Source of the DNA: Acidobacteriota bacterium
Lineage (GTDB): Bacteria; Acidobacteriota; Vicinamibacteria; Vicinamibacterales; UBA2999
NCBI GenBank assembly: GCA_030697165.1
Contig: JAUYQQ010000015.1
Coordinates: 480,645 to 544,644 of the forward strand
Reading direction: 5' to 3'
Length of the DNA stretch: 64,000 nt
Shown in pieces: positions 1-64,000 of this stretch. Position numbers and translations under genes: made by a program. Position 1 is the stretch's first letter. Every line of letters begins with the position of its first letter. Below the pieces are notes generated by a model. It worked only from the letters and a program-made list of their open reading frames with translations, had not been told where the DNA came from and ran no database searches.

Positions 1-2
1 GT

Positions 3-128
3 GTAGTCGGACTTGTGGAGTGCGCTTCCAAAAGGGCCCGTGCGAAAGGTCGCGAGCCGGCCCAGCGGTGCGACGTCCCAGTCAGTGGGGAGCACGCCCA
101 ACCCTGTCTGCTTGTATCCGGGCTTCAC
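3..128 (-). CDS. hsdS: Type I restriction-modification specificity subunit, N-terminal 42 residues (cut by window edge)
   Basis: Only the first 42 codons lie in the window; the gene continues beyond base 1. The translation begins MKPGYKQTGLGVLPTDW and then contains FRTGPFGSALHKSDY, the typical opening of an HsdS target-recognition domain. HsdS proteins give DNA sequence specificity to the type I methylase and nuclease complex. The start is a GTG at 126-128 whose bases overlap the TGA of the upstream hsdM remnant (GTGA), the usual coupled arrangement of hsdM and hsdS. Function of the complex is doubtful because the adjacent hsdM has lost its catalytic core. Confidence 0.75.
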   Translation of the reverse strand, partial: MKPGYKQTGLGVLPTDWDVAPLGRLATFRTGPFGSALHKSDY

Positions 129-505
129 GTCCACGACGCCCCCATCTTCGCCAGGTGCTGTTCCACCCGCGCGGCGAGAGTCGCAACTTCGTCGGTGAGC
201 TGCGGCAATGGCCGGTTATAGCGCTCGGCCAACTCGCGGATGCGGCCGGTCAGGGTCTGCGAGACGCGCTCCAGTTCGCCCTGCACAGCGACCGACAGGC
301 GCGCCATCCATTTGTCGTCCACCACCAGCGTCTTGATCTCCGCGTCGGTTAGCGTGGGGTACTTCTCGTAGGCGAGCTTGTCGAGCGCCGCTTCCTGCTC
401 CTTGACCGCGCGCTTCAGCGTGGTCTGACTGGCGTCCATGCCGCCGCGCAGCTCGTCACAGGAGGCCCAGAGGGATGAGTACAGGTCGGATTTCTTTATG
501 GCCAT
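125..505 (-). pseudogene. hsdM: Type I restriction-modification methylase subunit, internally deleted remnant
   Basis: A 126-residue frame made of two pieces of HsdM. Residues 1-27 (MAIKKSDLYSSLW..GGMDASQ) match the conserved N-terminus of N-6 adenine methylases of type I systems. From about residue 28 the frame resumes in the conserved C-terminal region, with KYPTLTDAEIKTLVVDDKW followed by SQTLTGRIRELAERY. The roughly 400 residues normally in between, including the SAM-binding motif and the NPPF catalytic motif, are absent. The junction is in frame. The start is ATG at 503-505. A methylase role is excluded by the missing core. It may be a decayed gene, a DNA-binding relic, or an assembly collapse. 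Confidence 0.75.
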
Positions 506-512
506 TGTGTTC

Positions 513-532
513 GGGCGGGCTAAAGCCCGCCC
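513..532. repeat. Interspersed palindromic repeat (GGGCGGGCT-AA-AGCCCGCCC)
   Basis: Nine-base inverted arms around AA, followed by CCTAC. It lies just upstream of the hsdM remnant. It has the same architecture as the GTCCGGCT-AA-AGCCGGAC palindromes found elsewhere in the window, with different arm bases. Confidence 0.6.
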
Positions 533-576
533 CTACATTCACACTGGGCGAGCTGAAGACCCGCCGCTACGTGCGT

Positions 577-2715
577 TTATCTCTTGGGTAGCTCGAACAC
601 GTACAGCGTGTGCCCGTTCGAAGGCGGGTTAATCTCTGGAGTGATGGTCCGCGGCACGACACGCGGACTGCCGCCGCCGACGCCGGTCGTGACGGCCACG
701 TATTGCTTGCCGTTGGCCGAGAACGACACCGGGAAGCCCTGCACCGCCGTACCCAGGCGCGCCGACCACAACACCTCGCCGGTTTTCACGTCGTGAGCGC
801 GGAACTGGCGGTCGAGGTCGCCAATGAACATCACGCCGCCCGCCGTGCTCAACGCAGCGGTCAGGTAGGCGGCCCGCTGCTGGCTGCTCCACGTCTCCTT
901 CATGGTCGTCACGTCGATGGCGAGCAGCTTGCCGACGTTGCCGTCGCTGCCCGGCATCTCGAAAAACCGGCGAGCGGCGCCGACGCCGCCGGACCCCTCG
1001 GCAAACTCGATCTTGCGCGCGACGATTTCCATGCACGACTGGCTGAGCGGGATGATCAACTGCCGTGTCGGCGGGTGATACGTCATGGCCTGCCAGTTGT
1101 GGCCGCCCTCGGTGCTCGGGCACACCGTCAACCACTCGTCCAGTTTCTGCTCGATGATGTCCTGCCGGTAGGTCGGCGTGCCCTTCTCGGGATCGATCTT
1201 GTCGAACATGTTCTGGAACACGGTCTGCTTGTAACCCAGGAACTTGCCGGTCTTGCGCTCCAGCTTCCACAGGATGCCGGCCTTGCCGATGGTGAAGAGC
1301 GCCTTCTCGGGGCCGTTGTCAACGAGCACGCGCTCGAACACCTCGTCCTGGTCCAGCGTCTCGCCGGGGATGTGCTGGTAGTGCCAAGCGAGGGTGCCGT
1401 CCTCGACCCTGATCGCCACTGTCGAACCGGTGTAGAGCGCCGCATCGCTGACCTTGGTGCCGCGGCTCGCGGGCATCCACGGTTTCGGCTGGGCCACGCC
1501 GTAATAGACGAGATCGAGCTCGGGATCGTAGCTGCCGACGATCCAGGTATCGCCGCCGGCGCGCATGCTGTCGGGCAACGCGCCCCAGGTGTCGCCCCCA
1601 GGCTCGCCGGTACGCGCCACGGTGTGAAATTTCCACATCAGCTTGCCGGTCTTCGCGTCGTAGGCACTGATGAAGCAGCGGTCGGCGGCACGGAATCGGT
1701 CGCAGCCCTGCAAGCCCTGGATCACCCTGCCACGCGCCACCAGCGGACCGCTGGTCTGGTAGTACCCCTTGGCGTTGTCGGCCACCGTCACGTTCCACAC
1801 CACGGCCCCGGTTTTGGCGTCGAGCGCGTAGAGCTTGGCATCGGTGGTCGACAGGAAAATCTTGTCCTCGTAGATCGCGATGTTGCGCATCGAGGCGAAC
1901 GAGCCGACGGCGGCGTTGGGCCCGACCTGGTTCTCCCAAATCAGGTCGCCGGTCGCGGCATCGAGCGCCTGCACCATGTTCAGCGTGTGGGTGAGGTACA
2001 TGATGCCGTTGTGCACGAGCGGCATCGGCTGGTTGGAGCCGCCCTCGTTCATCGCCCAGCTCCAGGCCAGCTTCAGGTCCTTCACGTTCCTCGTCGTGAT
2101 CTCGCTGAGCGGGCTATAGCTCCAGGCCTGGTAGTTGCGGCGCGCCATCAGCCAGTCGCCCGGGTCGGGGTTCTTCAGCATGGCGTCGGTGACCGGCACG
2201 TAGTTCTTCACTTCGCCGCGGACCGAGTGGCCACGCGGCGGTGGCGGCCCCGCCGCGCCACGTCCGGCCGGAGCGGGTCCGGCCGGCGCAGACGGAGCCG
2301 CGGCGCGCTGGCCGGTGGCGATGCTGCCGATTGGCGTGGTCATTGCCAGCGCCAGCGGCTGGACGCCGGCGACCGCGCCATTGAACTGCAAGATGTAAGC
2401 AGTGATGTTGAGGTACTCAGCCTCGCCCAGGCTGGGGCGTCCGGGCGGCATCGTCGCCGCCATGTACTCGATCAGATCCTTCGTCGTCCGGCCGCGCCAC
2501 GTGGTCATGAAGTTGGCCCCGGCCAGCGCCGGCGCCTCGTTCTGGCCGACCAGCGTCGCCAGATGACAACTGGCGCAATTGGCCTGATACGACGCCTGGC
2601 CCGCGGTGGCCTGCGCGTCAGTGTAGGCGGCGGGCAAAGGTGTTTGAACGGCCGTGAGCGTAAGGTGGGCGCCGGCACACAACACCAGCACGGCACAGCT
2701 GATCCAGGTCTTCAT
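577..2715 (-). CDS. Quinoprotein (PQQ-type) dehydrogenase-like protein with N-terminal cytochrome c domain
   Basis: The 712-residue exported protein starts with a signal peptide (about residues 1-25). A class I cytochrome c domain follows, with heme motif C47-A-S-C50-H51 and a likely axial Met89 in MPPGRP. A low-complexity Ala/Pro/Gly linker (about 140-165) leads to an eight-bladed propeller of the PQQ alcohol/glucose dehydrogenase type (about 170-710), with W-motif blades such as [19 protein letters not shown] and [10 protein letters not shown]. It probably oxidises an alcohol or sugar in the periplasm and passes electrons to the heme. The substrate cannot be read from sequence. The usual order is propeller then cytochrome, so the N-terminal heme is a variant order. 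Its ATG overlaps the stop of the CHRD gene upstream (ATGA). Confidence 0.85.
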
Positions 2716-3155
2716 TTCCTGCCCTCTTGAATGAAGAGCCAGCCCCAGAGGTTCCCTTCGGGCGCTTTCTCGCTATGCAGCTGGATGTACAGCCGTCCGT
2801 TGGCCAAATCCTCGACCTGCTCTTTCGTTAATTCAAGGGTACCGGCAATGCTGCCGCTCGTGCCGGGCGCGATCGTCAAGTCGCCGATCGCGGGGCCGCG
2901 CATCGCCGTCCGGGGACTGCGATGCACGCGTGCCACCGTCGAAGCCGTCTTGAGACCGGCGTAGTTGCCGGTCAGCGTGAGCGTCGTGCCATTGAGAGTG
3001 GCAGTCACCGAGCCTGAGCCGGCGATGGTGGCCTGCATGGCCACGTCGAGCGGCACCGGCGACAGCCGGGCCCGGTACTGCGCCTTCTGGGCGCCGGCCG
3101 TGGCCGCCGACAGGGCCACGAGACTTGCGGCCAGGAGAACAAACCGTCTGGTCAT
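2712..3155 (-). CDS. CHRD-domain exported protein
   Basis: A protein of about 147 residues with a signal peptide ([20 protein letters not shown]). It is followed by a single CHRD (chordin-like) domain, recognisable from [22 protein letters not shown] and the ending [24 protein letters not shown] domains are beta-sheet modules of unknown biochemical role. The ATG at 3153-3155 puts the signal peptide at the N-terminus and is preferred over one seven codons upstream. The stop overlaps the start of the quinoprotein gene, so the two are probably co-translated. Confidence 0.8.
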
Positions 3156-3173
3156 GGGCCGGAATGATACCAG

Positions 3174-3229
3174 CAAGTGCTCAAGTGCTCAGGTGCTCAG
3201 GTGCTCAGGTGCTGGAGTGCTAAAGTGCT
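3174..3229. repeat. Tandem octamer repeat, seven units of NRRGTGCT
   Basis: Seven consecutive 8-bp units run without interruption: CAAGTGCT twice, CAGGTGCT three times, GGAGTGCT and AAAGTGCT. They fill the gap between two divergent genes, the CHRD gene on the minus strand and the GGCT-like gene on the plus strand. Confidence 0.9.
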
Positions 3230-3235
3230 GGGGTC

Positions 3236-3586
3236 ATGCCACTGCTCTTCTCGTACGGCACCCTGCAGCAAGACGACATTCAGCTGGCCACCTATGGCCG
3301 GCGGCTCGACGGACACCGGGACGCACTGGTTGGCTTCCTGCCAGCGGTCGTGAAAATCGAGGATTCGGACCTGGTGGCCAGGCTCGGCAAGACTCACCAC
3401 CACAACGTGACGCCCAGCGAAGACCCCGCCAGCCGCGTGTTCGGGATGGTGTTCGAGATCAGCGACGCGGAACTGGCAAATACCGACGAGTACGAAGCCG
3501 AGTTCCGCTACGAGCGGGTCACGGCCAGCCTGGCATCCGGGCGGCAGGCATGGGTGTACGTGCACGTTGTCCGCCCACGAGCCTGA
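3236..3586 (+). CDS. Gamma-glutamylcyclotransferase (GGCT/AIG2)-like protein
   Basis: The 116-residue protein has the diagnostic N-terminal substrate-binding motif FSYGTLQ (residues 5-11). An acidic stretch in DEYEAEFRYERV is where the family's catalytic Glu usually lies, and the C-terminus has the WVYVHV strand. Members release 5-oxoproline from gamma-glutamyl-linked substrates; many bacterial YtfP-type relatives are uncharacterised. The ATG directly follows the tandem octamer repeat, so the repeat forms the 5' flank. It stands alone between divergent and convergent neighbours. Confidence 0.75.
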   Translation: MPLLFSYGTLQQDDIQLATYGRRLDGHRDALVGFLPAVVKIEDSDLVARLGKTHHHNVTPSEDPASRVFGMVFEISDAELANTDEYEAEFRYERVTASLASGRQAWVYVHVVRPRA

Positions 3587-3626
3587 CGTCCACGGCTAGG
3601 GTTCTACGTCGCTCGGGCGAACTGCA

Positions 3627-4712
3627 CTACCAGAGCACGGACGAAAGCACGACCGCGGTCGCGACCGCAGCGGCCAGTTGCAGGCCCAGTTCGGCGCGCT
3701 CGCGAAGGAAGATCGTGCCGGCAGCGGCTAACCCGACGGCAGCCGCGAGAAAGCGCCAGTAGAGTTCCTGGACCTGCCCTTCCTCGGTCGTGGTCGGAGC
3801 CTGGCGCCGCCCAGCGTCGATGATCGCGTTGGCGATGTCGCGTTCGGGGTCGCGATCCAGCTCGAAGTACTGCCCGCCACCGGCGGCGGCAATGCGCTGC
3901 AACGATGGCCGGTCGAGCCGCGACCGGCCGGGCGATGGCACGGTAACGCCGTCCGCGTCCTGGCTTTCCGGCAGCATCCCGCCCGCGAGCGTGCCGACCC
4001 CGATCACGTGGAGCGGCACACCCGCCTGGCTGGCCAGTTCGATTGAGCGAGCCACCTCACCGCTCCATGATTCGCCGTCCGAGAGCAGCACGAACAGCTT
4101 TGCGTTGGGCGAGGGGCCATGGAGCTCGCGGTCCTTGGTCAGCAGGCGCAGGCCCCAGGCAATGCCCTGCTCGAGGTTGGTGTCCCACGTCGTGTCCTCT
4201 TCCAGGCGAAACGGCGGACGGCCGCTCAGGTGATCGAGGAAGAAGAACACGGTGTTGGGATCGCGCGTCAGGCGGATCTGCGGTGTGGCGATGTGCGCAA
4301 ACACCGTCAGCGCCACGCGATCATCGTTCCAGCTGAGGGAGTCGCCCAGCAGCCGCAAGAAACTCATCGCCCGTTGCCAACGATTACCCGCAACATCCTT
4401 CACGTGCATCGACGCCGAACCGTCCTGCAGCACCACGATATCGACACCGGCACGGCCGACGACCGTCGTCACGCCCTGCGGACGGGCGGTGGCCACGATC
4501 ACGGCCGCCGTGGCGAGAATCAGGCAGAGCCAGAACGGCAGGTCGCCCGCGAGGCCGAACCGCTCGCGAACCGGGACCGAGCGATGCTCGCGCAGCCGGC
4601 GCAGATCCGACCACCGGCGGACGACGCGCCAGACCCACGCGACCAGCAGCAGGGCCGGCGCCGCCAGCAGCCACAGGAAGGGTGGCGCGCCGAACTGGAG
4701 GCCTTCGGGCAC
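3627..4712 (-). CDS. VWA-domain membrane protein (BatA/BatB-like)
   Basis: A 361-residue protein with two N-terminal membrane helices (about 11-31 and 59-75). A von Willebrand A domain carries an intact MIDAS motif, D97-G-S99-A-S101, and one or two helices (about 318-360) sit at the C-terminus. This is the BatA/BatB layout: a periplasmic metal-dependent binding domain anchored in the inner membrane and worked on by a MoxR AAA+ ATPase. The GTG start (4710-4712) abuts the TAA of the preceding gene. It is the last gene of the minus-strand operon that begins at 10055. Confidence 0.85.
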   Translation of the reverse strand: MPEGLQFGAPPFLWLLAAPALLLVAWVWRVVRRWSDLRRLREHRSVPVRERFGLAGDLPFWLCLILATAAVIVATARPQGVTTVVGRAGVDIVVLQDGSASMHVKDVAGNRWQRAMSFLRLLGDSLSWNDDRVALTVFAHIATPQIRLTRDPNTVFFFLDHLSGRPPFRLEEDTTWDTNLEQGIAWGLRLLTKDRELHGPSPNAKLFVLLSDGESWSGEVARSIELASQAGVPLHVIGVGTLAGGMLPESQDADGVTVPSPGRSRLDRPSLQRIAAAGGGQYFELDRDPERDIANAIIDAGRRQAPTTTEEGQVQELYWRFLAAAVGLAAAGTIFLRERAELGLQLAAAVATAVVLSSVLW

Positions 4713-5417
4713 TTATCCCTTTCTCTGGATCTTGCCGCCCGGCGTGGCCTCGGGCTGTGCTTCGCGATCGCCGTATTCCATGGGCGCAATCACCTGGAAC
4801 TCTTCGGTCTTGGCATCGGGCGGCGGCCCACCGGGAAGGCCGTGAATCGTGTTGCCCTCGGGCAGGTCCCCGGGACGAGGCCGGGTCGCCGCCACCGGCG
4901 CCGCCACGGTCTTGCCAGGCACTCGCGAAGCAATCTGGTCGCGAACCCGCGATACGAACTCGTAGTTGTAGGCCGCCTCCACGTGCCGCGGCGACGCCTT
5001 CAACACATCGGCATACGCCTGGAGCACGCCGTCGAGACGCTGCACCTGCTCCTGCTGGGGCGCGGCGGGTCCGCGCCGGCTGGCCCTGAACGCGGCGTTC
5101 GCCTTCGTCCACAGCACTTCTGCGTCCACTTCCTCGGTGCGCTCGTCGATCACATCGTCGTAGCTGCCGATCCAGTAGGCGACCCTGGCGCGAATGCGGC
5201 GAATGTCGTCCGACAGGCTGCCGGCCTCACCGGGCAGATAATCGGAGATTGATGCCGACGGCGTCAGGGAGTCGTCGATCTGAAACTGCAGCGTGGCCAT
5301 TTGCTGCCGGGCATCGGCCACCCGCGCTGCAAGACGCGCCTCGGACCACGACAGCCAGGCGGCGGTGAACAGGAGGCCGGCGATCAGCATGCGGACGAGG
5401 ACGGTTCTATTGATCAT
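4713..5417 (-). CDS. Membrane-anchored helical (TPR-like) protein of the moxR/VWA operon
   Basis: About 234 residues: one N-terminal membrane helix (MINRTVLVRMLIAGLLFTAA), then a soluble Ala-rich helical region. A segment around ADVLKASPRHVEAAYNYEFV resembles one TPR hairpin. A Pro/Gly-rich tail ends KIQRKG. The chosen ATG at 5415-5417 overlaps the stop of the upstream VWA gene (ATGA); a frame 18 codons longer lacks this coupling. It lies between two VWA genes, where a TPR protein (BatC/BatE role) is usual in such operons, so a scaffold role is inferred. I recognise no specific family. Confidence 0.7.
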   Translation of the reverse strand: MINRTVLVRMLIAGLLFTAAWLSWSEARLAARVADARQQMATLQFQIDDSLTPSASISDYLPGEAGSLSDDIRRIRARVAYWIGSYDDVIDERTEEVDAEVLWTKANAAFRASRRGPAAPQQEQVQRLDGVLQAYADVLKASPRHVEAAYNYEFVSRVRDQIASRVPGKTVAAPVAATRPRPGDLPEGNTIHGLPGGPPPDAKTEEFQVIAPMEYGDREAQPEATPGGKIQRKG

Positions 5418-6514
5418 GGCAATTTTCCAAACCACGGGGTCGTGAGCTTGAGTCCGGCGGCGGCGGTCCACAGCGCGGCGGCGGCCAGGGCGAACAGGCT
5501 ATAGCGCGCCTGCTGGCTCGAGTACTGGCGGGTTTCGATCGTACCGGCCGCCTCCCGGTCGATGTCTTCCACAGCGGCGATCAGGGTCGCCTCGTTCTTC
5601 GCCACATAGTAGCGGCCGCCGGTCCGCTCGACCGCGGCCTGCCACTTCGCGTCGGGAATGCCCTCGCCGAACTCCTTGTTGTAGTTCGTGCGCACGAAGA
5701 ACAGCGGGATCTTGTTGTCGCTGGCACTCTTCAGGATGTCGTCGAGGCTGCGGCCTTGCACGATCGAGGTGGTGTCCTCGCCGTCAGTGAAGATCACCAT
5801 CAGGTTGCCCGAGGCCTCGAGAAAGTTGAAGGCCTTGAAGATCTCGATGCTTTCTTCGAGCGCGCTGGCGATCACGGTGCCCGATTCCGGAAACTGCGAG
5901 AACTCGACCGGGTCGCCAATCAGCGCCATGCTCAGCAGCAGGTTGTCGTAGTCGCTCGTAAACGGGGTGATGACGTAGGCGCGGCTGCCAAACTCGACGA
6001 GCGCCATCAGATCGCGGCGGCGGCCCTGGCGCCGCAACTGGACGAAACGTTCGGCGGCGGCGATGGTGGTGAAGAAGGCCGGCTGGACGTCGCTGCGCGT
6101 GTTCAGCGTCGCGGCCGTGAACGAGGTCTGCATGCTGTCGGACGCGTCGATCATCAGGGCGATGCGGCGACCCGGGTAGGTTACGTTCTCCACCACGAGC
6201 GCCGAATACGGATCGGCCAGCGCGAGCAGCGCAAACGGCAGCGCGGCGACACCCAGGACCACCGGGAGGTGCCTCGTCCAGGCAAGTCGAGACCCCGGCC
6301 ATGCTTTTAGCAGTGCCGGCAAGACCACCTGGCCGCGGCCCGGCTGCCGGCCCCTGGCGGCCCGTATCAACAACAGCAACACCGCGACGCCGACTACCGC
6401 CAGCAACGCCAGGCGGCCGGTATCGCGACGCCAGAACTGCAGGCCGGCGAAGTCGAACACCGCCCACTCGGCGGCGACCGCCTGGGCGACGGCGGTCAGC
6501 GCTGCGACCACCAC
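5414..6514 (-). CDS. VWA-domain membrane protein (BatA-like)
   Basis: About 366 residues. An N-terminal helix (VVVAALTAVAQAVAAEWAVF) and a second helix (LALLAVVGVAVLLLLI) precede a VWA domain. Its MIDAS motif is ALMIDASDSMQ (DxSxS intact), with FTDGEDTTS as the later metal-binding loop. One C-terminal helix (LFALAAAALWTAAAGL) follows. The start is uncertain. The longest frame opens at a GTG (6551-6553) inside an interspersed repeat and overlaps the upstream gene by 58 bases. Paired GTGs at 6511 and 6514 follow an AAGGA and are preferred. It forms a pair with the VWA gene ending at 3627. Confidence 0.85.
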   Translation of the reverse strand: MVVAALTAVAQAVAAEWAVFDFAGLQFWRRDTGRLALLAVVGVAVLLLLIRAARGRQPGRGQVVLPALLKAWPGSRLAWTRHLPVVLGVAALPFALLALADPYSALVVENVTYPGRRIALMIDASDSMQTSFTAATLNTRSDVQPAFFTTIAAAERFVQLRRQGRRRDLMALVEFGSRAYVITPFTSDYDNLLLSMALIGDPVEFSQFPESGTVIASALEESIEIFKAFNFLEASGNLMVIFTDGEDTTSIVQGRSLDDILKSASDNKIPLFFVRTNYNKEFGEGIPDAKWQAAVERTGGRYYVAKNEATLIAAVEDIDREAAGTIETRQYSSQQARYSLFALAAAALWTAAAGLKLTTPWFGKLP

Positions 6515-7701
6515 GTTCCTTGGGCGCCGAAGCCTCGGCGAAGGCGGCTCCACAGGTTGCGCTCGCTCTGCAATTGGCCGGCGACTTCGGTCGCATGCCG
6601 CGCCGCCTCGTTCAGGACGGCCGCGTCACGAACCGGCGCCTGGCAGTACGACGCGGCGGTCAGGACCGCCAGCGCCGACTGCAGGCCTTCCAGCTGATGC
6701 CGATGCGACATCGACACTTCGTCGGCCAGTTGCGATCCCGCCAGGGCGACGTCGGTAGCGGTCACGGCGCTCGAGACCGCGGCCCGCATGGCCTTGATCC
6801 GTCCGTGCGTCACGGCCAAGCGCCCTTCCGGCGCAGCGGCACCCGCGGTCAGCTCTTTCTCGCTCACTGGGTGGCGAATCGCCAGCGACGCCACGACGCG
6901 AACGGCCGCCAGCGCACGGGCGACGAGGGCATCGGTCCAGCCCCCGGCGCCGGCGGCCGACTGGACGTCGGTCAACTCCCGGGCCGCACGCGAGGCCACG
7001 GCGCGTGCGGGCAGGCGGTTGGCAGCGGCCGGACCGGCGGCGCGGGCCCCGCGCGCCAGCGGCACCAGCGCCAGCACCGCGACCACGACGCCAACCGCCG
7101 CCAGCGCGACGGCGAGCAGCTCGAACATGCTGCCGCGGAAGCGGAGGGCCTCCACCGCGCCGAGGCTGGCGTCCGAACCGTCACGAATATCGGCGGCCTC
7201 GGCCGGCACCAGCGACAGCACCTTGATCGGCAGCGCCGGCATCAGGTACGTGAGGTCGCGGCCCTCGAGCGCCGCCGCCGCACCGACGCGGCTGTGCACA
7301 CGGTACGGAATCGACAGTGCCGGAACGTTGACGTCGTGGCCAATCGCGTCGGGGCTGATCAACCGCAGCTGGTAGTGGTACTGGAAGAACCGCCGCTGCT
7401 GGCGGTGGACGTCAGCGGGATGCGAGCCGCCGAGGATCTCGAACGGCGCCATCTGGATCGACGCCACGCCGAGCCGCGATTCGTCGGCCACGACCTGCAT
7501 CGACGGGGTCTCGATCACGGCGCAGGTCAGCACCACGCTGAAAGCTTCACCGATCGTGATCGCCCCGGCGCTCGATTGCCACCAGCAGCGGATCGGATCG
7601 ACCCCGGCCGGCTCCTGGCTCTGCGCCGTTGTAGCGTCCGCCTTCAGGCGGACCTCACCGCTCAGGGTCAACGCCGCCACGAACAGCAACACGGTTCTCA
7701 T
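6496..7701 (-). CDS. BatD-like exported/membrane protein of the moxR operon
   Basis: About 401 residues. A signal peptide (MRTVLLFVAALTLSG) is followed by a periplasmic beta-rich region (about 30-185, with AGAITIGEAFSVVLTCAV and VPALSIPYRV). One membrane helix lies at about 193-217 and a long Ala-rich helical cytoplasmic region follows. The sequence is weakly like BatD-type oxygen-tolerance proteins; assignment rests mostly on position after moxR and before VWA genes. The ATG overlaps the moxR stop (ATGA, 7698-7701). Residues just after the signal peptide (EVRLKADAT) are encoded by an interspersed palindromic repeat at 7636-7653, which suggests the repeat inserted into the gene. Confidence 0.65.
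   Translation of the reverse strand: MRTVLLFVAALTLSGEVRLKADATTAQSQEPAGVDPIRCWWQSSAGAITIGEAFSVVLTCAVIETPSMQVVADESRLGVASIQMAPFEILGGSHPADVHRQQRRFFQYHYQLRLISPDAIGHDVNVPALSIPYRVHSRVGAAAALEGRDLTYLMPALPIKVLSLVPAEAADIRDGSDASLGAVEALRFRGSMFELLAVALAAVGVVVAVLALVPLARGARAAGPAAANRLPARAVASRAARELTDVQSAAGAGGWTDALVARALAAVRVVASLAIRHPVSEKELTAGAAAPEGRLAVTHGRIKAMRAAVSSAVTATDVALAGSQLADEVSMSHRHQLEGLQSALAVLTAASYCQAPVRDAAVLNEAARHATEVAGQLQSERNLWSRLRRGFGAQGTWWSQR
6525..6547 (-). repeat. Interspersed CCGCCTTCGCC(A/G)AGGCT element, variant copy
   Basis: On the minus strand the sequence reads CCGCCTTCGCCGAGGCTTCG and matches the core of the copies near 11867, 34875, 52124, 52876, 53961, 56068 and 57110. It covers the end of the BatD-like gene and the extreme 5' extension of the VWA gene. 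Confidence 0.55.
7636..7653. repeat. Palindromic repeat GTCCGCCT-TC-AGGCGGAC inside a coding region
   Basis: Perfect 8-base inverted arms around a 2-base loop, followed on the minus strand by GCTAC. In the reading frame of the BatD-like gene it encodes VRLKADAT. The architecture is the same as the palindromes at 513, 27797 and 52923. Confidence 0.75.
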
Positions 7702-8738
7702 GGCACCGGCACCTGGTCGATGACGTCGCGAATCACGGCTTCGGCCGTCAGGCCGTGGGCCGCGGCATGCGGCCCGAGCCAGATGCGATGGCTGAGCACG
7801 AACGGCGCGAGTTCCTGGATGTCTTCGGGATAGACCTCGGCGCGGCGGTGCTGCAAGAGCGCCCACACTTTCGCGAGGCGGCTCCAGCAGATGATGGCGC
7901 GTGGCGATGCGCCCAGGTCCACGCCGCGCTCCACCAGTTCCGACACCGAGTGGTGCCGCCAGTCGGTGTCCTCGTTGTACGGCCGGGTCGCGGCGACCAG
8001 CCGCTGGATGTACTTGCCCAGCCGGTCGTGCAGGAACACGCCCTCGCTGATCACGCTACGCAGCTGGACGATTCGGTCCTTGGCCAGCAACGGGTTGAGC
8101 CGGACCTGCTTGAAGTCGAAGTTGACCAGCTTTTCCTCTTCCTCAGACGGCAGGTAGCCAATGTTCACCATGGCCGCGAACCGGTCGGTGGCCGCTTCCG
8201 AGAGCGGGAACGTGCCCTGCCCCAGTTCCACCGGGTTCATGGTGGCAATCGCGAAGCTGAATGCCGGCAGCTCGTAGGTGGACTTGCCGACTGTAATCGT
8301 GCGGTCCTGCAAGGCTTCGAGAAACGCGCTTTGCGACTTGAGCGGGATGCGGTTGATCTCGTCGAGCAGGATCACCTCGGCCGACGCCATCGGGCCGAAC
8401 TCGGTCACCAGCTCGCCGGTGGACGGGTTGATCATCTGGAACCCGACCACCTCGGTCGGCTGCAGGTCGGCGCGGCCCTGGATGCGGGCGAACCTGGCGT
8501 CGCTGATCGCCGACAGGATCACGCCGAAGAACGTCTTGCCGACGCCGGGCACGCCGCGCAGCAACAGGTTGCCGGCGTTGACCTGCCGCTCGCTGCGCTT
8601 GTCGTACGTGGTCGGGATCTCCGAGAGCAAGACGACATTGGCCACCGCCTTGGCGGTGTCGTAGCCCACCAGCGCCTTGCTGCCTTCGGCAATGACCGCG
8701 ACGTGAAAGTCGATCGCCTCCTGAAGCTCTGCGTGCAC
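7698..8738 (-). CDS. MoxR-family AAA+ ATPase
   Basis: 346 residues. Walker A is G62-VPGVGKT, Walker B is VILLDEINR (about 122-130), and sensor 1 lies in AIATMNPVE followed by LSEAATDRF, the classic MoxR signature. MoxR ATPases act as chaperone-like partners of VWA proteins and help to assemble or activate periplasmic or membrane complexes. The start is a GTG (8736-8738) directly abutting the TAG of the dipeptidase gene. Four downstream genes overlap or abut, giving one operon. The DUF58 gene that usually follows moxR is missing here. Confidence 0.9.
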   Translation of the reverse strand: MHAELQEAIDFHVAVIAEGSKALVGYDTAKAVANVVLLSEIPTTYDKRSERQVNAGNLLLRGVPGVGKTFFGVILSAISDARFARIQGRADLQPTEVVGFQMINPSTGELVTEFGPMASAEVILLDEINRIPLKSQSAFLEALQDRTITVGKSTYELPAFSFAIATMNPVELGQGTFPLSEAATDRFAAMVNIGYLPSEEEEKLVNFDFKQVRLNPLLAKDRIVQLRSVISEGVFLHDRLGKYIQRLVAATRPYNEDTDWRHHSVSELVERGVDLGASPRAIICWSRLAKVWALLQHRRAEVYPEDIQELAPFVLSHRIWLGPHAAAHGLTAEAVIRDVIDQVPVP

Positions 8739-10055
8739 CTAGTTGTGCCCGCCCTGAATCTGCCTGGCAACTTTCTCGACGTCGGCCATCACGCGCAGCA
8801 GGTTGCCGCTCCAGATCTTGCCGATCTGCTCTTCGGTGTAGCCGCGCCGCACCAGTTCCAGCGTGACGTTGAACGTTTCTTCGGCGCCGTTCCAGCCGGT
8901 GACACCGCCGCCACCATCGAAGTCCGACGAGATGCCGACGTGATCGAGGCCGATCTTCTTCACCAGGTAGTCGATGTGGTTGACGAAGTCGGCGACCGTC
9001 GCCCGGGGATCGCCCGGCGTCTTCTGGTCGATCTCGGCCATGCGCGCGAGGTACTGCGTGCGCTGCTCAGGAGTCAGGCGGTTCATGGCGCCGCCACCAC
9101 CGCCGCCGCCCGTGCCCGGGCCGCCGCCCTGGCCCTGCGCCGGCAGGTTGAATTCCTTGCGCAGCGCGGCGATCGCCGCCGCCCGCTCGGCTGAATCCGG
9201 CTTGTTGATCTTCACGTAACTGGCGAACGCGACCGTCTGCACGACACCACCGTTCTTCTTCAGTGCCTGCAACTCTTCGTCGTCCAGGTTGCGGCTGTGG
9301 TCGGCGAGGGCGCGCGCGGAGGAGTGCGAGGCCATCACCGGCGCCTTTGACAGCGCCATGGCCTGCAGGTTGGCGGCCTTCGACGGGTGCGACAGGTCGA
9401 CCATGATGCCCCACTTGTTCATCTCGGCAATGGCCTGCTTGCCCAGTTCGCTCAGTCCGTTGTGCAGCCACTTGCCGTCGCGTTCACCGGTGTTCGAATC
9501 GGCCAATTGGCTGTGGCCGTTGTGCGCCAGCGACATGTAGCGGCCGCCACGATCGTAGAACTCCTTCACGCGGGAGATGTCGGTGCCGATCGAGTAGCCG
9601 TTCTCGATGCCGATCAACGCCACCTTCTTGCCGGTTTTGGCAATGCGGGTCACGTCGGCCGCCGTGAGCGCCAGCTCGATCTGCCCGGGCGCGATCTCTT
9701 TGGTCAGGTGATGCACGGCGTCGAACTTCGCCACCGCCTGCCGGTAGGCGCCGTCGTAGCCCTCGGGCGTCAGCGGCCCCTGGCCGACATAGACAATGAA
9801 GAAAGCGACATCGAGACCGCCTTCGATCATCTTCGGCAGGTTGACCTGCGTCGGGAGCCGCTGCGTGTAGTTCACCTGTCGCGTGAAGTTGGTCGGATTG
9901 ATGTCGGCGTGCGTGTCAAGCGTGATCACGCGCTCGTGGATGGCCCTGGCCTTCGCCACCAGCGCGGCATCGGCGCCAGCCTGGGCCAGGGGCCGCGGGT
10001 CAGCCAGGCTCACGAACAGAAAAAGGGCGGCGGAAAACGAAACCAGGCGGGTCAT
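8739..10055 (-). CDS. Membrane dipeptidase, peptidase M19 family
   Basis: About 438 residues with a signal peptide (MTRLVSFSAALFLFVSLADP). The metal-binding opening is TLDTHADI (HxD), followed by GGLDVAFFIVYVG, IGIENGYSIG, MSLAHNGHSQLAD, VDLSHPS and MASHSSARAL, all landmarks of renal-dipeptidase-type M19 zinc enzymes. IGLDHVGISSDFDGGGGV near the C-terminus is also family-typical. A Gly-rich loop (GGGPGTGGGGGGG) interrupts the domain. The enzyme cleaves dipeptides, probably in the periplasm. The ATG at 10053-10055 has an AGGAG just upstream. It heads the moxR/VWA operon, an unusual partner. Confidence 0.9.
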   Translation of the reverse strand: MTRLVSFSAALFLFVSLADPRPLAQAGADAALVAKARAIHERVITLDTHADINPTNFTRQVNYTQRLPTQVNLPKMIEGGLDVAFFIVYVGQGPLTPEGYDGAYRQAVAKFDAVHHLTKEIAPGQIELALTAADVTRIAKTGKKVALIGIENGYSIGTDISRVKEFYDRGGRYMSLAHNGHSQLADSNTGERDGKWLHNGLSELGKQAIAEMNKWGIMVDLSHPSKAANLQAMALSKAPVMASHSSARALADHSRNLDDEELQALKKNGGVVQTVAFASYVKINKPDSAERAAAIAALRKEFNLPAQGQGGGPGTGGGGGGGAMNRLTPEQRTQYLARMAEIDQKTPGDPRATVADFVNHIDYLVKKIGLDHVGISSDFDGGGGVTGWNGAEETFNVTLELVRRGYTEEQIGKIWSGNLLRVMADVEKVARQIQGGHN

Positions 10056-10116
10056 GGAATCTCCTGAGGCGGAGATCCTACCATCCCGGGCCAAACTGAG
10101 AGAGGATCAGCGGCAG

Positions 10117-11007
10117 ATGGATGAGGCACGCGCCGCGCTCCTGTACCGGGAGGCCGACGCCGGGCGCTGGAGCTTGCCGCCGGCGGCGTTCGCCGAGGCG
10201 CTGGCCCGCAGCGCAGCCAAGGCGTTCGGCGCCCGGACACCGGCGTCTGGCGACCTCGAGCGATACCTGGCCACGCTGCACCTGACCGACCTCGCCCTGG
10301 CAACCGCCTGCGCGCTCGGCCACGACGAGGCGTGGGACCACTTCGTCAGCGAGTTCAGGCCCGCCCTGTACCGCGCCGCCGACGCGGTTGCCCCCGGCGG
10401 CGGCGCCCGGGAAGTCGCCGATGCGCTGTACGCCGACCTCTATGGCCTCAAGGAACGCGACGGCGAACGGCGTTCGCTCTTTCGCTACTTCCACGGCCGC
10501 AGCAGTCTCAGCACCTGGCTACGATCGCTGGTCGCTCAACGCTACGTGGACCGCATTCGCGAAACGCACCGGCTCGATCCGCTGCCAGACGCTTCGTCTC
10601 CGACCGCCCTCCCGTCCCGGCCCGCGCCGCTCGATCCGGACCGGCGGCGTTTCGCGACGGCCATGCGGAACACGCTGGGCCTGGCCATCGCCGCGCTGGC
10701 ACCGCGCGACCGCCTGCTGCTCGGCTGCTACTATGCGCAAGAGATGACGCTCGCCCAGATTGGCCGGCTCACGGGCGAACACGAAGCCACCGTGTCGCGC
10801 CACCTCGCGCGCATGCGCCGCGCGTTACGTGTGGCGATCGAGCAAGGCTTGCGCGCGGCCCACGGGTTTGGCGAAGCCGAGATCACCGAGTGTTTCGCCA
10901 GCCTCTCAGCCGACGCCGGCCCGCTCGATCTGCACGAATGGCTCGATCCGGAGGCGGCGCGCAAGAAACCCCGCGTCGTTCGTTCCAGTCAAGAGGACCC
11001 CTCGTGA
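10117..11007 (+). CDS. RNA polymerase sigma factor, sigma-70 (ECF-like)
   Basis: About 296 residues. Region 2 features lie around RSLFRYFHGRSSLSTWLRSLVAQRYVD-type helices. Region 4 is a good helix-turn-helix at ALAPRDRLLLGCYYAQEM followed by TLAQIGRLTGEHEATVSRHL. The N-terminal 60 residues are an extension unlike standard ECF factors. The ATG at 10117 follows AGAGGA; an upstream in-frame ATG at 10054 would overlap the divergent dipeptidase start. The last bases overlap the GTG of the anti-sigma gene, so the two are translationally coupled and probably form a regulator pair. Confidence 0.8.
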   Translation: MDEARAALLYREADAGRWSLPPAAFAEALARSAAKAFGARTPASGDLERYLATLHLTDLALATACALGHDEAWDHFVSEFRPALYRAADAVAPGGGAREVADALYADLYGLKERDGERRSLFRYFHGRSSLSTWLRSLVAQRYVDRIRETHRLDPLPDASSPTALPSRPAPLDPDRRRFATAMRNTLGLAIAALAPRDRLLLGCYYAQEMTLAQIGRLTGEHEATVSRHLARMRRALRVAIEQGLRAAHGFGEAEITECFASLSADAGPLDLHEWLDPEAARKKPRVVRSSQEDPS

Positions 11008-11831
11008 GCCCCGATCGCGATCGCTTGCTGGAGGACGCGCTCAAGCACGAGCTGCGGACGACGGGCACACCGACCGCGGCCGATGCCTGCCTCGACGCCG
11101 AGACCCTCGCGGCGTGGGCGGATGGCGGACTGGACCCCGCGTCTCTTGCCATGGCCGAGGCACATGCCTCGAACTGCACCCGCTGCCAGGCGCTGCTCGG
11201 GACCTTGGCACAAACCGTCCCGGCGGCGGCGGTCCCCGAACCCCGCACGGCGCGCCTGTGGCGCTGGTGGTTCGCGCCCCTCGCCGCCACCGCGGCGGCC
11301 GTGACGGTGTGGATGGTCGTGCCGCAGGGTCGGTTGACCGCACCAGCCGCCCCAACGGCCGCCGAATCCACCGCACCAGAGGCGAAAACCGAGGCCAGCA
11401 CCAGCAGGGAAATAGCCGAGGCCCCCGCGGCACGGGCCGAAGCCGTGGCCCCCAAGCGCGAGGCCCAGGTCTTTGAAGCCCGCGAACGCCCGGCCGAGGC
11501 GGCCAAGGTCGCCGATGCGGTGGCTGAAGGACGGGTCGCAGAGGCCGCCCCTCCAGCCGCACCGCAGGCCGCCCTGCGCTCACAGATTGCCGCGCCGGAT
11601 GCGCGGGTCACGGCGCGATCGTCCCCTTCACCCGACGTCATCTGGTCCGTGGGACCTCGCGGGATGGTCTTGCTGGCAACCGATGGCCGCACCTTCCTGC
11701 GCGTGCCGTTCCCGGAAACCGTGGACCTGACGGCCGTGACGGCGGCGGACGAAAGCCGTGCCGACGTGACGACCGCCGACGGCCGCGTGTTTCGAACGGC
11801 CGACGGCGGCCGCACCTGGACCCGGCCGTAG
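11004..11831 (+). CDS. Anti-sigma factor-like membrane protein with C-terminal Ycf48/BNR-type repeat
   Basis: About 275 residues from a GTG that overlaps the sigma-factor stop (GTGA). A short zinc-finger-like N-terminus (LAAWADGGLDPASLAMAEAH, then NCTRCQALL with CxxC) is typical of anti-sigma ZAS domains. One membrane helix follows (WWFAPLAATAAAVTVWMVV), then a long Ala/Glu/Pro-rich spacer. The C-terminus (WSVGPRGMVLLATDG to TADGGRTWTRP) looks like one and a half Asp-box/Ycf48 repeats. The cytoplasmic part would hold the sigma factor and the external part may sense an envelope condition; that is inference. AAGAGGA at 10991 serves as ribosome binding site. Confidence 0.7.
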   Translation: MSPDRDRLLEDALKHELRTTGTPTAADACLDAETLAAWADGGLDPASLAMAEAHASNCTRCQALLGTLAQTVPAAAVPEPRTARLWRWWFAPLAATAAAVTVWMVVPQGRLTAPAAPTAAESTAPEAKTEASTSREIAEAPAARAEAVAPKREAQVFEARERPAEAAKVADAVAEGRVAEAAPPAAPQAALRSQIAAPDARVTARSSPSPDVIWSVGPRGMVLLATDGRTFLRVPFPETVDLTAVTAADESRADVTTADGRVFRTADGGRTWTRP

Positions 11832-12147
11832 GGCGGCCGTGGGGCTCGCGCCTTCCACCTTCGCCAAGGCTACGGCGGACAGGCCGGCGCTCGTCGGGGT
11901 CGCTCGCTTACGCTCGCATCCTGGGGCTCACTTCGTTCGTAGGGAAGGCATCTCCCCCACGAGCGAGCGAGGCGAGCCCGCCCTACGATGGGCGCGACTT
12001 GTCCCGCCGAAGCCTTGCGGCGGAGGCGGAAGCGCCCGAGCCCGACAAGCGCCGAAGGCGCGAGCCCCACCGGCTGCAAGAAACCCCAGCCGGCCCGTTC
12101 TAAGGGAAAGGGGCCATCACGGCCCCGCTTCTCAAGGAGCGGATCCA
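11832..12147. other. 316-bp gap with interspersed repeats, no gene
   Basis: Holds a CCTTCGCCAAGGCTACGGCGGACAG copy of the interspersed element (about 11867-11891). Several imperfect inverted repeats surround TCGCTCGCTTACGCTCGC. A second element-like stretch, CCGCCGAAGCCTTGCGGCGG, lies near 12004-12023. The frame of the next gene is open back to 11839, but those residues (STFAKATADRP) are typical translated repeat, so I do not treat them as coding. Confidence 0.6.
12110..12126 (+). promoter_or_regulatory. Stem-loop before the DUF4139-like gene
   Basis: GGGGCC, a 5-base loop, then GGCCCC. It ends 8 bases before the AAGGAG ribosome binding site of the gene starting at 12148. There is no U-tract, so it is not a standard terminator; it could be a leader structure. 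Confidence 0.35.
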
Positions 12148-13611
12148 ATGTCTGCACGCACCTCTCTCGCGGCTCTCACACTCGTCGCTGGCGTCCTGTT
12201 GATGCGGCCCGACGCCGAACCCACACTACTGGCCGGCGAACAACCTGATCTCACGACCACGCTCGATGACCAGCACGAACTCGCCCTCACGGTCTACAAC
12301 TCCGACATCGCCCTGGTCCGGGACGTGCGCAACCTGCAACTGGCGCGCGGCACCGGCAACCTGCGCTTCATGGACATCGCGGCGACCGTGAACCCGGCCA
12401 CCGTGCACTTCCGGTCGCTGACCGACCCGGCCCGCGTGCGGGTGCTGGAGCAGAACTACGAGTACGACCTGCTCGAGCCCGACAAGCTGTTGCGGAAGTA
12501 CGTGGGCCGCGAGGTCATCCTCATGCGTAACCGGCAGGAGGGCGGGTCCACGCGGCAGGAAGAAGTGAAGGCGACGCTGCTCAGCTACAACGCGGCGCCG
12601 GTCTGGAAGATCGGCACCGAGATCGTCACCGGCATTGGCGCCGACCACATTCGGTTCCCCGAGCTGCCCACTACGCTCTACTCGCGCCCGACGCTGATCT
12701 GGACCGTCGCCAACGACGGCGAGGCGCGCCATCGCGTGGAGGCGTCGTACCTCGCGAGCAAGCTGGCCTGGAGCGCCGACTACGTGCTGACCGTCGCGCG
12801 CGACGACACGGCCGCCGACCTCAACGGCTGGGTGACGCTGACCAACGGTAGCGGCACGGCGTTCCGCAACGCGAAGCTGCAACTCGTGGCAGGCGACCTG
12901 AATCGCGTGCGCCAGCAACTGGGCAAGATGGCGATGCAGATGTCGGATCGGCACGTCGCCGAGGCTCCGGCCGCGAACATGGCGCAGGAGCCCTTCTCGG
13001 ACTACCACCTCTACACGATGCAGCGAAAGACGACGATCAACAACCACCAGACCAAGCAGGTCAGCCTGCTCGAAGGCACCGGCGTCCCGGTCGTCAAGCG
13101 CTACGTCGTCGAGGGGCAAAATTATTACTACCACAACCAGCAGCACCCGGGGTCGCCGATCAAGGACCTGGTGCAGGTGTACTACCAGTTCAAGAACGAG
13201 CAGAAGGGCGGGCTCGGCATTCCCATGCCGGCCGGCGTGTTGCGCGTTTACCAGCAGGATTCAAAGGGCGGCACGCAGTTCGTCGGCGAAGACCGCATCA
13301 CGCACACGCCGAAGGACGAGACCTTGAACGTGAAGATCGGCAACGCGTTCGACGTGGTGTGCGAGCGCAACCAGGTCGACTTCCAGAAGGTCGCCGGCAA
13401 CACCTACGAGTTCGAGTACGAGGTGACCCTCCGCAATCACAAGGCTGGCGCGATCGCAGTGGCAGTCAACGAGCCGCTGGGCGGCTCGTGGCGAATGATT
13501 CGGTCGTCGCACCAGTGGACCAAGACCGCCGCCTGGACGGCGCAGTTCACGGTGCCGGTGGCGGCCGACGGCACGGCGGTACTGAAGTACCGCGTGCGCG
13601 TCACGTACTAG
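12148..13611 (+). CDS. DUF4139-like exported protein
   Basis: About 487 residues with a signal peptide (MSARTSLAALTLVAGVLL). A long all-beta protein follows, with VYNSDIALVRDVRNLQL near the N-terminus, PTLIWTVANDGEARHRVEASYL and AWSADYVLTV in the middle, and VTLRNHKAGAIAV near the C-terminus. This pattern matches DUF4139 domain proteins of unknown function, where the central motif is a beta-sandwich strand pair. The start is fixed by AAGGAG at 12134-12139 and the signal peptide. The stop codon overlaps that of the convergent STAS gene by two bases. Confidence 0.65.
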   Translation: MSARTSLAALTLVAGVLLMRPDAEPTLLAGEQPDLTTTLDDQHELALTVYNSDIALVRDVRNLQLARGTGNLRFMDIAATVNPATVHFRSLTDPARVRVLEQNYEYDLLEPDKLLRKYVGREVILMRNRQEGGSTRQEEVKATLLSYNAAPVWKIGTEIVTGIGADHIRFPELPTTLYSRPTLIWTVANDGEARHRVEASYLASKLAWSADYVLTVARDDTAADLNGWVTLTNGSGTAFRNAKLQLVAGDLNRVRQQLGKMAMQMSDRHVAEAPAANMAQEPFSDYHLYTMQRKTTINNHQTKQVSLLEGTGVPVVKRYVVEGQNYYYHNQQHPGSPIKDLVQVYYQFKNEQKGGLGIPMPAGVLRVYQQDSKGGTQFVGEDRITHTPKDETLNVKIGNAFDVVCERNQVDFQKVAGNTYEFEYEVTLRNHKAGAIAVAVNEPLGGSWRMIRSSHQWTKTAAWTAQFTVPVAADGTAVLKYRVRVTY

Positions 13612-13943
13612 AAGCTGGCGAGCGCCTGTTCTTCCGAGTCGTAGGTGTCGAAGACGGTCAGCAGCTTGGTGATGGTCAACAGGTCGGTGATGCGGCTGGT
13701 CAGGTTGGCCAGCTTCACCGCCCCGTTGGCCTTGCGGGCGGCCATCGAGCAGCGGACCAGCTCGCCCAGGCCGCCGCTATCCATGTAGTTGACGCCGGCC
13801 AGGTTGAGAAGCACCTTGGTCTGGCCCTGGAACACGACACTGGCCACCTTGTCGCGCAGCAGCGCGGCCCCGTCGTCGATGGTCAGCTTGCCCTGGAGGT
13901 CGAGAATTGTGACGTCGCCAATCGTGCGCTCGTTGATTTGCAT
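13608..13943 (-). CDS. STAS-domain protein (anti-sigma factor antagonist-like)
   Basis: 111 residues forming a single STAS domain: VTILDLQGKLTIDDG, KVLLNLAGVNYMDSGGLGEL and a C-terminal helix. The conserved phosphorylatable serine of SpoIIAA/RsbV proteins is present in MDSGGLGEL. Such proteins switch partner anti-sigma kinases by phosphorylation. No kinase or phosphatase gene is adjacent, so the partner is elsewhere. It ends tail to tail with the DUF4139-like gene with overlapping stop codons. Confidence 0.85.
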   Translation of the reverse strand: MQINERTIGDVTILDLQGKLTIDDGAALLRDKVASVVFQGQTKVLLNLAGVNYMDSGGLGELVRCSMAARKANGAVKLANLTSRITDLLTITKLLTVFDTYDSEEQALASF

Positions 13944-14052
13944 GCGGAATCCCTTAACGGCCCGGACGCACCCGGGAGATGGTGAGACGATTCCGCTGGC
14001 TGGGGGGCGGCGTCTCGCACGGGGAGTTTACCTCATCCCGGAGCGGCGCGCC

Positions 14053-14439
14053 TCACAGCGGTTGATACAACTGGATGAGGTTGCCGCACGTGTCGGCGAA
14101 CACCGCGACGGCAACCGGGCCCAGGTTCGCCGGCTCTCGCGTGAACGCGACGCCGCGGCTCCTGAGCCGGGCGTACTCAGCGTCGAGATTCGCGACTTCA
14201 AAAGCCGTCAGCGGGATGCCCTGGGCGAACATCGCCTCCTGGAACGCCTTGCCGGCAGGATTGGCGTTGGGCTCGAGCGACAACTCGAGGTCGTCGGGCC
14301 CCTCGGGCGACGTCACCGTGATCCAGCGGTACTCGCCGGCGGGGATGTCGTGCTTCTTCTGAAAGCCGAGCACGCTGGTATAGAACGCGACGGCCTTGTC
14401 CTGATTGTCGACCATGATGCTGGTCAGCTTGATTCGCAT
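14053..14439 (-). CDS. VOC-family (glyoxalase-like) protein
   Basis: 128 residues with the vicinal-oxygen-chelate fold signature: a starting strand (KLTSIMVDNQDKAVAFYTSVLGF), the Glu-containing strand DDLELSLEP, and the C-terminal strand VAVFADTCGNLIQLYQP. Related proteins include glyoxalases, dioxygenases and antibiotic-binding proteins; the substrate is unknown. AGGAGG lies upstream of the ATG. It follows the AraC gene by 26 bases in the same operon as the aminotransferase. Confidence 0.8.
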   Translation of the reverse strand: MRIKLTSIMVDNQDKAVAFYTSVLGFQKKHDIPAGEYRWITVTSPEGPDDLELSLEPNANPAGKAFQEAMFAQGIPLTAFEVANLDAEYARLRSRGVAFTREPANLGPVAVAVFADTCGNLIQLYQPL

Positions 14440-14465
14440 GATGTCCTCCTTACCTCGCCATCAGC

Positions 14466-14939
14466 CTAGTCAACGGCGGTAAGCGAGGCTTCTCGAAAAC
14501 TGCGAAAGGCCGATGCCGGCAGGTGCGCCATCAGGCTGAGGCAACCGGGCACGAGGACCGGCGGCAGGGCGCCGGGTGTGGTGCCAGAGCCAGCGACCGA
14601 CACCCGAATCCGCTTCTGATACGCGGACGGCGACTCGCCAAGCCGCTGCGAAAACAAGGAGCTGAAACTCCCCAGGCTCGAGAACCCGACCGCCATGCAC
14701 ACGTCGGTCACCGAGTGCTGGCCGGCGGCCAGCAACAGCCGCGCGCGATCGAGGCGCGACTGGATCCGAAACTGGTGCGGGGTCGCGCCGAACACGGCCT
14801 CGAACTGGCGGATGAAATGGAACGGCGAGATGCCGGCTTCGCGGGCCACCCGCTCGACGGTGAGCGGGTCGTCGTGCACCTCGACCAGGCGGTCGCGAGC
14901 GTGGCACAACCGCCGGAACGACTCATGTCTCAACAGCAC
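14466..14939 (-). CDS. AraC/XylS-family transcriptional regulator
   Basis: About 157 residues with two helix-turn-helix units typical of AraC C-terminal domains: TVERVAREAGISPFHFIRQF and TDVCMAVGFSSLGSFSSLF. There is no N-terminal ligand-binding domain, only a short lead (VLLRHESFRRLCHARDRL), so it is a stand-alone DNA-binding domain with a C-terminal tail of about 50 residues. The GTG start (14937-14939) is chosen because an AGGAGG sits just upstream, overlapping the aminotransferase stop. It probably regulates the aminotransferase and VOC genes. Confidence 0.8.
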   Translation of the reverse strand: MLLRHESFRRLCHARDRLVEVHDDPLTVERVAREAGISPFHFIRQFEAVFGATPHQFRIQSRLDRARLLLAAGQHSVTDVCMAVGFSSLGSFSSLFSQRLGESPSAYQKRIRVSVAGSGTTPGALPPVLVPGCLSLMAHLPASAFRSFREASLTAVD

Positions 14940-14947
14940 GCGTCCTC

Positions 14948-15940
14948 CTAGTATGGGACGTCGATCAGGCGATCGTGGCCATGGTGCATGTCGTTCTCGA
15001 GCAGCGCCAGCAGGGCCTTGGCGATCGGGCCGGGCCGGCCGTCGCCAATCCTGGCGCCGTCCCATTCCACGATCGACGCGACCTTGATCGAGCTGCCGAT
15101 CAGCATCATCTCGCGCGCGGCGCGCGCTTCCGCCACCGGGATGTCGCACACTTCGACGCCGCCGAGCAGCCCCTGCGCGACCAGGGCGGGCGCCAGTTCG
15201 AGGAGACGCAGCGAGGTGCAGCCCGACAGGATGTGATCGAACTTCGGGTGGCGGAACACGCCGTCGGCGGTGACGAACGCCACGTTCATGTTCGAACTCT
15301 CGCCGACGTTGCCAGAGCCATCCAGGAAGACGCCGTTATCGAGTCCCGCCTTCTTCGCTTCCATCTGCATCAGGACGTTGGGCAGGTAGTTGGTGCTCTT
15401 GGTGATGGCATAGAGCGGCGGCTTGATCGGCAGGGTCGTGGTCATCACCTTCAGCCCTTCGGTCGTCCAGCGCTCGGGATAGGCGAGACCGCCAAAAATC
15501 ATGACAAAGAACCCCGGCTCCGCGCCGGCCGCCGGACTCAACTCGAGGCTGCCTGGCCCCGACGACAACCAATAGCGGATCGAGCCGTCGCGCCTTCCGC
15601 TGAGCGCGGTCGTCTTGATGATGATGTCGCGCATCTGCTCGCGGCTGCCGTACAGCGGCAGGTTCGAGTGCCCGGCGGAACGCACGAAGCGATCGAGGTG
15701 GGCCTCCAAATCGTAGATCCGGCCATTGACGATGCCGGCGGTATCGAAGATGCCGTGGCCGCGGTGAACCATGTGATCGTCGAACGGAATCACCATCAGC
15801 GCCGGGTCGGTCACCACGCCGCCAAGCTGGCTCGAATAAAACGCCGTGTAACTGACCGGTTGCCGCTCACGCAGGGCGCGGAGCCCGGTGAGAATTGCTT
15901 CGGCGCCCAGGAGGAGTGGCGGGCTGGCGGTAGCGGACAT
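14948..15940 (-). CDS. Class IV PLP-dependent aminotransferase
   Basis: 330 residues of the branched-chain/D-amino-acid aminotransferase fold. Landmarks are HMVHRGHGIFDTAGIVNGRIYDLEAH near the N-terminus, read as two adjacent motifs, the PLP-lysine region ITKSTNYLPNVLMQ, and the glutamate region GNVGESSNMNVAFV. The conserved C-terminal segment is MLIGSSIKVASI. It may act on D-amino acids or branched-chain keto acids, or as an aminodeoxychorismate-lyase type enzyme; these subtypes cannot be separated by eye. First gene of a three-gene operon. Confidence 0.85.
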   Translation of the reverse strand: MSATASPPLLLGAEAILTGLRALRERQPVSYTAFYSSQLGGVVTDPALMVIPFDDHMVHRGHGIFDTAGIVNGRIYDLEAHLDRFVRSAGHSNLPLYGSREQMRDIIIKTTALSGRRDGSIRYWLSSGPGSLELSPAAGAEPGFFVMIFGGLAYPERWTTEGLKVMTTTLPIKPPLYAITKSTNYLPNVLMQMEAKKAGLDNGVFLDGSGNVGESSNMNVAFVTADGVFRHPKFDHILSGCTSLRLLELAPALVAQGLLGGVEVCDIPVAEARAAREMMLIGSSIKVASIVEWDGARIGDGRPGPIAKALLALLENDMHHGHDRLIDVPY

Positions 15941-16081
15941 TAGCCGACTCTAACATGCGACTGCGGAGCCCGACCCGGCGCGCATTGCGCAAAGAAAGGA
16001 GGCAGGGTGGCCTTTTGCGTGGCGACTTCCCGTATACTCGGCCCGCTCCCCGTGACCCTCGGTCTTCACTGGAAGGTGACC

Positions 16082-17455
<1,374 letters not shown>

Positions 17456-17486
17456 TTCGCTCGCGGACTCGACAACCCCGAAACGG

Positions 17487-17508
17487 CGGAGCGGCGAAGG
17501 CCGCTCCG
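17487..17508. terminator. Stem-loop between convergent genes
   Basis: CGGAGCGGC, loop GAAG, then GCCGCTCCG: nine perfect base pairs between the stop codons of the subtilase (17455) and the VWFA gene (17515). There is no U-tract on either strand, so a bidirectional terminator role is only plausible. It also resembles the interspersed palindromes. Confidence 0.45.
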
Positions 17509-17514
17509 CTCGGC

Positions 17515-19455
17515 CTAACGGCGCGCCACGGTAAACGGACGCCCCACTCGCGCCACGATGGCGCCCACCGACAGCACCTCCGCGCGCGCCACGTGCGGCC
17601 CCGCTTGCAGCGAGGCTAGGGGCACCGTTGCGCGGGCGACGGCCCAGACGCCGTCCGCTCTTGTGAGCGTTGCCGGCACGGTAATCAGCTCCCGCTCGTT
17701 GGTGGCGCCCGTCACTACGATGCGCACCGCGTCGGGGAGCGTCACGCCGTGGTCGGCATGCAACTCGAGGTACGCCACGACGGCACCACCGCTGACGGCA
17801 TCGATCAGCGGGTCGAGCGGGTCCTGCGGCCGCGCCGGCACCCGCGCCAGCATCAAGTCGCTGACCCTGACGCCGCCGGTTGCGGCCAGCTGCGCGACAA
17901 ACGGACGGCCGACCGAGCCTTGCCGACCCAATGGGTCGATGGCGGCCACGCGCAGCGTGTAGTTGCCCGGCGGCACCACCGCGCTGAAGGCGTAGGCGCC
18001 GTTGCCGGCGTCGTGAACCGCGGTGGCGGCGATCACGCCGCCGGAGTCGATCAGGACGAAGCCCAGGCCGACCTGGGTGGCGGTGATGGCCTCGGCGCTC
18101 ACCACCACCCGCAGATCTTGCGACGCCGGTTCGGCATACGTGTAGGTCGCGACGCGCAATGGCAACTCGGTGGCCGGCGAAGCGGCCCTCAGCAACTGCA
18201 CGAGCGCGGTGTCACGAGACGGTGGCGCCGCCGGCAGGACGAAGGCCGGCCGCGCCCGTAGTTCGCCGCCGCCGCGGGCGAGCCTCACGCGGATGCGGTG
18301 GGAACGGCCGTCGCGTTCGGCCGCGAGCGGCTCGAACGCCAGCAGGTAGTAGCCGGACAACTCGCGCGCGATGCGCGCAAACGGGCGCGGATCGTCACCG
18401 ACCAGGCGGAACACCGCGCCCCGGGCCGCGCCGGCCACCCGCGCGAGCCCGTCGTTGCGCACCTGCAGGTCGCGCACGCTGGTCGGCGACACCCGGTCCT
18501 GCGCGGCTTCAAACACCGGCACCTCGAGGTGCAAGGCATAGATGGTGACGCGCGCGAGGTGGGCCTCGGCGGCCAGCCGGCCCAGGTCCACGCGCCGGGG
18601 GTCGGCCACCATCCCTTCCGACAACAAGACGATGGTCTTGGGGCCCGGAACGTCCTTCAGGCTGACCACCAGCGCCTCGAGGGCGCTGAGCGAAATCCGC
18701 GCCTGGATGTGGGCCTGCTGGGCCAACGCACGCGATTCCTGCTCCACCTGCTCGGGACACGCGTCGCGCGCGCCGGCCGCATCGTCGGCGGCCCGCGCCA
18801 GGTTGACGTATTCGGTGAGCGCGCGGCCGCATTCGCGGAGCACCGCGTCGGCGAGCCGGGTGCGGCTGCCCTCGGCAATCTCCACCGCCTCGCTCAGTCC
18901 GAGGTTGAACTGCATGAACACCGGGTCGGCCTCGCCCACCAGGGTGGCGAGCCGGCTGCGAATGGCCAGGCGGTCGCGGGTGAAGTCGATCGAGCCCAGG
19001 CGGGCCAGTCCGGTGACGCCAATCCGATCGCCGGGGTCCAGCGAGTCGATGAAACGCGAGGCGGCTTCGCGCGCGGGCCGGCCCTCGAGCCGGCGGATGT
19101 GGGCCTCGTCGACGGCGACCACCACGAGGCGTCCGGGATCCCCGTCCTGGTTGGAGCTGAAATGGGCCGCGGGCAGCAGGCTGGAGCGCGAATCGCGAGC
19201 GGCCTGCGACACAAACTGTGCAGAAACCACCCGCCTGGAGCGGCCATCGACCTCGAGCCTGAAATCGTCCGGGCCGAGCGATTCGAGAGGGGAGCCGTCC
19301 CGCCCCAGCACGGTGGCGTCCACCGTGACGAGATCCACGCCCGATCGGAAAGTCGGCCTGCCCTGAGCGGAGTAGAAGGGCTGCTGGGCCAATGTGCTGG
19401 CCAGCGAGACCAGCAATACGCCAGCGGTGACCAACGCCATTACAACCCTTGACAT
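17515..19455 (-). CDS. VWFA-related exported protein of acidobacterial type
   Basis: 646 residues. A signal peptide (about 1-23, ending ASTLAQQ) is followed by the strand FRSGVDLVTVDATVLGRDG and a degenerate VWA-like domain (about 45-350). Its central strands include VVVAVDEAHI, where the MIDAS is lost (DEAHI instead of DxSxS). LSGYYLLAFEP and RIRVRLARGGGELRARPAF are hallmarks of acidobacterial VWFA-related proteins. The C-terminal half is beta-rich. The role is unknown; exported location is clear. It diverges from the TonB receptor across 122 bases. Confidence 0.8.
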   Translation of the reverse strand: MSRVVMALVTAGVLLVSLASTLAQQPFYSAQGRPTFRSGVDLVTVDATVLGRDGSPLESLGPDDFRLEVDGRSRRVVSAQFVSQAARDSRSSLLPAAHFSSNQDGDPGRLVVVAVDEAHIRRLEGRPAREAASRFIDSLDPGDRIGVTGLARLGSIDFTRDRLAIRSRLATLVGEADPVFMQFNLGLSEAVEIAEGSRTRLADAVLRECGRALTEYVNLARAADDAAGARDACPEQVEQESRALAQQAHIQARISLSALEALVVSLKDVPGPKTIVLLSEGMVADPRRVDLGRLAAEAHLARVTIYALHLEVPVFEAAQDRVSPTSVRDLQVRNDGLARVAGAARGAVFRLVGDDPRPFARIARELSGYYLLAFEPLAAERDGRSHRIRVRLARGGGELRARPAFVLPAAPPSRDTALVQLLRAASPATELPLRVATYTYAEPASQDLRVVVSAEAITATQVGLGFVLIDSGGVIAATAVHDAGNGAYAFSAVVPPGNYTLRVAAIDPLGRQGSVGRPFVAQLAATGGVRVSDLMLARVPARPQDPLDPLIDAVSGGAVVAYLELHADHGVTLPDAVRIVVTGATNERELITVPATLTRADGVWAVARATVPLASLQAGPHVARAEVLSVGAIVARVGRPFTVARR

Positions 19456-19577
19456 ACGTGCCTCGCCGCGCCATTTTATGCGAGTTCAGATTGGTACCAA
19501 CGGCCGAATCCCGGATGCGATCACGCTGCACCTGGGGACGAGCGTGTGTTGTTGAGTGTTTGTTTTTGGAGGTGGTC

Positions 19578-22500
19578 GTGAAATTGCCCCGCCCGTCGTT
19601 GCGCGGTGGATTGACTGTCGCGGCTCTCGCCGTGCTGTTTCAACTTGTCGTAAGCCAGGCTGCCTGGGCACAGACCGGGACCGCGGCCCTCACCGGCGAC
19701 GTGCTCGATGCCCAGAAGCAGGTGTTGCCCGGAGCCACGGTCACCGTCACTAACATTGGAACCGGCGCGGCGCAGGTCACCGTCACCGACGAACGGGGCG
19801 GGTTCAGGTTTGGCAGTGTCCAGCCTGGTACCTATACGTTGAAGGTGGAACTGGGCGGATTCAAGACCGCCATCGTGGAACGTGTGGCGCTGCAGGTCGA
19901 CACGCTGTCGCGGCAGAGCATCACGCTCGAACTGGGCGGCATCACCGAGACCGTGAGCGTGGTATCGGAGGCCACCCGCCTGAACATTACCGACGCCAGT
20001 GTCGGCAACGTGATGTCGCGCGAGCAGATCCGCAGCCTGCCGGTCGAGGCGCAGAACGTCGTGCACCTGCTCAGCCTGCAGCCGGGCGCGGTCTTCATTC
20101 CGACCGCGAATCCGGCCACGGTGGATCCGCGCTACGGCTCGGTGGGCGGCGCGCGCGCCGACCAGCAAAGCGTGACCCTCGACGGCATCGACGTCAACGA
20201 CCCGCAGCTCGCCACCGCGTATACCTCGGCGATCCGCATGACCCAGGAAGCGCTCCAGGAATTCCGCGTCAGCACCTCGAACTACAACGCCGACATGGGC
20301 CGGTCGAGCGGCCCACAGGTGTCGCTCGTCACGCGCAGCGGCACCAACCAGTACGACGGCTCCGCCTACTGGACCGGGCGCCGCACGGCCACGTCGAGCA
20401 ACGAGTATTTCCTGAAGCTGTCGCAGCTGGCATCGGGGAAAGAGAGCCAGGCCCCCAAGCTGGACAAGGACATCTTCGGAGGATCTTTCGGCGGTCCCAT
20501 TCGCCGCAACCGCATCTTCTTCTTCGGCAACGTCGAGGCGCTGCGGGAGCAGAGTGAAGCGCCCGTACTCCGTAACGTGCCGTCCAATTCCATGCGCGAC
20601 GGCGTGCTCATGTATCGCTGCGCGGTCGCGGCGCTGTGCCCGGGCGGCACCGTGCGCGGCATGACCGGCAACCACACCGTGGAAGCCGGCTTTTATGGCA
20701 TGACCCCGGCCGAGATCGCGGCGATCGATCCGCTCGGCATCGGCCCAAGTGCCGCGGCCCTGGAATATTTCCGCAAGTACCCGGCGCCCAACGACCCCGG
20801 TCGCGACGGCCGCAACCTGATGGACTACCGCTTTGCCGCGCCGATCGAGAACGAGTTCCTCAACCTGATCAGCCGCGTGGACTACAAGGCCGCAGACAAC
20901 CACAGTTTCTTTGGCCGTTTCGGCAAGCAGGACGACACCATCAACACGGCGCCGCAGTTTGACGGCGGCGCGCCCTTGCGCCAGCGGCTGTTCAACAACT
21001 ACGGCGGCGCCGTTGGCTACGACTCGGTGCTGTCGCCGACGCTGACCAACAGCTTCCGCTACGGCTTTACGAAGATCGACGAGAACAACGCTGGCGTCAC
21101 CAAGAACAACTGGGTGCGGTTCCGGTTCATCTCACCCTACGAGGGCTTCGGCGACGGCTTTACGGACACGCGGCAGACGCCGACACAGAACCTGGTCAAC
21201 GACCTGTCCTGGTTCAAGGGCCGCCACACCATGAAAGTGGGCACCAACATCCGGTTCACGCGCGTGCCGAAGGAACGCTTTCAGTCGTCGTACCTGAGCG
21301 CCACGGTCAACCCGTCGTGGGTGGCCGGTGTCGGCCGCCGCAACATGCCGGGGAGTTCGTTCTGCACACTGCCGGGGTGCAGCATTCCCGCAGTCGCCAC
21401 CAACTTCCAGGGCGGCTACGCCGACGCGTGGCTCAACATCCTGGGCGTGCTCTCACAGTCGACCCAACGCGCCAACTACAACAAAGACGGCACGCCGCAG
21501 GCGCCGGGCAGCCCGGTGGCCAGGGAGATCGCCTCGGATGAATTCGAGTTCTACGTCCAGGATGCCTGGCAGATCCGATCGAATCTGACGCTGACGGCGG
21601 GCTTGCGCTACAGCGTCTACTCCCCGCCCTACGAGACCAACGGCCTGCAGGTCGCTCCGTCGATCAGCATGGGCGAGTGGTTCGACATCCGTGCCGCCAA
21701 CGCGCTCAAGGGCATTCCCTCGAACGCGAGCCAGCTGGTGACCTTTGACCTGGCCGGGCCCAAGAACGGCAAGAAGGGCTTCTACGACTGGGACAAGAAC
21801 AACATCGCGCCGCGGGTGGCCCTGGCCTGGACCCCCAGCGAGCGCCTCGTCATCCGTGGCGGCTACTCCAAGGTGTTCGACCGCGTCGGCGTCGGCCTGG
21901 CGACCAACTTCGATGAAGGCTTCGCCTACGGCATGTCCACCACGATCAGCAGCCCCTTCGGCCTCGCCTACGAGACCAACCCGGCGGCGCGCTTCCGCGG
22001 CATCGACCAGATGCCGTCGACCATGCCGGCCGCTCCGGCCGGCGGCTTCCCGCAAACGCCGCCGATTCGCGCCGGTGTGATCACGACCAGCATCGACGAC
22101 ACGCTGGTAACCCCGTCGGCCCACATGGGCAGCGCGACCATCGGCTTCGACCTCGGCCGCAACTACACGGTCGAGGCGGGCTATGTCGGCCGCTTCGGCC
22201 GCGACCTGCTGGTGCGCCGCGACCTGGCCATGCCGCTCAATCTGGTGGACCCGGCGTCGGGCAGCGACTACTTCACCGCGGCGCAGCAGATTATTCGGGC
22301 GGCGCAGTCGGCCGGCATCACCGGGAGTTCGCCGGCCGCGGCATACGCGGGCCTGCCCGCGGTCGCCTACTGGCAGAACATCTTCCCGGCGGCCGCCGGC
22401 GGCGGCCTCACCGCCACGCAGGCTATCACCCGGGCCTTCATGCAAAACGGTCCCGACTGGATTACCGCGCTGTACGACATGGACACGTCGTGCAGCCCGG

Positions 22501-23384
22501 CCTGCAGCAAGTTCGGGCCGTACGCGTACTTTGCCGAGCAGTACGACTCGCTGGCGGCGATTAGCTCCATCGGCCGGTCCAACTACAACGGCCTCAACCT
22601 GACGCTGCGGCGCCGCTACGCCGACGGTGTGCAGTTCGACATCAATTACACGCTGTCGAAGTCCGAAGACATGGGTTCGCAGGTCGAGCGCGGCAGCGCG
22701 TTCGGCAACTTCAGCAACGGCGGCAACTCGGGGTTCCTGGTCAACTCGTTCGATCCGGAGCTGAACTACGGGACCTCCGACTTCGACGTGCGCCACCAGG
22801 TCAACGCCAACTGGCTCGCCGAGCTGCCGTTCGGCCAGGGCAAGCGCTTCGGCGGCGGGGTCAGCAACGTCGTCAACCAGTTCATCGGCGACTGGTCGAT
22901 CGCCGGCCTCGTGCGCTGGACCAGCGGCTTCCCGTTTAACGTCGCCAACTGCCGCTCGTGCTGGGCCACCAACTGGAACCTGCAGGGCAACGCCATGCTG
23001 GTCGATCCCTCCAAGCTGCCCGAGACCGGGACGACCAAGAACAAGGTCGACAACCGCCCCAGCCCGTTTGTCGATCCACAGGGCGCCATCGCCATGTTCC
23101 GCCGTGCGCTGCCTGGTGAAGTCGGCCTGCGCAACTTGTTCCGTGGCGACGGCTACTTCAACGTCGACCTGAGCCTCAGCAAGGCGTTCTCGGTCGGCAT
23201 CGCCGACCATCGCCTGCGCTTCCGGTGGGACGTGTTCAACGCCACCAACACGCCGAAGTTCGATGTTGGCAACCTGACCAACACGCCCGACATCTCGGGC
23301 TTTGGCCGCTACAACGGCACGCTCGCCACCTGCGACGCGCAGGCGGGGCGCTGCATGCAGTTCGCGCTTCGCTACGAATTCTAG
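19578..23384 (+). CDS. TonB-dependent receptor with carboxypeptidase-regulatory N-terminal domain (Oar-like)
   Basis: About 1268 residues: a signal peptide (to QAAWAQ), then a carboxypeptidase-regulatory-like domain (GTAALTGDVLDAQKQVLPGA to about residue 105). A TonB plug follows (SVGNVMSREQIRSLPVEAQN, VTLDGIDVNDPQ), then a large outer-membrane beta barrel ending in FALRYEF with a terminal aromatic residue. This Oar-like form is abundant in acidobacteria and imports or binds large substrates with energy from TonB. The GTG at 19578 has GGAGG eight bases before it, and the signal peptide follows at once. Substrate unknown. Confidence 0.92.
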   Translation: MKLPRPSLRGGLTVAALAVLFQLVVSQAAWAQTGTAALTGDVLDAQKQVLPGATVTVTNIGTGAAQVTVTDERGGFRFGSVQPGTYTLKVELGGFKTAIVERVALQVDTLSRQSITLELGGITETVSVVSEATRLNITDASVGNVMSREQIRSLPVEAQNVVHLLSLQPGAVFIPTANPATVDPRYGSVGGARADQQSVTLDGIDVNDPQLATAYTSAIRMTQEALQEFRVSTSNYNADMGRSSGPQVSLVTRSGTNQYDGSAYWTGRRTATSSNEYFLKLSQLASGKESQAPKLDKDIFGGSFGGPIRRNRIFFFGNVEALREQSEAPVLRNVPSNSMRDGVLMYRCAVAALCPGGTVRGMTGNHTVEAGFYGMTPAEIAAIDPLGIGPSAAALEYFRKYPAPNDPGRDGRNLMDYRFAAPIENEFLNLISRVDYKAADNHSFFGRFGKQDDTINTAPQFDGGAPLRQRLFNNYGGAVGYDSVLSPTLTNSFRYGFTKIDENNAGVTKNNWVRFRFISPYEGFGDGFTDTRQTPTQNLVNDLSWFKGRHTMKVGTNIRFTRVPKERFQSSYLSATVNPSWVAGVGRRNMPGSSFCTLPGCSIPAVATNFQGGYADAWLNILGVLSQSTQRANYNKDGTPQAPGSPVAREIASDEFEFYVQDAWQIRSNLTLTAGLRYSVYSPPYETNGLQVAPSISMGEWFDIRAANALKGIPSNASQLVTFDLAGPKNGKKGFYDWDKNNIAPRVALAWTPSERLVIRGGYSKVFDRVGVGLATNFDEGFAYGMSTTISSPFGLAYETNPAARFRGIDQMPSTMPAAPAGGFPQTPPIRAGVITTSIDDTLVTPSAHMGSATIGFDLGRNYTVEAGYVGRFGRDLLVRRDLAMPLNLVDPASGSDYFTAAQQIIRAAQSAGITGSSPAAAYAGLPAVAYWQNIFPAAAGGGLTATQAITRAFMQNGPDWITALYDMDTSCSPACSKFGPYAYFAEQYDSLAAISSIGRSNYNGLNLTLRRRYADGVQFDINYTLSKSEDMGSQVERGSAFGNFSNGGNSGFLVNSFDPELNYGTSDFDVRHQVNANWLAELPFGQGKRFGGGVSNVVNQFIGDWSIAGLVRWTSGFPFNVANCRSCWATNWNLQGNAMLVDPSKLPETGTTKNKVDNRPSPFVDPQGAIAMFRRALPGEVGLRNLFRGDGYFNVDLSLSKAFSVGIADHRLRFRWDVFNATNTPKFDVGNLTNTPDISGFGRYNGTLATCDAQAGRCMQFALRYEF

Positions 23385-23387
23385 TCA

Positions 23388-23479
23388 GGGATCAGGGATC
23401 AGGGATCAGGGATCGGGGATCAGGGATCAGGGATCAGGGATCAGGGATCGGGGATCGGGGATCGGGGATCAGGGGATCA
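23388..23479. repeat. Tandem heptamer repeat, thirteen units of GGGATC(A/G)
   Basis: Nearly perfect 7-bp units; the last has an extra G. They begin three bases after the TonB receptor stop and end 22 bases before the stop of the convergent D-aminoacylase gene. GGGATCG variants occur in units 4, 9, 10 and 11. Confidence 0.9.
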
Positions 23480-23500
23480 GGGGCAACCCTGGTCCCCGTC

Positions 23501-24988
23501 CTATTTGCGAATCAGGACGTGCCCTGGCCGCATGCCGGTGGCGCGCTCCGCACTCCACACCGGCACGCCGTTCACCCACACCGTATGAATCCCGCGCGCG
23601 AGCAGGCGCGGGCTTTCGAAGGTCGACTGGTCCAGCACCGTGGCCGGATCGAACAACACCAGGTCGGCCTTCATTCCCACCGCAATCGCACCGCGATCCT
23701 TCAGGCCCAGCCGCGCCGCCGGCATCGCCGTCATCTTGCGGACGGCGTCGGGCAGCGTCAGCCACTGCTCGTCGCGGACAAAACGTCCGAGCACGCGCGG
23801 AAACGTGCCGGCGCCCCGCGGGTGGTTGTTGGCCACGCCGCCGTCGCTCGCGACCATCGCCCACGGCTGCTTCAGGAACGTCTGCATGTCGGCGGCGATC
23901 ATCGTGTGGCCGATCATCCCGGCGCCTTCGTCCGTGACGATGCGGATGTAGAGATCCACCTCGCTCACCTCTTCGGCGCGGGCAATTTCGTCGAGCCGCC
24001 GGCCGACGTATTGCGGAAACATCGGCAGGCGCGTGATCTGCACGTTGCGGCCGCCGCCGATGTCGTCGAGCGCTTCTTTCACGCTCGCCGGGTCGGTCCA
24101 CTGCCGGTTCGGCACGAGCACCTTGATGTTGGAGCTCCAGGCCAGGTAGGGATAGACGTCGGCGGTCACGTCAACGCCCCGCTTGCGTGCCGCCTCGACG
24201 AGCGCCACCACTTCCGGCGCCTTGTTCCAAACGTCAACGGTGCCCAACTTGAGGTGCGTGAGCTGCACCGGCAGCTTCGCCTTTTCGCCAATCGCAATGG
24301 CTTCGCGAATGGCCTCGAGCGAGCGGTCAGCCTCGTCGCGGATGTGTGAGATGTAGAAACCGCCATGCCGAGCGGCCACCCGCGCCAGCGACACGACCTC
24401 CTCGGTCGAAGCGTAGCTCCCAACTTCGTACTCGAGGCCGGATGACAGTCCCATGGCGCCGTCGCGCATCTCCTGGTCGAGCAGCGCTTCCATCTGCGCG
24501 ACCTCGGCCAGGGTGGCGGTCCGCCGGAAGTCGTCGCCCATCACCCGCCGGCGAATCGTGGCGTGGCCGGCCAGCACGGCGACGTTGATCGCCGCCGGGT
24601 TGGTCCGGCGCTTCTCCAGGTACTCGCGAATCGGAAACGGCGAACTGCCGTCCTGGCCGACGAGGGCCGTGGTGATGCCCTGCGACACCTGGGTGACGGC
24701 GTCGGGCTCCGTGTCGAGGCCCTCGGTGGAATGGTTGTGGGCATCGATGAAGCCGGGCGCGAGCACCAGGCCGGTGCCGTCGATGACGCGATCGCCGTCG
24801 CGCGGCCGAAGGTCCCCCACCTCGGTGATCACGCCGCCCACCGCGCGCACGTTCACCCGCCGCAGCGGGCCGCCACTGCCATCGGCGACCTGGGCCCCGG
24901 TGATCGTCAGGGCCTCGCCTTGGGCCGCCGGTGCGGCCGGCACCTGGAGCGCCAGGATCAGCGCGCCGGTCAGGACGGCGTACTTCAC
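23501..24988 (-). CDS. D-aminoacylase / N-acyl-D-amino-acid deacylase family amidohydrolase
   Basis: 495 residues with a signal peptide (MKYAVLTGALILALQVPAA). Amidohydrolase features are VLAPGFIDAHNHSTEGL (metal HxH), GITTALVGQDGSS, MGLSSGLEYEVGSYA with the family Cys position changed, GGFYISHIRDEAD, LPVQLTHLKLG and MIGHTMIAAD. C-terminal ADLVLFDPATV and HVLIRK close the small beta domain. It hydrolyses N-acyl-D-amino acids or related N-acyl compounds. The start overlaps the stop of the paralogous gene upstream (ATGA). The pair shares about the same length and order of motifs. Confidence 0.85.
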   Translation of the reverse strand: MKYAVLTGALILALQVPAAPAAQGEALTITGAQVADGSGGPLRRVNVRAVGGVITEVGDLRPRDGDRVIDGTGLVLAPGFIDAHNHSTEGLDTEPDAVTQVSQGITTALVGQDGSSPFPIREYLEKRRTNPAAINVAVLAGHATIRRRVMGDDFRRTATLAEVAQMEALLDQEMRDGAMGLSSGLEYEVGSYASTEEVVSLARVAARHGGFYISHIRDEADRSLEAIREAIAIGEKAKLPVQLTHLKLGTVDVWNKAPEVVALVEAARKRGVDVTADVYPYLAWSSNIKVLVPNRQWTDPASVKEALDDIGGGRNVQITRLPMFPQYVGRRLDEIARAEEVSEVDLYIRIVTDEGAGMIGHTMIAADMQTFLKQPWAMVASDGGVANNHPRGAGTFPRVLGRFVRDEQWLTLPDAVRKMTAMPAARLGLKDRGAIAVGMKADLVLFDPATVLDQSTFESPRLLARGIHTVWVNGVPVWSAERATGMRPGHVLIRK

Positions 24989-26574
24989 TGGCGCGCCCGC
25001 ATCGACGGCCCGTAAAGCACGCGTCCGGGCCGCGCGGTCGTCATCTTCCCGCCCTCGAAAGCAACCTCGCCGTTGACGATGACGAGGCTGAAGCCTTCCG
25101 CATAGCTATGCGGCTTCTCAAACGTGGCGGTGTCGCGCACGGTGGCCGGGTCGAACACGGCAATGTCGGCTTTCAGTCCCTGCCGCAGCACGCCGCGATC
25201 GCTCAACCCGAGCCGCTGCGCCGGAAACGCCGACATTTTCTGGATCGCAGTCTCGAGCGGCAGCAGCTTCTTGTCGCGCACGTACAAGCCGAGGACACGG
25301 GCGAACGTGCCGTAGCTGCGCGGGTGCGGCACATTGCGGCCAAACACCGGCACCTCGCCATCGGAGCCGACCATGGTGGCCGGGTGAACCAGAATGCGCT
25401 GCAGGTCTTCCTCACCGATGGCGTGAAAGATGCCGCCGCAGCCGCCCTGCTCCACAATCCACATCGCGGTCTCGGCCGCGTTCTCGAGCGTCACCGCCAG
25501 GCCGCGGCCCTGGGTGATCTGCGCCAGGTTCTGGCCGGCGAGCTTCGGGTCGAACTGGCAGGCCGACACCGACACGTTCTTCGGGTCGCCGCCGCCGCGT
25601 TCGTCGCGAATGATGGCCGTGCTCTCGGCCTTGATCTTGGCCCGCGTCGCCGGATCTTTCAGGCGCTTGAGCGTCGATTCGCGGCCGCCCTCCTGGGCCC
25701 ACGCCGGCAGCAAGGCGGCGCCGATGCTGGTGGCCGACGCGGTATAGGGATACTGGTCGATGGTCGCGTCCACGCCACGGGCGCGGGCTTCGTCCACCAT
25801 GCGCAGTGTTTCGACCGAGCCGCCCCAGTATTTCTTGCCCACCACCTTGTGATGGGTAATCTGCGTGGGCAGGCCACCCTTCTCGCCGATGGCGATGGTT
25901 TCGCGAACGCTGTCGGTCAGGCCCCGCGCCTCGTCGCGCATGTGCGAAATGTAGATGCCGCCCATGCGCCCGGCTACCCGGGCCAGTTCGATCACCTCTT
26001 CGGTCGGGGTGAAGTTGCCGGGCACGTAGAACAGCCCGGAACTGAGGCCGAGCGCGCCGTCCTCCATGCCCTGGGTCACGATCGCGCGCATCTGGTCGAG
26101 CTCGGCGCGCGTCGCCGGCCGATCGACCTCGCCCATCACCTCGCTGCGCACCGTTCCCTGGCCGATGAACATCGCGAAGTTGGGTGTGATGCGCGTGGCC
26201 TGGACCTTGGCCAGGAACGCCGCGATCGGCAGCGGCGAACTGCCATCCGGCCCCTCAATCAGCGTCGTCACCCCCTGGCGCACGTAGTTGTCGGCGGTAG
26301 GCACCTCGAAGATCCCGCGGCGCGCGTGCGTATGGATGTCGATGAAACCCGGGGCCACCACCAGGCCCTTGAGGTCGATGACGCGGCCGGCCGGTTCGGT
26401 GATGGCGGGCGCAATGCGGACAATCGTGTCGCCCTTGATGGCGAGGTCGGCCTTGTACCACGGGCTGGCGGTGCCATCGATGATGCGGCCGTTCTGCAAC
26501 ACCAGGTCGTAGGCCGGCGCCTGGCCGGACGTGAGGACGGGAATGAGCAGCAGGAGCGGCAGAAGTCGGCGCAT
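24985..26574 (-). CDS. D-aminoacylase family amidohydrolase (second copy)
   Basis: About 529 residues with a signal peptide (MRRLLPLLLLIPVLTSG). Motifs are VVAPGFIDIHTHARRG (HxH), GVTTLIEGPDGSS, LGLSSGLFYVPGNFTPTEEV, GGIYISHMRDEARGL, LPTQITHHKVVG and VATIDQYPYTAS-like metal-site strands. The C-terminal KADIAVFDPATV repeats that of its downstream paralogue. It is somewhat longer than its neighbour because of a middle insertion (about 270-330). The ATG at 26574 is preferred over one six codons upstream because it starts the signal peptide. The two probably form a periplasmic D-acylamino-acid degradation pair. Confidence 0.85.
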   Translation of the reverse strand: MRRLLPLLLLIPVLTSGQAPAYDLVLQNGRIIDGTASPWYKADLAIKGDTIVRIAPAITEPAGRVIDLKGLVVAPGFIDIHTHARRGIFEVPTADNYVRQGVTTLIEGPDGSSPLPIAAFLAKVQATRITPNFAMFIGQGTVRSEVMGEVDRPATRAELDQMRAIVTQGMEDGALGLSSGLFYVPGNFTPTEEVIELARVAGRMGGIYISHMRDEARGLTDSVRETIAIGEKGGLPTQITHHKVVGKKYWGGSVETLRMVDEARARGVDATIDQYPYTASATSIGAALLPAWAQEGGRESTLKRLKDPATRAKIKAESTAIIRDERGGGDPKNVSVSACQFDPKLAGQNLAQITQGRGLAVTLENAAETAMWIVEQGGCGGIFHAIGEEDLQRILVHPATMVGSDGEVPVFGRNVPHPRSYGTFARVLGLYVRDKKLLPLETAIQKMSAFPAQRLGLSDRGVLRQGLKADIAVFDPATVRDTATFEKPHSYAEGFSLVIVNGEVAFEGGKMTTARPGRVLYGPSMRARQ

Positions 26575-26636
26575 GGCGCGACTATAGCGCACCCGCGCCT
26601 GTGGCGAAACGGCGCGGCGCAGGCGACGCTGGGCTC

Positions 26637-26669
26637 AAAAAAAGAAGGCCGCGGGGCGCCCCGCGGCCT
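26637..26669 (-). terminator. Rho-independent terminator of lpxC
   Basis: Read on the minus strand: a perfect 12-bp inverted repeat, AGGCCGCGGGGC then GCCCCGCGGCCT, followed by TCTTTTTTT. It begins about 30 bases after the lpxC stop. This is the clearest intrinsic terminator in the window. Confidence 0.9.
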
Positions 26670-26699
26670 AATGCGTTCACGTTGGAGGTTGAGCGAGAA

Positions 26700-27605
26700 C
26701 TAGTGCGCGCGCACCACTCCGGGCACGCCCACGGGATCGAACGCCCCTTCGGGCACGGCGGACGGCGCCTCGACCAGGCACCACGCCTCTTGATCGTTTA
26801 GAATCTCGGCCGCCAGCTGCGTGTGCAGGGCATGGCCCGCGCGATGCGCCACGACGTGGCCGACAATCGGCCGGCCCACCAGAGCCAGGTCGCCGACGAC
26901 GTCGAGAATCTTGTGACGGACGAACTCGTCCTCGAAACGCAGCGCGTTCAGCACGCCGGTGTCGCCGATGACGATGGCATTCTCGAGCGAACCGCCGAGC
27001 GCCAGGCCGTTCTGGCGCAACCATTCCACTTCCTTCAGGAAGCCGAAGGTGCGCGCGGCGGCAATGTTGTCGGCAAAGGTGGCTTCGGTAATGCGCTCGG
27101 TGCGGGCCTGGTGGCGCAGCAACGGGTGGTCGAAGCTGATGGTGTAGCTGACCTTGAAGTGATCCGACGGGTAGATGGCAATGCGCTTGTCGCCGCTCGC
27201 AATCTGCACCGGCTTGAGAATCTTGAGGTACTTGCGCGAGGGACCGAGCGTCTTGACGCCCGCTTCCTGCAGCAGATACAAGAACGGCGCACTGCTGCCG
27301 TCCATGATCGGCACTTCTTTGTGGTTCAGTTCGACAACGACGTTGTCGATGCCGGCCGAGACGAGGGCGGCGAGCAGGTGCTCCACCGTTTCGACCGTGG
27401 CGCCGGCCTTGCCGAGCACCGTGGCATGCTGGACGCTTGAAACTTCAGAAACCGAGGCGGGGATTTCGACGCCCAAATCCGTCCGGCGGAACCGGATGCC
27501 GGTGTCCGCGGCCGCGGGTTTGAGGGTCAGCGTGACCTTCTGGCCGGAGTGAAGTCCGATGCCAGCGCACGAAATCTGCCGTTTGAGTGTCCGTTGGGCG
27601 TCCAT
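26700..27605 (-). CDS. lpxC: UDP-3-O-acyl-N-acetylglucosamine deacetylase
   Basis: 301 residues, the usual length for LpxC, the zinc enzyme that commits to lipid A synthesis in the cytoplasm. Motifs: GIGLHSGQKVTLTL at the start, VEHLLAAL with the first zinc His, ELNHKEVPIMDGSSAPF, FLKEVEWLR, FVRHKILDVVGDLAL with the second His and Asp, and AHRAGHALHTQLA with the catalytic His. It shows that the cell makes lipopolysaccharide. A strong terminator follows. Upstream, the AT-rich stretch near 27680-27720 may hold the promoter; a GATAAT (minus strand, 27685-27690) is a candidate -10. Confidence 0.97.
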   Translation of the reverse strand: MDAQRTLKRQISCAGIGLHSGQKVTLTLKPAAADTGIRFRRTDLGVEIPASVSEVSSVQHATVLGKAGATVETVEHLLAALVSAGIDNVVVELNHKEVPIMDGSSAPFLYLLQEAGVKTLGPSRKYLKILKPVQIASGDKRIAIYPSDHFKVSYTISFDHPLLRHQARTERITEATFADNIAAARTFGFLKEVEWLRQNGLALGGSLENAIVIGDTGVLNALRFEDEFVRHKILDVVGDLALVGRPIVGHVVAHRAGHALHTQLAAEILNDQEAWCLVEAPSAVPEGAFDPVGVPGVVRAH

Positions 27606-27796
27606 TCAGGTCTGCGGGTTCCGGTCCCCAGAGAAGCAAAGTCGATGCCTACCAATAGCGCGCCGGGCCAAATGGACTAACCCTATTATCTACAACATTT
27701 ACACAGTTATGCACATTCGAGCAGTCGCTACGGCTGTGTTTCCGGAGCCACAGCGGCAATCGCCCGAAGTGTGGCTAATCTGCCACTGAGGCCCCG

Positions 27797-27814
27797 GTCC
27801 GGCTGAAGCCGGAC
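27797..27814. repeat. Palindromic repeat GTCCGGCT-GA-AGCCGGAC
   Basis: Perfect 8-base arms, followed by GCCACAC. It lies 17 bases after the uvrA stop and might also act as a transcript-end hairpin. Member of the family seen at 7636 and 52923. Confidence 0.75.
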
Positions 27815-27830
27815 GCCACACCTTCAAGGC

Positions 27831-30689
<2,859 letters not shown>

Positions 30690-30732
30690 GGGTCTACTGC
30701 AGGGTCCGCGGAGCGGAACCCAATCCCCAAGT

Positions 30733-30750
30733 ATACCCCCGCCGGGGTAT
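30733..30750. promoter_or_regulatory. Inverted repeat between uvrA and nhaC
   Basis: ATACCCC, loop CGCC, GGGGTAT: perfect 7-base arms midway between the divergent starts of uvrA (30689) and the antiporter (30766). The dyad and position suit an operator, but no regulator can be assigned. Confidence 0.4.
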
Positions 30751-30765
30751 CATCCCGACCACCTC

Positions 30766-32223
30766 ATGTCCACACTGCCGCCCCGTACGCCCACGTTGCT
30801 CTGGTCGCTGGTTCCCGTCCTGGTGCTGATCGGCCTGTTGTCGTCAGCCGTGGCGCTGTTTGGTGATGGCGCGTCGAGCGGCGCCAATCCGATCGCGCTC
30901 GTCCTGTCGGCCGGGGTCGGCATCCTGATCGGCACCGCGCACGGCCACGCGTGGAAGGACATCGAGAAGGGGATCGTCCACGGGATCTCGCTGGCCCTCG
31001 GCGCCGTCCTCATCCTGCTCACGGTCGGAGCGCTAATCGGATCGTGGATCCTGTCGGGCACCGTGCCGACGATGATCTACTACGGGCTGATGCTGCTCTC
31101 GCCGACGATCTTCCTGCCAAGCGCGTGCCTGCTGTGCTGTTTCGTCTCGCTCGCCACCGGCAGTTCGTGGACCACGGCCGGGACGGTCGGCGTCGCTTTA
31201 ATCGGCATCGCCATGGCGCAGGGGATCAACCCCGGGCTGGCCGCCGGCGCAGTGATTTCCGGCGCCTACTTCGGCGACAAGATGTCGCCGCTCTCCGACA
31301 CCACCAACCTCGCCCCGGCGGTCGCGGGCACCGACCTGTTCACGCACATCCGCCACATGCTCTGGACCACGATGCCGAGCCTGGTGCTCGCGGTGATTCT
31401 GTATGTGGTGATGGGCCTGACGATCACGCCGCCGCAGGACACCGCCCAGGTCAACGCCATCATGGACGCGCTGGCCGGCACGTTCGTCGTCGGGCCGCAC
31501 CTGTTGATTCCGGTCGCGATCGTGCTCGCGCTGGTGGTCGGGCGCATGCCGGCCTTCCCGGCGCTGCTGATCGGATCACTGGTCGGCTGCCTGTTCGCGG
31601 TGGTGTTTCAACCGCAGGTGGTCACGAGCTACGCCGCCTCGCCGGACTTGCCGGCATGGGCGGCCCTGGTGAAAGGCGCCTGGATGTCGTTGTTCGACGG
31701 CTTCAAGCTCGAGTCGCCGAACGCCGCGCTGAACGACCTGCTGTCGCGCGGCGGCATGGCCAACATGCTGAACACGGTGTGGCTGATCCTGATGGCGATG
31801 ACCTTTGGCGCGGTCATGGAGGCCACCGGCATGCTGCAGCAGATCGCGGCCGGCATTCTCAGCATGGTCCGCGGCACCGGCTCGCTCGTCACCGCAACCC
31901 TCGTCACCACGTTCGGCATGAACATCATCGCCTCCGACCAATACATGGCCATCGTACTGCCGGGCCGGATGTTCCGTGCCGAATATGCCCGTCGCGGCCT
32001 GCATCCGAAGAACCTGTCGCGCGCCCTCGAAGACGCCGGGACGATGACCTCGCCGCTCGTGCCCTGGAACACCTGTGGCGCCTTCATGGCGACCACCCTC
32101 GGCGTCGCCACCTTCGCCTATGCGCCCTATGCGTTCTTCAACTTAATCAGTCCGGTCGTGTCGGCAATTTACGGTTTCACGGGATTCACGATCGAAAAGA
32201 TCCCGCCATCGGAAGCGGTCTGA
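30766..32223 (+). CDS. Na+/H+ antiporter, NhaC family
   Basis: About 485 residues with about eleven hydrophobic helices, starting at [20 protein letters not shown]. NhaC-family landmarks are [62 protein letters not shown] (read as two adjoining motifs) and [18 protein letters not shown], with [11 protein letters not shown] near the C-terminus. It exchanges Na+ for protons, or possibly carries an organic/amino-acid substrate as some NhaC relatives do. The ATG at 30766 leaves the promoter palindrome outside the gene. Confidence 0.92.
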
Positions 32224-32231
32224 GGCACGGC

Positions 32232-33857
32232 ATGCAACGACTGACCCTGCTCTTCATCCTGCTCGGCGCGGGCGCAGTGACGGCGCAAGATGCGGCGCCG
32301 TACAACGACTCCATCCGCCTTGCGGAGCTCAAGGCCGACTTGTTCTTCCTGGCTGGCGACGGCTTCAAGGGCCGGCTCGTCGGCACACCCGAGAACGCGC
32401 TCGCCGCGGACTGGGTGCGGTCACGGTTCGAGCGGGCGGGCCTCAAGCCGGGCGCGCCGAACGGGTCGTTTATCCAGACGACCCACTTGATGGTCGCCAC
32501 CCTCGGCACGGGCAACGCGCTGACGGCGTCACTGCCCGGCGGCGCGAAACTCCACCTGAAACCCGAACAGGACTTCTATCCGCAACGGTTCAGCGCCAGC
32601 GGATCGGTGACGGCGCCGGTGGTCTACGCCGGCTTCGGCATTCACGCGCCCAAACTTGATTACGACGACTACGGCGATCGCGTTAAAGGCCGCATCGCGC
32701 TCGTCCTCGAGCATGAACCCGGCGAGCGCGATCCGAAGAGCCCGTTCGATGGCGTGGTCACGGCCGAGGTCGCGGTGGCCATCAAGAAGGCCATGGCCGC
32801 ACAGGAACAGGGCGCGGTCGGCGTGCTGTTCGTCACCGACGTGCACAACCACTCGGCGCCCGTTAACTTCGAGGCGGCCGCCCGCAACTTCTGGCCGGCA
32901 CAGGCGCCGCGCGTCGATCGCTTCACGCTGGCGAGCTGGGCCGATCGCGTGCGGATTCCGGTGGGACAGATCTCACCCGCGCTGGCGGAAACACTGGTGC
33001 GCGGCACCGGCCGCTCACTGCTCGACCTGTCGAGAGCCGCCGAAACCGCGCGCGGGTTCAGCGGGGTGCCCCTGGAGGGGGTCGAGGTCACGCTGACCAC
33101 GGCGGTCAACCGCCACATCGTCCCCGACCGCAACGTGCTCGCGTTCGTTGAAGGCGCCGATCCCAAGCTGAAGGACGAGGTCGTGATCGTCTCGGCGCAC
33201 TACGACCACGAAGGCGCGGACGGCAGCGTGATCTACAGCGGTGCAGACGATGACGGGTCGGGCACGGTGGCCTTGATCGAGATCGCCGACGCGTACGCGC
33301 TGGCGGCGGCGGCCGGCCAGCGGCCTCGCCGTTCGGTGCTGTTTGCCGCGTGGGGATCGGAAGAGCGCGGTCCGCTGCTCGGCGCATGGGCGTATACCGA
33401 GAATCCGACGTTCCCGCTCGAGCGAACCGTGGCCGTGCTCAACATGGACATGATTGGCCGCAACGAAGAAGTGCAAGTCGGCGGCGGCCCTCGCTTCAAC
33501 GGCCTCGAGGTGCAGACGGCGGAGTCGAACCGCAATGCGGTCAACATCCTGGGCTACAGCCGTCACCCCGAGTTGAGCGCGACCGTCGAACGCGCCAATC
33601 GGTCATCCGTCGGGATCGGGCTCGAATTGAAGATGCGCTACGACAACAACAGCTCGAACCTGTTGCGCCGGAGCGATCAATGGCCGTTCCTGCAGATGGG
33701 CGTGCCAGCGGTGTGGTTTCACACGGGCCTCCATCCGGATTACCACACGCAGTACGACCGGCCCGAGAAGATCAACTACGAGAAGCTGGAGCGCGTCGCT
33801 CGACTGGTCCATCAGACGAGCTGGGTGCTTGCCAACCAGGACGGCCGGCCGAAGTAA
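32232..33857 (+). CDS. M28-family zinc aminopeptidase with PA-domain insert
   Basis: 541 residues with a signal peptide (MQRLTLLFILLGAGAVTAQ). The PA-like insert (about 90-260, VVYAGFGIHAPKLDYDDYG, GAVGVLFVTDVHN) is followed by the M28 catalytic core. Zinc ligands and catalytic residues can be seen: VSAHYDHEG, YSGADDDGSGTVALIE, AAWGSEERGPLLG, NMDMIGRN and a closing AVWFHTGLHPDYH. It removes N-terminal residues from peptides, in the periplasm or outside. It starts eight bases after the antiporter stop, so the two are probably cotranscribed. Confidence 0.9.
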   Translation: MQRLTLLFILLGAGAVTAQDAAPYNDSIRLAELKADLFFLAGDGFKGRLVGTPENALAADWVRSRFERAGLKPGAPNGSFIQTTHLMVATLGTGNALTASLPGGAKLHLKPEQDFYPQRFSASGSVTAPVVYAGFGIHAPKLDYDDYGDRVKGRIALVLEHEPGERDPKSPFDGVVTAEVAVAIKKAMAAQEQGAVGVLFVTDVHNHSAPVNFEAAARNFWPAQAPRVDRFTLASWADRVRIPVGQISPALAETLVRGTGRSLLDLSRAAETARGFSGVPLEGVEVTLTTAVNRHIVPDRNVLAFVEGADPKLKDEVVIVSAHYDHEGADGSVIYSGADDDGSGTVALIEIADAYALAAAAGQRPRRSVLFAAWGSEERGPLLGAWAYTENPTFPLERTVAVLNMDMIGRNEEVQVGGGPRFNGLEVQTAESNRNAVNILGYSRHPELSATVERANRSSVGIGLELKMRYDNNSSNLLRRSDQWPFLQMGVPAVWFHTGLHPDYHTQYDRPEKINYEKLERVARLVHQTSWVLANQDGRPK

Positions 33858-33858
33858 T

Positions 33859-34224
33859 TCACACGCGGTACGGAATGCGAATGCCCGGCTCGTCCGCCGG
33901 AAAGTCCTTGGTGTTGCGGGTGACGAGCAACGCCGATTCATGTCGTGCCGTGGCCCAGATCAGGGCGTCAGGTACGCGAATCCGCGAAGCCTGACGAATC
34001 CCCGCCGCATCCCGGGCAATGGCGCGCGTGAGGTCGACGACGCGAAAGTCGCGGAGGAACATCTCGACGACGTCGCCCTCCTCGGGGTTGCGGACACCGG
34101 CCTGGACCTCGACCCAGGTCACGATGCTGATCAAGCGGTGACGGTATCGACCGAGTTCCGCTTGAGCAGCCTCAATGCCCTTCAAGTAATCGATCAGGAC
34201 GTTGGTGTCGAAGAGCGCCTTCAA
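33859..34224 (-). CDS. vapC: PIN-domain toxin (VapC-like)
   Basis: 121 residues. The PIN-domain acidic residues are visible: Asp in LFDTNVLIDYL, Glu in WVEVQAGVR, Asp in RVPDALIWATA and Asp/Asn in TRNTKDFPA. VapC toxins are Mg-dependent RNases, often cutting initiator tRNA or rRNA. The ATG overlaps the antitoxin stop (ATGA, 34221-34224), the normal order for a vapBC operon. The stop lies two bases after the stop of the convergent M28 gene. Confidence 0.88.
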   Translation of the reverse strand: MKALFDTNVLIDYLKGIEAAQAELGRYRHRLISIVTWVEVQAGVRNPEEGDVVEMFLRDFRVVDLTRAIARDAAGIRQASRIRVPDALIWATARHESALLVTRNTKDFPADEPGIRIPYRV

Positions 34225-34460
34225 GACCAGCCACGCTCCCGGTCATCCCACTCGCTGCGCAGGCGCTCCTGATAGGCCAGCCCGTCTTCAGCCAGGTCAC
34301 GCCAAATCCCGAAGGCACGCTTGGCGCCAACGGTGTGGTGCTTTTGCAGGTGATCGGCTACAGCTCGGCGGACCGCCTCGGCTCGCGAAACACCTTCGCG
34401 ACGGCACCATTCATCCAGGGATTCGACCTGATCGGCGGGAAGCTCGATGATCGTTCGCAT
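34221..34460 (-). CDS. vapB: Ribbon-helix-helix antitoxin (VapB/CopG-like)
   Basis: 79 residues: an N-terminal ribbon-helix-helix (RTIIELPADQVESLDEWCRR, then GVSRAEAVRRAVADHL) and a C-terminal tail (GLAYQERLRSEWDDRERGW) that would wrap around the toxin. It neutralises the PIN toxin and represses the operon. First gene of the pair. Confidence 0.88.
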   Translation of the reverse strand: MRTIIELPADQVESLDEWCRREGVSRAEAVRRAVADHLQKHHTVGAKRAFGIWRDLAEDGLAYQERLRSEWDDRERGWS

Positions 34461-34479
34461 GCGTCATCATACCACATCA

Positions 34480-34854
34480 TCAGATGACCTTGGCGACCAG
34501 TACTACTCCGCCACCAGCCACAGCAGCCAGGAAGACCCAACGGCTCGCCAGCAGCCAGACCGGCGTTCCCGCGACCCTTAACCACCCGGATCGTCGCCCC
34601 CGCGAACGGAACCACCACTTGGCGAGGTCGAACACCCCGACCGGCGACAGCGACAGCATCAGGCCCAGGCCGAGGTCGAACACGCGATAGCTGCTGGAGG
34701 CTTCGAACACGACCGCGGCCCACAGGGCGCCGGCAACAATCGACAGCGCCATGCGATCCAGTGGATGCGTCTGCGGCGGCAGGAGCACGGAGGTCGTGCG
34801 AAGGCCAAGCGACAGGCCGGCCAGCATGACCAGCAGCACGAGCAGGACGGTCAT
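34480..34854 (-). CDS. Small hypothetical membrane protein
   Basis: 124 residues with about three or four hydrophobic segments: VLLVLLVMLAGLSLGL, ALSIVAGALWAAVVF, LGLGLMLSLSPVGVF and WVFLAAVAGGGVVLVA. A short basic loop (WWFRSRGRRSG) lies between the third and fourth. I recognise no family. The start overlaps the stop of the propeller gene (ATGA), so they are coupled. Confidence 0.6.
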   Translation of the reverse strand: MTVLLVLLVMLAGLSLGLRTTSVLLPPQTHPLDRMALSIVAGALWAAVVFEASSSYRVFDLGLGLMLSLSPVGVFDLAKWWFRSRGRRSGWLRVAGTPVWLLASRWVFLAAVAGGGVVLVAKVI

Positions 34855-35903
34855 GCCGGAGTGGTCCGGCTGACCACCTTCGCCGAGGCTTCAGCGGTCA
34901 AGAAGCCGGACGCCGCATCGGCGGGAAACAGATAGGCCGATTCGTTCGAAGCAACGGCCATCTGTCCACCAGGACCGAAAGCCAGGCCCACCAGCCCGGC
35001 GCCCGCCACAATCAGCTCCGGCGGGGAGTCAGGGCGGACCGCGTAGACACCACTCGCGCCGGCCAGCGCCTCGACGACGTGCAGGGTGCCGGCTGCGTCG
35101 AAGGCCAGTCCCTGGGGCCGGCCAAACGGCACCGGCAGAATCTCCACCGCACCGTTCGGGCTAATCCGTCGTACCGAGTCGTAGGTCGCAAGGGTCGGCG
35201 CCGACACGTAGAGGTATCCATCGGGCGACATAGCGAGGTGGAAAGCCGCGACGCTCGACGGCACGGTCGCGAAGGTCTCGGTCCGGCCGCTCGGATGAAT
35301 CCGAAAGATGGTGCCGCCACGGTCACCCACGTACAGCGACCCGTCCGCATCGAACGCCAGGCCGCAGGCGACACCCAGGTCCGACGCCATTACCTCGTAA
35401 CTACCATCGTCAAACACCCGGTAGACACGCCCCTCGAAACGGCTCGAGACGTAAAGCCGGCCATCGGGACCGACGACCATCGACGTCGGGTTGACCAGCC
35501 CGTGCACGAACGGCTCGCGCGCGCCGCCGCCGGCGGGGATCCGGAAGATCGACACGGACGCTTCCTGCCCGCGCGAACCGCTATAGGTGACATAGAGGGC
35601 GCCGTCGGCGCCGAGGACCGGGTTGTCGACCTGGTGCAGTCCCGTCGCGAGCAACGCGCCCGCCTTCGCGTACAACGTGGCACCCGGCACCCACGCCAGC
35701 TTGACGGGGGCCTCGCCACCCTCAACACCGGCGGGAACGATCACCGCGAGCCGGTCGGGCGCGGCAAAGGCGAGGCGGGCTGGCAAGCCGCCAATGGTCA
35801 CGAGTTCAGCAGTCGATTCGGGCTGGGGGAAGCCCTCGCCGCGCAGCCAGAGCCGTCCGCCTTCGACAATGCGAACCGGCTCGAGGCTTGTCAAAACCGG
35901 CAC
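34851..35903 (-). CDS. NHL/SMP-30-type beta-propeller protein with N-terminal IPT/TIG-like domain
   Basis: 350 residues. The first 75 look like an IPT/TIG immunoglobulin-like domain (VRIVEGGRLWLRGEGF, VTIGGLPARLAF). Six propeller blades follow with the repeated pattern GPDGRLYVSS, DADGSLYVGD and SPDGYLYVSA. There is no clear signal peptide. Such propellers bind partners or act as lactonase-like scaffolds; no function is assigned. The last 20 or so residues (SGFLTAEASAKVVSRT) are encoded by a composite interspersed repeat at 34864-34911, so the original C-terminus has probably been replaced or extended. Confidence 0.75.
   Translation of the reverse strand: MPVLTSLEPVRIVEGGRLWLRGEGFPQPESTAELVTIGGLPARLAFAAPDRLAVIVPAGVEGGEAPVKLAWVPGATLYAKAGALLATGLHQVDNPVLGADGALYVTYSGSRGQEASVSIFRIPAGGGAREPFVHGLVNPTSMVVGPDGRLYVSSRFEGRVYRVFDDGSYEVMASDLGVACGLAFDADGSLYVGDRGGTIFRIHPSGRTETFATVPSSVAAFHLAMSPDGYLYVSAPTLATYDSVRRISPNGAVEILPVPFGRPQGLAFDAAGTLHVVEALAGASGVYAVRPDSPPELIVAGAGLVGLAFGPGGQMAVASNESAYLFPADAASGFLTAEASAKVVSRTTPA
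34864..34911 (-). repeat. Composite interspersed repeat inside the propeller gene
   Basis: GTCCGGCT and AGCCGGAC arms enclose the element CCACCTTCGCCGAGGCTTCAGCGGTCAAG. The arrangement is the same as at 52863-52911 and 57097-57146. Here it forms the 3' end of a coding sequence. Confidence 0.8.
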
Positions 35904-36437
35904 TTAGGTGTCGTCCAACTCGAGGTTCCAGTACAGGTAGTCGCGCCAGCTTTCAGGGGCGCTGCGCAGGCCAATCGTGATGCGGATCGCGGGCGCCGAC
36001 ATGGGCCGCCGTGGCGGCTTCTTGAGCCGCATCCGCGCCTCTGCTGGCGTGCGGCCACCCTTGCGCCGATTGCACGTGACACAGCACGTGACGATGTTTT
36101 CCCAGTCCTTGCGGCCGCCCTGCGACACCGGCACGACGTGGTCGAACGTGAGCTCCTGGGTCGGGAACACTTCCGCGCAGTACTGGCAGGTGAACTCGTC
36201 GCGGGCATAGATGTTGGCCCGCGAGAACGGCACGTAGTCGAATCGCTTCTTGATGCGGACGTACCGTAACAGCCGGATGACGGAGGGAAGTTTGAGGGCG
36301 AACGACACCGCGCGGACTTCACGGTCGTGATGCGCGATGATCTCGACCTTGCCCTGGCACCATAACGTCACCGCCTTCTGCCAGTTGACGACTTTCAGCG
36401 GCTCGTAGGTCGCGTTAAGGAGGAGCGTTTGCTCCAT
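35904..36437 (-). CDS. HNH endonuclease family protein
   Basis: 177 residues. The HNH core is complete: CQYCAEVFPTQELTFDHVVP with the first Cys pair and catalytic His, NIVTCCVTCNRRKGGRTP with the conserved Asn and second Cys pair. The N-terminus (LLLNATYEPLKVVNWQKAVT) is typical of a widespread class of bacterial HNH proteins of unknown target. It may be a DNA repair or restriction nuclease. It is next to the propeller gene but not overlapping. Confidence 0.88.
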   Translation of the reverse strand: MEQTLLLNATYEPLKVVNWQKAVTLWCQGKVEIIAHHDREVRAVSFALKLPSVIRLLRYVRIKKRFDYVPFSRANIYARDEFTCQYCAEVFPTQELTFDHVVPVSQGGRKDWENIVTCCVTCNRRKGGRTPAEARMRLKKPPRRPMSAPAIRITIGLRSAPESWRDYLYWNLELDDT

Positions 36438-36503
36438 TTACGCGCATTGTGCCATGAATCTAGCGGGACTACACAATTCGGCACAGCGGCCGATAAGCTG
36501 GGA

Positions 36504-37100
36504 ATGATGGCCCGGGTTCTTGTTGCCACCGTCATGACGGTATTCGTGACCGCCTGCGCCAGCTCCGGCGGCATGGTCTACAAGCCACAACCGTTCCCGA
36601 TGCCTGGCGGCACCGGGGCGACGCCCGCGCCGGTTGAGGCCGGCGCCCGGCCGGGCGTGGTCCCGCCGCCGGCGGCTCCTGGGCGGCCGGGTACCGCCCC
36701 GGTCAGCGGGCTGCCGGCCGGGGCCAATACCGACGGCTACGCCTTGTCGAGCACCGCCCTCTCGCTGCGCGGCGCCCCCTATCGCAACGGCGGCGGCGAC
36801 CCGGCCAACGGCTTCGACTGCAGCGGCTTCGTGCGCTACGTTTACCAGCAGCACAGCGTGCCCATGCCGCGGTCGGTTCGCGAGCAATATCAGGTGGGTA
36901 AGCCAATCAGCCGCGACCGCCTGGAGGCCGGCGACCTGGTGTTCTTCAGCACGGTGGCCCCGGGGGCCTCGCACGTCGGCATCATGATTGGCGGCAACCA
37001 GTTCATTCACGCGCCGAGCGAGCGTGGCGTCGTGCGCGTGGAAAGCCTGGGCGCGCAGTACTGGGCGAGCCGGTTCGTCGGCGCCAAGCGCGTTAGTTAA
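36504..37100 (+). CDS. NlpC/P60 (C40) family cell-wall peptidase, lipoprotein
   Basis: About 198 residues. A signal peptide ends in a lipobox-like VTACASS. A Pro/Gly/Ala-rich linker (about 25-75) is followed by the NlpC/P60 domain with catalytic Cys in NGFDCSGFVRYVY, His in GASHVGIMIGG and the third polar residue in FIHAPSE. It cleaves the D-Glu-diaminopimelate bond of peptidoglycan stem peptides. ATGs at 36504 and 36507 are both possible. It converges with mtgA, overlapping by eight bases. Confidence 0.9.
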   Translation: MMARVLVATVMTVFVTACASSGGMVYKPQPFPMPGGTGATPAPVEAGARPGVVPPPAAPGRPGTAPVSGLPAGANTDGYALSSTALSLRGAPYRNGGGDPANGFDCSGFVRYVYQQHSVPMPRSVREQYQVGKPISRDRLEAGDLVFFSTVAPGASHVGIMIGGNQFIHAPSERGVVRVESLGAQYWASRFVGAKRVS

Positions 37101-37926
37101 ACCCGGGTGGCTTGGGGAACGGTTGCGGAACCGGCGGGGGTGGTGGTTCCGGCGGCGTCTGATCAATCGGCAACGGCATCTCGGCCGGCGGCGGCACGGC
37201 GGCCGGCGGCGGCGCCTCCTCCTTGATCCCCATGCGCCTGATGATGATCTGCTGGCGGCGCAGCAACCGGCGCGTCGGCTTGGCCGGGCTGTGCACGCGC
37301 GGATTGATGATGGCGCCGGCGAGCAGAGCCGCCTGGTTCACGCTGAGCGCGGCGCACGGACCGCCGAAGTAGGCGCGCGCGGCCGCTTCGCAGCCAAAAA
37401 TGCCGTCGCCCCACTCGATCATGTTCAGGTAGATCTCGAAGATCCGCCGCTTGGTGAGTGCGGCCTCCAACCGGCGCGCAATCAACAGCTCGGTGACCTT
37501 CCGCATCGGGTTGCGTGACTCCGACAGGTAAAGGTTCTTGGCGAGCTGCTGCGTGATGGTGCTGCCGCCGCGCAGCAGCTGTCCTTCTTCCCAGTTCTTT
37601 TCAAGCGAGGCTTTCAGCTCGTTCAGGTCGATGCCGTCGTGATCGAAGAAGGCCGCGTCCTCGGTCACGATCACGGCGCGCCGCAGGTTGGCGGAGATCT
37701 GGTGGTACGGCACCCAGCGATGGCGAATCTGGAACTTGCGTCCGGCGCGCTCGGCCTCGCGCACGCGCAGCTCCATGAATGCGGTCGTGGTTGGATTGGT
37801 GCCGGCCAGCGAACGAACATCGGGCAGCGTCAGGTAGACGTAGGCGACGTAGGCGAACCCCAGGGCCGCCATCGCGGCCAGGGTCTTGAAGACTCGTCTT
37901 GCGACCGACTTCGCGAAGCGCGCCAC
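37093..37926 (-). CDS. mtgA: Monofunctional peptidoglycan glycosyltransferase (GT51)
   Basis: 277 residues. An N-terminal membrane helix (TLAAMAALGFAYVAYVYL) precedes a GT51 domain with the catalytic-Glu region VTEDAAFFDHDGID, RGGSTITQQLAKNLYLS, RKVTELLIARRLEAALTK and IFEIYLNMIEWGDGIFG. There is no transpeptidase domain, hence the monofunctional assignment. It polymerises lipid II into glycan strands at the inner membrane. A Pro-rich tail (EAPPPAAVPPPAEM, PPEPPPPPVPQPF) is unusual for the family. Neighbouring NlpC and M48 genes suggest an envelope cluster. Confidence 0.93.
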   Translation of the reverse strand: MARFAKSVARRVFKTLAAMAALGFAYVAYVYLTLPDVRSLAGTNPTTTAFMELRVREAERAGRKFQIRHRWVPYHQISANLRRAVIVTEDAAFFDHDGIDLNELKASLEKNWEEGQLLRGGSTITQQLAKNLYLSESRNPMRKVTELLIARRLEAALTKRRIFEIYLNMIEWGDGIFGCEAAARAYFGGPCAALSVNQAALLAGAIINPRVHSPAKPTRRLLRRQQIIIRRMGIKEEAPPPAAVPPPAEMPLPIDQTPPEPPPPPVPQPFPKPPGFN

Positions 37927-37971
37927 GTAAGGATTATAGGGGTCAGACCCTTTGGCGGCGCAGACTCGCGC

Positions 37972-39444
37972 TCAGACCCCTGGAATCACGATCTTGATTC
38001 GATCGCCGGCGGCCGGCTGCACGCTCACGTCGTGGTCGTTCATGATCGCCAGCGTCGCCGCGTTCACGATGCTCTTGCCCTGGCGAACGGCGATCGATTG
38101 CCACGAGTCGCCGGGGCGGACCACGTAGAAATCAACCCGGTTGGGCCGCACGCTCGCTGCTTCCGCAGCGGTGAGCATGCGGAACGACTGGATGGCCTGC
38201 ACCACGTCGCGATCGACCAGGTTGAACTCGGCTTCGGGGGCAAACCCGGCCACGACGTACATTTGCCGCCCCACGGCAATATGGGCGGCGCGCATCAGCA
38301 CCTTGCCCGTTCCCTTGGCGGTGCCACGATAGAGGCCCACGTGCGCCGGCTGGCCGTTGATCGGCTCGATGCGGCCGTCCACCACGCTGTAGCCGGCGGC
38401 CCGCATGGCCGCCACGGCCACGTCACCGACCGAACGGCCGCCCCCGGCGCCGGCGGCCTGGCCCGCGAGCCGCGGCTGTTCGACTTCCTGCAGCACCATG
38501 TAGTGCTCGGTGCCGGGCTCTCGTGCCATCACCGCTTCGGGCGAGTTGATCACATCCCACCCTTCCGGGAACGTGAGCCCCAACCGCAGCAGCGGGTGCA
38601 GGAACACGTTGCCGCGCACAATGCCATCTTTCGGGTTATCGCCATGAACCAGGCCGGCAATGCGGTCGAGATACTGGTCGCGATTCGTGCGGCTCGCGGT
38701 TGGCGCGGCAAACTTCCCGGCCACCGGAGTGGCCTGCCCAACGCGCGTCCCCGGGTCGGGGTGCGTGGACAACCAGTTGGGCACGCCGTCTTCACTGAGC
38801 GCGTCGACGCGGGCGAGCGTTGCCAGGAATCGCGGGACGCCGGACGGATCCCAGCCGGCGCGCGATCCGTACTCCACGCCCAGGCGATCCGCTTCGATCT
38901 CCGCTTCGCGGCCATGCTTCAGGAACAACACGCTGAGGCCCGCGGCGCCCAGCTCCGTGAACGGCTGCGTGCCCGGCACGAAGATGCTCAGGATAGTAAG
39001 GCCAATGCCCGCCTGCGCCTGGCGCGTGTACGCCTGCGCCGCATGCCGCGCCGTGACGTGGCCAATCTCATGTCCAAGCACACCCGCCAACTCCGACTCG
39101 TCGTCCAGGTAGGCGAGGATTCCGCGGGTGACGTAGATGTAGCCGCCGGGCAACGCGAAGGCGTTGATCGCGGGACTGTCGACAACGGTGAAGGTCCACG
39201 GCAGGTTGGGACGATGGGAGGCGCGCGCCAGCTCCTGGCCGATTTCGCTGACGTAGTTCTGCAGGGCGGGGTCGTCGTAGACCCCCATTTCGCGGCGAAT
39301 CTCGGCGTCCTGCTGCTGGCCAATGGCCTGCTCCTCGGCTTCGCTCAGCAGAGACATCTGGCTCTTGCCGGTCACGGGGTTGGTGGCGCACGCCGCAGAG
39401 GCCACGAGCCCTGCCGCCAAAAGGATGCAGGTTGCCTTCCTCAT
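37972..39444 (-). CDS. M48 metalloprotease lipoprotein with C-terminal LysM-like domain
   Basis: About 490 residues. A lipoprotein-like signal (ILLAAGLVASAACA) is followed by NPVTGKSQMSLLSEAEE, typical of BepA/YfgC-type proteases. The zinc motif HEIGHVTARH and the downstream Glu in EIEADRLGVEY are intact. HPDPGTRV marks the end of the protease domain. A middle domain of unknown type and a C-terminal LysM (YVVRPGDSWQSIAVRQGKS) follow. It likely works on outer-membrane proteins while bound to peptidoglycan. The ATG at 39444 is preferred; the longer frame would overlap the permease gene. Confidence 0.88.
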   Translation of the reverse strand: MRKATCILLAAGLVASAACATNPVTGKSQMSLLSEAEEQAIGQQQDAEIRREMGVYDDPALQNYVSEIGQELARASHRPNLPWTFTVVDSPAINAFALPGGYIYVTRGILAYLDDESELAGVLGHEIGHVTARHAAQAYTRQAQAGIGLTILSIFVPGTQPFTELGAAGLSVLFLKHGREAEIEADRLGVEYGSRAGWDPSGVPRFLATLARVDALSEDGVPNWLSTHPDPGTRVGQATPVAGKFAAPTASRTNRDQYLDRIAGLVHGDNPKDGIVRGNVFLHPLLRLGLTFPEGWDVINSPEAVMAREPGTEHYMVLQEVEQPRLAGQAAGAGGGRSVGDVAVAAMRAAGYSVVDGRIEPINGQPAHVGLYRGTAKGTGKVLMRAAHIAVGRQMYVVAGFAPEAEFNLVDRDVVQAIQSFRMLTAAEAASVRPNRVDFYVVRPGDSWQSIAVRQGKSIVNAATLAIMNDHDVSVQPAAGDRIKIVIPGV

Positions 39445-39481
39445 GCCCCGGGCAGTGCAACCCTCGTACCAAGGCCGATTG

Positions 39482-40405
39482 TCACGCTTTTCGGTCATCG
39501 GCGACGACATTGGTGGCCAACACGATCGCGAAGATTGCGACGGCCGGCGCGAGGGTCCACGGAAATCTGGCCACCGCGTTGTAGTTGCCGGCCTCGGCGA
39601 GCATGTTGCCCCAGCTCGCCACGGGATCGGGGAATCCCATGCCGATGAACGACAACGTCGCCTCGGCGAGGATAAAGCCTGGCAGCAACAACGTGGCTTG
39701 CACCACGAGGTGGCCCGAGCAGGCGGGCATTAGGTGACGCAGCAGGATGTGTCCCGGCCCGGCGCCAAGCGAGCGCGCGGCTTGCACGTACTCGCGATCG
39801 CGCTCGGCGGCGACAATGGCGCGCACCCCCTTCGCCACGAATGGCCAGCCCACCGCCACGAAGATTGCGGCCACCAGCACGAACACCGTCGTGGCCGGCA
39901 AGACGAGGGGCAACACCGACCGCAGCACCAGCACTACGTAGATGACAGGCAGGATCAACACGAAGTCGGCGGCTCGCATGATCGTGTCGTCGATCCAGCC
40001 GCCGCGAAACCCGGCCCACGCACCCGCGAGCGCGCCGATCACGACTGCACCGAGCGTGGCGAGCAGGGCCAGGCCGACCGAGGTGCGGGCGCCGTACAAC
40101 AGTCGCGACAGCACATCGCGGCCGAAGTTGTCGGCGCCAAGCAGGAAGACCGGCTGACCGTCGACCTGGCCGAACCACGGGAGCGGCAACGTTCGGGTCG
40201 GGTCGCTCTCGAAACGCTGTTCGAGTCGATCCGCCAGCACAACCGGATGCACGACGGGCGCGCCGGCGCCCTGGAAGTGCGGCCGCATGGGTGGGGCGTG
40301 CAGGAAGTCGCGAAACCCGCGGCCGGCCTCGTACGGCGCGAGCAGCGGCGCCGCCAGCGACAAGCAGGCCAGCACGATCACGAACCACGCGGCGCGGCGG
40401 GTCAC
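39482..40405 (-). CDS. Peptide/oligopeptide ABC transporter permease (OppC-like)
   Basis: About 307 residues with an N-terminal helix (AAWFVIVLACLSLAAPLLA) and the LLGADNFGRDVLSRLLYGARTS motif characteristic of OppC/DppC, then five helices. The EAA loop is seen as EYVQAARSLGAGPGHILLRHL. The C-terminus ends soon after the last helix (NVVADDRKA). The GTG at 40403-40405 overlaps the stop of the OppB-like gene (GTGA). It pairs with that permease to form the membrane channel. No ATP-binding subunit gene is in the window. Confidence 0.88.
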   Translation of the reverse strand: MTRRAAWFVIVLACLSLAAPLLAPYEAGRGFRDFLHAPPMRPHFQGAGAPVVHPVVLADRLEQRFESDPTRTLPLPWFGQVDGQPVFLLGADNFGRDVLSRLLYGARTSVGLALLATLGAVVIGALAGAWAGFRGGWIDDTIMRAADFVLILPVIYVVLVLRSVLPLVLPATTVFVLVAAIFVAVGWPFVAKGVRAIVAAERDREYVQAARSLGAGPGHILLRHLMPACSGHLVVQATLLLPGFILAEATLSFIGMGFPDPVASWGNMLAEAGNYNAVARFPWTLAPAVAIFAIVLATNVVADDRKA

Positions 40406-41370
40406 CGCGCCTCCTGCGAGCGAACCCGCGGGTCGGCAATCGCCAGCAGCGCGTCGGCGATCCACGTCCCGGCGGCCAGGAAGAAGGCGCCACTCGCGGC
40501 ACAGCCGGCCACCAAATACAGGTCACGTGCCTTGAGCGCGTCGTACATCAACCGGCCCAGGCCCGGCCACGACGTGACCACCTCCACCACGAACGAGCCG
40601 CTGAACAGGCTCCCGATCATCACGCCGTAGAGGCCCAGCACCGAGCGCAGCGACACGGGCCAGGCGTGGCGGACGATGGCCAGGACAGGACCGACGCCGC
40701 GCGCGCGGCTGGCGATGACGAAGGGTTCGCGGACGGCTTTTTCAATGGCCTGCGACTGCAGCCGTTCGAGGGTCGCCGCCAGCGGCAGGGCCAGGGCGAG
40801 CGCCGGGATCGGGAGATGGCGGGCCAGGTCGCCGAGCCACTGCGCCCAGGTGAGGTCGATGCCGCCAGACGAGGTCATGCCGCCGACCGGCAGCCAGCCG
40901 GTGCGGGCGGCGAGAAACACGAGGGCCAGCGAGCCGATGAGCGGTGGAATGGACAAGGCCAGGACCGACAGCACGCGCACCGCGGCGCGGCCCAGGCCGC
41001 GCGAGCGGCTGCCGGAGTAGACGCCGAGCGGCAAGCCGATGGCGGTCGCCAGCAGCAGCGCCACCAGCGCGAGCACCGCGGTATTGAGTGCGCGTTCGCC
41101 GACCAGTTCGGTCACCGGCCGGGAGTACAGCAGGGAGCGGCCGAAGTCGAGCCGGACGGCGCCACCCAACCACGCGAGGTATTGCACCGCCAGCGGCCGT
41201 TCCAGTCCGAGTTCGGCGCGGCGTTTCGCAAGCGCGGCCGGATCGAGAAAGAGGGCCTGTTCGGACGTGATGTCGCCGGGGGCGAGCGTGGTCAGCAGCA
41301 GTGAGGCGGACGAGACGACCAGGACGAGCAACAGGGCGAACCCGAGACGCCTCAGGAGATAGCGTCCCAT
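40402..41370 (-). CDS. Peptide/oligopeptide ABC transporter permease (OppB-like)
   Basis: 322 residues with six helices. The N-terminal helix is GFALLLVLVVSSASLLLTTLAPGD; the rest includes RLDFGRSLLYSRPVTELVGER and the EAA loop (EPFVIASRARGVGPVLAIVRH), both OppB/DppB hallmarks. It forms the channel with the OppC-like subunit encoded by the overlapping downstream gene. The residues following RAL in the second half are Ala/Leu rich. It lies six bases after the binding-protein gene stop. Confidence 0.88.
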   Translation of the reverse strand: MGRYLLRRLGFALLLVLVVSSASLLLTTLAPGDITSEQALFLDPAALAKRRAELGLERPLAVQYLAWLGGAVRLDFGRSLLYSRPVTELVGERALNTAVLALVALLLATAIGLPLGVYSGSRSRGLGRAAVRVLSVLALSIPPLIGSLALVFLAARTGWLPVGGMTSSGGIDLTWAQWLGDLARHLPIPALALALPLAATLERLQSQAIEKAVREPFVIASRARGVGPVLAIVRHAWPVSLRSVLGLYGVMIGSLFSGSFVVEVVTSWPGLGRLMYDALKARDLYLVAGCAASGAFFLAAGTWIADALLAIADPRVRSQEAR

Positions 41371-41376
41371 ACGCCG

Positions 41377-43137
41377 CTACTGCCCCGTCGCGGCCGGCGA
41401 GCGCACCGTGATCGTGTCAGACGCCCACAGCAACTGCGGACGCAGGATGGTCGGCGACATCGATCCCACGCGGGCACTGACACCCATGTGCATGCGCGGC
41501 GCGACGAAGTAGATGATCGGCAGGTTGTCCGCGAAGATGTTCTGGACCTGGTCGAACAGGCGCTTGCGTTCATCCTGGTCGGTGCTGGAGGTCATCGCGT
41601 GCATCAGGTCGTCGATCTGCTTCTCCCACTCGGTCGCGGGGGTGACCTGGCCCATATTCCAGATGTGGGCGGAACCCGAGCTGAGCCAGAAGTCTGGATT
41701 CATGGCTGGATCGAGGTTGCTCGACGAGATAAAGAATGAAATCGCCTCGAAGTCGCCCTTGACCAAGCGCTGGATGAGCGCACCCTGCTCGAGGGCGACC
41801 ACGTCCACGGCAATGCCGAGCGGCCGGAGATCCTCGCGCAGCACCGCCGATCCGCGTTCGAGCGAGGAGTTGCCACGGAAGGTCAGCAGCGTGAAGCGGG
41901 CTTCCGTGCCCTTCTCGTCTTCGAGCCACTCGTCCGCATCGCGGTTGGCCAGGCCCAGGCCGGCGAGCAGGTCCTTCGCCTTGTCCAACGAGTGCGCGTA
42001 GCGGGGCACGTTGGGCGAGAACCACTTCTGGTTTCCGGGCGTCACGGGTCCCCAGATTGGCACGCCGGCGCCGAGGAACACCGTGTTGGCGAACGCCTCG
42101 CGATCCACGGCGTGCGAAATCGCCTGGCGGAACTCTTTGCGCGACATCCAGCTGCCGCGCGGGTCCCTGGCCCACTGCTGCGGGCGCAGGTTGAAGAAGA
42201 AGAGATCGGGATCGGTGCTGACGCCAAGCTCCAGCAGCTGGAGCCGGCCCTGGTCCACGAGCGGCCGCAGCGTGGCAACGTCTTCGGGGCGCACCTGCTG
42301 CTGCAGCATGTCGATCTGCCCGGACTGCAGGCGCACCAGCTCCGCATTCTGGTCCGGCACGACTTCGAGCACGAGCTGATCGAGGTACGGCAGGGCGACG
42401 CCGGCGGCGTCCTTCTTCCAGTAGCGCGGGTTGCGGTCGAAGATCAGCCGCTGGCCTGGCTCGTAGCGGGTCAGGACGAACGGCCCGAGCGACACCAGCT
42501 CGGTCAGGGGCGTGGCCACGCCCCACGCCTGCGGGAACGTGCCGGCGGCGAGCGCCGCCTCCAGCTTATGCTTCGGCGCCAGCGTCAGGTTGTCGAGGAG
42601 GGCGATGCCCGGCCCGAAGGCCCCGGGATAGGTAATGACAACAGTTCGCGCGTCGGGCGCGGCCACCGCAAGGGGTTGTCCGCCCACCCGTAGCGAACTG
42701 GCGAGCACGCTGTTGACCTTGGGGTCATAAATGGCCTGGAACGAGAACACGACGTCGGCCGAGGTAAAGGGGGTTCCGTCGGACCACGCGGCTTCGCGCA
42801 GCGTGAGGGTAAAGGTGCGATTGTCCGGGGACACGGTCCACGATTCGGCCAACGCCGGTTCGATCTCCTGCGTCGAGCGGTTGACACGAATCAACTTGCT
42901 TTGCGTCAGCTGGGAGATCAGGTCGGTCGCGAAGTTCTGGTCGGCCCACCGGTTGAACGTCCGTGGCTCGCTGCGCAGCGAGGAACTGAGCACGCCGCCA
43001 CGGGTGATGACGTCGGAGAAAACAATTTCTGTACCCGAATCCTCGGCTGGTTGTTGGCTGGACCACCAGCGCCAACCCATGAACGCCATCACGCCCACCA
43101 GCAGAACGCTCAGCAATGCCCGCGGTTGTCGGTTCAC
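41377..43137 (-). CDS. Peptide ABC transporter substrate-binding protein (OppA/DppA-like, SBP family 5)
   Basis: 586 residues. An N-terminal membrane helix (LLSVLLVGVMAFMGWRWW) is followed by a family 5 binding protein: FATDLISQLTQSKLIRVNRS, LAESWTVSPDNRTFTLTLRE with WSDGTPFTSADVVFSFQA, then RRLIFDRNPRYWKKD-type and KEFRQAISHAVDREAFAN motifs. The helix has no cleavage site or lipobox that I can see, so it may be a membrane anchor. It delivers peptides to the two permeases. The start is GTG. A palindrome (43150-43167) lies 12 bases upstream. Confidence 0.88.
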   Translation of the reverse strand: MNRQPRALLSVLLVGVMAFMGWRWWSSQQPAEDSGTEIVFSDVITRGGVLSSSLRSEPRTFNRWADQNFATDLISQLTQSKLIRVNRSTQEIEPALAESWTVSPDNRTFTLTLREAAWSDGTPFTSADVVFSFQAIYDPKVNSVLASSLRVGGQPLAVAAPDARTVVITYPGAFGPGIALLDNLTLAPKHKLEAALAAGTFPQAWGVATPLTELVSLGPFVLTRYEPGQRLIFDRNPRYWKKDAAGVALPYLDQLVLEVVPDQNAELVRLQSGQIDMLQQQVRPEDVATLRPLVDQGRLQLLELGVSTDPDLFFFNLRPQQWARDPRGSWMSRKEFRQAISHAVDREAFANTVFLGAGVPIWGPVTPGNQKWFSPNVPRYAHSLDKAKDLLAGLGLANRDADEWLEDEKGTEARFTLLTFRGNSSLERGSAVLREDLRPLGIAVDVVALEQGALIQRLVKGDFEAISFFISSSNLDPAMNPDFWLSSGSAHIWNMGQVTPATEWEKQIDDLMHAMTSSTDQDERKRLFDQVQNIFADNLPIIYFVAPRMHMGVSARVGSMSPTILRPQLLWASDTITVRSPAATGQ

Positions 43138-43149
43138 TTCTTGTCCAGT

Positions 43150-43167
43150 CGGCCAATAGATTGGCCG
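43150..43167. promoter_or_regulatory. Perfect palindrome upstream of the oppA-like gene
   Basis: CGGCCAAT-AG-ATTGGCCG: 8-base arms with a 2-base centre, 12 bases before the GTG at 43137. It may be an operator or mRNA leader hairpin of the transporter operon. On the plus strand it is followed by GTTTTA, so a weak terminator is a second reading. Confidence 0.45.
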
Positions 43168-43362
43168 GTTTTACGCGTGCACGGAGATCGAATTTCGCCC
43201 GGTTTGCGTGCAGAACAGTATTTCGTGGCACCGCTGACCCGGGCCGGGCAACGGCTTGGCCGTAGTTCGGGGGCGGCCCGAAGCGCGACCGCCCGCATCG
43301 TAGAACACCAAACCCTGCCGATGCAATCAGTTAGCCGAACGTGGCGGTCGCCACGGTCCGGG

Positions 43363-43377
43363 TGGCACCGCCCGTGC
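43363..43377 (+). promoter_or_regulatory. Sigma-54-type (-24/-12) promoter before the HTH/subtilase operon
   Basis: TGGCACCGCCCGTGC against the consensus TGGCACGNNNNTTGC: 9 of 11 defined positions match, the GG and GC pairs are intact and their spacing is exact. Transcription would start near 43389, just before the AAGGAG of the HTH gene at 43406. A small dyad, GTGGCG-GT-CGCCAC, lies upstream at 43341-43354. A sigma-54 activator is encoded at the end of this gene group. Confidence 0.6.
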
Positions 43378-43405
43378 GATGTCTGTCGGTCAAGGAGCAC
43401 CGTTC

Positions 43406-43618
43406 ATGGACGTTCAAACGCTGACCTACAGCGGACCAGATTTTCAGCCACGGGTGGGCCGTAGCGTGAGCATCGAGCAAGCCGCGCAGCTGCTCGCCGT
43501 CTCCCGCCGCACCGTCTACTACCGCATCCGTGACGGTCGGCTCCGCACCATTCGCACCCTTGGGGGCTCCCAGCGGGTGCTGATGGACTCGGTTGAAGAA
43601 ATGCGCGGGTCCCATTAG
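43406..43618 (+). CDS. Small helix-turn-helix (excisionase/MerR-type HTH_17) protein
   Basis: 70 residues. After a 17-residue lead, the HTH reads SIEQAAQLLAVSRRTVYYRI, followed by RDGRLRTIRTLGGSQRVLMD, the usual wing. Such proteins bind DNA as small regulators or excisionases; no integrase or phage gene is near, so regulator is preferred. AAGGAG precedes the ATG, and a sigma-54-type promoter sits 29 bases upstream. It is the first gene of the plus-strand group with the repeat-tailed subtilase, 65 bases before it. Confidence 0.75.
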   Translation: MDVQTLTYSGPDFQPRVGRSVSIEQAAQLLAVSRRTVYYRIRDGRLRTIRTLGGSQRVLMDSVEEMRGSH

Positions 43619-43683
43619 ACCCGCCTCGCACCGCCTGACTGTTACTTGCACTTAATTGCTTGGTCCTGACTTTGGAGTCCCTG

Positions 43684-45345
43684 ATGGAGAACCTGCAGCC
43701 GACCGCCCGCACACGCCGCGGCCGATCACAACCTGCTTTTCACGGTTCCACCGCCGCGTTCACGATCGCGGTCCTCCTGCTGGCGTGTGTCACCTCGGCC
43801 GCGGCCAGCGAGCGGCGCGCACGCCTTTCGTCGGATCTGGAGGCGCACCTCAACTCGAGCTCGTCGGCGCCGATCGACATCATCATTTCCGGGTCGCAGG
43901 AACGGATCGACCGTCTGGCCAGGCGGCATGGCCTGGTGGTGAAGAAGGTCCTGTCGTCGGGAGCGGTGCTCACGGCCTCGAAGCGCGCGATGGCGGCGCT
44001 GTCGCAGGACGTGGAAGTGGATGCGGTGTCAGGTGATTCGACCGTGCGCTCGCACCTGGCGGTGGCGGCCAATACCATCGGCGCGGACGCCGCGTGGGCC
44101 GGCGCGATCGCGACGCTTGGGGCGGTCGACGGGCGTGGCGTGGGGGTGGCCATTATCGACAGCGGCATTGCCGATCACCCGGCCCTGCGGAACCGGGTCG
44201 TCGCGAGCGTGGACTTCACGAGCGGGCGCGGCCGCGGCCGCGATGACTACGGCCACGGCACCCACATTGCCGGCATCGTCGCGGCACGGTCGTTCCGGAA
44301 CTCGGCAGAGGGCGCGGAGAGTGGCATTGCGCCGGCGGCGCACCTGGTCAACCTCAAGGTGCTCGGCGCCGATGGCACGGGCCAGGCCAGCGACGTGATC
44401 GAAGCCATCGACTGGGCGATTCGTTATCGCAAGGACTTTGGCATCCGCGTGCTGAACCTGTCGCTCGGTGCGGCCCCGACGCAGAGCTACAAGGACGACC
44501 CGATCTGCCAGGCGGTGGAGCGGGCGGTCAAGGCCGGGCTGGTGGTGGTGGCGTCGGCTGGCAACTACGGCACCAATGACAAGAACCAGCAGATCTACGG
44601 CAGCGTGACCTCGCCGGGCATTTCGCCCTACGCGATCACGGTCGGTGCGATCCGCACGCAGGGCACGGCCGACAAGTCGGACGATGAGGTGGCGCCGTGG
44701 AGTTCGAAGGGCCCGACGCTGGTCGACCACATCGTGAAGCCCGACCTGGTGGCGCCAGGCGCGAAGATCATCTCGACGGCGGCAGCGGGGGCAACCCTGA
44801 TGACGCAGTATCCGGAGCGGCTGATCGACGGCCCCGGGTCGCGCGATTACTTCTCGATGAGCGGCACCAGCATGTCGGCAGCGGTCGTGTCCGGCGCGGT
44901 GGCGCTGTTACTGGACGGGCGCAGCGACCTGACGCCGCTGCAGGTGAAACTGGCACTGCAGGCCAGCGCCGACTTCATGCCCGCAGCCGGATTGCTGGCA
45001 GCCGGCGCCGGCAGTCTGAATCTTGAAGATCTGGGCGGAGTTCTTCCAATCGTAGGAAGTCTGAGCCTTACGAAAGACCGCGGTTTCGCGTATCCCGCTG
45101 CTGCGAGACCCCTAGTGGAGTCAAACCAGATCATCTGGGGTGACCAAATCATCTGGGGTGACCAGATCATCTGGGGCGACCAGATCATCTGGGGCGACCA
45201 GATCATCTGGGGCGACCAGATCATCTGGGGCGACCAGATCATTTGGGGCGACCAGATCATCTGGGGCGACCAGATCATTTGGGGCGACCAGATCATTTGG
45301 GGCGACCAGATCATTTGGGGCGACCAGATCATCTGGGGCGACTAA
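43684..45345 (+). CDS. Secreted subtilisin-like peptidase (S8) with twelve C-terminal QIIWGD repeats
   Basis: 553 residues. Signal peptide about 20-42 (AFTIAVLLLACVTSAAAS), inhibitor/prodomain about 45-110 (IDIIISGSQERIDRLARRHG), then the S8 domain with Asp159 (AIIDSGIA), His191 (GHGTHIAGI) and Ser396 (MSGTSMSAAVVSGA); all catalytic residues are present. After a linker (about 445-480) residues 482-553 are twelve contiguous copies of QIIWGD, ending directly at the stop codon. Start ATG 43684 follows GGAG at 43674; an upstream TTG is rejected. The tail could be a secreted peptide source, a beta-solenoid, or a surface-binding tail. Downstream lie a micro-ORF with the same motif, an HD-GYP protein and a sigma-54 activator. 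Confidence 0.92.
   Translation: MENLQPTARTRRGRSQPAFHGSTAAFTIAVLLLACVTSAAASERRARLSSDLEAHLNSSSSAPIDIIISGSQERIDRLARRHGLVVKKVLSSGAVLTASKRAMAALSQDVEVDAVSGDSTVRSHLAVAANTIGADAAWAGAIATLGAVDGRGVGVAIIDSGIADHPALRNRVVASVDFTSGRGRGRDDYGHGTHIAGIVAARSFRNSAEGAESGIAPAAHLVNLKVLGADGTGQASDVIEAIDWAIRYRKDFGIRVLNLSLGAAPTQSYKDDPICQAVERAVKAGLVVVASAGNYGTNDKNQQIYGSVTSPGISPYAITVGAIRTQGTADKSDDEVAPWSSKGPTLVDHIVKPDLVAPGAKIISTAAAGATLMTQYPERLIDGPGSRDYFSMSGTSMSAAVVSGAVALLLDGRSDLTPLQVKLALQASADFMPAAGLLAAGAGSLNLEDLGGVLPIVGSLSLTKDRGFAYPAAARPLVESNQIIWGDQIIWGDQIIWGDQIIWGDQIIWGDQIIWGDQIIWGDQIIWGDQIIWGDQIIWGDQIIWGDQIIWGD
45127..45342 (+). repeat. Twelve-copy 18-bp in-frame tandem repeat encoding QIIWGD
   Basis: Twelve contiguous 18-bp units CAGATCATCTGGGGCGAC with no spacer and no length change. 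Differences occur only at third codon positions: GGT in units 1 and 2, CAA in unit 2, ATT in units 7, 9, 10 and 11. Every unit therefore encodes the same six residues. The stop codon follows the last unit at once. Confidence 0.97.
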
Positions 45346-45390
45346 CGCTTGCCGCTGCCTTTAACTGCACGATTCTGCGAGGAGACGAAC

Positions 45391-45420
45391 ATGGCAAAGC
45401 TCATCATCTGGGGCGAATAG
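45391..45420 (+). CDS. Nine-residue micro-ORF MAKLIIWGE (candidate peptide)
   Basis: ATG GCA AAG, then codons for LIIWGE and a TAG. An AGGAG ends six bases before the ATG, one of the best-placed ribosome binding sites in the region. The last 18 sense bases match the subtilase repeat unit at 15 of 18 positions, and the peptide ends in IIWGE instead of IIWGD. It sits 45 bases after the subtilase and 30 before the HD-GYP gene. It may be a signal or effector peptide, a translated leader controlling the next gene, or a decayed repeat copy. I know of no described homologue. Confidence 0.55.
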   Translation: MAKLIIWGE

Positions 45421-45450
45421 TAAACACGGCGCTATTCTAGCGACGCCTCT

Positions 45451-47787
45451 ATGGCTGCGCGATTCACGACGCTATCGAAACTTGGCAAGGTGTATGTCCT
45501 TGGAGTGTCAGCAATTGGCCTCGCAATTGCAGCGCACTCCCTCGGTCAGCTGTTTGTCCAGCAGGTCGACCCTCAGTGGCTAATTCTCGCGGCACTGACC
45601 CTTCTGACTGGGGCGTTCACGGTTCGTATTCCCGGAATTCCGGCGCACCTTTCGGTCTCTGACACATTTGTCCTCGTTTCTGTGCTTCTCTTCGGACCTG
45701 CCGCAGGAACGATCATCGCTCTTCTGGATGCGCTGATCATCTCACTTCGCGTCGGTCGGAACACCCGCGAACCATTTCGGGTCATCTTCAACGTCTCGGC
45801 AGTGGCGCTATCGACTAACACCGCGGCACAGGTGTTTTTCGGCGTCGCCGGGATACAGCCCTACTCGATTGAACCGACGCCACTCGGACGAATCCTGTTT
45901 CCGCTTTTCCTGTGTGCGCTTACTTACTTCCTGCTTAACAGCTGGCTGGTCACATTTGCTCTTGCTCTCGAAAAAGGACGGCCGCCGTTCGCCATATGGC
46001 GCGACAATTTTCTGTGGCTTTCGGTTAACTACTTCGTCGGCGGCTCAGTAGCAGGGTTACTGGTTACGTATTCTCGCGAGATTGATCTAACAACCCTGGG
46101 GATCATCGTTCCGCTCCTTCTGGTTTCATATCTCACGTTCAAAACATCTCTCGGCCGAATCGAAGATGCCAATCGCCATCTGACACAAGTCAACGCGATG
46201 TACTTGTCCACCATCGAGACGCTCGCCATGGCGATTGACGCAAAGGACCAGATAACGCACGGACATATTCGGCGTGTTCAGCGATACGCGGTTGGCCTGG
46301 CGAGAGCGGTAGGCGTCAACGATGACACCCAGATCAAAGCGATCGAAGCGGCGGCTCTGTTGCACGACATGGGAAAGCTTGCGATTCCTGAATTCATCCT
46401 CAACAAGCCAGGGCGGCTTACGTCGAATGAGTTCGACGTCATGAAGCAACATGCCAACATCGGCGCGGACATTCTTTCATCCATTGAATTCCCTTATCCG
46501 GTCGTTCCAATCGTCCGCCACCACCACGAGAGCTGGGATGGCACCGGATATCCGGACGCCCTGAAGGGTGTCGAGATTCCTCTGGGTGCTAGGGTGCTCT
46601 CTGTTGTCGATTGTTATGACGCATTGACATCGGACCGGCCCTACCGGCCGCGACTGTCTGTTGATGACGCCATCCAGATATTGGTTCAGCGAAGAGGATC
46701 CATGTACGACCCATTAATTGTCGACAAGTTTATCGAGACCCAGAAGCAACTTTCCGAAGAGGCGCAAGAAGGAGACCGCGAGAAGGACGCCATCGATTCA
46801 ATTGCGACCAAGCTCCGAATAACGCCAGAGACGACAGCCCCGCCACTAGGCGAGGTCCCTGAGCAGCTACCGCTCCAGATCCTCTCCCTATTACGATCTA
46901 TTCATCCGTCTCCACGAGGACTCTCTGTGGAGGATTTCGGCGTGATTGTGTCTAGGCAGGTCCTGCGCCTCACCGATGCGCGCTCTGTGGCGTTGTACGC
47001 CGTCGCAGAAAACGAACACTCAATTCGGTGCCTTTACGCTGATGGTCCACTGTCACAGTTGGTCGGCGGACCTGAAATTGCTCTCGGGGAGCGACTTTCC
47101 GGATGGGTAGCCGCCCACAGGACGCCAATCTGGAACTCTGATGCCACCCTAGACCTTCCCAGCGAACTCGCGAGATCCGCCGGAGTGGACCTCGGCTCAA
47201 GCGTGCCGTTGATGGACGGGGATCTTCTTGTCGGCACTCTGACCTTTTATGCGAGCGCAGGAGGCGAGATTGCGGTCGAACAACGACTACTGATTCAATC
47301 CATCGCTCCGCAATTGGCAACTGCTCTCTCTGCATCTGTTGCTCATGACCAAGTTGCCGCAATCGACGGAAGCAATCGGTCTTCACGAGAAGCCTTGTAC
47401 GCGATTCTAGATGCCCTGCTTTCCCACAGAGCTCGTGGAGTTGCTCGCTCCCACCCAGACTCTCAGTCCATCGTCTTGTTGACTCTCCTCCCGCACGGAG
47501 GATCTGACGGAACCTGGAACACCGAACAGGCCCACCTGTTAGCAAACATCTCGGCGGCAACTGGACGCACCGGCACTGTGGTGCGTCTGTCGTCTGATAA
47601 GTTACTCGTCACGGCTTCGCTGAGGCAACTCACCAGCCTCGGACTCGACTCAGGTTCGACCGCAAGAGCAGCTCAGAGAAGTCTCGGAATCAGCGTCAAG
47701 GAGATCGGCAATTCTCTTGAGCTGCGTAGAGTTCTTGGCTTGATTCAGCAAGGCGATCAGTCGTCAGGAAAGCCGCTAGTGCACTGA
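45451..47787 (+). CDS. Membrane HD-GYP phosphodiesterase with GAF domain
   Basis: 778 residues. About six to eight membrane helices (10-220) form the sensor part. The HD-GYP domain (about 245-430) has H305-D306 in LLHDMGKLAIP, triple His 357-359 followed by ESWDGTGYP with the GYP at 366-368, so it should be active on cyclic di-GMP. A GAF domain follows (about 480-630, SVALYAVAENEHS, LGERLSGWVAAHRTPIWNSD). The C-terminal 140 residues are unassigned. The gene has clearly lower GC than its neighbours and uses codons such as AGA and TTA. No clear Shine-Dalgarno precedes the ATG. The activator gene follows after 13 bases. Confidence 0.9.
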   Translation: MAARFTTLSKLGKVYVLGVSAIGLAIAAHSLGQLFVQQVDPQWLILAALTLLTGAFTVRIPGIPAHLSVSDTFVLVSVLLFGPAAGTIIALLDALIISLRVGRNTREPFRVIFNVSAVALSTNTAAQVFFGVAGIQPYSIEPTPLGRILFPLFLCALTYFLLNSWLVTFALALEKGRPPFAIWRDNFLWLSVNYFVGGSVAGLLVTYSREIDLTTLGIIVPLLLVSYLTFKTSLGRIEDANRHLTQVNAMYLSTIETLAMAIDAKDQITHGHIRRVQRYAVGLARAVGVNDDTQIKAIEAAALLHDMGKLAIPEFILNKPGRLTSNEFDVMKQHANIGADILSSIEFPYPVVPIVRHHHESWDGTGYPDALKGVEIPLGARVLSVVDCYDALTSDRPYRPRLSVDDAIQILVQRRGSMYDPLIVDKFIETQKQLSEEAQEGDREKDAIDSIATKLRITPETTAPPLGEVPEQLPLQILSLLRSIHPSPRGLSVEDFGVIVSRQVLRLTDARSVALYAVAENEHSIRCLYADGPLSQLVGGPEIALGERLSGWVAAHRTPIWNSDATLDLPSELARSAGVDLGSSVPLMDGDLLVGTLTFYASAGGEIAVEQRLLIQSIAPQLATALSASVAHDQVAAIDGSNRSSREALYAILDALLSHRARGVARSHPDSQSIVLLTLLPHGGSDGTWNTEQAHLLANISAATGRTGTVVRLSSDKLLVTASLRQLTSLGLDSGSTARAAQRSLGISVKEIGNSLELRRVLGLIQQGDQSSGKPLVH

Positions 47788-47800
47788 GTCGGAGGGATCC

Positions 47801-50536
47801 GTGACTCCTGAGTCAACGATCATCTCATTGGTGGAGTGCGGCCTTTTCCGGGACGCGGCAACTGCTATCGACGAGCAACCGGACCGTCCACTCGCGTTGC
47901 GAGTCTTACGATGTCAGCTTGAGCCTCACGTTGGAAGCCCGACGCGCGCTATCGATTCGGCCGAACGGCTACTCAAGGAGCGGCTCACAAACTCCGAGAA
48001 AGCATCGTGTTGGGACATCATCGGGCGGGGGACCTTAAGCGTTGGCCATATCGATGCCGGCTTACGTGGAATGAAGCGCGCAGCCCAGTTGGCAGCTGAA
48101 TCCGGGGATGCGCGCCTGCAGACGAGGTTCATGTGTAGTTTTGCGCAGGGGTTGCTGCACTGGGTAGGAATCGAACCGGCCGCAATCGAAGTCTCCAAGC
48201 TTCGCAAAGAAGTAATTCGATCTGGCGATCCACATTCGATGGTCGCCCTGCACTACCTGTGTGCCGAGATCCAAGCCAAGAGGGGACTACTGCTCGCCGC
48301 CGAGCAAAGTATCCAAACCGCGAAGACGATCCTCGGGGGATTCGCGAATGTGTGGCAACAGGGTCGCTTGGCAATCACGAGCACCGGAATCGCTATCTTC
48401 AACGCAGACTACGCGGCGGCTCTTGAATCTACGAGAGAGGCCCTAGATTGCGCAGAGCGGTCGGGCTCACGCGAGCTAAAGATTCCGGCCCTCGGAAATC
48501 TGGCGTATATCAATGTCGCGCAGGAGTCGATTGAGGCGGCGAAAGGGGTAATCGGCGAGGTGCTCGGAATTGTCCGACGAGGCGAGGCGTGTGAAATAGG
48601 CATCCGCGATACGCAGATGCAGTTAGCTCTTACGTCTGGCGACCTTGAGCTGGCGAGAAGCCTCGCTGATGAAGTCTATTTGACTTCAGAGAAGCTTGAG
48701 AGGGGCAACTCCTATTACGGACTCTGGCATCTCCTCACTCGTGTGAAGTGGCTCTATCGAACCGGGCAGGCCGACGCCGGTGTCGCCCTCGCCCTCGATG
48801 CCATCCCCCGCATAGAACGCATGGCCGATCGTAATCTTCTCGAGCGGATGCAGTTGCTTGCTGCCGAGGGCCTCGGGCGCATTGGCCGCGTAAGAGAAGG
48901 TGCCCAGCTGATGGCCGACGCCGTGACCGCCAACCCAGAACCGCCCCTCGAAATGCTGGCCGAGGCGTCGCGTGTCGCCGGCCGGCTCACCGCTCAGGAC
49001 GATCCGGCGGCCGCCGCCGGCCACTTCGCACGCGCGGCCCGCATCCTGCACGCTGTCGGCAACCTCAGCGCCGGCGGCGAGATTCAACGCGACCTCCGCG
49101 ACAGCGGCGCCCGGCCGCAGGACGCCAATGGCCACGCCGCCGCGCCGATGGGGCGCGACGGCCTACAGCCGCAACCACCCGCCGACCTCCGCCCCCCGGC
49201 GGCCGCCCTCACCGAACGCATCGCCGCCCTCGTTGACCTCGCCGCCCATCCGCCCCTCCTCGGTGCCGAGACCCTCTCGCTGATCGCCGATACCCGCGCT
49301 GCCCTGCACGCTCGAATGGTCGAAAGCGGACCCGGCGGCAACGGCGAGCACGCGGTGGCCGACCCGGGCTTAATCTCAATGCCGTTGGGACTCCATCGCG
49401 ACCGCCACTTTTCGATCGTCGCACAACCACAGCCCACCGCCTCCTCGCGGGCCACGCTGCTGGCCATCGAACGGCTGGTCCACACCGCCCTGGCCCTTGT
49501 CCAGGCGCGTGTCCAGGAGCGCGAGCGCACCACTCTGTGGCCGGAACCCTCGCCGGAGCAGCAGCTCGGATTGGTGTGCGCCTCGGAGCGCATGCTCGAC
49601 CTGGTCAAGTCGGTGCGCCACATCGCGGCGTCGAACCTCGCCGTGCTGATTACAGGCGAGACCGGCGTCGGCAAGGAACTGTTCGCCCGCGCGTTGCACC
49701 AGGCGTCGGGCCGGCGCGATCGCGCCTTCCTGCCATTCAACTGCACCACCGTGCCACGCGAGATCCTCGACAGCCAGTTGTTCGGCCACCGCCGCGGCGC
49801 CTTCACCGGCGCCCTGGACGATTCGCCTGGGCTGATTCGTTCGGCCGCCGGCGGCACCCTGTTGCTCGACGAGATCGGCGAGATGAGCCTGGAGGCTCAG
49901 CCGAAGCTGCTGCGCTTCCTCGAAACCGGCGAGATCCTGCCGCTGGGCGAAACCCGGCCTCAGTTCGTAGACGTGCGCGTGGTTGCCGCCACCAACGCCA
50001 ATCTCGAGCAACTGGTGGCCGACGGCAGGTTCCGCGAGGACCTGTATTACCGGCTAAGCGTGATTCCGCTGCAGGTGCCGCCGCTGCGCGAACGCCGCGA
50101 GGAGATCCCGCTGCTCGTCGAGCACTTCCTCGACAAGTTCTCACACGAGCTGCAGAGGCCGCTGTTGCGGGTCGCCGAGGAAACACTCCACTACCTGGTA
50201 CTGTACCGCTGGCCGGGCAACGTGCGGCAACTGGCCAACGAAGTGCGGCGCATGGTGGCCCTGGCCGAGCCGGGCGCGGTGTTGATGCCCGAGCACCTGT
50301 CCGCCGTCATCACCGCAAGCCGCCGCACGGTACCCGCCGATCAACTTGTCCTCGAACCCACCGAGATGGTGATGCGGATCGATCAGCCGCTGGCCGCCGC
50401 CACCGAACACCTGGAGCGCGCTCTCATCCAGCGCGCCCTCAAGAGCTGCAACGGCAAAGTGGACGATGCGGCCAAGCTGCTCGGCCTGTCGCGCAAGGGC
50501 CTGTACCTCAAGCGCCAGCGCCTCGGGATCGAATAG
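47801..50536 (+). CDS. Sigma-54-dependent activator with N-terminal TPR-like domain
   Basis: 911 residues. The N-terminal 400 residues are TPR-like helices (AALESTREALDCAERSGSRE, ARSLADEVYLTSEKLERGN). An Ala/Pro-rich GAF-like or linker part (about 430-590) follows, then the AAA+ domain: Walker A G619-ETGVGKE, the sigma-54 contact loop G666-AFTGA, Walker B LLLDEIGEM and WPGNVRQLANEVRRM. A Fis-type HTH (KVDDAAKLLGLSRKGLYLKR) closes the protein. There is no response-receiver domain. The GTG has GGAGGGA before it. Base composition changes sharply near 48765 (residue 320): moderate GC before, very high GC after. Confidence 0.93.
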   Translation: MTPESTIISLVECGLFRDAATAIDEQPDRPLALRVLRCQLEPHVGSPTRAIDSAERLLKERLTNSEKASCWDIIGRGTLSVGHIDAGLRGMKRAAQLAAESGDARLQTRFMCSFAQGLLHWVGIEPAAIEVSKLRKEVIRSGDPHSMVALHYLCAEIQAKRGLLLAAEQSIQTAKTILGGFANVWQQGRLAITSTGIAIFNADYAAALESTREALDCAERSGSRELKIPALGNLAYINVAQESIEAAKGVIGEVLGIVRRGEACEIGIRDTQMQLALTSGDLELARSLADEVYLTSEKLERGNSYYGLWHLLTRVKWLYRTGQADAGVALALDAIPRIERMADRNLLERMQLLAAEGLGRIGRVREGAQLMADAVTANPEPPLEMLAEASRVAGRLTAQDDPAAAAGHFARAARILHAVGNLSAGGEIQRDLRDSGARPQDANGHAAAPMGRDGLQPQPPADLRPPAAALTERIAALVDLAAHPPLLGAETLSLIADTRAALHARMVESGPGGNGEHAVADPGLISMPLGLHRDRHFSIVAQPQPTASSRATLLAIERLVHTALALVQARVQERERTTLWPEPSPEQQLGLVCASERMLDLVKSVRHIAASNLAVLITGETGVGKELFARALHQASGRRDRAFLPFNCTTVPREILDSQLFGHRRGAFTGALDDSPGLIRSAAGGTLLLDEIGEMSLEAQPKLLRFLETGEILPLGETRPQFVDVRVVAATNANLEQLVADGRFREDLYYRLSVIPLQVPPLRERREEIPLLVEHFLDKFSHELQRPLLRVAEETLHYLVLYRWPGNVRQLANEVRRMVALAEPGAVLMPEHLSAVITASRRTVPADQLVLEPTEMVMRIDQPLAAATEHLERALIQRALKSCNGKVDDAAKLLGLSRKGLYLKRQRLGIE

Positions 50537-51049
50537 CGCCGCACCGGGCGAAGGTCACCGAGCCACCAGGCGCGCCGCGCCAGCGATTTGCCCGCCATCC
50601 CTGCGCCCGAAGCTCCGCCTCCGGCGTCCTCTTGACAAACCGCGAGCACGGCATCCACGTCGGCCGCCATGCTGTATCTCGCCCGGATCAGCATGGCGCG
50701 GCACGACTTCTAACTCGACGTTCCCTCGGCTCGCTCGTCAACCCGTGTGCTCTGAAATCAAGGAGTTCCGCCATGCGTGTCTTCATTGGCCTGTTCATGA
50801 TCGCCGCCAGCCTGCTGTCGTCGCCGGCCGCGGCCACCGCCACCGGAACCATTCTCCGCCCGGACGGCGCGGGGGTCTCGCTACCGCTTACGCTCACCCG
50901 GGCACTACGGTAGAGCTGGTTAACGGGGCTGGGGCGGTTTGCACGGAATAGGCCTCCGGTCCGCTTGACCGCGGGACAAACCGAGACATACTGTCTGCAG
51001 GTTGGCTCTCCCAGCCCCCTCGACTCTTCCCGGGAGCCCTTGAAACACT
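50537..51049. other. 513-bp stretch after the activator, one short ORF only
   Basis: No convincing gene apart from the short secreted ORF at 50773. TTGACA at 50632-50637 has no good -10 at the right spacing. The end (about 50914-51049) carries no frame with recognisable protein. The region may be decayed sequence. Confidence 0.5.
50773..50913 (+). CDS. Short exported peptide or truncated exported protein
   Basis: 46 residues starting MRVFIGLFMIAASLLSSPAA, a good signal peptide, then TATGTILRPDGAGVSLPL. AAGGAG lies eight bases upstream. The mature part is only about 25 residues and resembles the start of a carboxypeptidase-regulatory beta domain (GTILRPDGAGVS). A plus-strand frame continues for 12 more residues past its stop in another phase (TTVELVNGAGAV), which suggests a frameshifted longer gene. 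Real short peptide and pseudogene are both possible. Confidence 0.4.
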   Translation: MRVFIGLFMIAASLLSSPAAATATGTILRPDGAGVSLPLTLTRALR

Positions 51050-51577
51050 GTGAGCCAGGCGATCGTGGATGCTTTGCCGGTGCTGACGCGGGACGAACTG
51101 TGCCTGCGGGAAGTGCACGCGACCGACGCGGCGGCGCTCGTGGCGCTGTTCGCGCGGCCCGACGTGTCGGCGCACCTCGATCCGCCGCCGGCGACCGTCG
51201 ACGACTTCCTCACCTGGATTACCCTCAGCCAGTCGCGCCGCGCCGACAACCGTGCCGCGTGCTACACGCTGCTGGCCGGCAACCAGGAAGTGTCGGGCCT
51301 GTTCATGGCGCTGCGCCTGGAGGGCGACAGCCGCGCCGAGATCGGCTTCGCCATGTCACCGGGTCTGTGGGGCTCCGGCGTCTTCAAGCGAGCCGTGGAC
51401 CTCTACCTCGATTTCCTGTTCAACGAATGGGGGGTCAAGACGCTGGTCGGCCGGACGCTCGTCCGCAACGCCCGCGGCGTCGGCGCCATGCGCAAGCTCG
51501 GCGCGACGATCGTCGAGGAGTCGGTGCGCAACGGCCAGCCTGAATACATCTGGACGCTGCAGCGGCAGAAGTCTTAG
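51050..51577 (+). CDS. GNAT-family N-acetyltransferase (RimJ/RimL-like)
   Basis: 175 residues. RimJ-type layout: LTRDELCLREVHATDAAALV, EIGFAMSPGLWGSGVFKRAV with the acetyl-CoA-binding turn, and TLVRNARGVGAMRKLGATIVEE near the C-terminus. It acetylates an amino group of a protein N-terminus or small molecule. The start is GTG. The stop overlaps the end of the convergent cytochrome c-like gene by four bases. Confidence 0.85.
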   Translation: MSQAIVDALPVLTRDELCLREVHATDAAALVALFARPDVSAHLDPPPATVDDFLTWITLSQSRRADNRAACYTLLAGNQEVSGLFMALRLEGDSRAEIGFAMSPGLWGSGVFKRAVDLYLDFLFNEWGVKTLVGRTLVRNARGVGAMRKLGATIVEESVRNGQPEYIWTLQRQKS

Positions 51578-52821
51578 ATCGTCGCCTTCAGAATCTCCTG
51601 GATCGCCTGGCGCACGGCCGGCGTCAGGTGCGCGTACTTCGGCCCCGCCTCCTCGCCCGCCAGCACGCGCGCGATCTTCGCCATCACCAGGCTCTTGACC
51701 GGCGCCGGCAGCCCCCGGAACGGCGGCGAGTAGATCATGTAGCTGAGCGGATATTTCTGCAGGCGCGTCTTCAGATCGAGATCGTGCAGCGAGCGGCCCT
51801 TCGGATCGCGGGGGCCTTCGGCCATGAATTTTTCGGCAAAGCCGGACGACCCTTCGATGGGGCCGCCGGTGATCGGCGCTTCATCCACGAACAGCATGTA
51901 CTCGACAATCGCGTCAGCGGCTTCGGCAACCCGCGAATCCGACAGCGGACCGCCCACCCGCGATTCCCAGGTCGCGCGCGTGAACAGATTGAAGAGGTGC
52001 GCCTGGTGCTCCATCACCATCAGCGCGACGATGTCGCTGTACGGCGTGGGGTAACCGGTCAGGTCGAACTGCCCCTCGAGCGAGACGCGCGCCGGCGGCG
52101 GAATGGGCCTGTCGGCGGGCCTGCCCCCCGTAGCCTTGGCGGACGGGGGCATGAACAGGGGGAGGTTGCCGGCGTGCTTCGGCGGCACACGCTTGCCGGT
52201 GACGTACCAGCCGCCCCAGCGATCCTCGATGGGCCGGAAGTGGTCCACGGTGAACCCGTTGGCGTAGTCGGTCTCGTCCTTGCGCGGGAACGTGCTCAGG
52301 ATGGTCTGGCCGGGGACGCCCAGGGTGTCCCACGACAGGTGACAGCGCAGGCACTGCGACTCGCGGCCAATGCTCGGCGTGGTGGTTCGTTCCTGGTGGA
52401 TCACGTAGAACACCGAGCCCAGCACGGGGTCCTGCGCCACGACTTCGAGCAACCCACTGCCGCGAACGAAGCCCACCGACGCGTGGTCGTTGAAATAGAT
52501 CGCGCGGGGGTTGGTCATGGTGATGTGCTGCGCCTGCAGGCTGGTCTGCGTGTAGACCAGCACCTGCGACTCCACCGGGATCCGCAGCAGGTCGAGCACC
52601 GACTTGAGGTACCCGGACTTCTCGTCAAAGACGAGGGCCGCCGACTTGTCGGCGAGCTTCCGGTTGAGGGCGTCGACGACGGTATTGGCGTCGGTGGTGT
52701 TGTAGCGGATCGCCGGGTGGTTGATCGATTGATCGAACGCGCCCTGCCGCTGGGCCACCGCCGTCGAGACGGCGCCGCCCAGGGCCAGGCCCGCAAGCGC
52801 AAACAGGGTGGCCGGTTTCAC
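51574..52821 (-). CDS. Exported cytochrome c-like protein, family unknown
   Basis: About 415 residues with a signal peptide (ATLFALAGLALGGAVSTAVA). One heme-binding motif is visible, CLRCH in SQCLRCHLSWDTLG. The rest has no family I know; motifs include NPRAIYFNDHASVGFVRGS and TGYPTPYSDIVALMVMEHQ. A plain GTG at 52821, with GAAAGG upstream, fits the signal peptide; a longer frame runs into repeat DNA (SGFLTRRSLG). In the middle, PSAKATGGRPADRP is encoded by an interspersed repeat at 52124-52149, an apparent in-frame insertion. A role in redox is inferred from the heme motif only. Confidence 0.7.
   Translation of the reverse strand: MKPATLFALAGLALGGAVSTAVAQRQGAFDQSINHPAIRYNTTDANTVVDALNRKLADKSAALVFDEKSGYLKSVLDLLRIPVESQVLVYTQTSLQAQHITMTNPRAIYFNDHASVGFVRGSGLLEVVAQDPVLGSVFYVIHQERTTTPSIGRESQCLRCHLSWDTLGVPGQTILSTFPRKDETDYANGFTVDHFRPIEDRWGGWYVTGKRVPPKHAGNLPLFMPPSAKATGGRPADRPIPPPARVSLEGQFDLTGYPTPYSDIVALMVMEHQAHLFNLFTRATWESRVGGPLSDSRVAEAADAIVEYMLFVDEAPITGGPIEGSSGFAEKFMAEGPRDPKGRSLHDLDLKTRLQKYPLSYMIYSPPFRGLPAPVKSLVMAKIARVLAGEEAGPKYAHLTPAVRQAIQEILKATI
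52124..52149 (-). repeat. Interspersed element inside the cytochrome c-like gene
   Basis: On the minus strand CCCCCGTCCGCCAAGGCTAC, then GGGGGG. Core GCCAAGGCTACGG matches the other copies. The frame reads through it without interruption. Confidence 0.75.
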
Positions 52822-52862
52822 CCTTTCAGGATACCGCCATCCGCGCCAGGTCCGGCTATCTG

Positions 52863-52940
52863 GTCCGGCTAACCGCCTCCGCCCAAGGCTACGGCGGGTC
52901 AAGAAGCCGGACGCCACATCTGGTCCGGCTAAAGCCGGAC
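52863..52940. repeat. Composite repeat followed by the simple palindrome
   Basis: First GTCCGGCT, an internal element (CCGCCTCCGCCCAAGGCTAC..GGGTCAAG), and AGCCGGAC at 52904-52911. The unnested palindrome GTCCGGCT-AA-AGCCGGAC follows at 52923-52940. GACGCCACAT or GACGCTAC tails follow each. A truncated arm GTCCGGCT also lies at 52851-52858. Confidence 0.85.
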
Positions 52941-52941
52941 G

Positions 52942-53943
52942 CTACTTGCCGCCGAACCAGCTCGGAATCGGCATGTCGGCCATCGTCCGCAAGCCCGGCG
53001 CCACGCGCAGGATCTTGGGGATCGAGTTGACGGTGATCGACGCGGTGGCGACGTCGCCGTGCAGGCCGCCGGCCACCTTCGAGGTCACGCGCGGGTGGCC
53101 TTCGACCGTGACCGCATCGAACGATTCGGGCGCGCCGAGGTAGGCCTCCATGTGGAGCGTGATCACCGGCTTGCCCTTGCTGTAGCCAATGCCGTCCTGG
53201 ATGATGCCGCACACGTAGCCGGGGTCCACGGCAATGAGCTCGCTTTCGACCGCCTTGTCGGCAATCTTCGGCTGAATCTCGTCGGTGACCTTATCGAGCT
53301 TCCAGCCCATCGAGTCGGCAATCATCTGCACGCTCTCGGCGAGGCCGACGTGACGCACGCTGCCATCCTTGACCTTGGCGGCGAACTGCTCTTTCGTCAG
53401 CCCTGAGCCAATCTTCTGCTGGAACGGCAGGCGGCGGGTGCGCGCGTCCTGGATGCGATCGACGCGAATGCTGTCGACCCGCTCGCAGATGCCGGTCAGC
53501 GTGATCGGCAGCGCATCCATCGCGAAGCCCGGATTGACGCCGGTGCCGACGACCGCCACCTTGGCCTTCTTGGCCAGCGCATCGATCTTCTTCGCCAGCG
53601 CGCGATTCTTGCCCACCGGGTACGACAGTTCCTCGGTGGTCGAGACAATCGCGACCTTCTTGCCGAGCACCTGTTCGATCTGCGGCATCACCTTCTTGAG
53701 CGACGAACTCGTGCAGAGTACCGCCACGTCCGGCTTGCCGGCCTTAATTGCTCCGACCGCGTCGTTGGTGACGCGGATGCGCAGCTTCTTGTCGAGGCCA
53801 ATGACCTGTCCGAGGTCGAGGCCGATCTTCGCGCGGTCGATGTCCACCGCGCCGACAATCTGGAAACCCTTGCGTGAAGCCACCTGGCGCGCGACCGCAG
53901 CGCCAATGGGGCCAAGACCATAGAGAAGCACTCGAATCGGCAT
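52942..53943 (-). CDS. 2,4-diaminopentanoate dehydrogenase-like NAD(P) oxidoreductase
   Basis: 333 residues. A dinucleotide-binding opening (VLLYGLGPIGAAVARQVASR) is followed by IVGAVDIDRAKIGLDLGQV, then TGVNPGFAMDALPITLTG, the segment conserved in 2,4-diaminopentanoate dehydrogenases and dihydrodipicolinate-reductase-like proteins. SVRHVGLAESVQMIADSMGW is also typical. It probably oxidatively deaminates a diamino acid, as in ornithine fermentation, but no other gene of that pathway is nearby. It stands alone between repeat-rich gaps. Confidence 0.75.
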   Translation of the reverse strand: MPIRVLLYGLGPIGAAVARQVASRKGFQIVGAVDIDRAKIGLDLGQVIGLDKKLRIRVTNDAVGAIKAGKPDVAVLCTSSSLKKVMPQIEQVLGKKVAIVSTTEELSYPVGKNRALAKKIDALAKKAKVAVVGTGVNPGFAMDALPITLTGICERVDSIRVDRIQDARTRRLPFQQKIGSGLTKEQFAAKVKDGSVRHVGLAESVQMIADSMGWKLDKVTDEIQPKIADKAVESELIAVDPGYVCGIIQDGIGYSKGKPVITLHMEAYLGAPESFDAVTVEGHPRVTSKVAGGLHGDVATASITVNSIPKILRVAPGLRTMADMPIPSWFGGK

Positions 53944-53960
53944 AGGAGCCTAGGATTATA

Positions 53961-53990
53961 CCCGCCTTCGCAGGGCTACGGCGCGGCAAG
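53961..53990 (+). repeat. Interspersed CCGCCTTCGC-AGGGCTACGG element
   Basis: CCCGCCTTCGCAGGGCTACG then GCGCGGCAAG, a variant of the element, between the dehydrogenase start and the M1 peptidase start. Confidence 0.7.
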
Positions 53991-54000
53991 CCGGGTTACG

Positions 54001-56067
54001 ATGGGCCCGGTGAAGGACAGGAACAGACTTCGCAGACATCTTTTTCTGGCATGGGTGGCGGTCCTCGCATTGGCAGCGGGACCCGCCTCCGCGTCCAGGT
54101 TCGGTCAAGACGCTTCCACCACCGCGATGGCTACGGTGGACAAGTCGGCGGGCCAGGCCCGGTCGCCCCGGAACGCCAACTACGACATTGATGTGACGCT
54201 GGACCCGGGGGCCCGCACCCTGACCGGCAGCGAGACCATCACCTGGCAGAACACCGGCACCCTGGATGCGTACTCCATCCGCCTTCATCTGTACTGGAAC
54301 GCGTTCCGCCATACCGATTCCACCTGGCTGAAACAGCGCCGGCTCGTCGGTGACGACCCCCTTGGCGCCGCCGCGGCAGGCGACTTCGGCTACTCCGAAA
54401 TAGCGACCATCGTGATCCTCAACGACGATGGGAGCACGAGGGAGGACCTGAAACCGGTGCTCCGCTACATCTCGCCGGACGACCAGAACCCCGCCGACCG
54501 CTCCCTGGCGTCGGCCGCCCTCACCACGGCCGTCAAGCCCGGCGATACCCTTCGGCTCCGGATCACCTGGACCGGCAAGTTTCCGAAGAACTTCGATCGC
54601 ACCGGCGTCATCGGCAACTACTTCTTCGTCTCGCAGTGGTTCCCCAAGCTTGGCGTGTTCGAAGCCGGCGGCTGGACCGCCCGCCAGTTCTTCGCCAATG
54701 CGGAGTTCTATTCCGACTTTGGCCGCTACGACGTCCGCATGACGGTGCCGTCGGGCTGGACGCTTGGCGCCACGGGCCGCGAACAGTCGCGGACCGACAC
54801 CGCCAGCGGCACCACCACGCATCGCTACGTGCAGGACGACGTGCACGACTTTGCGTGGACGACAAGTCCAGATTTCATCGAGAGGACGCAGCGGTTCGAG
54901 CACGCCGGGCTGCCGCCGGTCGAGATGCGGCTGCTGCTGCAACCAGAGCACGAGGGCCTGGCCGATCGGCACTTCGCCGGCACCGCCGCGGCGCTGCGTT
55001 ATTACGGCGAGTGGTACGGCGCGTATCCCTACGGACACCTCACGATCGTCGACCCGGCGTTTCAAAGCAACTCGGGCGGCATGGAGTACCCGACCATTTT
55101 CACCGGCGGGGCGCGCTGGCTGTCGCCGCGCGGCACCAACGACCCCGAGTACGTCGTCCTGCACGAAGCCGGGCACCAGTGGTGGTACGGGATGGTCGCC
55201 AACAACGAGACCGAGCGCGCCTGGCTGGACGAGGGGCTCAACGAGTACTCGGACTCGCGGGTGCAGGCCGTGGCGCTGCAACCGAACTACCTGGTCCAGC
55301 GGTTCTTTGGCGACTTCATCCCCTGGCAGTTCCGCGACATCCCGCTGAAGCGCGCGACCGACACCAACTGGATGAACACCTACCGCCGCGCCGGCGACCG
55401 CGACGCGCTGTCGACGCCGACCTACGCGTTGTGGCCGGGCGCGCACCAGGCGCAGTCGTACCACAAGGCCGCGCTCATGCTGCACACGCTCGAGCGACGG
55501 CACACATGGGAAGTGATGCAAAAGGTGCTGGCCACGTTCTTCGCGCGCTGGCAGTTCAAGCATCCGCAACCCGACGACTTCTTCGCGACCGTTGATGAGG
55601 TCACGGGCCAGCCGCACGCCTGGTTCTTCGACCAGGTCTATCGCAGCTCGAACAGGTTCGACTACGCCATCGAGCGGCTCGACAGCGCGCCCGTGGCGGC
55701 GCGGGGCCTGAACGATGCGCTCGCCTTCGAAGCGCAGGCCCCGGCCGGGACGTATCGGACGACGGTGGTGGTGCGCCGGCTCGAAGCGGGCATCTTCCCC
55801 GTCGACGTGCTGGTCACCTTCAGCAACGGCGAGCAGGCGCGCGAGACCTGGGACGGCCGCGCCCGCTGGCATGCCTTCACGTTCGAGCGCCCGGTCCAGG
55901 CCGTGTCGGCGCAGGTCGACCCCGAGCGCGTGCTGCTGCTCGACACGAATTTCACCAACAACAGCAAGGCGATGACCCCGGCGACCGAGACGGCAGCGAC
56001 GAAGTGGTCGCTGCGCTGGATGGTGTGGCTCCAGGATCTGATGATGACCTACGCGTTCTTCGTATGA
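54001..56067 (+). CDS. M1-family metallopeptidase (aminopeptidase N-like)
   Basis: 688 residues with an N-terminal hydrophobic segment (LFLAWVAVLALAAGPASA). M1 beta-domain strands (YDIDVTLDPGARTLTGSETI), the exopeptidase-type GGMEYPTIF motif, zinc motif H388-E-A-G-H392 and Glu411 in WLDEGLNEYSDSR are intact; the HExxH-18-E spacing is correct. QSYHKAALMLHTLERR and EVTGQPHAWFFDQVY are in the C-terminal domain. It is probably anchored or exported. A stretch TAMATVDKSAGQARS near residue 40 is repeat-like. The stop overlaps the next gene's ATG. Confidence 0.9.
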   Translation: MGPVKDRNRLRRHLFLAWVAVLALAAGPASASRFGQDASTTAMATVDKSAGQARSPRNANYDIDVTLDPGARTLTGSETITWQNTGTLDAYSIRLHLYWNAFRHTDSTWLKQRRLVGDDPLGAAAAGDFGYSEIATIVILNDDGSTREDLKPVLRYISPDDQNPADRSLASAALTTAVKPGDTLRLRITWTGKFPKNFDRTGVIGNYFFVSQWFPKLGVFEAGGWTARQFFANAEFYSDFGRYDVRMTVPSGWTLGATGREQSRTDTASGTTTHRYVQDDVHDFAWTTSPDFIERTQRFEHAGLPPVEMRLLLQPEHEGLADRHFAGTAAALRYYGEWYGAYPYGHLTIVDPAFQSNSGGMEYPTIFTGGARWLSPRGTNDPEYVVLHEAGHQWWYGMVANNETERAWLDEGLNEYSDSRVQAVALQPNYLVQRFFGDFIPWQFRDIPLKRATDTNWMNTYRRAGDRDALSTPTYALWPGAHQAQSYHKAALMLHTLERRHTWEVMQKVLATFFARWQFKHPQPDDFFATVDEVTGQPHAWFFDQVYRSSNRFDYAIERLDSAPVAARGLNDALAFEAQAPAGTYRTTVVVRRLEAGIFPVDVLVTFSNGEQARETWDGRARWHAFTFERPVQAVSAQVDPERVLLLDTNFTNNSKAMTPATETAATKWSLRWMVWLQDLMMTYAFFV

Positions 56068-57089
56068 CCCGCCTTCGCCAAGGCTCCGGCGAGGCAGGGT
56101 CCGTGCATTCGTTCGTCGATGGCTTGATGCGCGTCAAGCGGGCGCCGTGGCTGGTGCTCGGCGTGTGGCTATCGACGCTGCTGCTCGCGCTGCCGCTGTC
56201 GCTGGCCTTGCACGGCCTGATCGGCCAGCACCTGGGCGATAGCCTGGCCGCGCAAGCCGCTGCCGATGGCATGAACTTCGACTGGTGGAACGAGTTCCTG
56301 GCGCACTCGTCCGGTGTGGGCCAGACGTTCGTTCCGGCGATCCTCAGCTTTGCCGCGGTGCTCGCGAACCTGGCCGGCCTTGCTGACGGCAGCGGGCCGC
56401 CCGCGCCCGTGGTGTGGGTGGTCGCGGCCCAGTTGCTGGTGTCGACCTTCCTGATTGGCGGCGTACTGGACCGCCTGGCGCGCGATCACGCCATCGGCGC
56501 GGGCGCCTTCTTCGCGGCCTGCGGCGTCTATGTCTTCCGCTTCGTCAGGCTGAGCGTGGTCACGGTCGCGGTCTACGCGTTCCTGTTCATCACCGTCCAC
56601 CGCTGGCTCTTCGACGGTGTCTACCCGCGCCTGATCGACGAGCTGACGGTCGAGCGAACGGCATTTTTTTATCGGCTGGCCCTCTATACGGTGTTCGGCG
56701 CGCTGGTCCTGCTCGCCAACCTGGTGTTCGACTATGCGAAGGTGCGGGCGGTGGTTGAGGACCGGCGCAGCATGATCGGGGCGCTCTCGGCGGGCCTCCG
56801 GTTCGTGCGCCGCAACCTCGGTGCCACGATCGGCCTGTACGCGCTCAACTCGCTGGCGTTCCTGGCGGTGTTGTTCCTCTACTACCTGGCCGCGCCTGGC
56901 GCGGCGGCCAACGCCCTGGCGTTCGCCATCGGGCAACTGTTCATCGTGCTGCGCGTGGTCATCCGCCTGCAATTCGCGGCCTCGCAAACGGCCTTGTTCC
57001 AGGGCCGCCTGGCGCACGCCGGCTACACGGCGCGCCGGCTCGCGAAGTGGCCGGACTCGCCGGCGGCGGAAGCAATCGGTCCGGCGTAA
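56064..57089 (+). CDS. Polytopic membrane protein of unknown family, coupled to the M1 peptidase
   Basis: About 341 residues with about six hydrophobic helices, including WLVLGVWLSTLLLALPLSLA, VVWVVAAQLLVSTFLIGGV, VVTVAVYAFLFITV, LALYTVFGALVLLANLVF and FLAVLFLYYLAAPG. A basic stretch (YAKVRAVVEDRRS) faces the cytoplasm. I recognise no specific family. The ATG overlaps the M1 stop (ATGA) and the first codons (TRLRQGSGEAGS) are encoded by an interspersed element, so the repeat supplies the N-terminus; an internal GTG or ATG could be the ancestral start. Confidence 0.65.
   Translation: MTRLRQGSGEAGSVHSFVDGLMRVKRAPWLVLGVWLSTLLLALPLSLALHGLIGQHLGDSLAAQAAADGMNFDWWNEFLAHSSGVGQTFVPAILSFAAVLANLAGLADGSGPPAPVVWVVAAQLLVSTFLIGGVLDRLARDHAIGAGAFFAACGVYVFRFVRLSVVTVAVYAFLFITVHRWLFDGVYPRLIDELTVERTAFFYRLALYTVFGALVLLANLVFDYAKVRAVVEDRRSMIGALSAGLRFVRRNLGATIGLYALNSLAFLAVLFLYYLAAPGAAANALAFAIGQLFIVLRVVIRLQFAASQTALFQGRLAHAGYTARRLAKWPDSPAAEAIGPA
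56068..56098 (+). repeat. Interspersed element at the 5' end of a gene
   Basis: CCCGCCTTCGCCAAGGCTCC then GGCGAGGCAGG, directly after the ATG of the membrane protein gene. It encodes RLRQGSGEA in this frame. Confidence 0.75.
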
Positions 57090-57096
57090 GGCAATG

Positions 57097-57195
57097 GTCC
57101 GGCTAACTGCCTCCGCCCAAGGCTACGGCGGGTCAAGAAGCCGGACGCCACATTCAGGCCGGACACCACATGCAGATGGCGGACGCCACATTCAG
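57097..57195. repeat. Composite repeat followed by tandem GGACGCCACATTCAG units
   Basis: GTCCGGCT (57097-57104) and AGCCGGAC (57139-57146) enclose the CTCCGCCCAAGGCTACGGCG element. Three 18-20 bp tandem units with GGAC(G/A)CCACAT(T/G)CAG follow at 57140, 57158 and 57176; the last covers the stop codon of the minus-strand gene. Confidence 0.8.
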
Positions 57196-59978
57196 AGGGC
57201 ATCGACGCCGGCGGCCGAGGCCGCGGCGTGGCGCAGCTTCTCGCGGGCGTCGATGGCGGTCGCGCGCAGCAGCGGTTCGCTGTCTTTCGCCCACTCGTCC
57301 AGCGTGGCGGCAAACCGTGTCAGCCGCATTTCTCCCATGGCATAGGCCGCGCAGGACCGCAGCCACGGGTCCTGGCTGAGCGCCATCACCTCGATGGCCT
57401 CCTCCCGATCGCCGAGGGCGGCCCCCAGCATGCGGTTGGCCGACTCGATGCGGACCGCGACCGGCACCTCGCGGTCGAACAGCGGAATCAACACGGCCCG
57501 CACTTCGGGCGGCAGCACCGAATCCAGGAACTCGACGGCGTTGTCGTGGACGATCGGATCGTTCGACTGCAGGCCCACATGGGCGCTGTGCATGTCGTAT
57601 TGCGGGTAGAGGATCTTGAGCAGGCGGAAGATCCGCTCGGCCTCCTTCTCGATCGACTCCCGCAACCCGTGCGCGATCGGGTTGGCATCGTCTTCGAGCG
57701 AGGCGCCCAGGGTGCCGAGCACCTGGTACGACCGGTAGTGCCCCATGATCTCGGCCGCGAGCACCGATTCGATCAGCTTGCGATCAGTGGACCGCTCCGG
57801 GTGCTGCTGGCCCAGCTTGTTGAGGGCCGCGATGACGTGGTAACGCAGGATCACGTCCCGGTCGAGCACGCTTTCGATCAACACGGCCTGGGCGGCTTGC
57901 GACCCGATCGCCTGCAAGACCTTGGGAATCTCGCGGCGGACGTCGGTGTTCAACTCCTCGTCGGTCAGGTAGTCGCGCAGCGTGCCGACAATGCGGTCGC
58001 CAAATTCGGCCAGGGCGTCGATGGCGGCCTGGGCCAGCGAGGGGTCGGCGAGACGCTCGATCAGGGTCGCGGTCAGGGTCCGCTTCTTCAGCTTGCCGGC
58101 CGCGGCAATCGCCGCCCGCGCCACCGCGACGTCCTCATCGTCCAGCAACGTGCGCAGCTCACGTTCGAACAGGTCGGGCAACGTGCCGATCAGACGGGCC
58201 GCCTCGAGGCGGGTGCGCAGCGCCTGGTCGCCCTGTTCTTCGGCCATCCGGGCGAGCATCAGCCGCGACGCCTCAACATTCTGGGTCGCGCCGGGGCGGG
58301 CCAGGAACGCGACCACGGCCGCGCGAATCGAGAAATCCTCGAAGTCGCCAAGCGACTCGATCCGCTCCAGCGGGTCGGTCTGGTCGAAGGTCGTCAGGTA
58401 CATCAGCGCCTCGGTGCGCACCTCCAGGCTGGGGTCGCGCAGGAGCTCTTCGACCTCCGCCTTGACGCTGGTGTCGCCGGCGCGCGCGAGCAGCGCAATC
58501 GCCTGGCGCCGAATCTCGGGCTGCTCATGGCGCAGCAGGCCGCGAACCGCGGGGTGCACCTTGCGGTCGTGCGCCATCTCGAACAGGCTGAGCGCGTAGG
58601 CGATCTCCCGGGTCGTGCCCTTGAGGCGCGACGAGATCAGCGCGGTGGCGTCGCGCTCCATCACCGGCATCGAGGCCCGCTCGTAATCAACCCGGTGCTG
58701 GTGGATGCTCTCGCGCAGGTTCTCGACATACTGCCGGCGCGCGATCCACGCCGCCACCAGCCAGGCGCCCAGCAGCACGACGCCGACGCGCGACATGTCG
58801 ACCGCCGACCACTGCAGCGCCGCGGCAAACAGCAGGATGATTAGGCCGCCGCCGGCATCGCCCAGCCGGTAGACGACGGTATCGATGAACGACTTGACGC
58901 GAAAGGTGTGGGCGGCCGGCACCGGCAGGTACAGCAACTCGGTGGTCGCCTTGTCGATCGAGTAGCGCAACACCTGGTCGCTCGCCTTGAGGGCCGCGGC
59001 TGCCACGAGCGTGCCCAGCAGGAAGACGCCGAGTGACCCCATGAGCATGGCGGTCGGCACGATAAAGAGGGCCGCGCCGACGCCGGCCGTGCGCAGCACG
59101 CGGCCGGTCAACAGCAACTGGAGCAGCAGCGACATGACCCCGGCGATCATGTTGAAGGTGCCGAAGAACATGGCCAGCTCGTCGGTGCCGGGAATCGCTG
59201 CCTTGGCAATCGCCTTGAACTGCCACCCGGCAACGGTGGTGGCGAGCGCCGAGATCAGGATCAGCGCGGCGATCGCGCGCAGGTAGGGCGACTCGCGGAC
59301 CAGCGCCAGGCTGCCCCACAGCGTGCGGGAATCGGTCTCGGTGCCCGCGGCGGGCATATCGTTGCCGACGTAGTCGGGACGATCGCGCCAGATCAAAATC
59401 ACCAGGCCGGCGCAGCCAAACAGCGACAGCGCAATGAAGGCCAGCATGTTCTCGGTGCCGAAGCGGGAGACGCCTTCGCGGGTCGCGAGCCCGCCGACGA
59501 TCCAGCCCAGGATGGCGCCGCTGCCGATGAACCCGAACGAGCGCTTGGCCTCGCGGGTCGTCATGACGTAATTGGCCAGCGTCCAAACCTGGGACGGCGC
59601 CAGCACCGAGAACACGCCGACCCAGATGTAGATGGCGATGAACAGCGCGCCCGACTCGGTCTCAGACGAGGCCGCCCAGGTCCAGAACAGGATGGCGTTG
59701 GCGGCAAAGAACAGGATGCTGCCGACCAACAGGTTCCGGAGGTTGGTGCGGTGGCCGATCCACAGGTAGACGCTCGCGGCGACGCCGACCAGGACGGCAA
59801 TGGCGATGTCGACATAGGGCAGGTCGATGGCGCGATAGCGGTCCAGGAACAGCGCATCGCGCGCCGCCTTGCTGGCGACGCTGCTGGCCATGGTCAGGAA
59901 CAGGTAGGCGAAGAGCGGGAAGGCCCGCCGAAGCTCGCGGCTGGTGAGGCCGAGCACGCGTTCAACAAGACTTAGCAT
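57192..59978 (-). CDS. Npt1/Npt2-type (ATP:ADP antiporter-like) membrane protein with HEAT repeats
   Basis: 928 residues. The first 420 form about eleven or twelve helices related to the nucleotide-transporter superfamily (SVASKAARDALFLDRYRAID, VFSVLAPSQVWTLANYVM, AKRSFGFIGSGAILGWIVGG). The rest is a string of HEAT-like helical pairs (ALIGTLPDLFERELRTLLDD, DPSLAQAAIDALAEFGDR). Obligate intracellular bacteria use this family to swap ATP with the host, but free-living acidobacteria also carry such fusions with unknown substrate. It is divergent from a related gene at 60034, with 55 bases between. Confidence 0.8.
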   Translation of the reverse strand: MLSLVERVLGLTSRELRRAFPLFAYLFLTMASSVASKAARDALFLDRYRAIDLPYVDIAIAVLVGVAASVYLWIGHRTNLRNLLVGSILFFAANAILFWTWAASSETESGALFIAIYIWVGVFSVLAPSQVWTLANYVMTTREAKRSFGFIGSGAILGWIVGGLATREGVSRFGTENMLAFIALSLFGCAGLVILIWRDRPDYVGNDMPAAGTETDSRTLWGSLALVRESPYLRAIAALILISALATTVAGWQFKAIAKAAIPGTDELAMFFGTFNMIAGVMSLLLQLLLTGRVLRTAGVGAALFIVPTAMLMGSLGVFLLGTLVAAAALKASDQVLRYSIDKATTELLYLPVPAAHTFRVKSFIDTVVYRLGDAGGGLIILLFAAALQWSAVDMSRVGVVLLGAWLVAAWIARRQYVENLRESIHQHRVDYERASMPVMERDATALISSRLKGTTREIAYALSLFEMAHDRKVHPAVRGLLRHEQPEIRRQAIALLARAGDTSVKAEVEELLRDPSLEVRTEALMYLTTFDQTDPLERIESLGDFEDFSIRAAVVAFLARPGATQNVEASRLMLARMAEEQGDQALRTRLEAARLIGTLPDLFERELRTLLDDEDVAVARAAIAAAGKLKKRTLTATLIERLADPSLAQAAIDALAEFGDRIVGTLRDYLTDEELNTDVRREIPKVLQAIGSQAAQAVLIESVLDRDVILRYHVIAALNKLGQQHPERSTDRKLIESVLAAEIMGHYRSYQVLGTLGASLEDDANPIAHGLRESIEKEAERIFRLLKILYPQYDMHSAHVGLQSNDPIVHDNAVEFLDSVLPPEVRAVLIPLFDREVPVAVRIESANRMLGAALGDREEAIEVMALSQDPWLRSCAAYAMGEMRLTRFAATLDEWAKDSEPLLRATAIDAREKLRHAAASAAGVDAL

Positions 59979-60033
59979 CAGGCCCTGCGGGAGTTTACCT
60001 TAGGATAAGATTCAGGCCATCCCGCGCCATCCC

Positions 60034-63000
60034 ATGCTCTCTCGCATCCTCGGCCCCATCGTCCAGTTGCGCAACGGCGAGTCGACCACCGCGTTGCTGA
60101 TGTTCCTGTACTCGTTCCTGGCGATGACGAGTTACAACATCGTCAAGCCGATCACGCGGTCGGAGTTCATCTCGAGCCTGGGCGCCGACAACCTGCCGTG
60201 GGTGCAGTTCGGCGCCGGCGTGCTGATCGGCTTCTTGATGCAGGGCTACACGGTGCTGATGAAGCCGGTGCCGCAGCGCTGGACCATTCCCGTGACGCAG
60301 GCCGGCATGGCCGGCCTGTTGTTGCTGTTCTGGTTCCTGTTCACCACCATCGGCGCCGACTGGGTGGCGGTCGCGTTCTACGTGCTGGCGCTGATCCTGG
60401 GGATCCTGCTGATCAGCCAGTTCTGGACGCTGGCCAACGACGTCTACGATGCGCGGCAGGCCAAGCGCATCTTCGGCTTCATCGGCGGCGGCGCCAGCCT
60501 GGGCGGCGCGACCGGCGCGGCGCTGACCGCGTTCCTGGTCGAGTCGATCGGCGCCCGGCAGATGCTGCTGCTGAGCGCCGCGATTATGGGGCTGTGCTTC
60601 GTGATCGTGACCTTCATCATGAAGCGCGAGCAGGCGGCCGGCACGAGCGACGCTACCAAGACCGGCGAAGAAGAAGGGGTCAGCAGCGGTGAGGCGATCC
60701 AGCTGCTGGGATCGTCACGCCACCTGCAGGTGATCGCGCTGGTGATTGCCTTTGCCGCGGTCGGCGCGGCGATCATCGAGCAGCAGCTGAACATGGCGAC
60801 CGCCGAGGCCAAGGGCGCCACCAACTCCGATGCCATCGCCGCGTTCCTGGCGCAGGTGACGGTCTACCTGTCGTTGATCGGCTTCGTGATCCAGGTCGGG
60901 CTGACCAGCCGCATCCACCGCGTGATGGGCATCGGGTTCGCGCTCCTGGTGCTGCCGATGAGCCTGGGCACCACCGCCGTGATCATGCTGTTCAACGGGG
61001 CATTGTGGGCGCCGGGCCTGGCGCGGGTGCTCGACACGTCGCTGCGCTACACCGTGGACAAGACCTCGCGCGAGGTCCTGTTCCTGCCGCTCCCAGCCGA
61101 GCTCAAATACCGCGCCAAGCCGTTTATCGACGTCACGATGGACCGGCTGGCAAAGGGTATGGGCGCCCTGCTGATCCTGGTGCTGATCAAGGACTGGGGC
61201 TTGGGCTGGACCTGGCAGCAACTGAGCTACGCCAGCCTGACGATGGTGGGGCTGTGGGTGGCCACGGCGATGCTGGCGCGCCGCGAGTACCTGCGGACCT
61301 TCCGCCGCAGCATCGAACAGCAGGACGTGGCGCCCGCGGAGTTGCGCTCGACGAACCTGGACCCACAGTCGATCGAAACCCTGGTCAGCGAGCTGTCGCA
61401 CCCCGAGCCGCGCCGCGTGCTCTACGCCATTGACCTGCTCGACGCGATGGACAAGCGGCACCTGGTGACGCCGCTGCTGATGGCCCATGAGTCGGCGGAG
61501 ATTCGCGCCCGCACCCTCGGCGTGGCCGAAGCGGCGGGCCGGGCGGCCGCCGATCGCTGGCTGCCGCGAGTGGAACGGGCCCTGAAGGATCCCGACGCGG
61601 CGGTGCGGATTGCGGCAGTCGGCGCACTGGCGTCGCTGCGTGGCCAGGCGGCGGCGGATGTCATGCGGCCCTTTCTCAAGGACCGCGACCAGGGCCTGGC
61701 GATTGTCGCCGCATCGGCGCTGGCGTCGAGCGCGCAGGCTGCCGACGTGGCGGCTGCGGAAGATCAGCTCCGGCGGTTCTCCAGCGACACGCGCGAGCAG
61801 GCCACGCCGGCCCGGTTGCTGGCGGCGCGGGCCCTGGGTGACGTCGCCAACCCGGCGTTCCGTCCGTTGCTGGTGCCGCTGATGTACGACTCGAACGTCG
61901 AGGTCGCGCTGGCCGCGATCGAGAGCGCCGGCAAGCTGGGCGCGCAGGACTTCCTGTTCGTGCCACCGCTGGTGTCGTTGCTGCGGAACCGGCGGCTGAA
62001 GTCGGCGGCCCGGCACGTGCTGGTCGGCTACGGCGAACCGGTGGTGGCGCCACTCGCCTATTTCATGCTCGACCGCGAAGAGGACATTTGGGTCAGGCGC
62101 CACGTGCCCTCGACGCTGGGCCAGCTCGCGTTCCCGTCATCGGTCGCCGCGTTGCTCACCGCGCTGGAGGATTCCGACGGCTTCCTGAAGTTCAAGGCGG
62201 TGTCGGCCCTCGAGCGCATTCGCCGGACCAGCCCTGAGCTCACGCTCGATGCGGCCATCATCACGCGGCACCTGCACGCCGAGGCCGGCCTTGCCTACAG
62301 CGCCCTCACGCTGCATCACAACCTGTTCGTGGCCGGGGGCCTCGAGACCGAGTCGCTGCTGGCCCGCTCGCTCACGGAGAAGCACAACCGCCGGCTGGGC
62401 CGCACGTTCCAGCTGCTGGGCCTGCTCAACTCGCCGTCGGATATTGCTGCAGTGCGGCACTCGCTCGACGACAGCGACCCAAAGGTCCGCTCGCGCGGCA
62501 TCGAGTACCTCGACAACCTGCTGGCCGGCGAGGTGCGCAAGCGCGTGATGATCCTGGTCGAGGACATGCCGGCGGACGAACGCATCCGCAAGGGCAACGT
62601 CATCTACCGCACCCGCGTCCGCGACGTGGAAGACACCATGGCGCAGTTACTGCACGACGAAGACGAGTCGATTGCGGCGGCGGCCGTGCTGCTGGTCGAG
62701 TCGCGCGGCATGTGGTCGCTCGCCGACGACCTGGAACACGTGCTCGCTCACCGCGATGCCAAGGACCAGCACATGTTCGAGGCGGCGTCGTGGGCGCTGG
62801 CGGCGCACCGCATGCCGGCCGACCGGCGCCGGGAACTGTGGCAGGAACCTCTGCCCTCGGTCGAACTCGCCGATCGCCTGCGGCGGTTGCCGCTGTTCGA
62901 GTACACGCAGGTCAACGACTTGTTCCGGCTGGCGCGCCTGGGCCGCCAGGCGCGGTTCGAGGCGGGACGGACCTTGTACCAGCGCGGCGAACAGCCGCGA

Positions 63001-63708
63001 ACAGTCCAGTTCCTGCTCGACGGAATGGCGCGCGCCGCCGGCAGCCACGGCGTGACCGAGATTGCCGCACCCGCGCCACTGGCGGTGGAACAGGTCCTCG
63101 AAGGCTCGCCCATGCCGATGACGGTGACCGCGACCGAGCGCCTCATCAGCCTGGTGCTGACCAACGACGAGTTCCTGGCGTTGTTGTCGGAGAACGTCGA
63201 ACTGGCCGAGGGTCTCTTCCGGCTGATGATTCACACCAACCACCTGGACGTCGGCCATACCTTGATTCAGGGCGCGGTCGCGCCCGAGCTGAAGGAACGG
63301 ATCGCGACAGAGCTGCAGCCGGTGGATCGGCTGCTGCTGCTGCAGTCGAGCCCGCTGCTGGCGCACGCGACGGCGGCGCAGCTCTGGCGGCTGTCGGCGA
63401 TCGCGCGGCCCGTGACGCTCTCCAGCGGCACCGAAGCCCTGACCCGCGGCGGCGAGGCCGCCATCCTCATCGTCCTCGGCGGCTCGCTGCGGGTGGACAC
63501 GGCCGACGGCCGGTCGGCGACCGCCGTGGCCGGCGACGTGATCGGCATGTACGAAACCCTCGGCGGGACACGGTTCGACGCGAGCGTGACGGTGCTGTCG
63601 ACGGGGACCGCCCTCAAGCTCGAGCGCGATTCACTGTTCGAGCTACTGGCGGATCACACCGACCTGCTGCAGGGTCTGTTCTCGATCCTGCTCAGGCGCG
63701 GGAAATAG
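60034..63708 (+). CDS. Npt1/Npt2-type membrane protein with HEAT repeats and cyclic-nucleotide-binding-like domains
   Basis: 1224 residues. Helical transporter part about 20-410 (SYNIVKPITRSEFISSLGAD, ILLISQFWTLANDVYDARQAKR, FIGGGASLGGATGAALTAFL). HEAT-like repeats span about 430-950 (DPDAAVRIAAVGALASLRGQ). The C-terminal 280 residues have two jelly-roll-type modules like cNMP-binding effector domains (GRTLYQRGEQPRTVQFLLDG and PVTLSSGTEALTRGGEAAIL). It is clearly a paralogue of the divergent gene, extended by the regulatory end. The motif WTLANDVYDARQAKRIFGFI-like region matches WTLANYVMTTREAKRSFGF in its partner. Confidence 0.8.
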   Translation: MLSRILGPIVQLRNGESTTALLMFLYSFLAMTSYNIVKPITRSEFISSLGADNLPWVQFGAGVLIGFLMQGYTVLMKPVPQRWTIPVTQAGMAGLLLLFWFLFTTIGADWVAVAFYVLALILGILLISQFWTLANDVYDARQAKRIFGFIGGGASLGGATGAALTAFLVESIGARQMLLLSAAIMGLCFVIVTFIMKREQAAGTSDATKTGEEEGVSSGEAIQLLGSSRHLQVIALVIAFAAVGAAIIEQQLNMATAEAKGATNSDAIAAFLAQVTVYLSLIGFVIQVGLTSRIHRVMGIGFALLVLPMSLGTTAVIMLFNGALWAPGLARVLDTSLRYTVDKTSREVLFLPLPAELKYRAKPFIDVTMDRLAKGMGALLILVLIKDWGLGWTWQQLSYASLTMVGLWVATAMLARREYLRTFRRSIEQQDVAPAELRSTNLDPQSIETLVSELSHPEPRRVLYAIDLLDAMDKRHLVTPLLMAHESAEIRARTLGVAEAAGRAAADRWLPRVERALKDPDAAVRIAAVGALASLRGQAAADVMRPFLKDRDQGLAIVAASALASSAQAADVAAAEDQLRRFSSDTREQATPARLLAARALGDVANPAFRPLLVPLMYDSNVEVALAAIESAGKLGAQDFLFVPPLVSLLRNRRLKSAARHVLVGYGEPVVAPLAYFMLDREEDIWVRRHVPSTLGQLAFPSSVAALLTALEDSDGFLKFKAVSALERIRRTSPELTLDAAIITRHLHAEAGLAYSALTLHHNLFVAGGLETESLLARSLTEKHNRRLGRTFQLLGLLNSPSDIAAVRHSLDDSDPKVRSRGIEYLDNLLAGEVRKRVMILVEDMPADERIRKGNVIYRTRVRDVEDTMAQLLHDEDESIAAAAVLLVESRGMWSLADDLEHVLAHRDAKDQHMFEAASWALAAHRMPADRRRELWQEPLPSVELADRLRRLPLFEYTQVNDLFRLARLGRQARFEAGRTLYQRGEQPRTVQFLLDGMARAAGSHGVTEIAAPAPLAVEQVLEGSPMPMTVTATERLISLVLTNDEFLALLSENVELAEGLFRLMIHTNHLDVGHTLIQGAVAPELKERIATELQPVDRLLLLQSSPLLAHATAAQLWRLSAIARPVTLSSGTEALTRGGEAAILIVLGGSLRVDTADGRSATAVAGDVIGMYETLGGTRFDASVTVLSTGTALKLERDSLFELLADHTDLLQGLFSILLRRGK

Positions 63709-64000
63709 GCAGCGTCACCTCGAACACCGTTTCGACATTCGGGACGCTGCGGACGGCCACTCGGCCGCCGTGGCGCTCGACGATCGCCTTCACAATCGAC
63801 AGGCCCAATCCCGATCCCGACTGGGAGCGCGAGCGGTCAGCCTTGTAGAAGCGGTCGAAGACGTGGGGCAGGTGCTCCGCGGGTATGCCGAGGCCGTTGT
63901 CACACACGGTCAGCAGCACCCGGCCGTCGTCGCGCCGCGCGCCAAGGCGAACAACCCCACCGGGCGGGGTGTGCTTGAGGGCGTTGGCGGCCAGGTTCTG
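63692..64000 (-). CDS. Sensor histidine kinase, C-terminal ATP-binding part (cut by window edge)
   Basis: 103 residues visible; the gene starts beyond base 64000. N box QNLAANALKHTPPGG, G1 box VCDNGLGIP, F box VFDRFYKADRSRS and G2 box GSGLGLSIVKAIVERHGG are all present, so the ATPase half of a class I kinase is complete. It probably is membrane-bound and pairs with a response regulator outside the window. Its 3' end overlaps the convergent Npt-like gene by 17 bases. Confidence 0.92.
   Translation of the reverse strand, partial: QNLAANALKHTPPGGVVRLGARRDDGRVLLTVCDNGLGIPAEHLPHVFDRFYKADRSRSQSGSGLGLSIVKAIVERHGGRVAVRSVPNVETVFEVTLPISRA

Follow-up and report, generated by a model that had tools for sequence, protein, structure and literature searches.

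Directly behind a subtilisin-like protease of Vicinamibacterales lies a conserved micro-gene of about nine codons, which by sequence carries the tryptophan-centred motif of the protease tail and its own ribosome-binding site. The chances are about even that the tail and this gene are parts of one peptide signalling module, in which the product of the gene would be a leaderless hydrophobic peptide. This reading is favoured by the conservation of the mini-ORF, its ribosome-binding sites, its co-occurrence with OppA and a sigma-54 activator, the TPR repeats of this activator and a promoter motif. Signal-peptide-like ORFs with the same motif in Terriglobia and a parallel in Streptococcus pyogenes also argue for it. 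The protease and its tail lie in the window, the 64,000-nucleotide stretch of an Acidobacteriota genome that was analyzed here, at the following positions.

43684..45345, plus strand: S8 (subtilisin-like) protease with W-repeat tail (Pfam Peptidase_S8, E 1.4e-49)
45127..45342, plus strand: repeat array of 12 tandem QIIWGD units, C-terminal end of the protease

The protease ORF starts with ATG at 43684, ends with the stop codon at 45343-45345 and encodes 553 amino acids. It possesses the Peptidase_S8 domain and the D, H and S catalytic motifs of the S8 family, with the residues DSG, HGTH and GTSM invariant or nearly so in alignments. The final 72 residues are 12 contiguous perfect QIIWGD units. 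Differences between the 18-bp units are confined to CAA/CAG, ATC/ATT and GGT/GGC and are all silent (pS 0.318, pN 0). The analysis thus agrees with the initial annotation, which had described a secreted S8 peptidase with 12 such units and silent differences only. The tail array has the top score in the window (387, next 159; Tandem Repeats Finder). Searching the whole 5.39-Mb genome with the pattern ATHATHTGGGGNGA gave 14 matches, 12 in the tail, one in the nine-codon ORF and one inside an unrelated protein, whereas the reversed control gave 0. Further tandem arrays in the window are a 7-bp unit (TCAGGGA, about 14 copies) at 23385-23482, directly behind the stop of a 1311-residue ORF, an 8-bp, CAAGTGCT-like unit with 7 copies at 3174-3229, and degenerate short repeats of 18-20 bp at 57064-57198.

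The protease was detected at E<=1e-60 in seven of the nine genomes of the genus. The seven congeneric tails are composed of six units, QIIWGD, TIIWGD (two genomes), ILIWGD, VIVWGD, DIIVWGN and SIIWGN, with about 6-13 copies and an array that is mostly uniform within one genome; in the DIIVWGN tail the units are separated by linkers. Units elsewhere in the order include LVWGD, IIWAD, IVWSD, IIWTD, VVWTN and IFWGQ, and those in named relatives of other classes include VVWGS, ALWGS and AVWGD, with a few relatives lacking such a tail. Selection for the exact QIIWGD hexapeptide, which the initial annotation had considered, is therefore rejected, as congeneric tails differ in sequence. Because arrays are mostly uniform within a genome and different between genomes, it is probable that each genome homogenises its own array while a looser pattern centred on W persists. 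In the comparison of homologues proposed by the same annotation, the W and the following small residue were mostly kept, whereas flanks, linkers and copy number varied, a result intermediate between the two that it had envisaged. Judged from these units, the kept pattern is two hydrophobic residues, W and a small residue, often followed by D, N or E.

A W-less tail layout with GVLISD/GVLVGD-like hexapeptide repeats was seen at L197, L225, L228, L229, L239, L261 and L266; carriers of the GVLISD-like form are several Pyrinomonadaceae, Blastocatellia and unnamed Acidobacteria. The genome of the window itself encodes a second protease of the same family (L149, contig C14), whose tail consists of spaced DNIVWGN-type units. 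No HD-GYP match was present on its 3.4-kb contig.

It is extremely unlikely that the tail has no function and arose by recent tandem duplication under little or no selection. The 96% DNA matches among the units (Tandem Repeats Finder) and the differences in unit and copy number between close relatives would be expected from such a process. However, the W-centred pattern reappears in differing sequences throughout the order and in further classes of Acidobacteriota, the units in the window differ only silently, and a separate ORF carries the motif. This ORF lies behind the protease.

45391..45420, plus strand: nine-codon ORF encoding MAKLIIWGE, with counterparts in 22 of 23 order-level loci
45380..45384, plus strand: ribosome-binding site AGGAG of the nine-codon ORF, read from the sequence

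The ORF shares the motif of the protease tail, carries no annotation, and is spaced by 45 nt from the protease stop and by 30 nt from the following HD-GYP gene. Both the ORF and its operon context lay outside the coordinates covered by the initial annotation and were unnoticed there. A search for the motif near a stop codon matched 22 of 43 genomes of the same family, and the 21 genomes with no match include fragmented assemblies. In 20 of the 22 the match is a nine-codon ORF of the form M/V-x-x-[LV]-I-I-W-G-[ED]. In G004 the motif ends a longer ORF and the cluster is absent from the stretch fetched, and G031, where one of the matches is near a contig end, is likewise not counted among the 20. 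The pN/pS ratio of the family mini-ORFs is 0.061 for codons 4-9 and 0.77 for codons 2-3, but the low ratio is partly built in, since the pattern used to find these loci already specifies most of the peptide. Due to this bias, loci chosen by protease similarity were used instead.

The protease was matched in 102 of 162 genomes of the order, and 60 stretches were fetched by hand choice from that list. In nine of them the contig ends before the protease stop, 17 are without a close HD-GYP homologue and 34 have one. Mini-ORFs were defined as ORFs of 7-10 residues whose C-terminus consists of two hydrophobic residues and W, with no more than two residues behind it. The gap between protease and HD-GYP gene measures 60-200 nt in 23 of the 34 pairs, and 22 of these 23 gaps harbor a mini-ORF, whereas 0.18 would be expected from dinucleotide shuffles of those regions. 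The lone exception is L144 (identical to locus L189). Pairs with a gap below 60 nt harbor none (0/11). Among the diverged peptides of the order are MKRIIVWD, MRIIVWTD, MSIVVWG and MAKRSIIVWS. Of 41 mini-ORFs, 36 have a Shine-Dalgarno match of 4 nt or longer in front of them, compared with a mean of 9.6 and a maximum of 19 in shuffled sequences. Thirty of the 41 encode nine residues, eight encode 8, two encode 10 and one encodes 7, and in Vicinamibacterales the HD-GYP gene follows 12-84 nt downstream. The tight pairs L315-L325 of W-tail protease and HD-GYP gene have no mini-ORF, OppA or -24/-12 motif, and in L325 a sigma-54 gene lies on the upstream side of the protease. Contig ends inside or near the repeat tail occur in 9 of the 60 stretches (e.g. 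L110, L111, L140, L167 and L169), so the true numbers of such tails and of mini-ORFs behind them are probably higher than counted. A loose mini-ORF pattern, searched phylum-wide, gave 15 matches in 15 of 396 genomes. Ten of them fall in clusters, nine in the family and one (G304) in a different family of the same order. The five others look like chance matches by their sequence; for one, L047, no protease or HD-GYP was found in its 3 kb.

The tail might also serve as a structural element, which is the main rival to signalling and which we regard as unlikely. The W motifs would then be short beta strands, the tail a beta-solenoid or amyloid-like fibre anchoring the protease, and the mini-peptide its seed, cap or regulator. 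AlphaFold places one strand on every tail hexapeptide, and sequence-varied repeats keep the hydrophobic-W-small pattern, both as expected for such a role. Peptide and tail also agree at the residue before W more often than in shuffles (24/39, shuffled mean 16.2, p 0.003, without correction for kinship). For the residue that follows W the agreement is 19/39 against 18.2 by shuffling, and only one of the three positions compared exceeds the shuffles. The missing covariation after W indicates that the tail may not be the same signal as the peptide. However, the full-length model (15 sequences) has a pLDDT of 32-42 in the tail, the five tail-only models are discordant (79.7, 55.5, 55.0, 53.3 and 31.6), and Foldseek against the PDB returned no match at E<=0.001. 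Left-handed beta-helix hexapeptide proteins have a six-residue period with hydrophobic and small positions. The tail resembles them in its period and in the modelled strand per hexapeptide, but differs in the W of every unit, the variable linkers of relatives, the low or discordant model confidence and the absence of a structural match. A structural role would also leave the linkage with a peptide importer and a TPR activator unexplained. These genes are arranged around the protease as follows.

41377..43137, minus strand: OppA-type substrate-binding protein (Pfam SBP_bac_5, E 6e-75)
40402..41370, minus strand: OppB-type permease (Pfam BPD_transp_1, E 1.9e-23)
39482..40465, minus strand: OppC-type permease (Pfam BPD_transp_1, E 1.7e-19)
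37972..39510, minus strand: M48 peptidase (Pfam Peptidase_M48, E 1.7e-35), by synteny often beside Opp genes
45451..47787, plus strand: MASE9 / HD-GYP / GAF protein of the c-di-GMP phosphodiesterase type (Pfam HD_5, E 9.2e-39; GAF_2; MASE9)
47801..50536, plus strand: sigma-54 activator with a TPR-type N-terminal domain of about 560 residues (Pfam Sigma54_activat, E 1.5e-63; 20-orthologue profile)

The Opp-type genes lie upstream of the protease in divergent orientation. They encode the SBP_bac_5 binding protein and the two BPD_transp_1 permeases of an Opp-type importer; no ATPase was found among the neighbouring ORFs scanned by Pfam, a subset of the window's ORFs. Whether the M48 peptidase is a member of the module is uncertain. 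In the activator of the window, Pfam identified the sigma-54 activator domain and a Fis-type HTH, and its TPR match alone is weak (E 0.073). A profile of the N-terminus from 20 orthologues, compared with the PDB, matched consensus TPR proteins (E 5e-30) and also G-protein-signalling modulator 2 (5e-17), and TPR_2 and TPR_12 were each found by Pfam in 14 of the 20 orthologues.

Co-occurrence was scored over the 49 loci that offered sufficient context. Of the clusters with a mini-ORF, 30 of 33 have OppA, versus 1 of 12 loci without mini-ORF (Fisher 4e-7, kinship uncorrected), and a sigma-54 activator lies downstream in 22 of 22 versus 2 of 9 (Fisher 1.4e-5, kinship uncorrected). L178 (identical to L128) accounts for the single OppA case and for one of the two activator cases in the group without mini-ORF; it was placed there by the ribosome-site rule, though the gap scan finds a mini-ORF. 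L189 is the true exception, as it has an activator but neither mini-ORF nor OppA. Upstream of the protease, two further elements were located.

43362..43378, plus strand: -24/-12 (sigma-54) type promoter motif GTGGCACCGCCCGTGCG, recurrent upstream of mini-ORF clusters
43406..43618, plus strand: 70-residue helix-turn-helix protein (Pfam HTH_17, E 6.6e-9)

The HTH_17 gene starts 27 nt after the -24/-12-like motif. TGGCAY-N6-TGC, pointing at the protease, occurs upstream in 27 of 37 usable mini-ORF regions versus 0 of 12 others, with the exact pattern phrased after a consensus scan of the same sequences; the count as scripted is 27/38 and includes L064, which lies at a contig edge. The initial scan used a sigma-54 consensus. 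In the window alone the motif is not significant (2 matches, 1.65 expected). This arrangement fits sigma-54 control of the genes for HTH protein, protease, peptide, HD-GYP protein and activator, and such control would imply autoregulation. By these counts the mini-ORF is linked with the peptide importer, the TPR activator and the sigma-54-type motif, all of which are jointly absent from the tight pairs examined.

A different form of the small gene was found in Acidobacteriales/Terriglobia. Eighty named loci were scanned for ATG ORFs of 20-60 residues with a ribosome site, a basic start, a hydrophobic core and a W in the last five residues. This yielded only ORFs in L203 (two), L246 and L247, all within 651 nt of the protease match. 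They have signal-peptide-like starts, lie beside W-tail proteases and end in ASAVWGS, ASAVWGG or ASAVWGSC; the general form of the ending in the Terriglobia clusters is AVWG[SGN]. The pattern A-x-A-[VIM]-W-G-x was then searched in 299 genomes of the class; among the 62 matches listed, two are the known L203 ORFs. Thirteen of the 62 regions were fetched and contained two new signal-peptide-like ORFs, in L302 and L309, the only two of the 13 with a protease match. In all six Terriglobia ORFs a basic n-region is followed by a hydrophobic core and an A-x-A site, as read from the sequence, and the predicted cut would yield a C-terminal piece of four or five residues that starts with VWG. Homologues of OppA/B/C (26-33% identity) are encoded in the L203, L246 and L309 stretches and were not found in those of L247 or L302. 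Strong profile-search matches were limited to 3 of the 299 class genomes, all already in the model (next best E 0.001), so this form is evidently rare in the class.

The Terriglobia ORFs precede the protease in L246, L247 and L309 and lie between protease and sigma-54 gene in L203 (both ORFs) and L302. These positions bear on the proposal that the mini-ORF is a cis-acting leader peptide, the translation of which controls the downstream HD-GYP gene. A short ORF with a ribosome-binding site 12-84 nt before this gene in Vicinamibacterales is what a leader would look like, but in Terriglobia the ORFs are followed by the protease or the sigma-54 gene and not by HD-GYP. A fixed position directly upstream of one regulated gene is thus not seen across the two groups. 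The motif in common with the protease tail would moreover be a coincidence, and we consider a leader function very improbable.

The activators scanned beside the L203 and L302 peptides harbor PilZ and no TPR, which speaks against TPR as the receptor throughout and for c-di-GMP as the element in common. The position of PilZ at the C-terminus of these sigma-54 activators (L203:10228-11577, L302:1097-2476) is an unusual c-di-GMP/sigma-54 link. PilZ beside these peptides also points to c-di-GMP in an alternative in which the mini-peptide is never exported and acts as an intracellular ligand of the HD-GYP protein, or of its activator, adjusting c-di-GMP in one cell. The absence of a signal sequence from the mini-peptide in Vicinamibacterales and the HD-GYP gene close behind it are in line with this. 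The signal-peptide-like starts of the six Terriglobia ORFs, the co-occurring Opp importer and the motif shared with a secreted tail speak against it, and we judge it quite unlikely.

The preferred reading, peptide signalling, would proceed as follows. The nine-codon gene would produce a leaderless hydrophobic peptide, here MAKLIIWGE, and this peptide and/or fragments of the protease tail would accumulate outside the cytoplasm. The divergently encoded Opp-type importer would take up the peptides, which would be sensed inside the cell by the TPR domain of the activator and/or the MASE9/HD-GYP protein. The activator would then drive the -24/-12-type promoter ahead of the operon, so that protease, peptide, c-di-GMP enzyme and activator would rise together. 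The tail, for its part, may supply additional signal, mimic it or act as its sink. A stricter version, in which Acidobacteriota have a peptide pheromone system of their own, is possible but rather doubtful. In it, the mini-gene (leaderless, or with a signal peptide in some Terriglobia) and the protease tail would feed one signal pool, the protease would release or imitate the signal, Opp would import it, and the TPR-type sigma-54 activator would read it jointly with the c-di-GMP enzyme and autoinduce the operon.

Several observations argue against signalling. The peptide is nearly constant across the family, and known signal codes usually diverge, but most of the peptide was already set by the pattern that retrieved these loci. 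Three of 33 clusters have no OppA and no ATPase occurs among the neighbouring ORFs scanned, the activators next to two of the Terriglobia peptides contain PilZ but no TPR, L189 has an activator without a mini-ORF, and there is no candidate for exporting a leaderless peptide. The initial annotation had listed a processed multi-copy peptide among the possible roles of the tail. The neighbourhood favours this role, although the support comes from the micro-ORF, the Opp-type importer and the TPR regulator, all of which had gone unnoticed earlier. The yeast alpha-factor precursor is a multicopy peptide pheromone precursor. Like it, the tail strings together repeats of a short motif within a single secreted chain, with variable linkers in some relatives; unlike it, the copies sit on a protease. 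We know of no cleavage sites in the W-repeat protease tail.

Streptococcal short hydrophobic peptide/Rgg quorum sensing likewise involves small hydrophobic peptide precursors, Opp uptake and a TPR receptor. The Terriglobia ORFs resemble these precursors in that they are hydrophobic towards the N-terminus and have the motif at the C-terminal end, but differ in that no Rgg homologue was seen, a signal peptidase cut is predicted and the motif is repeated in the protease tail. The closest known kind, by analogy and as far as the available text of PMC10518010 describes it, is the leaderless communication peptides (LCPs) of Firmicutes. According to that text, LCP ORFs of the RopB clan mostly encode 8-10 amino acids, and in Streptococcus pyogenes it is known from experiment that a leaderless peptide of 8 residues acts, through a TPR regulator, on the secreted protease encoded next to it. 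The system described here shares with the LCP systems, as presented there, the ultrasmall hydrophobic leaderless ORF with its ribosome-binding site, the TPR regulator and the secreted protease nearby. It differs in its occurrence in Acidobacteriota and in its regulator, a sigma-54 activator with TPR that lies two genes away, with no RopB/Rgg homologue. Further differences from that account are the S8 protease with a motif-repeating tail, the HD-GYP gene in between and the adjacent Opp-type genes. The size of about 8-10 residues and the Shine-Dalgarno sequence thus agree with LCPs, whereas a receptor of the RopB/Rgg type (HTH plus TPR) was not found, so the peptide is not an LCP member. No description of the tail, the mini-ORF or the system was found in the open-access literature on subtilase tails, Acidobacteriota peptide signalling, leaderless peptides outside Firmicutes, RRNPP in diderms or the gene combination. 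Six tail-motif strings retrieved no open-access paper on this subject, judged by titles. The terms Acidobacteri, outside of Firmicutes and non-Firmicutes are absent from the available part of the RRNPP survey PMC10075063.

If the stricter pheromone version holds, a diderm phylum would have quorum sensing by linear peptides, and a protease would serve at the same time as a multicopy precursor of the pheromone. Should the peptide be a signal, intracellularly read linear peptides, which the accessible part of PMC10518010 describes for Firmicutes and phages, would extend to Acidobacteriota. Annotation misses genes of only seven to ten codons, and this one became traceable across the order through the motif repeated in the neighbouring protease. 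With a structural role, too, the pairing of a W-repeat tail with a conserved gene product of nine residues would be unusual.
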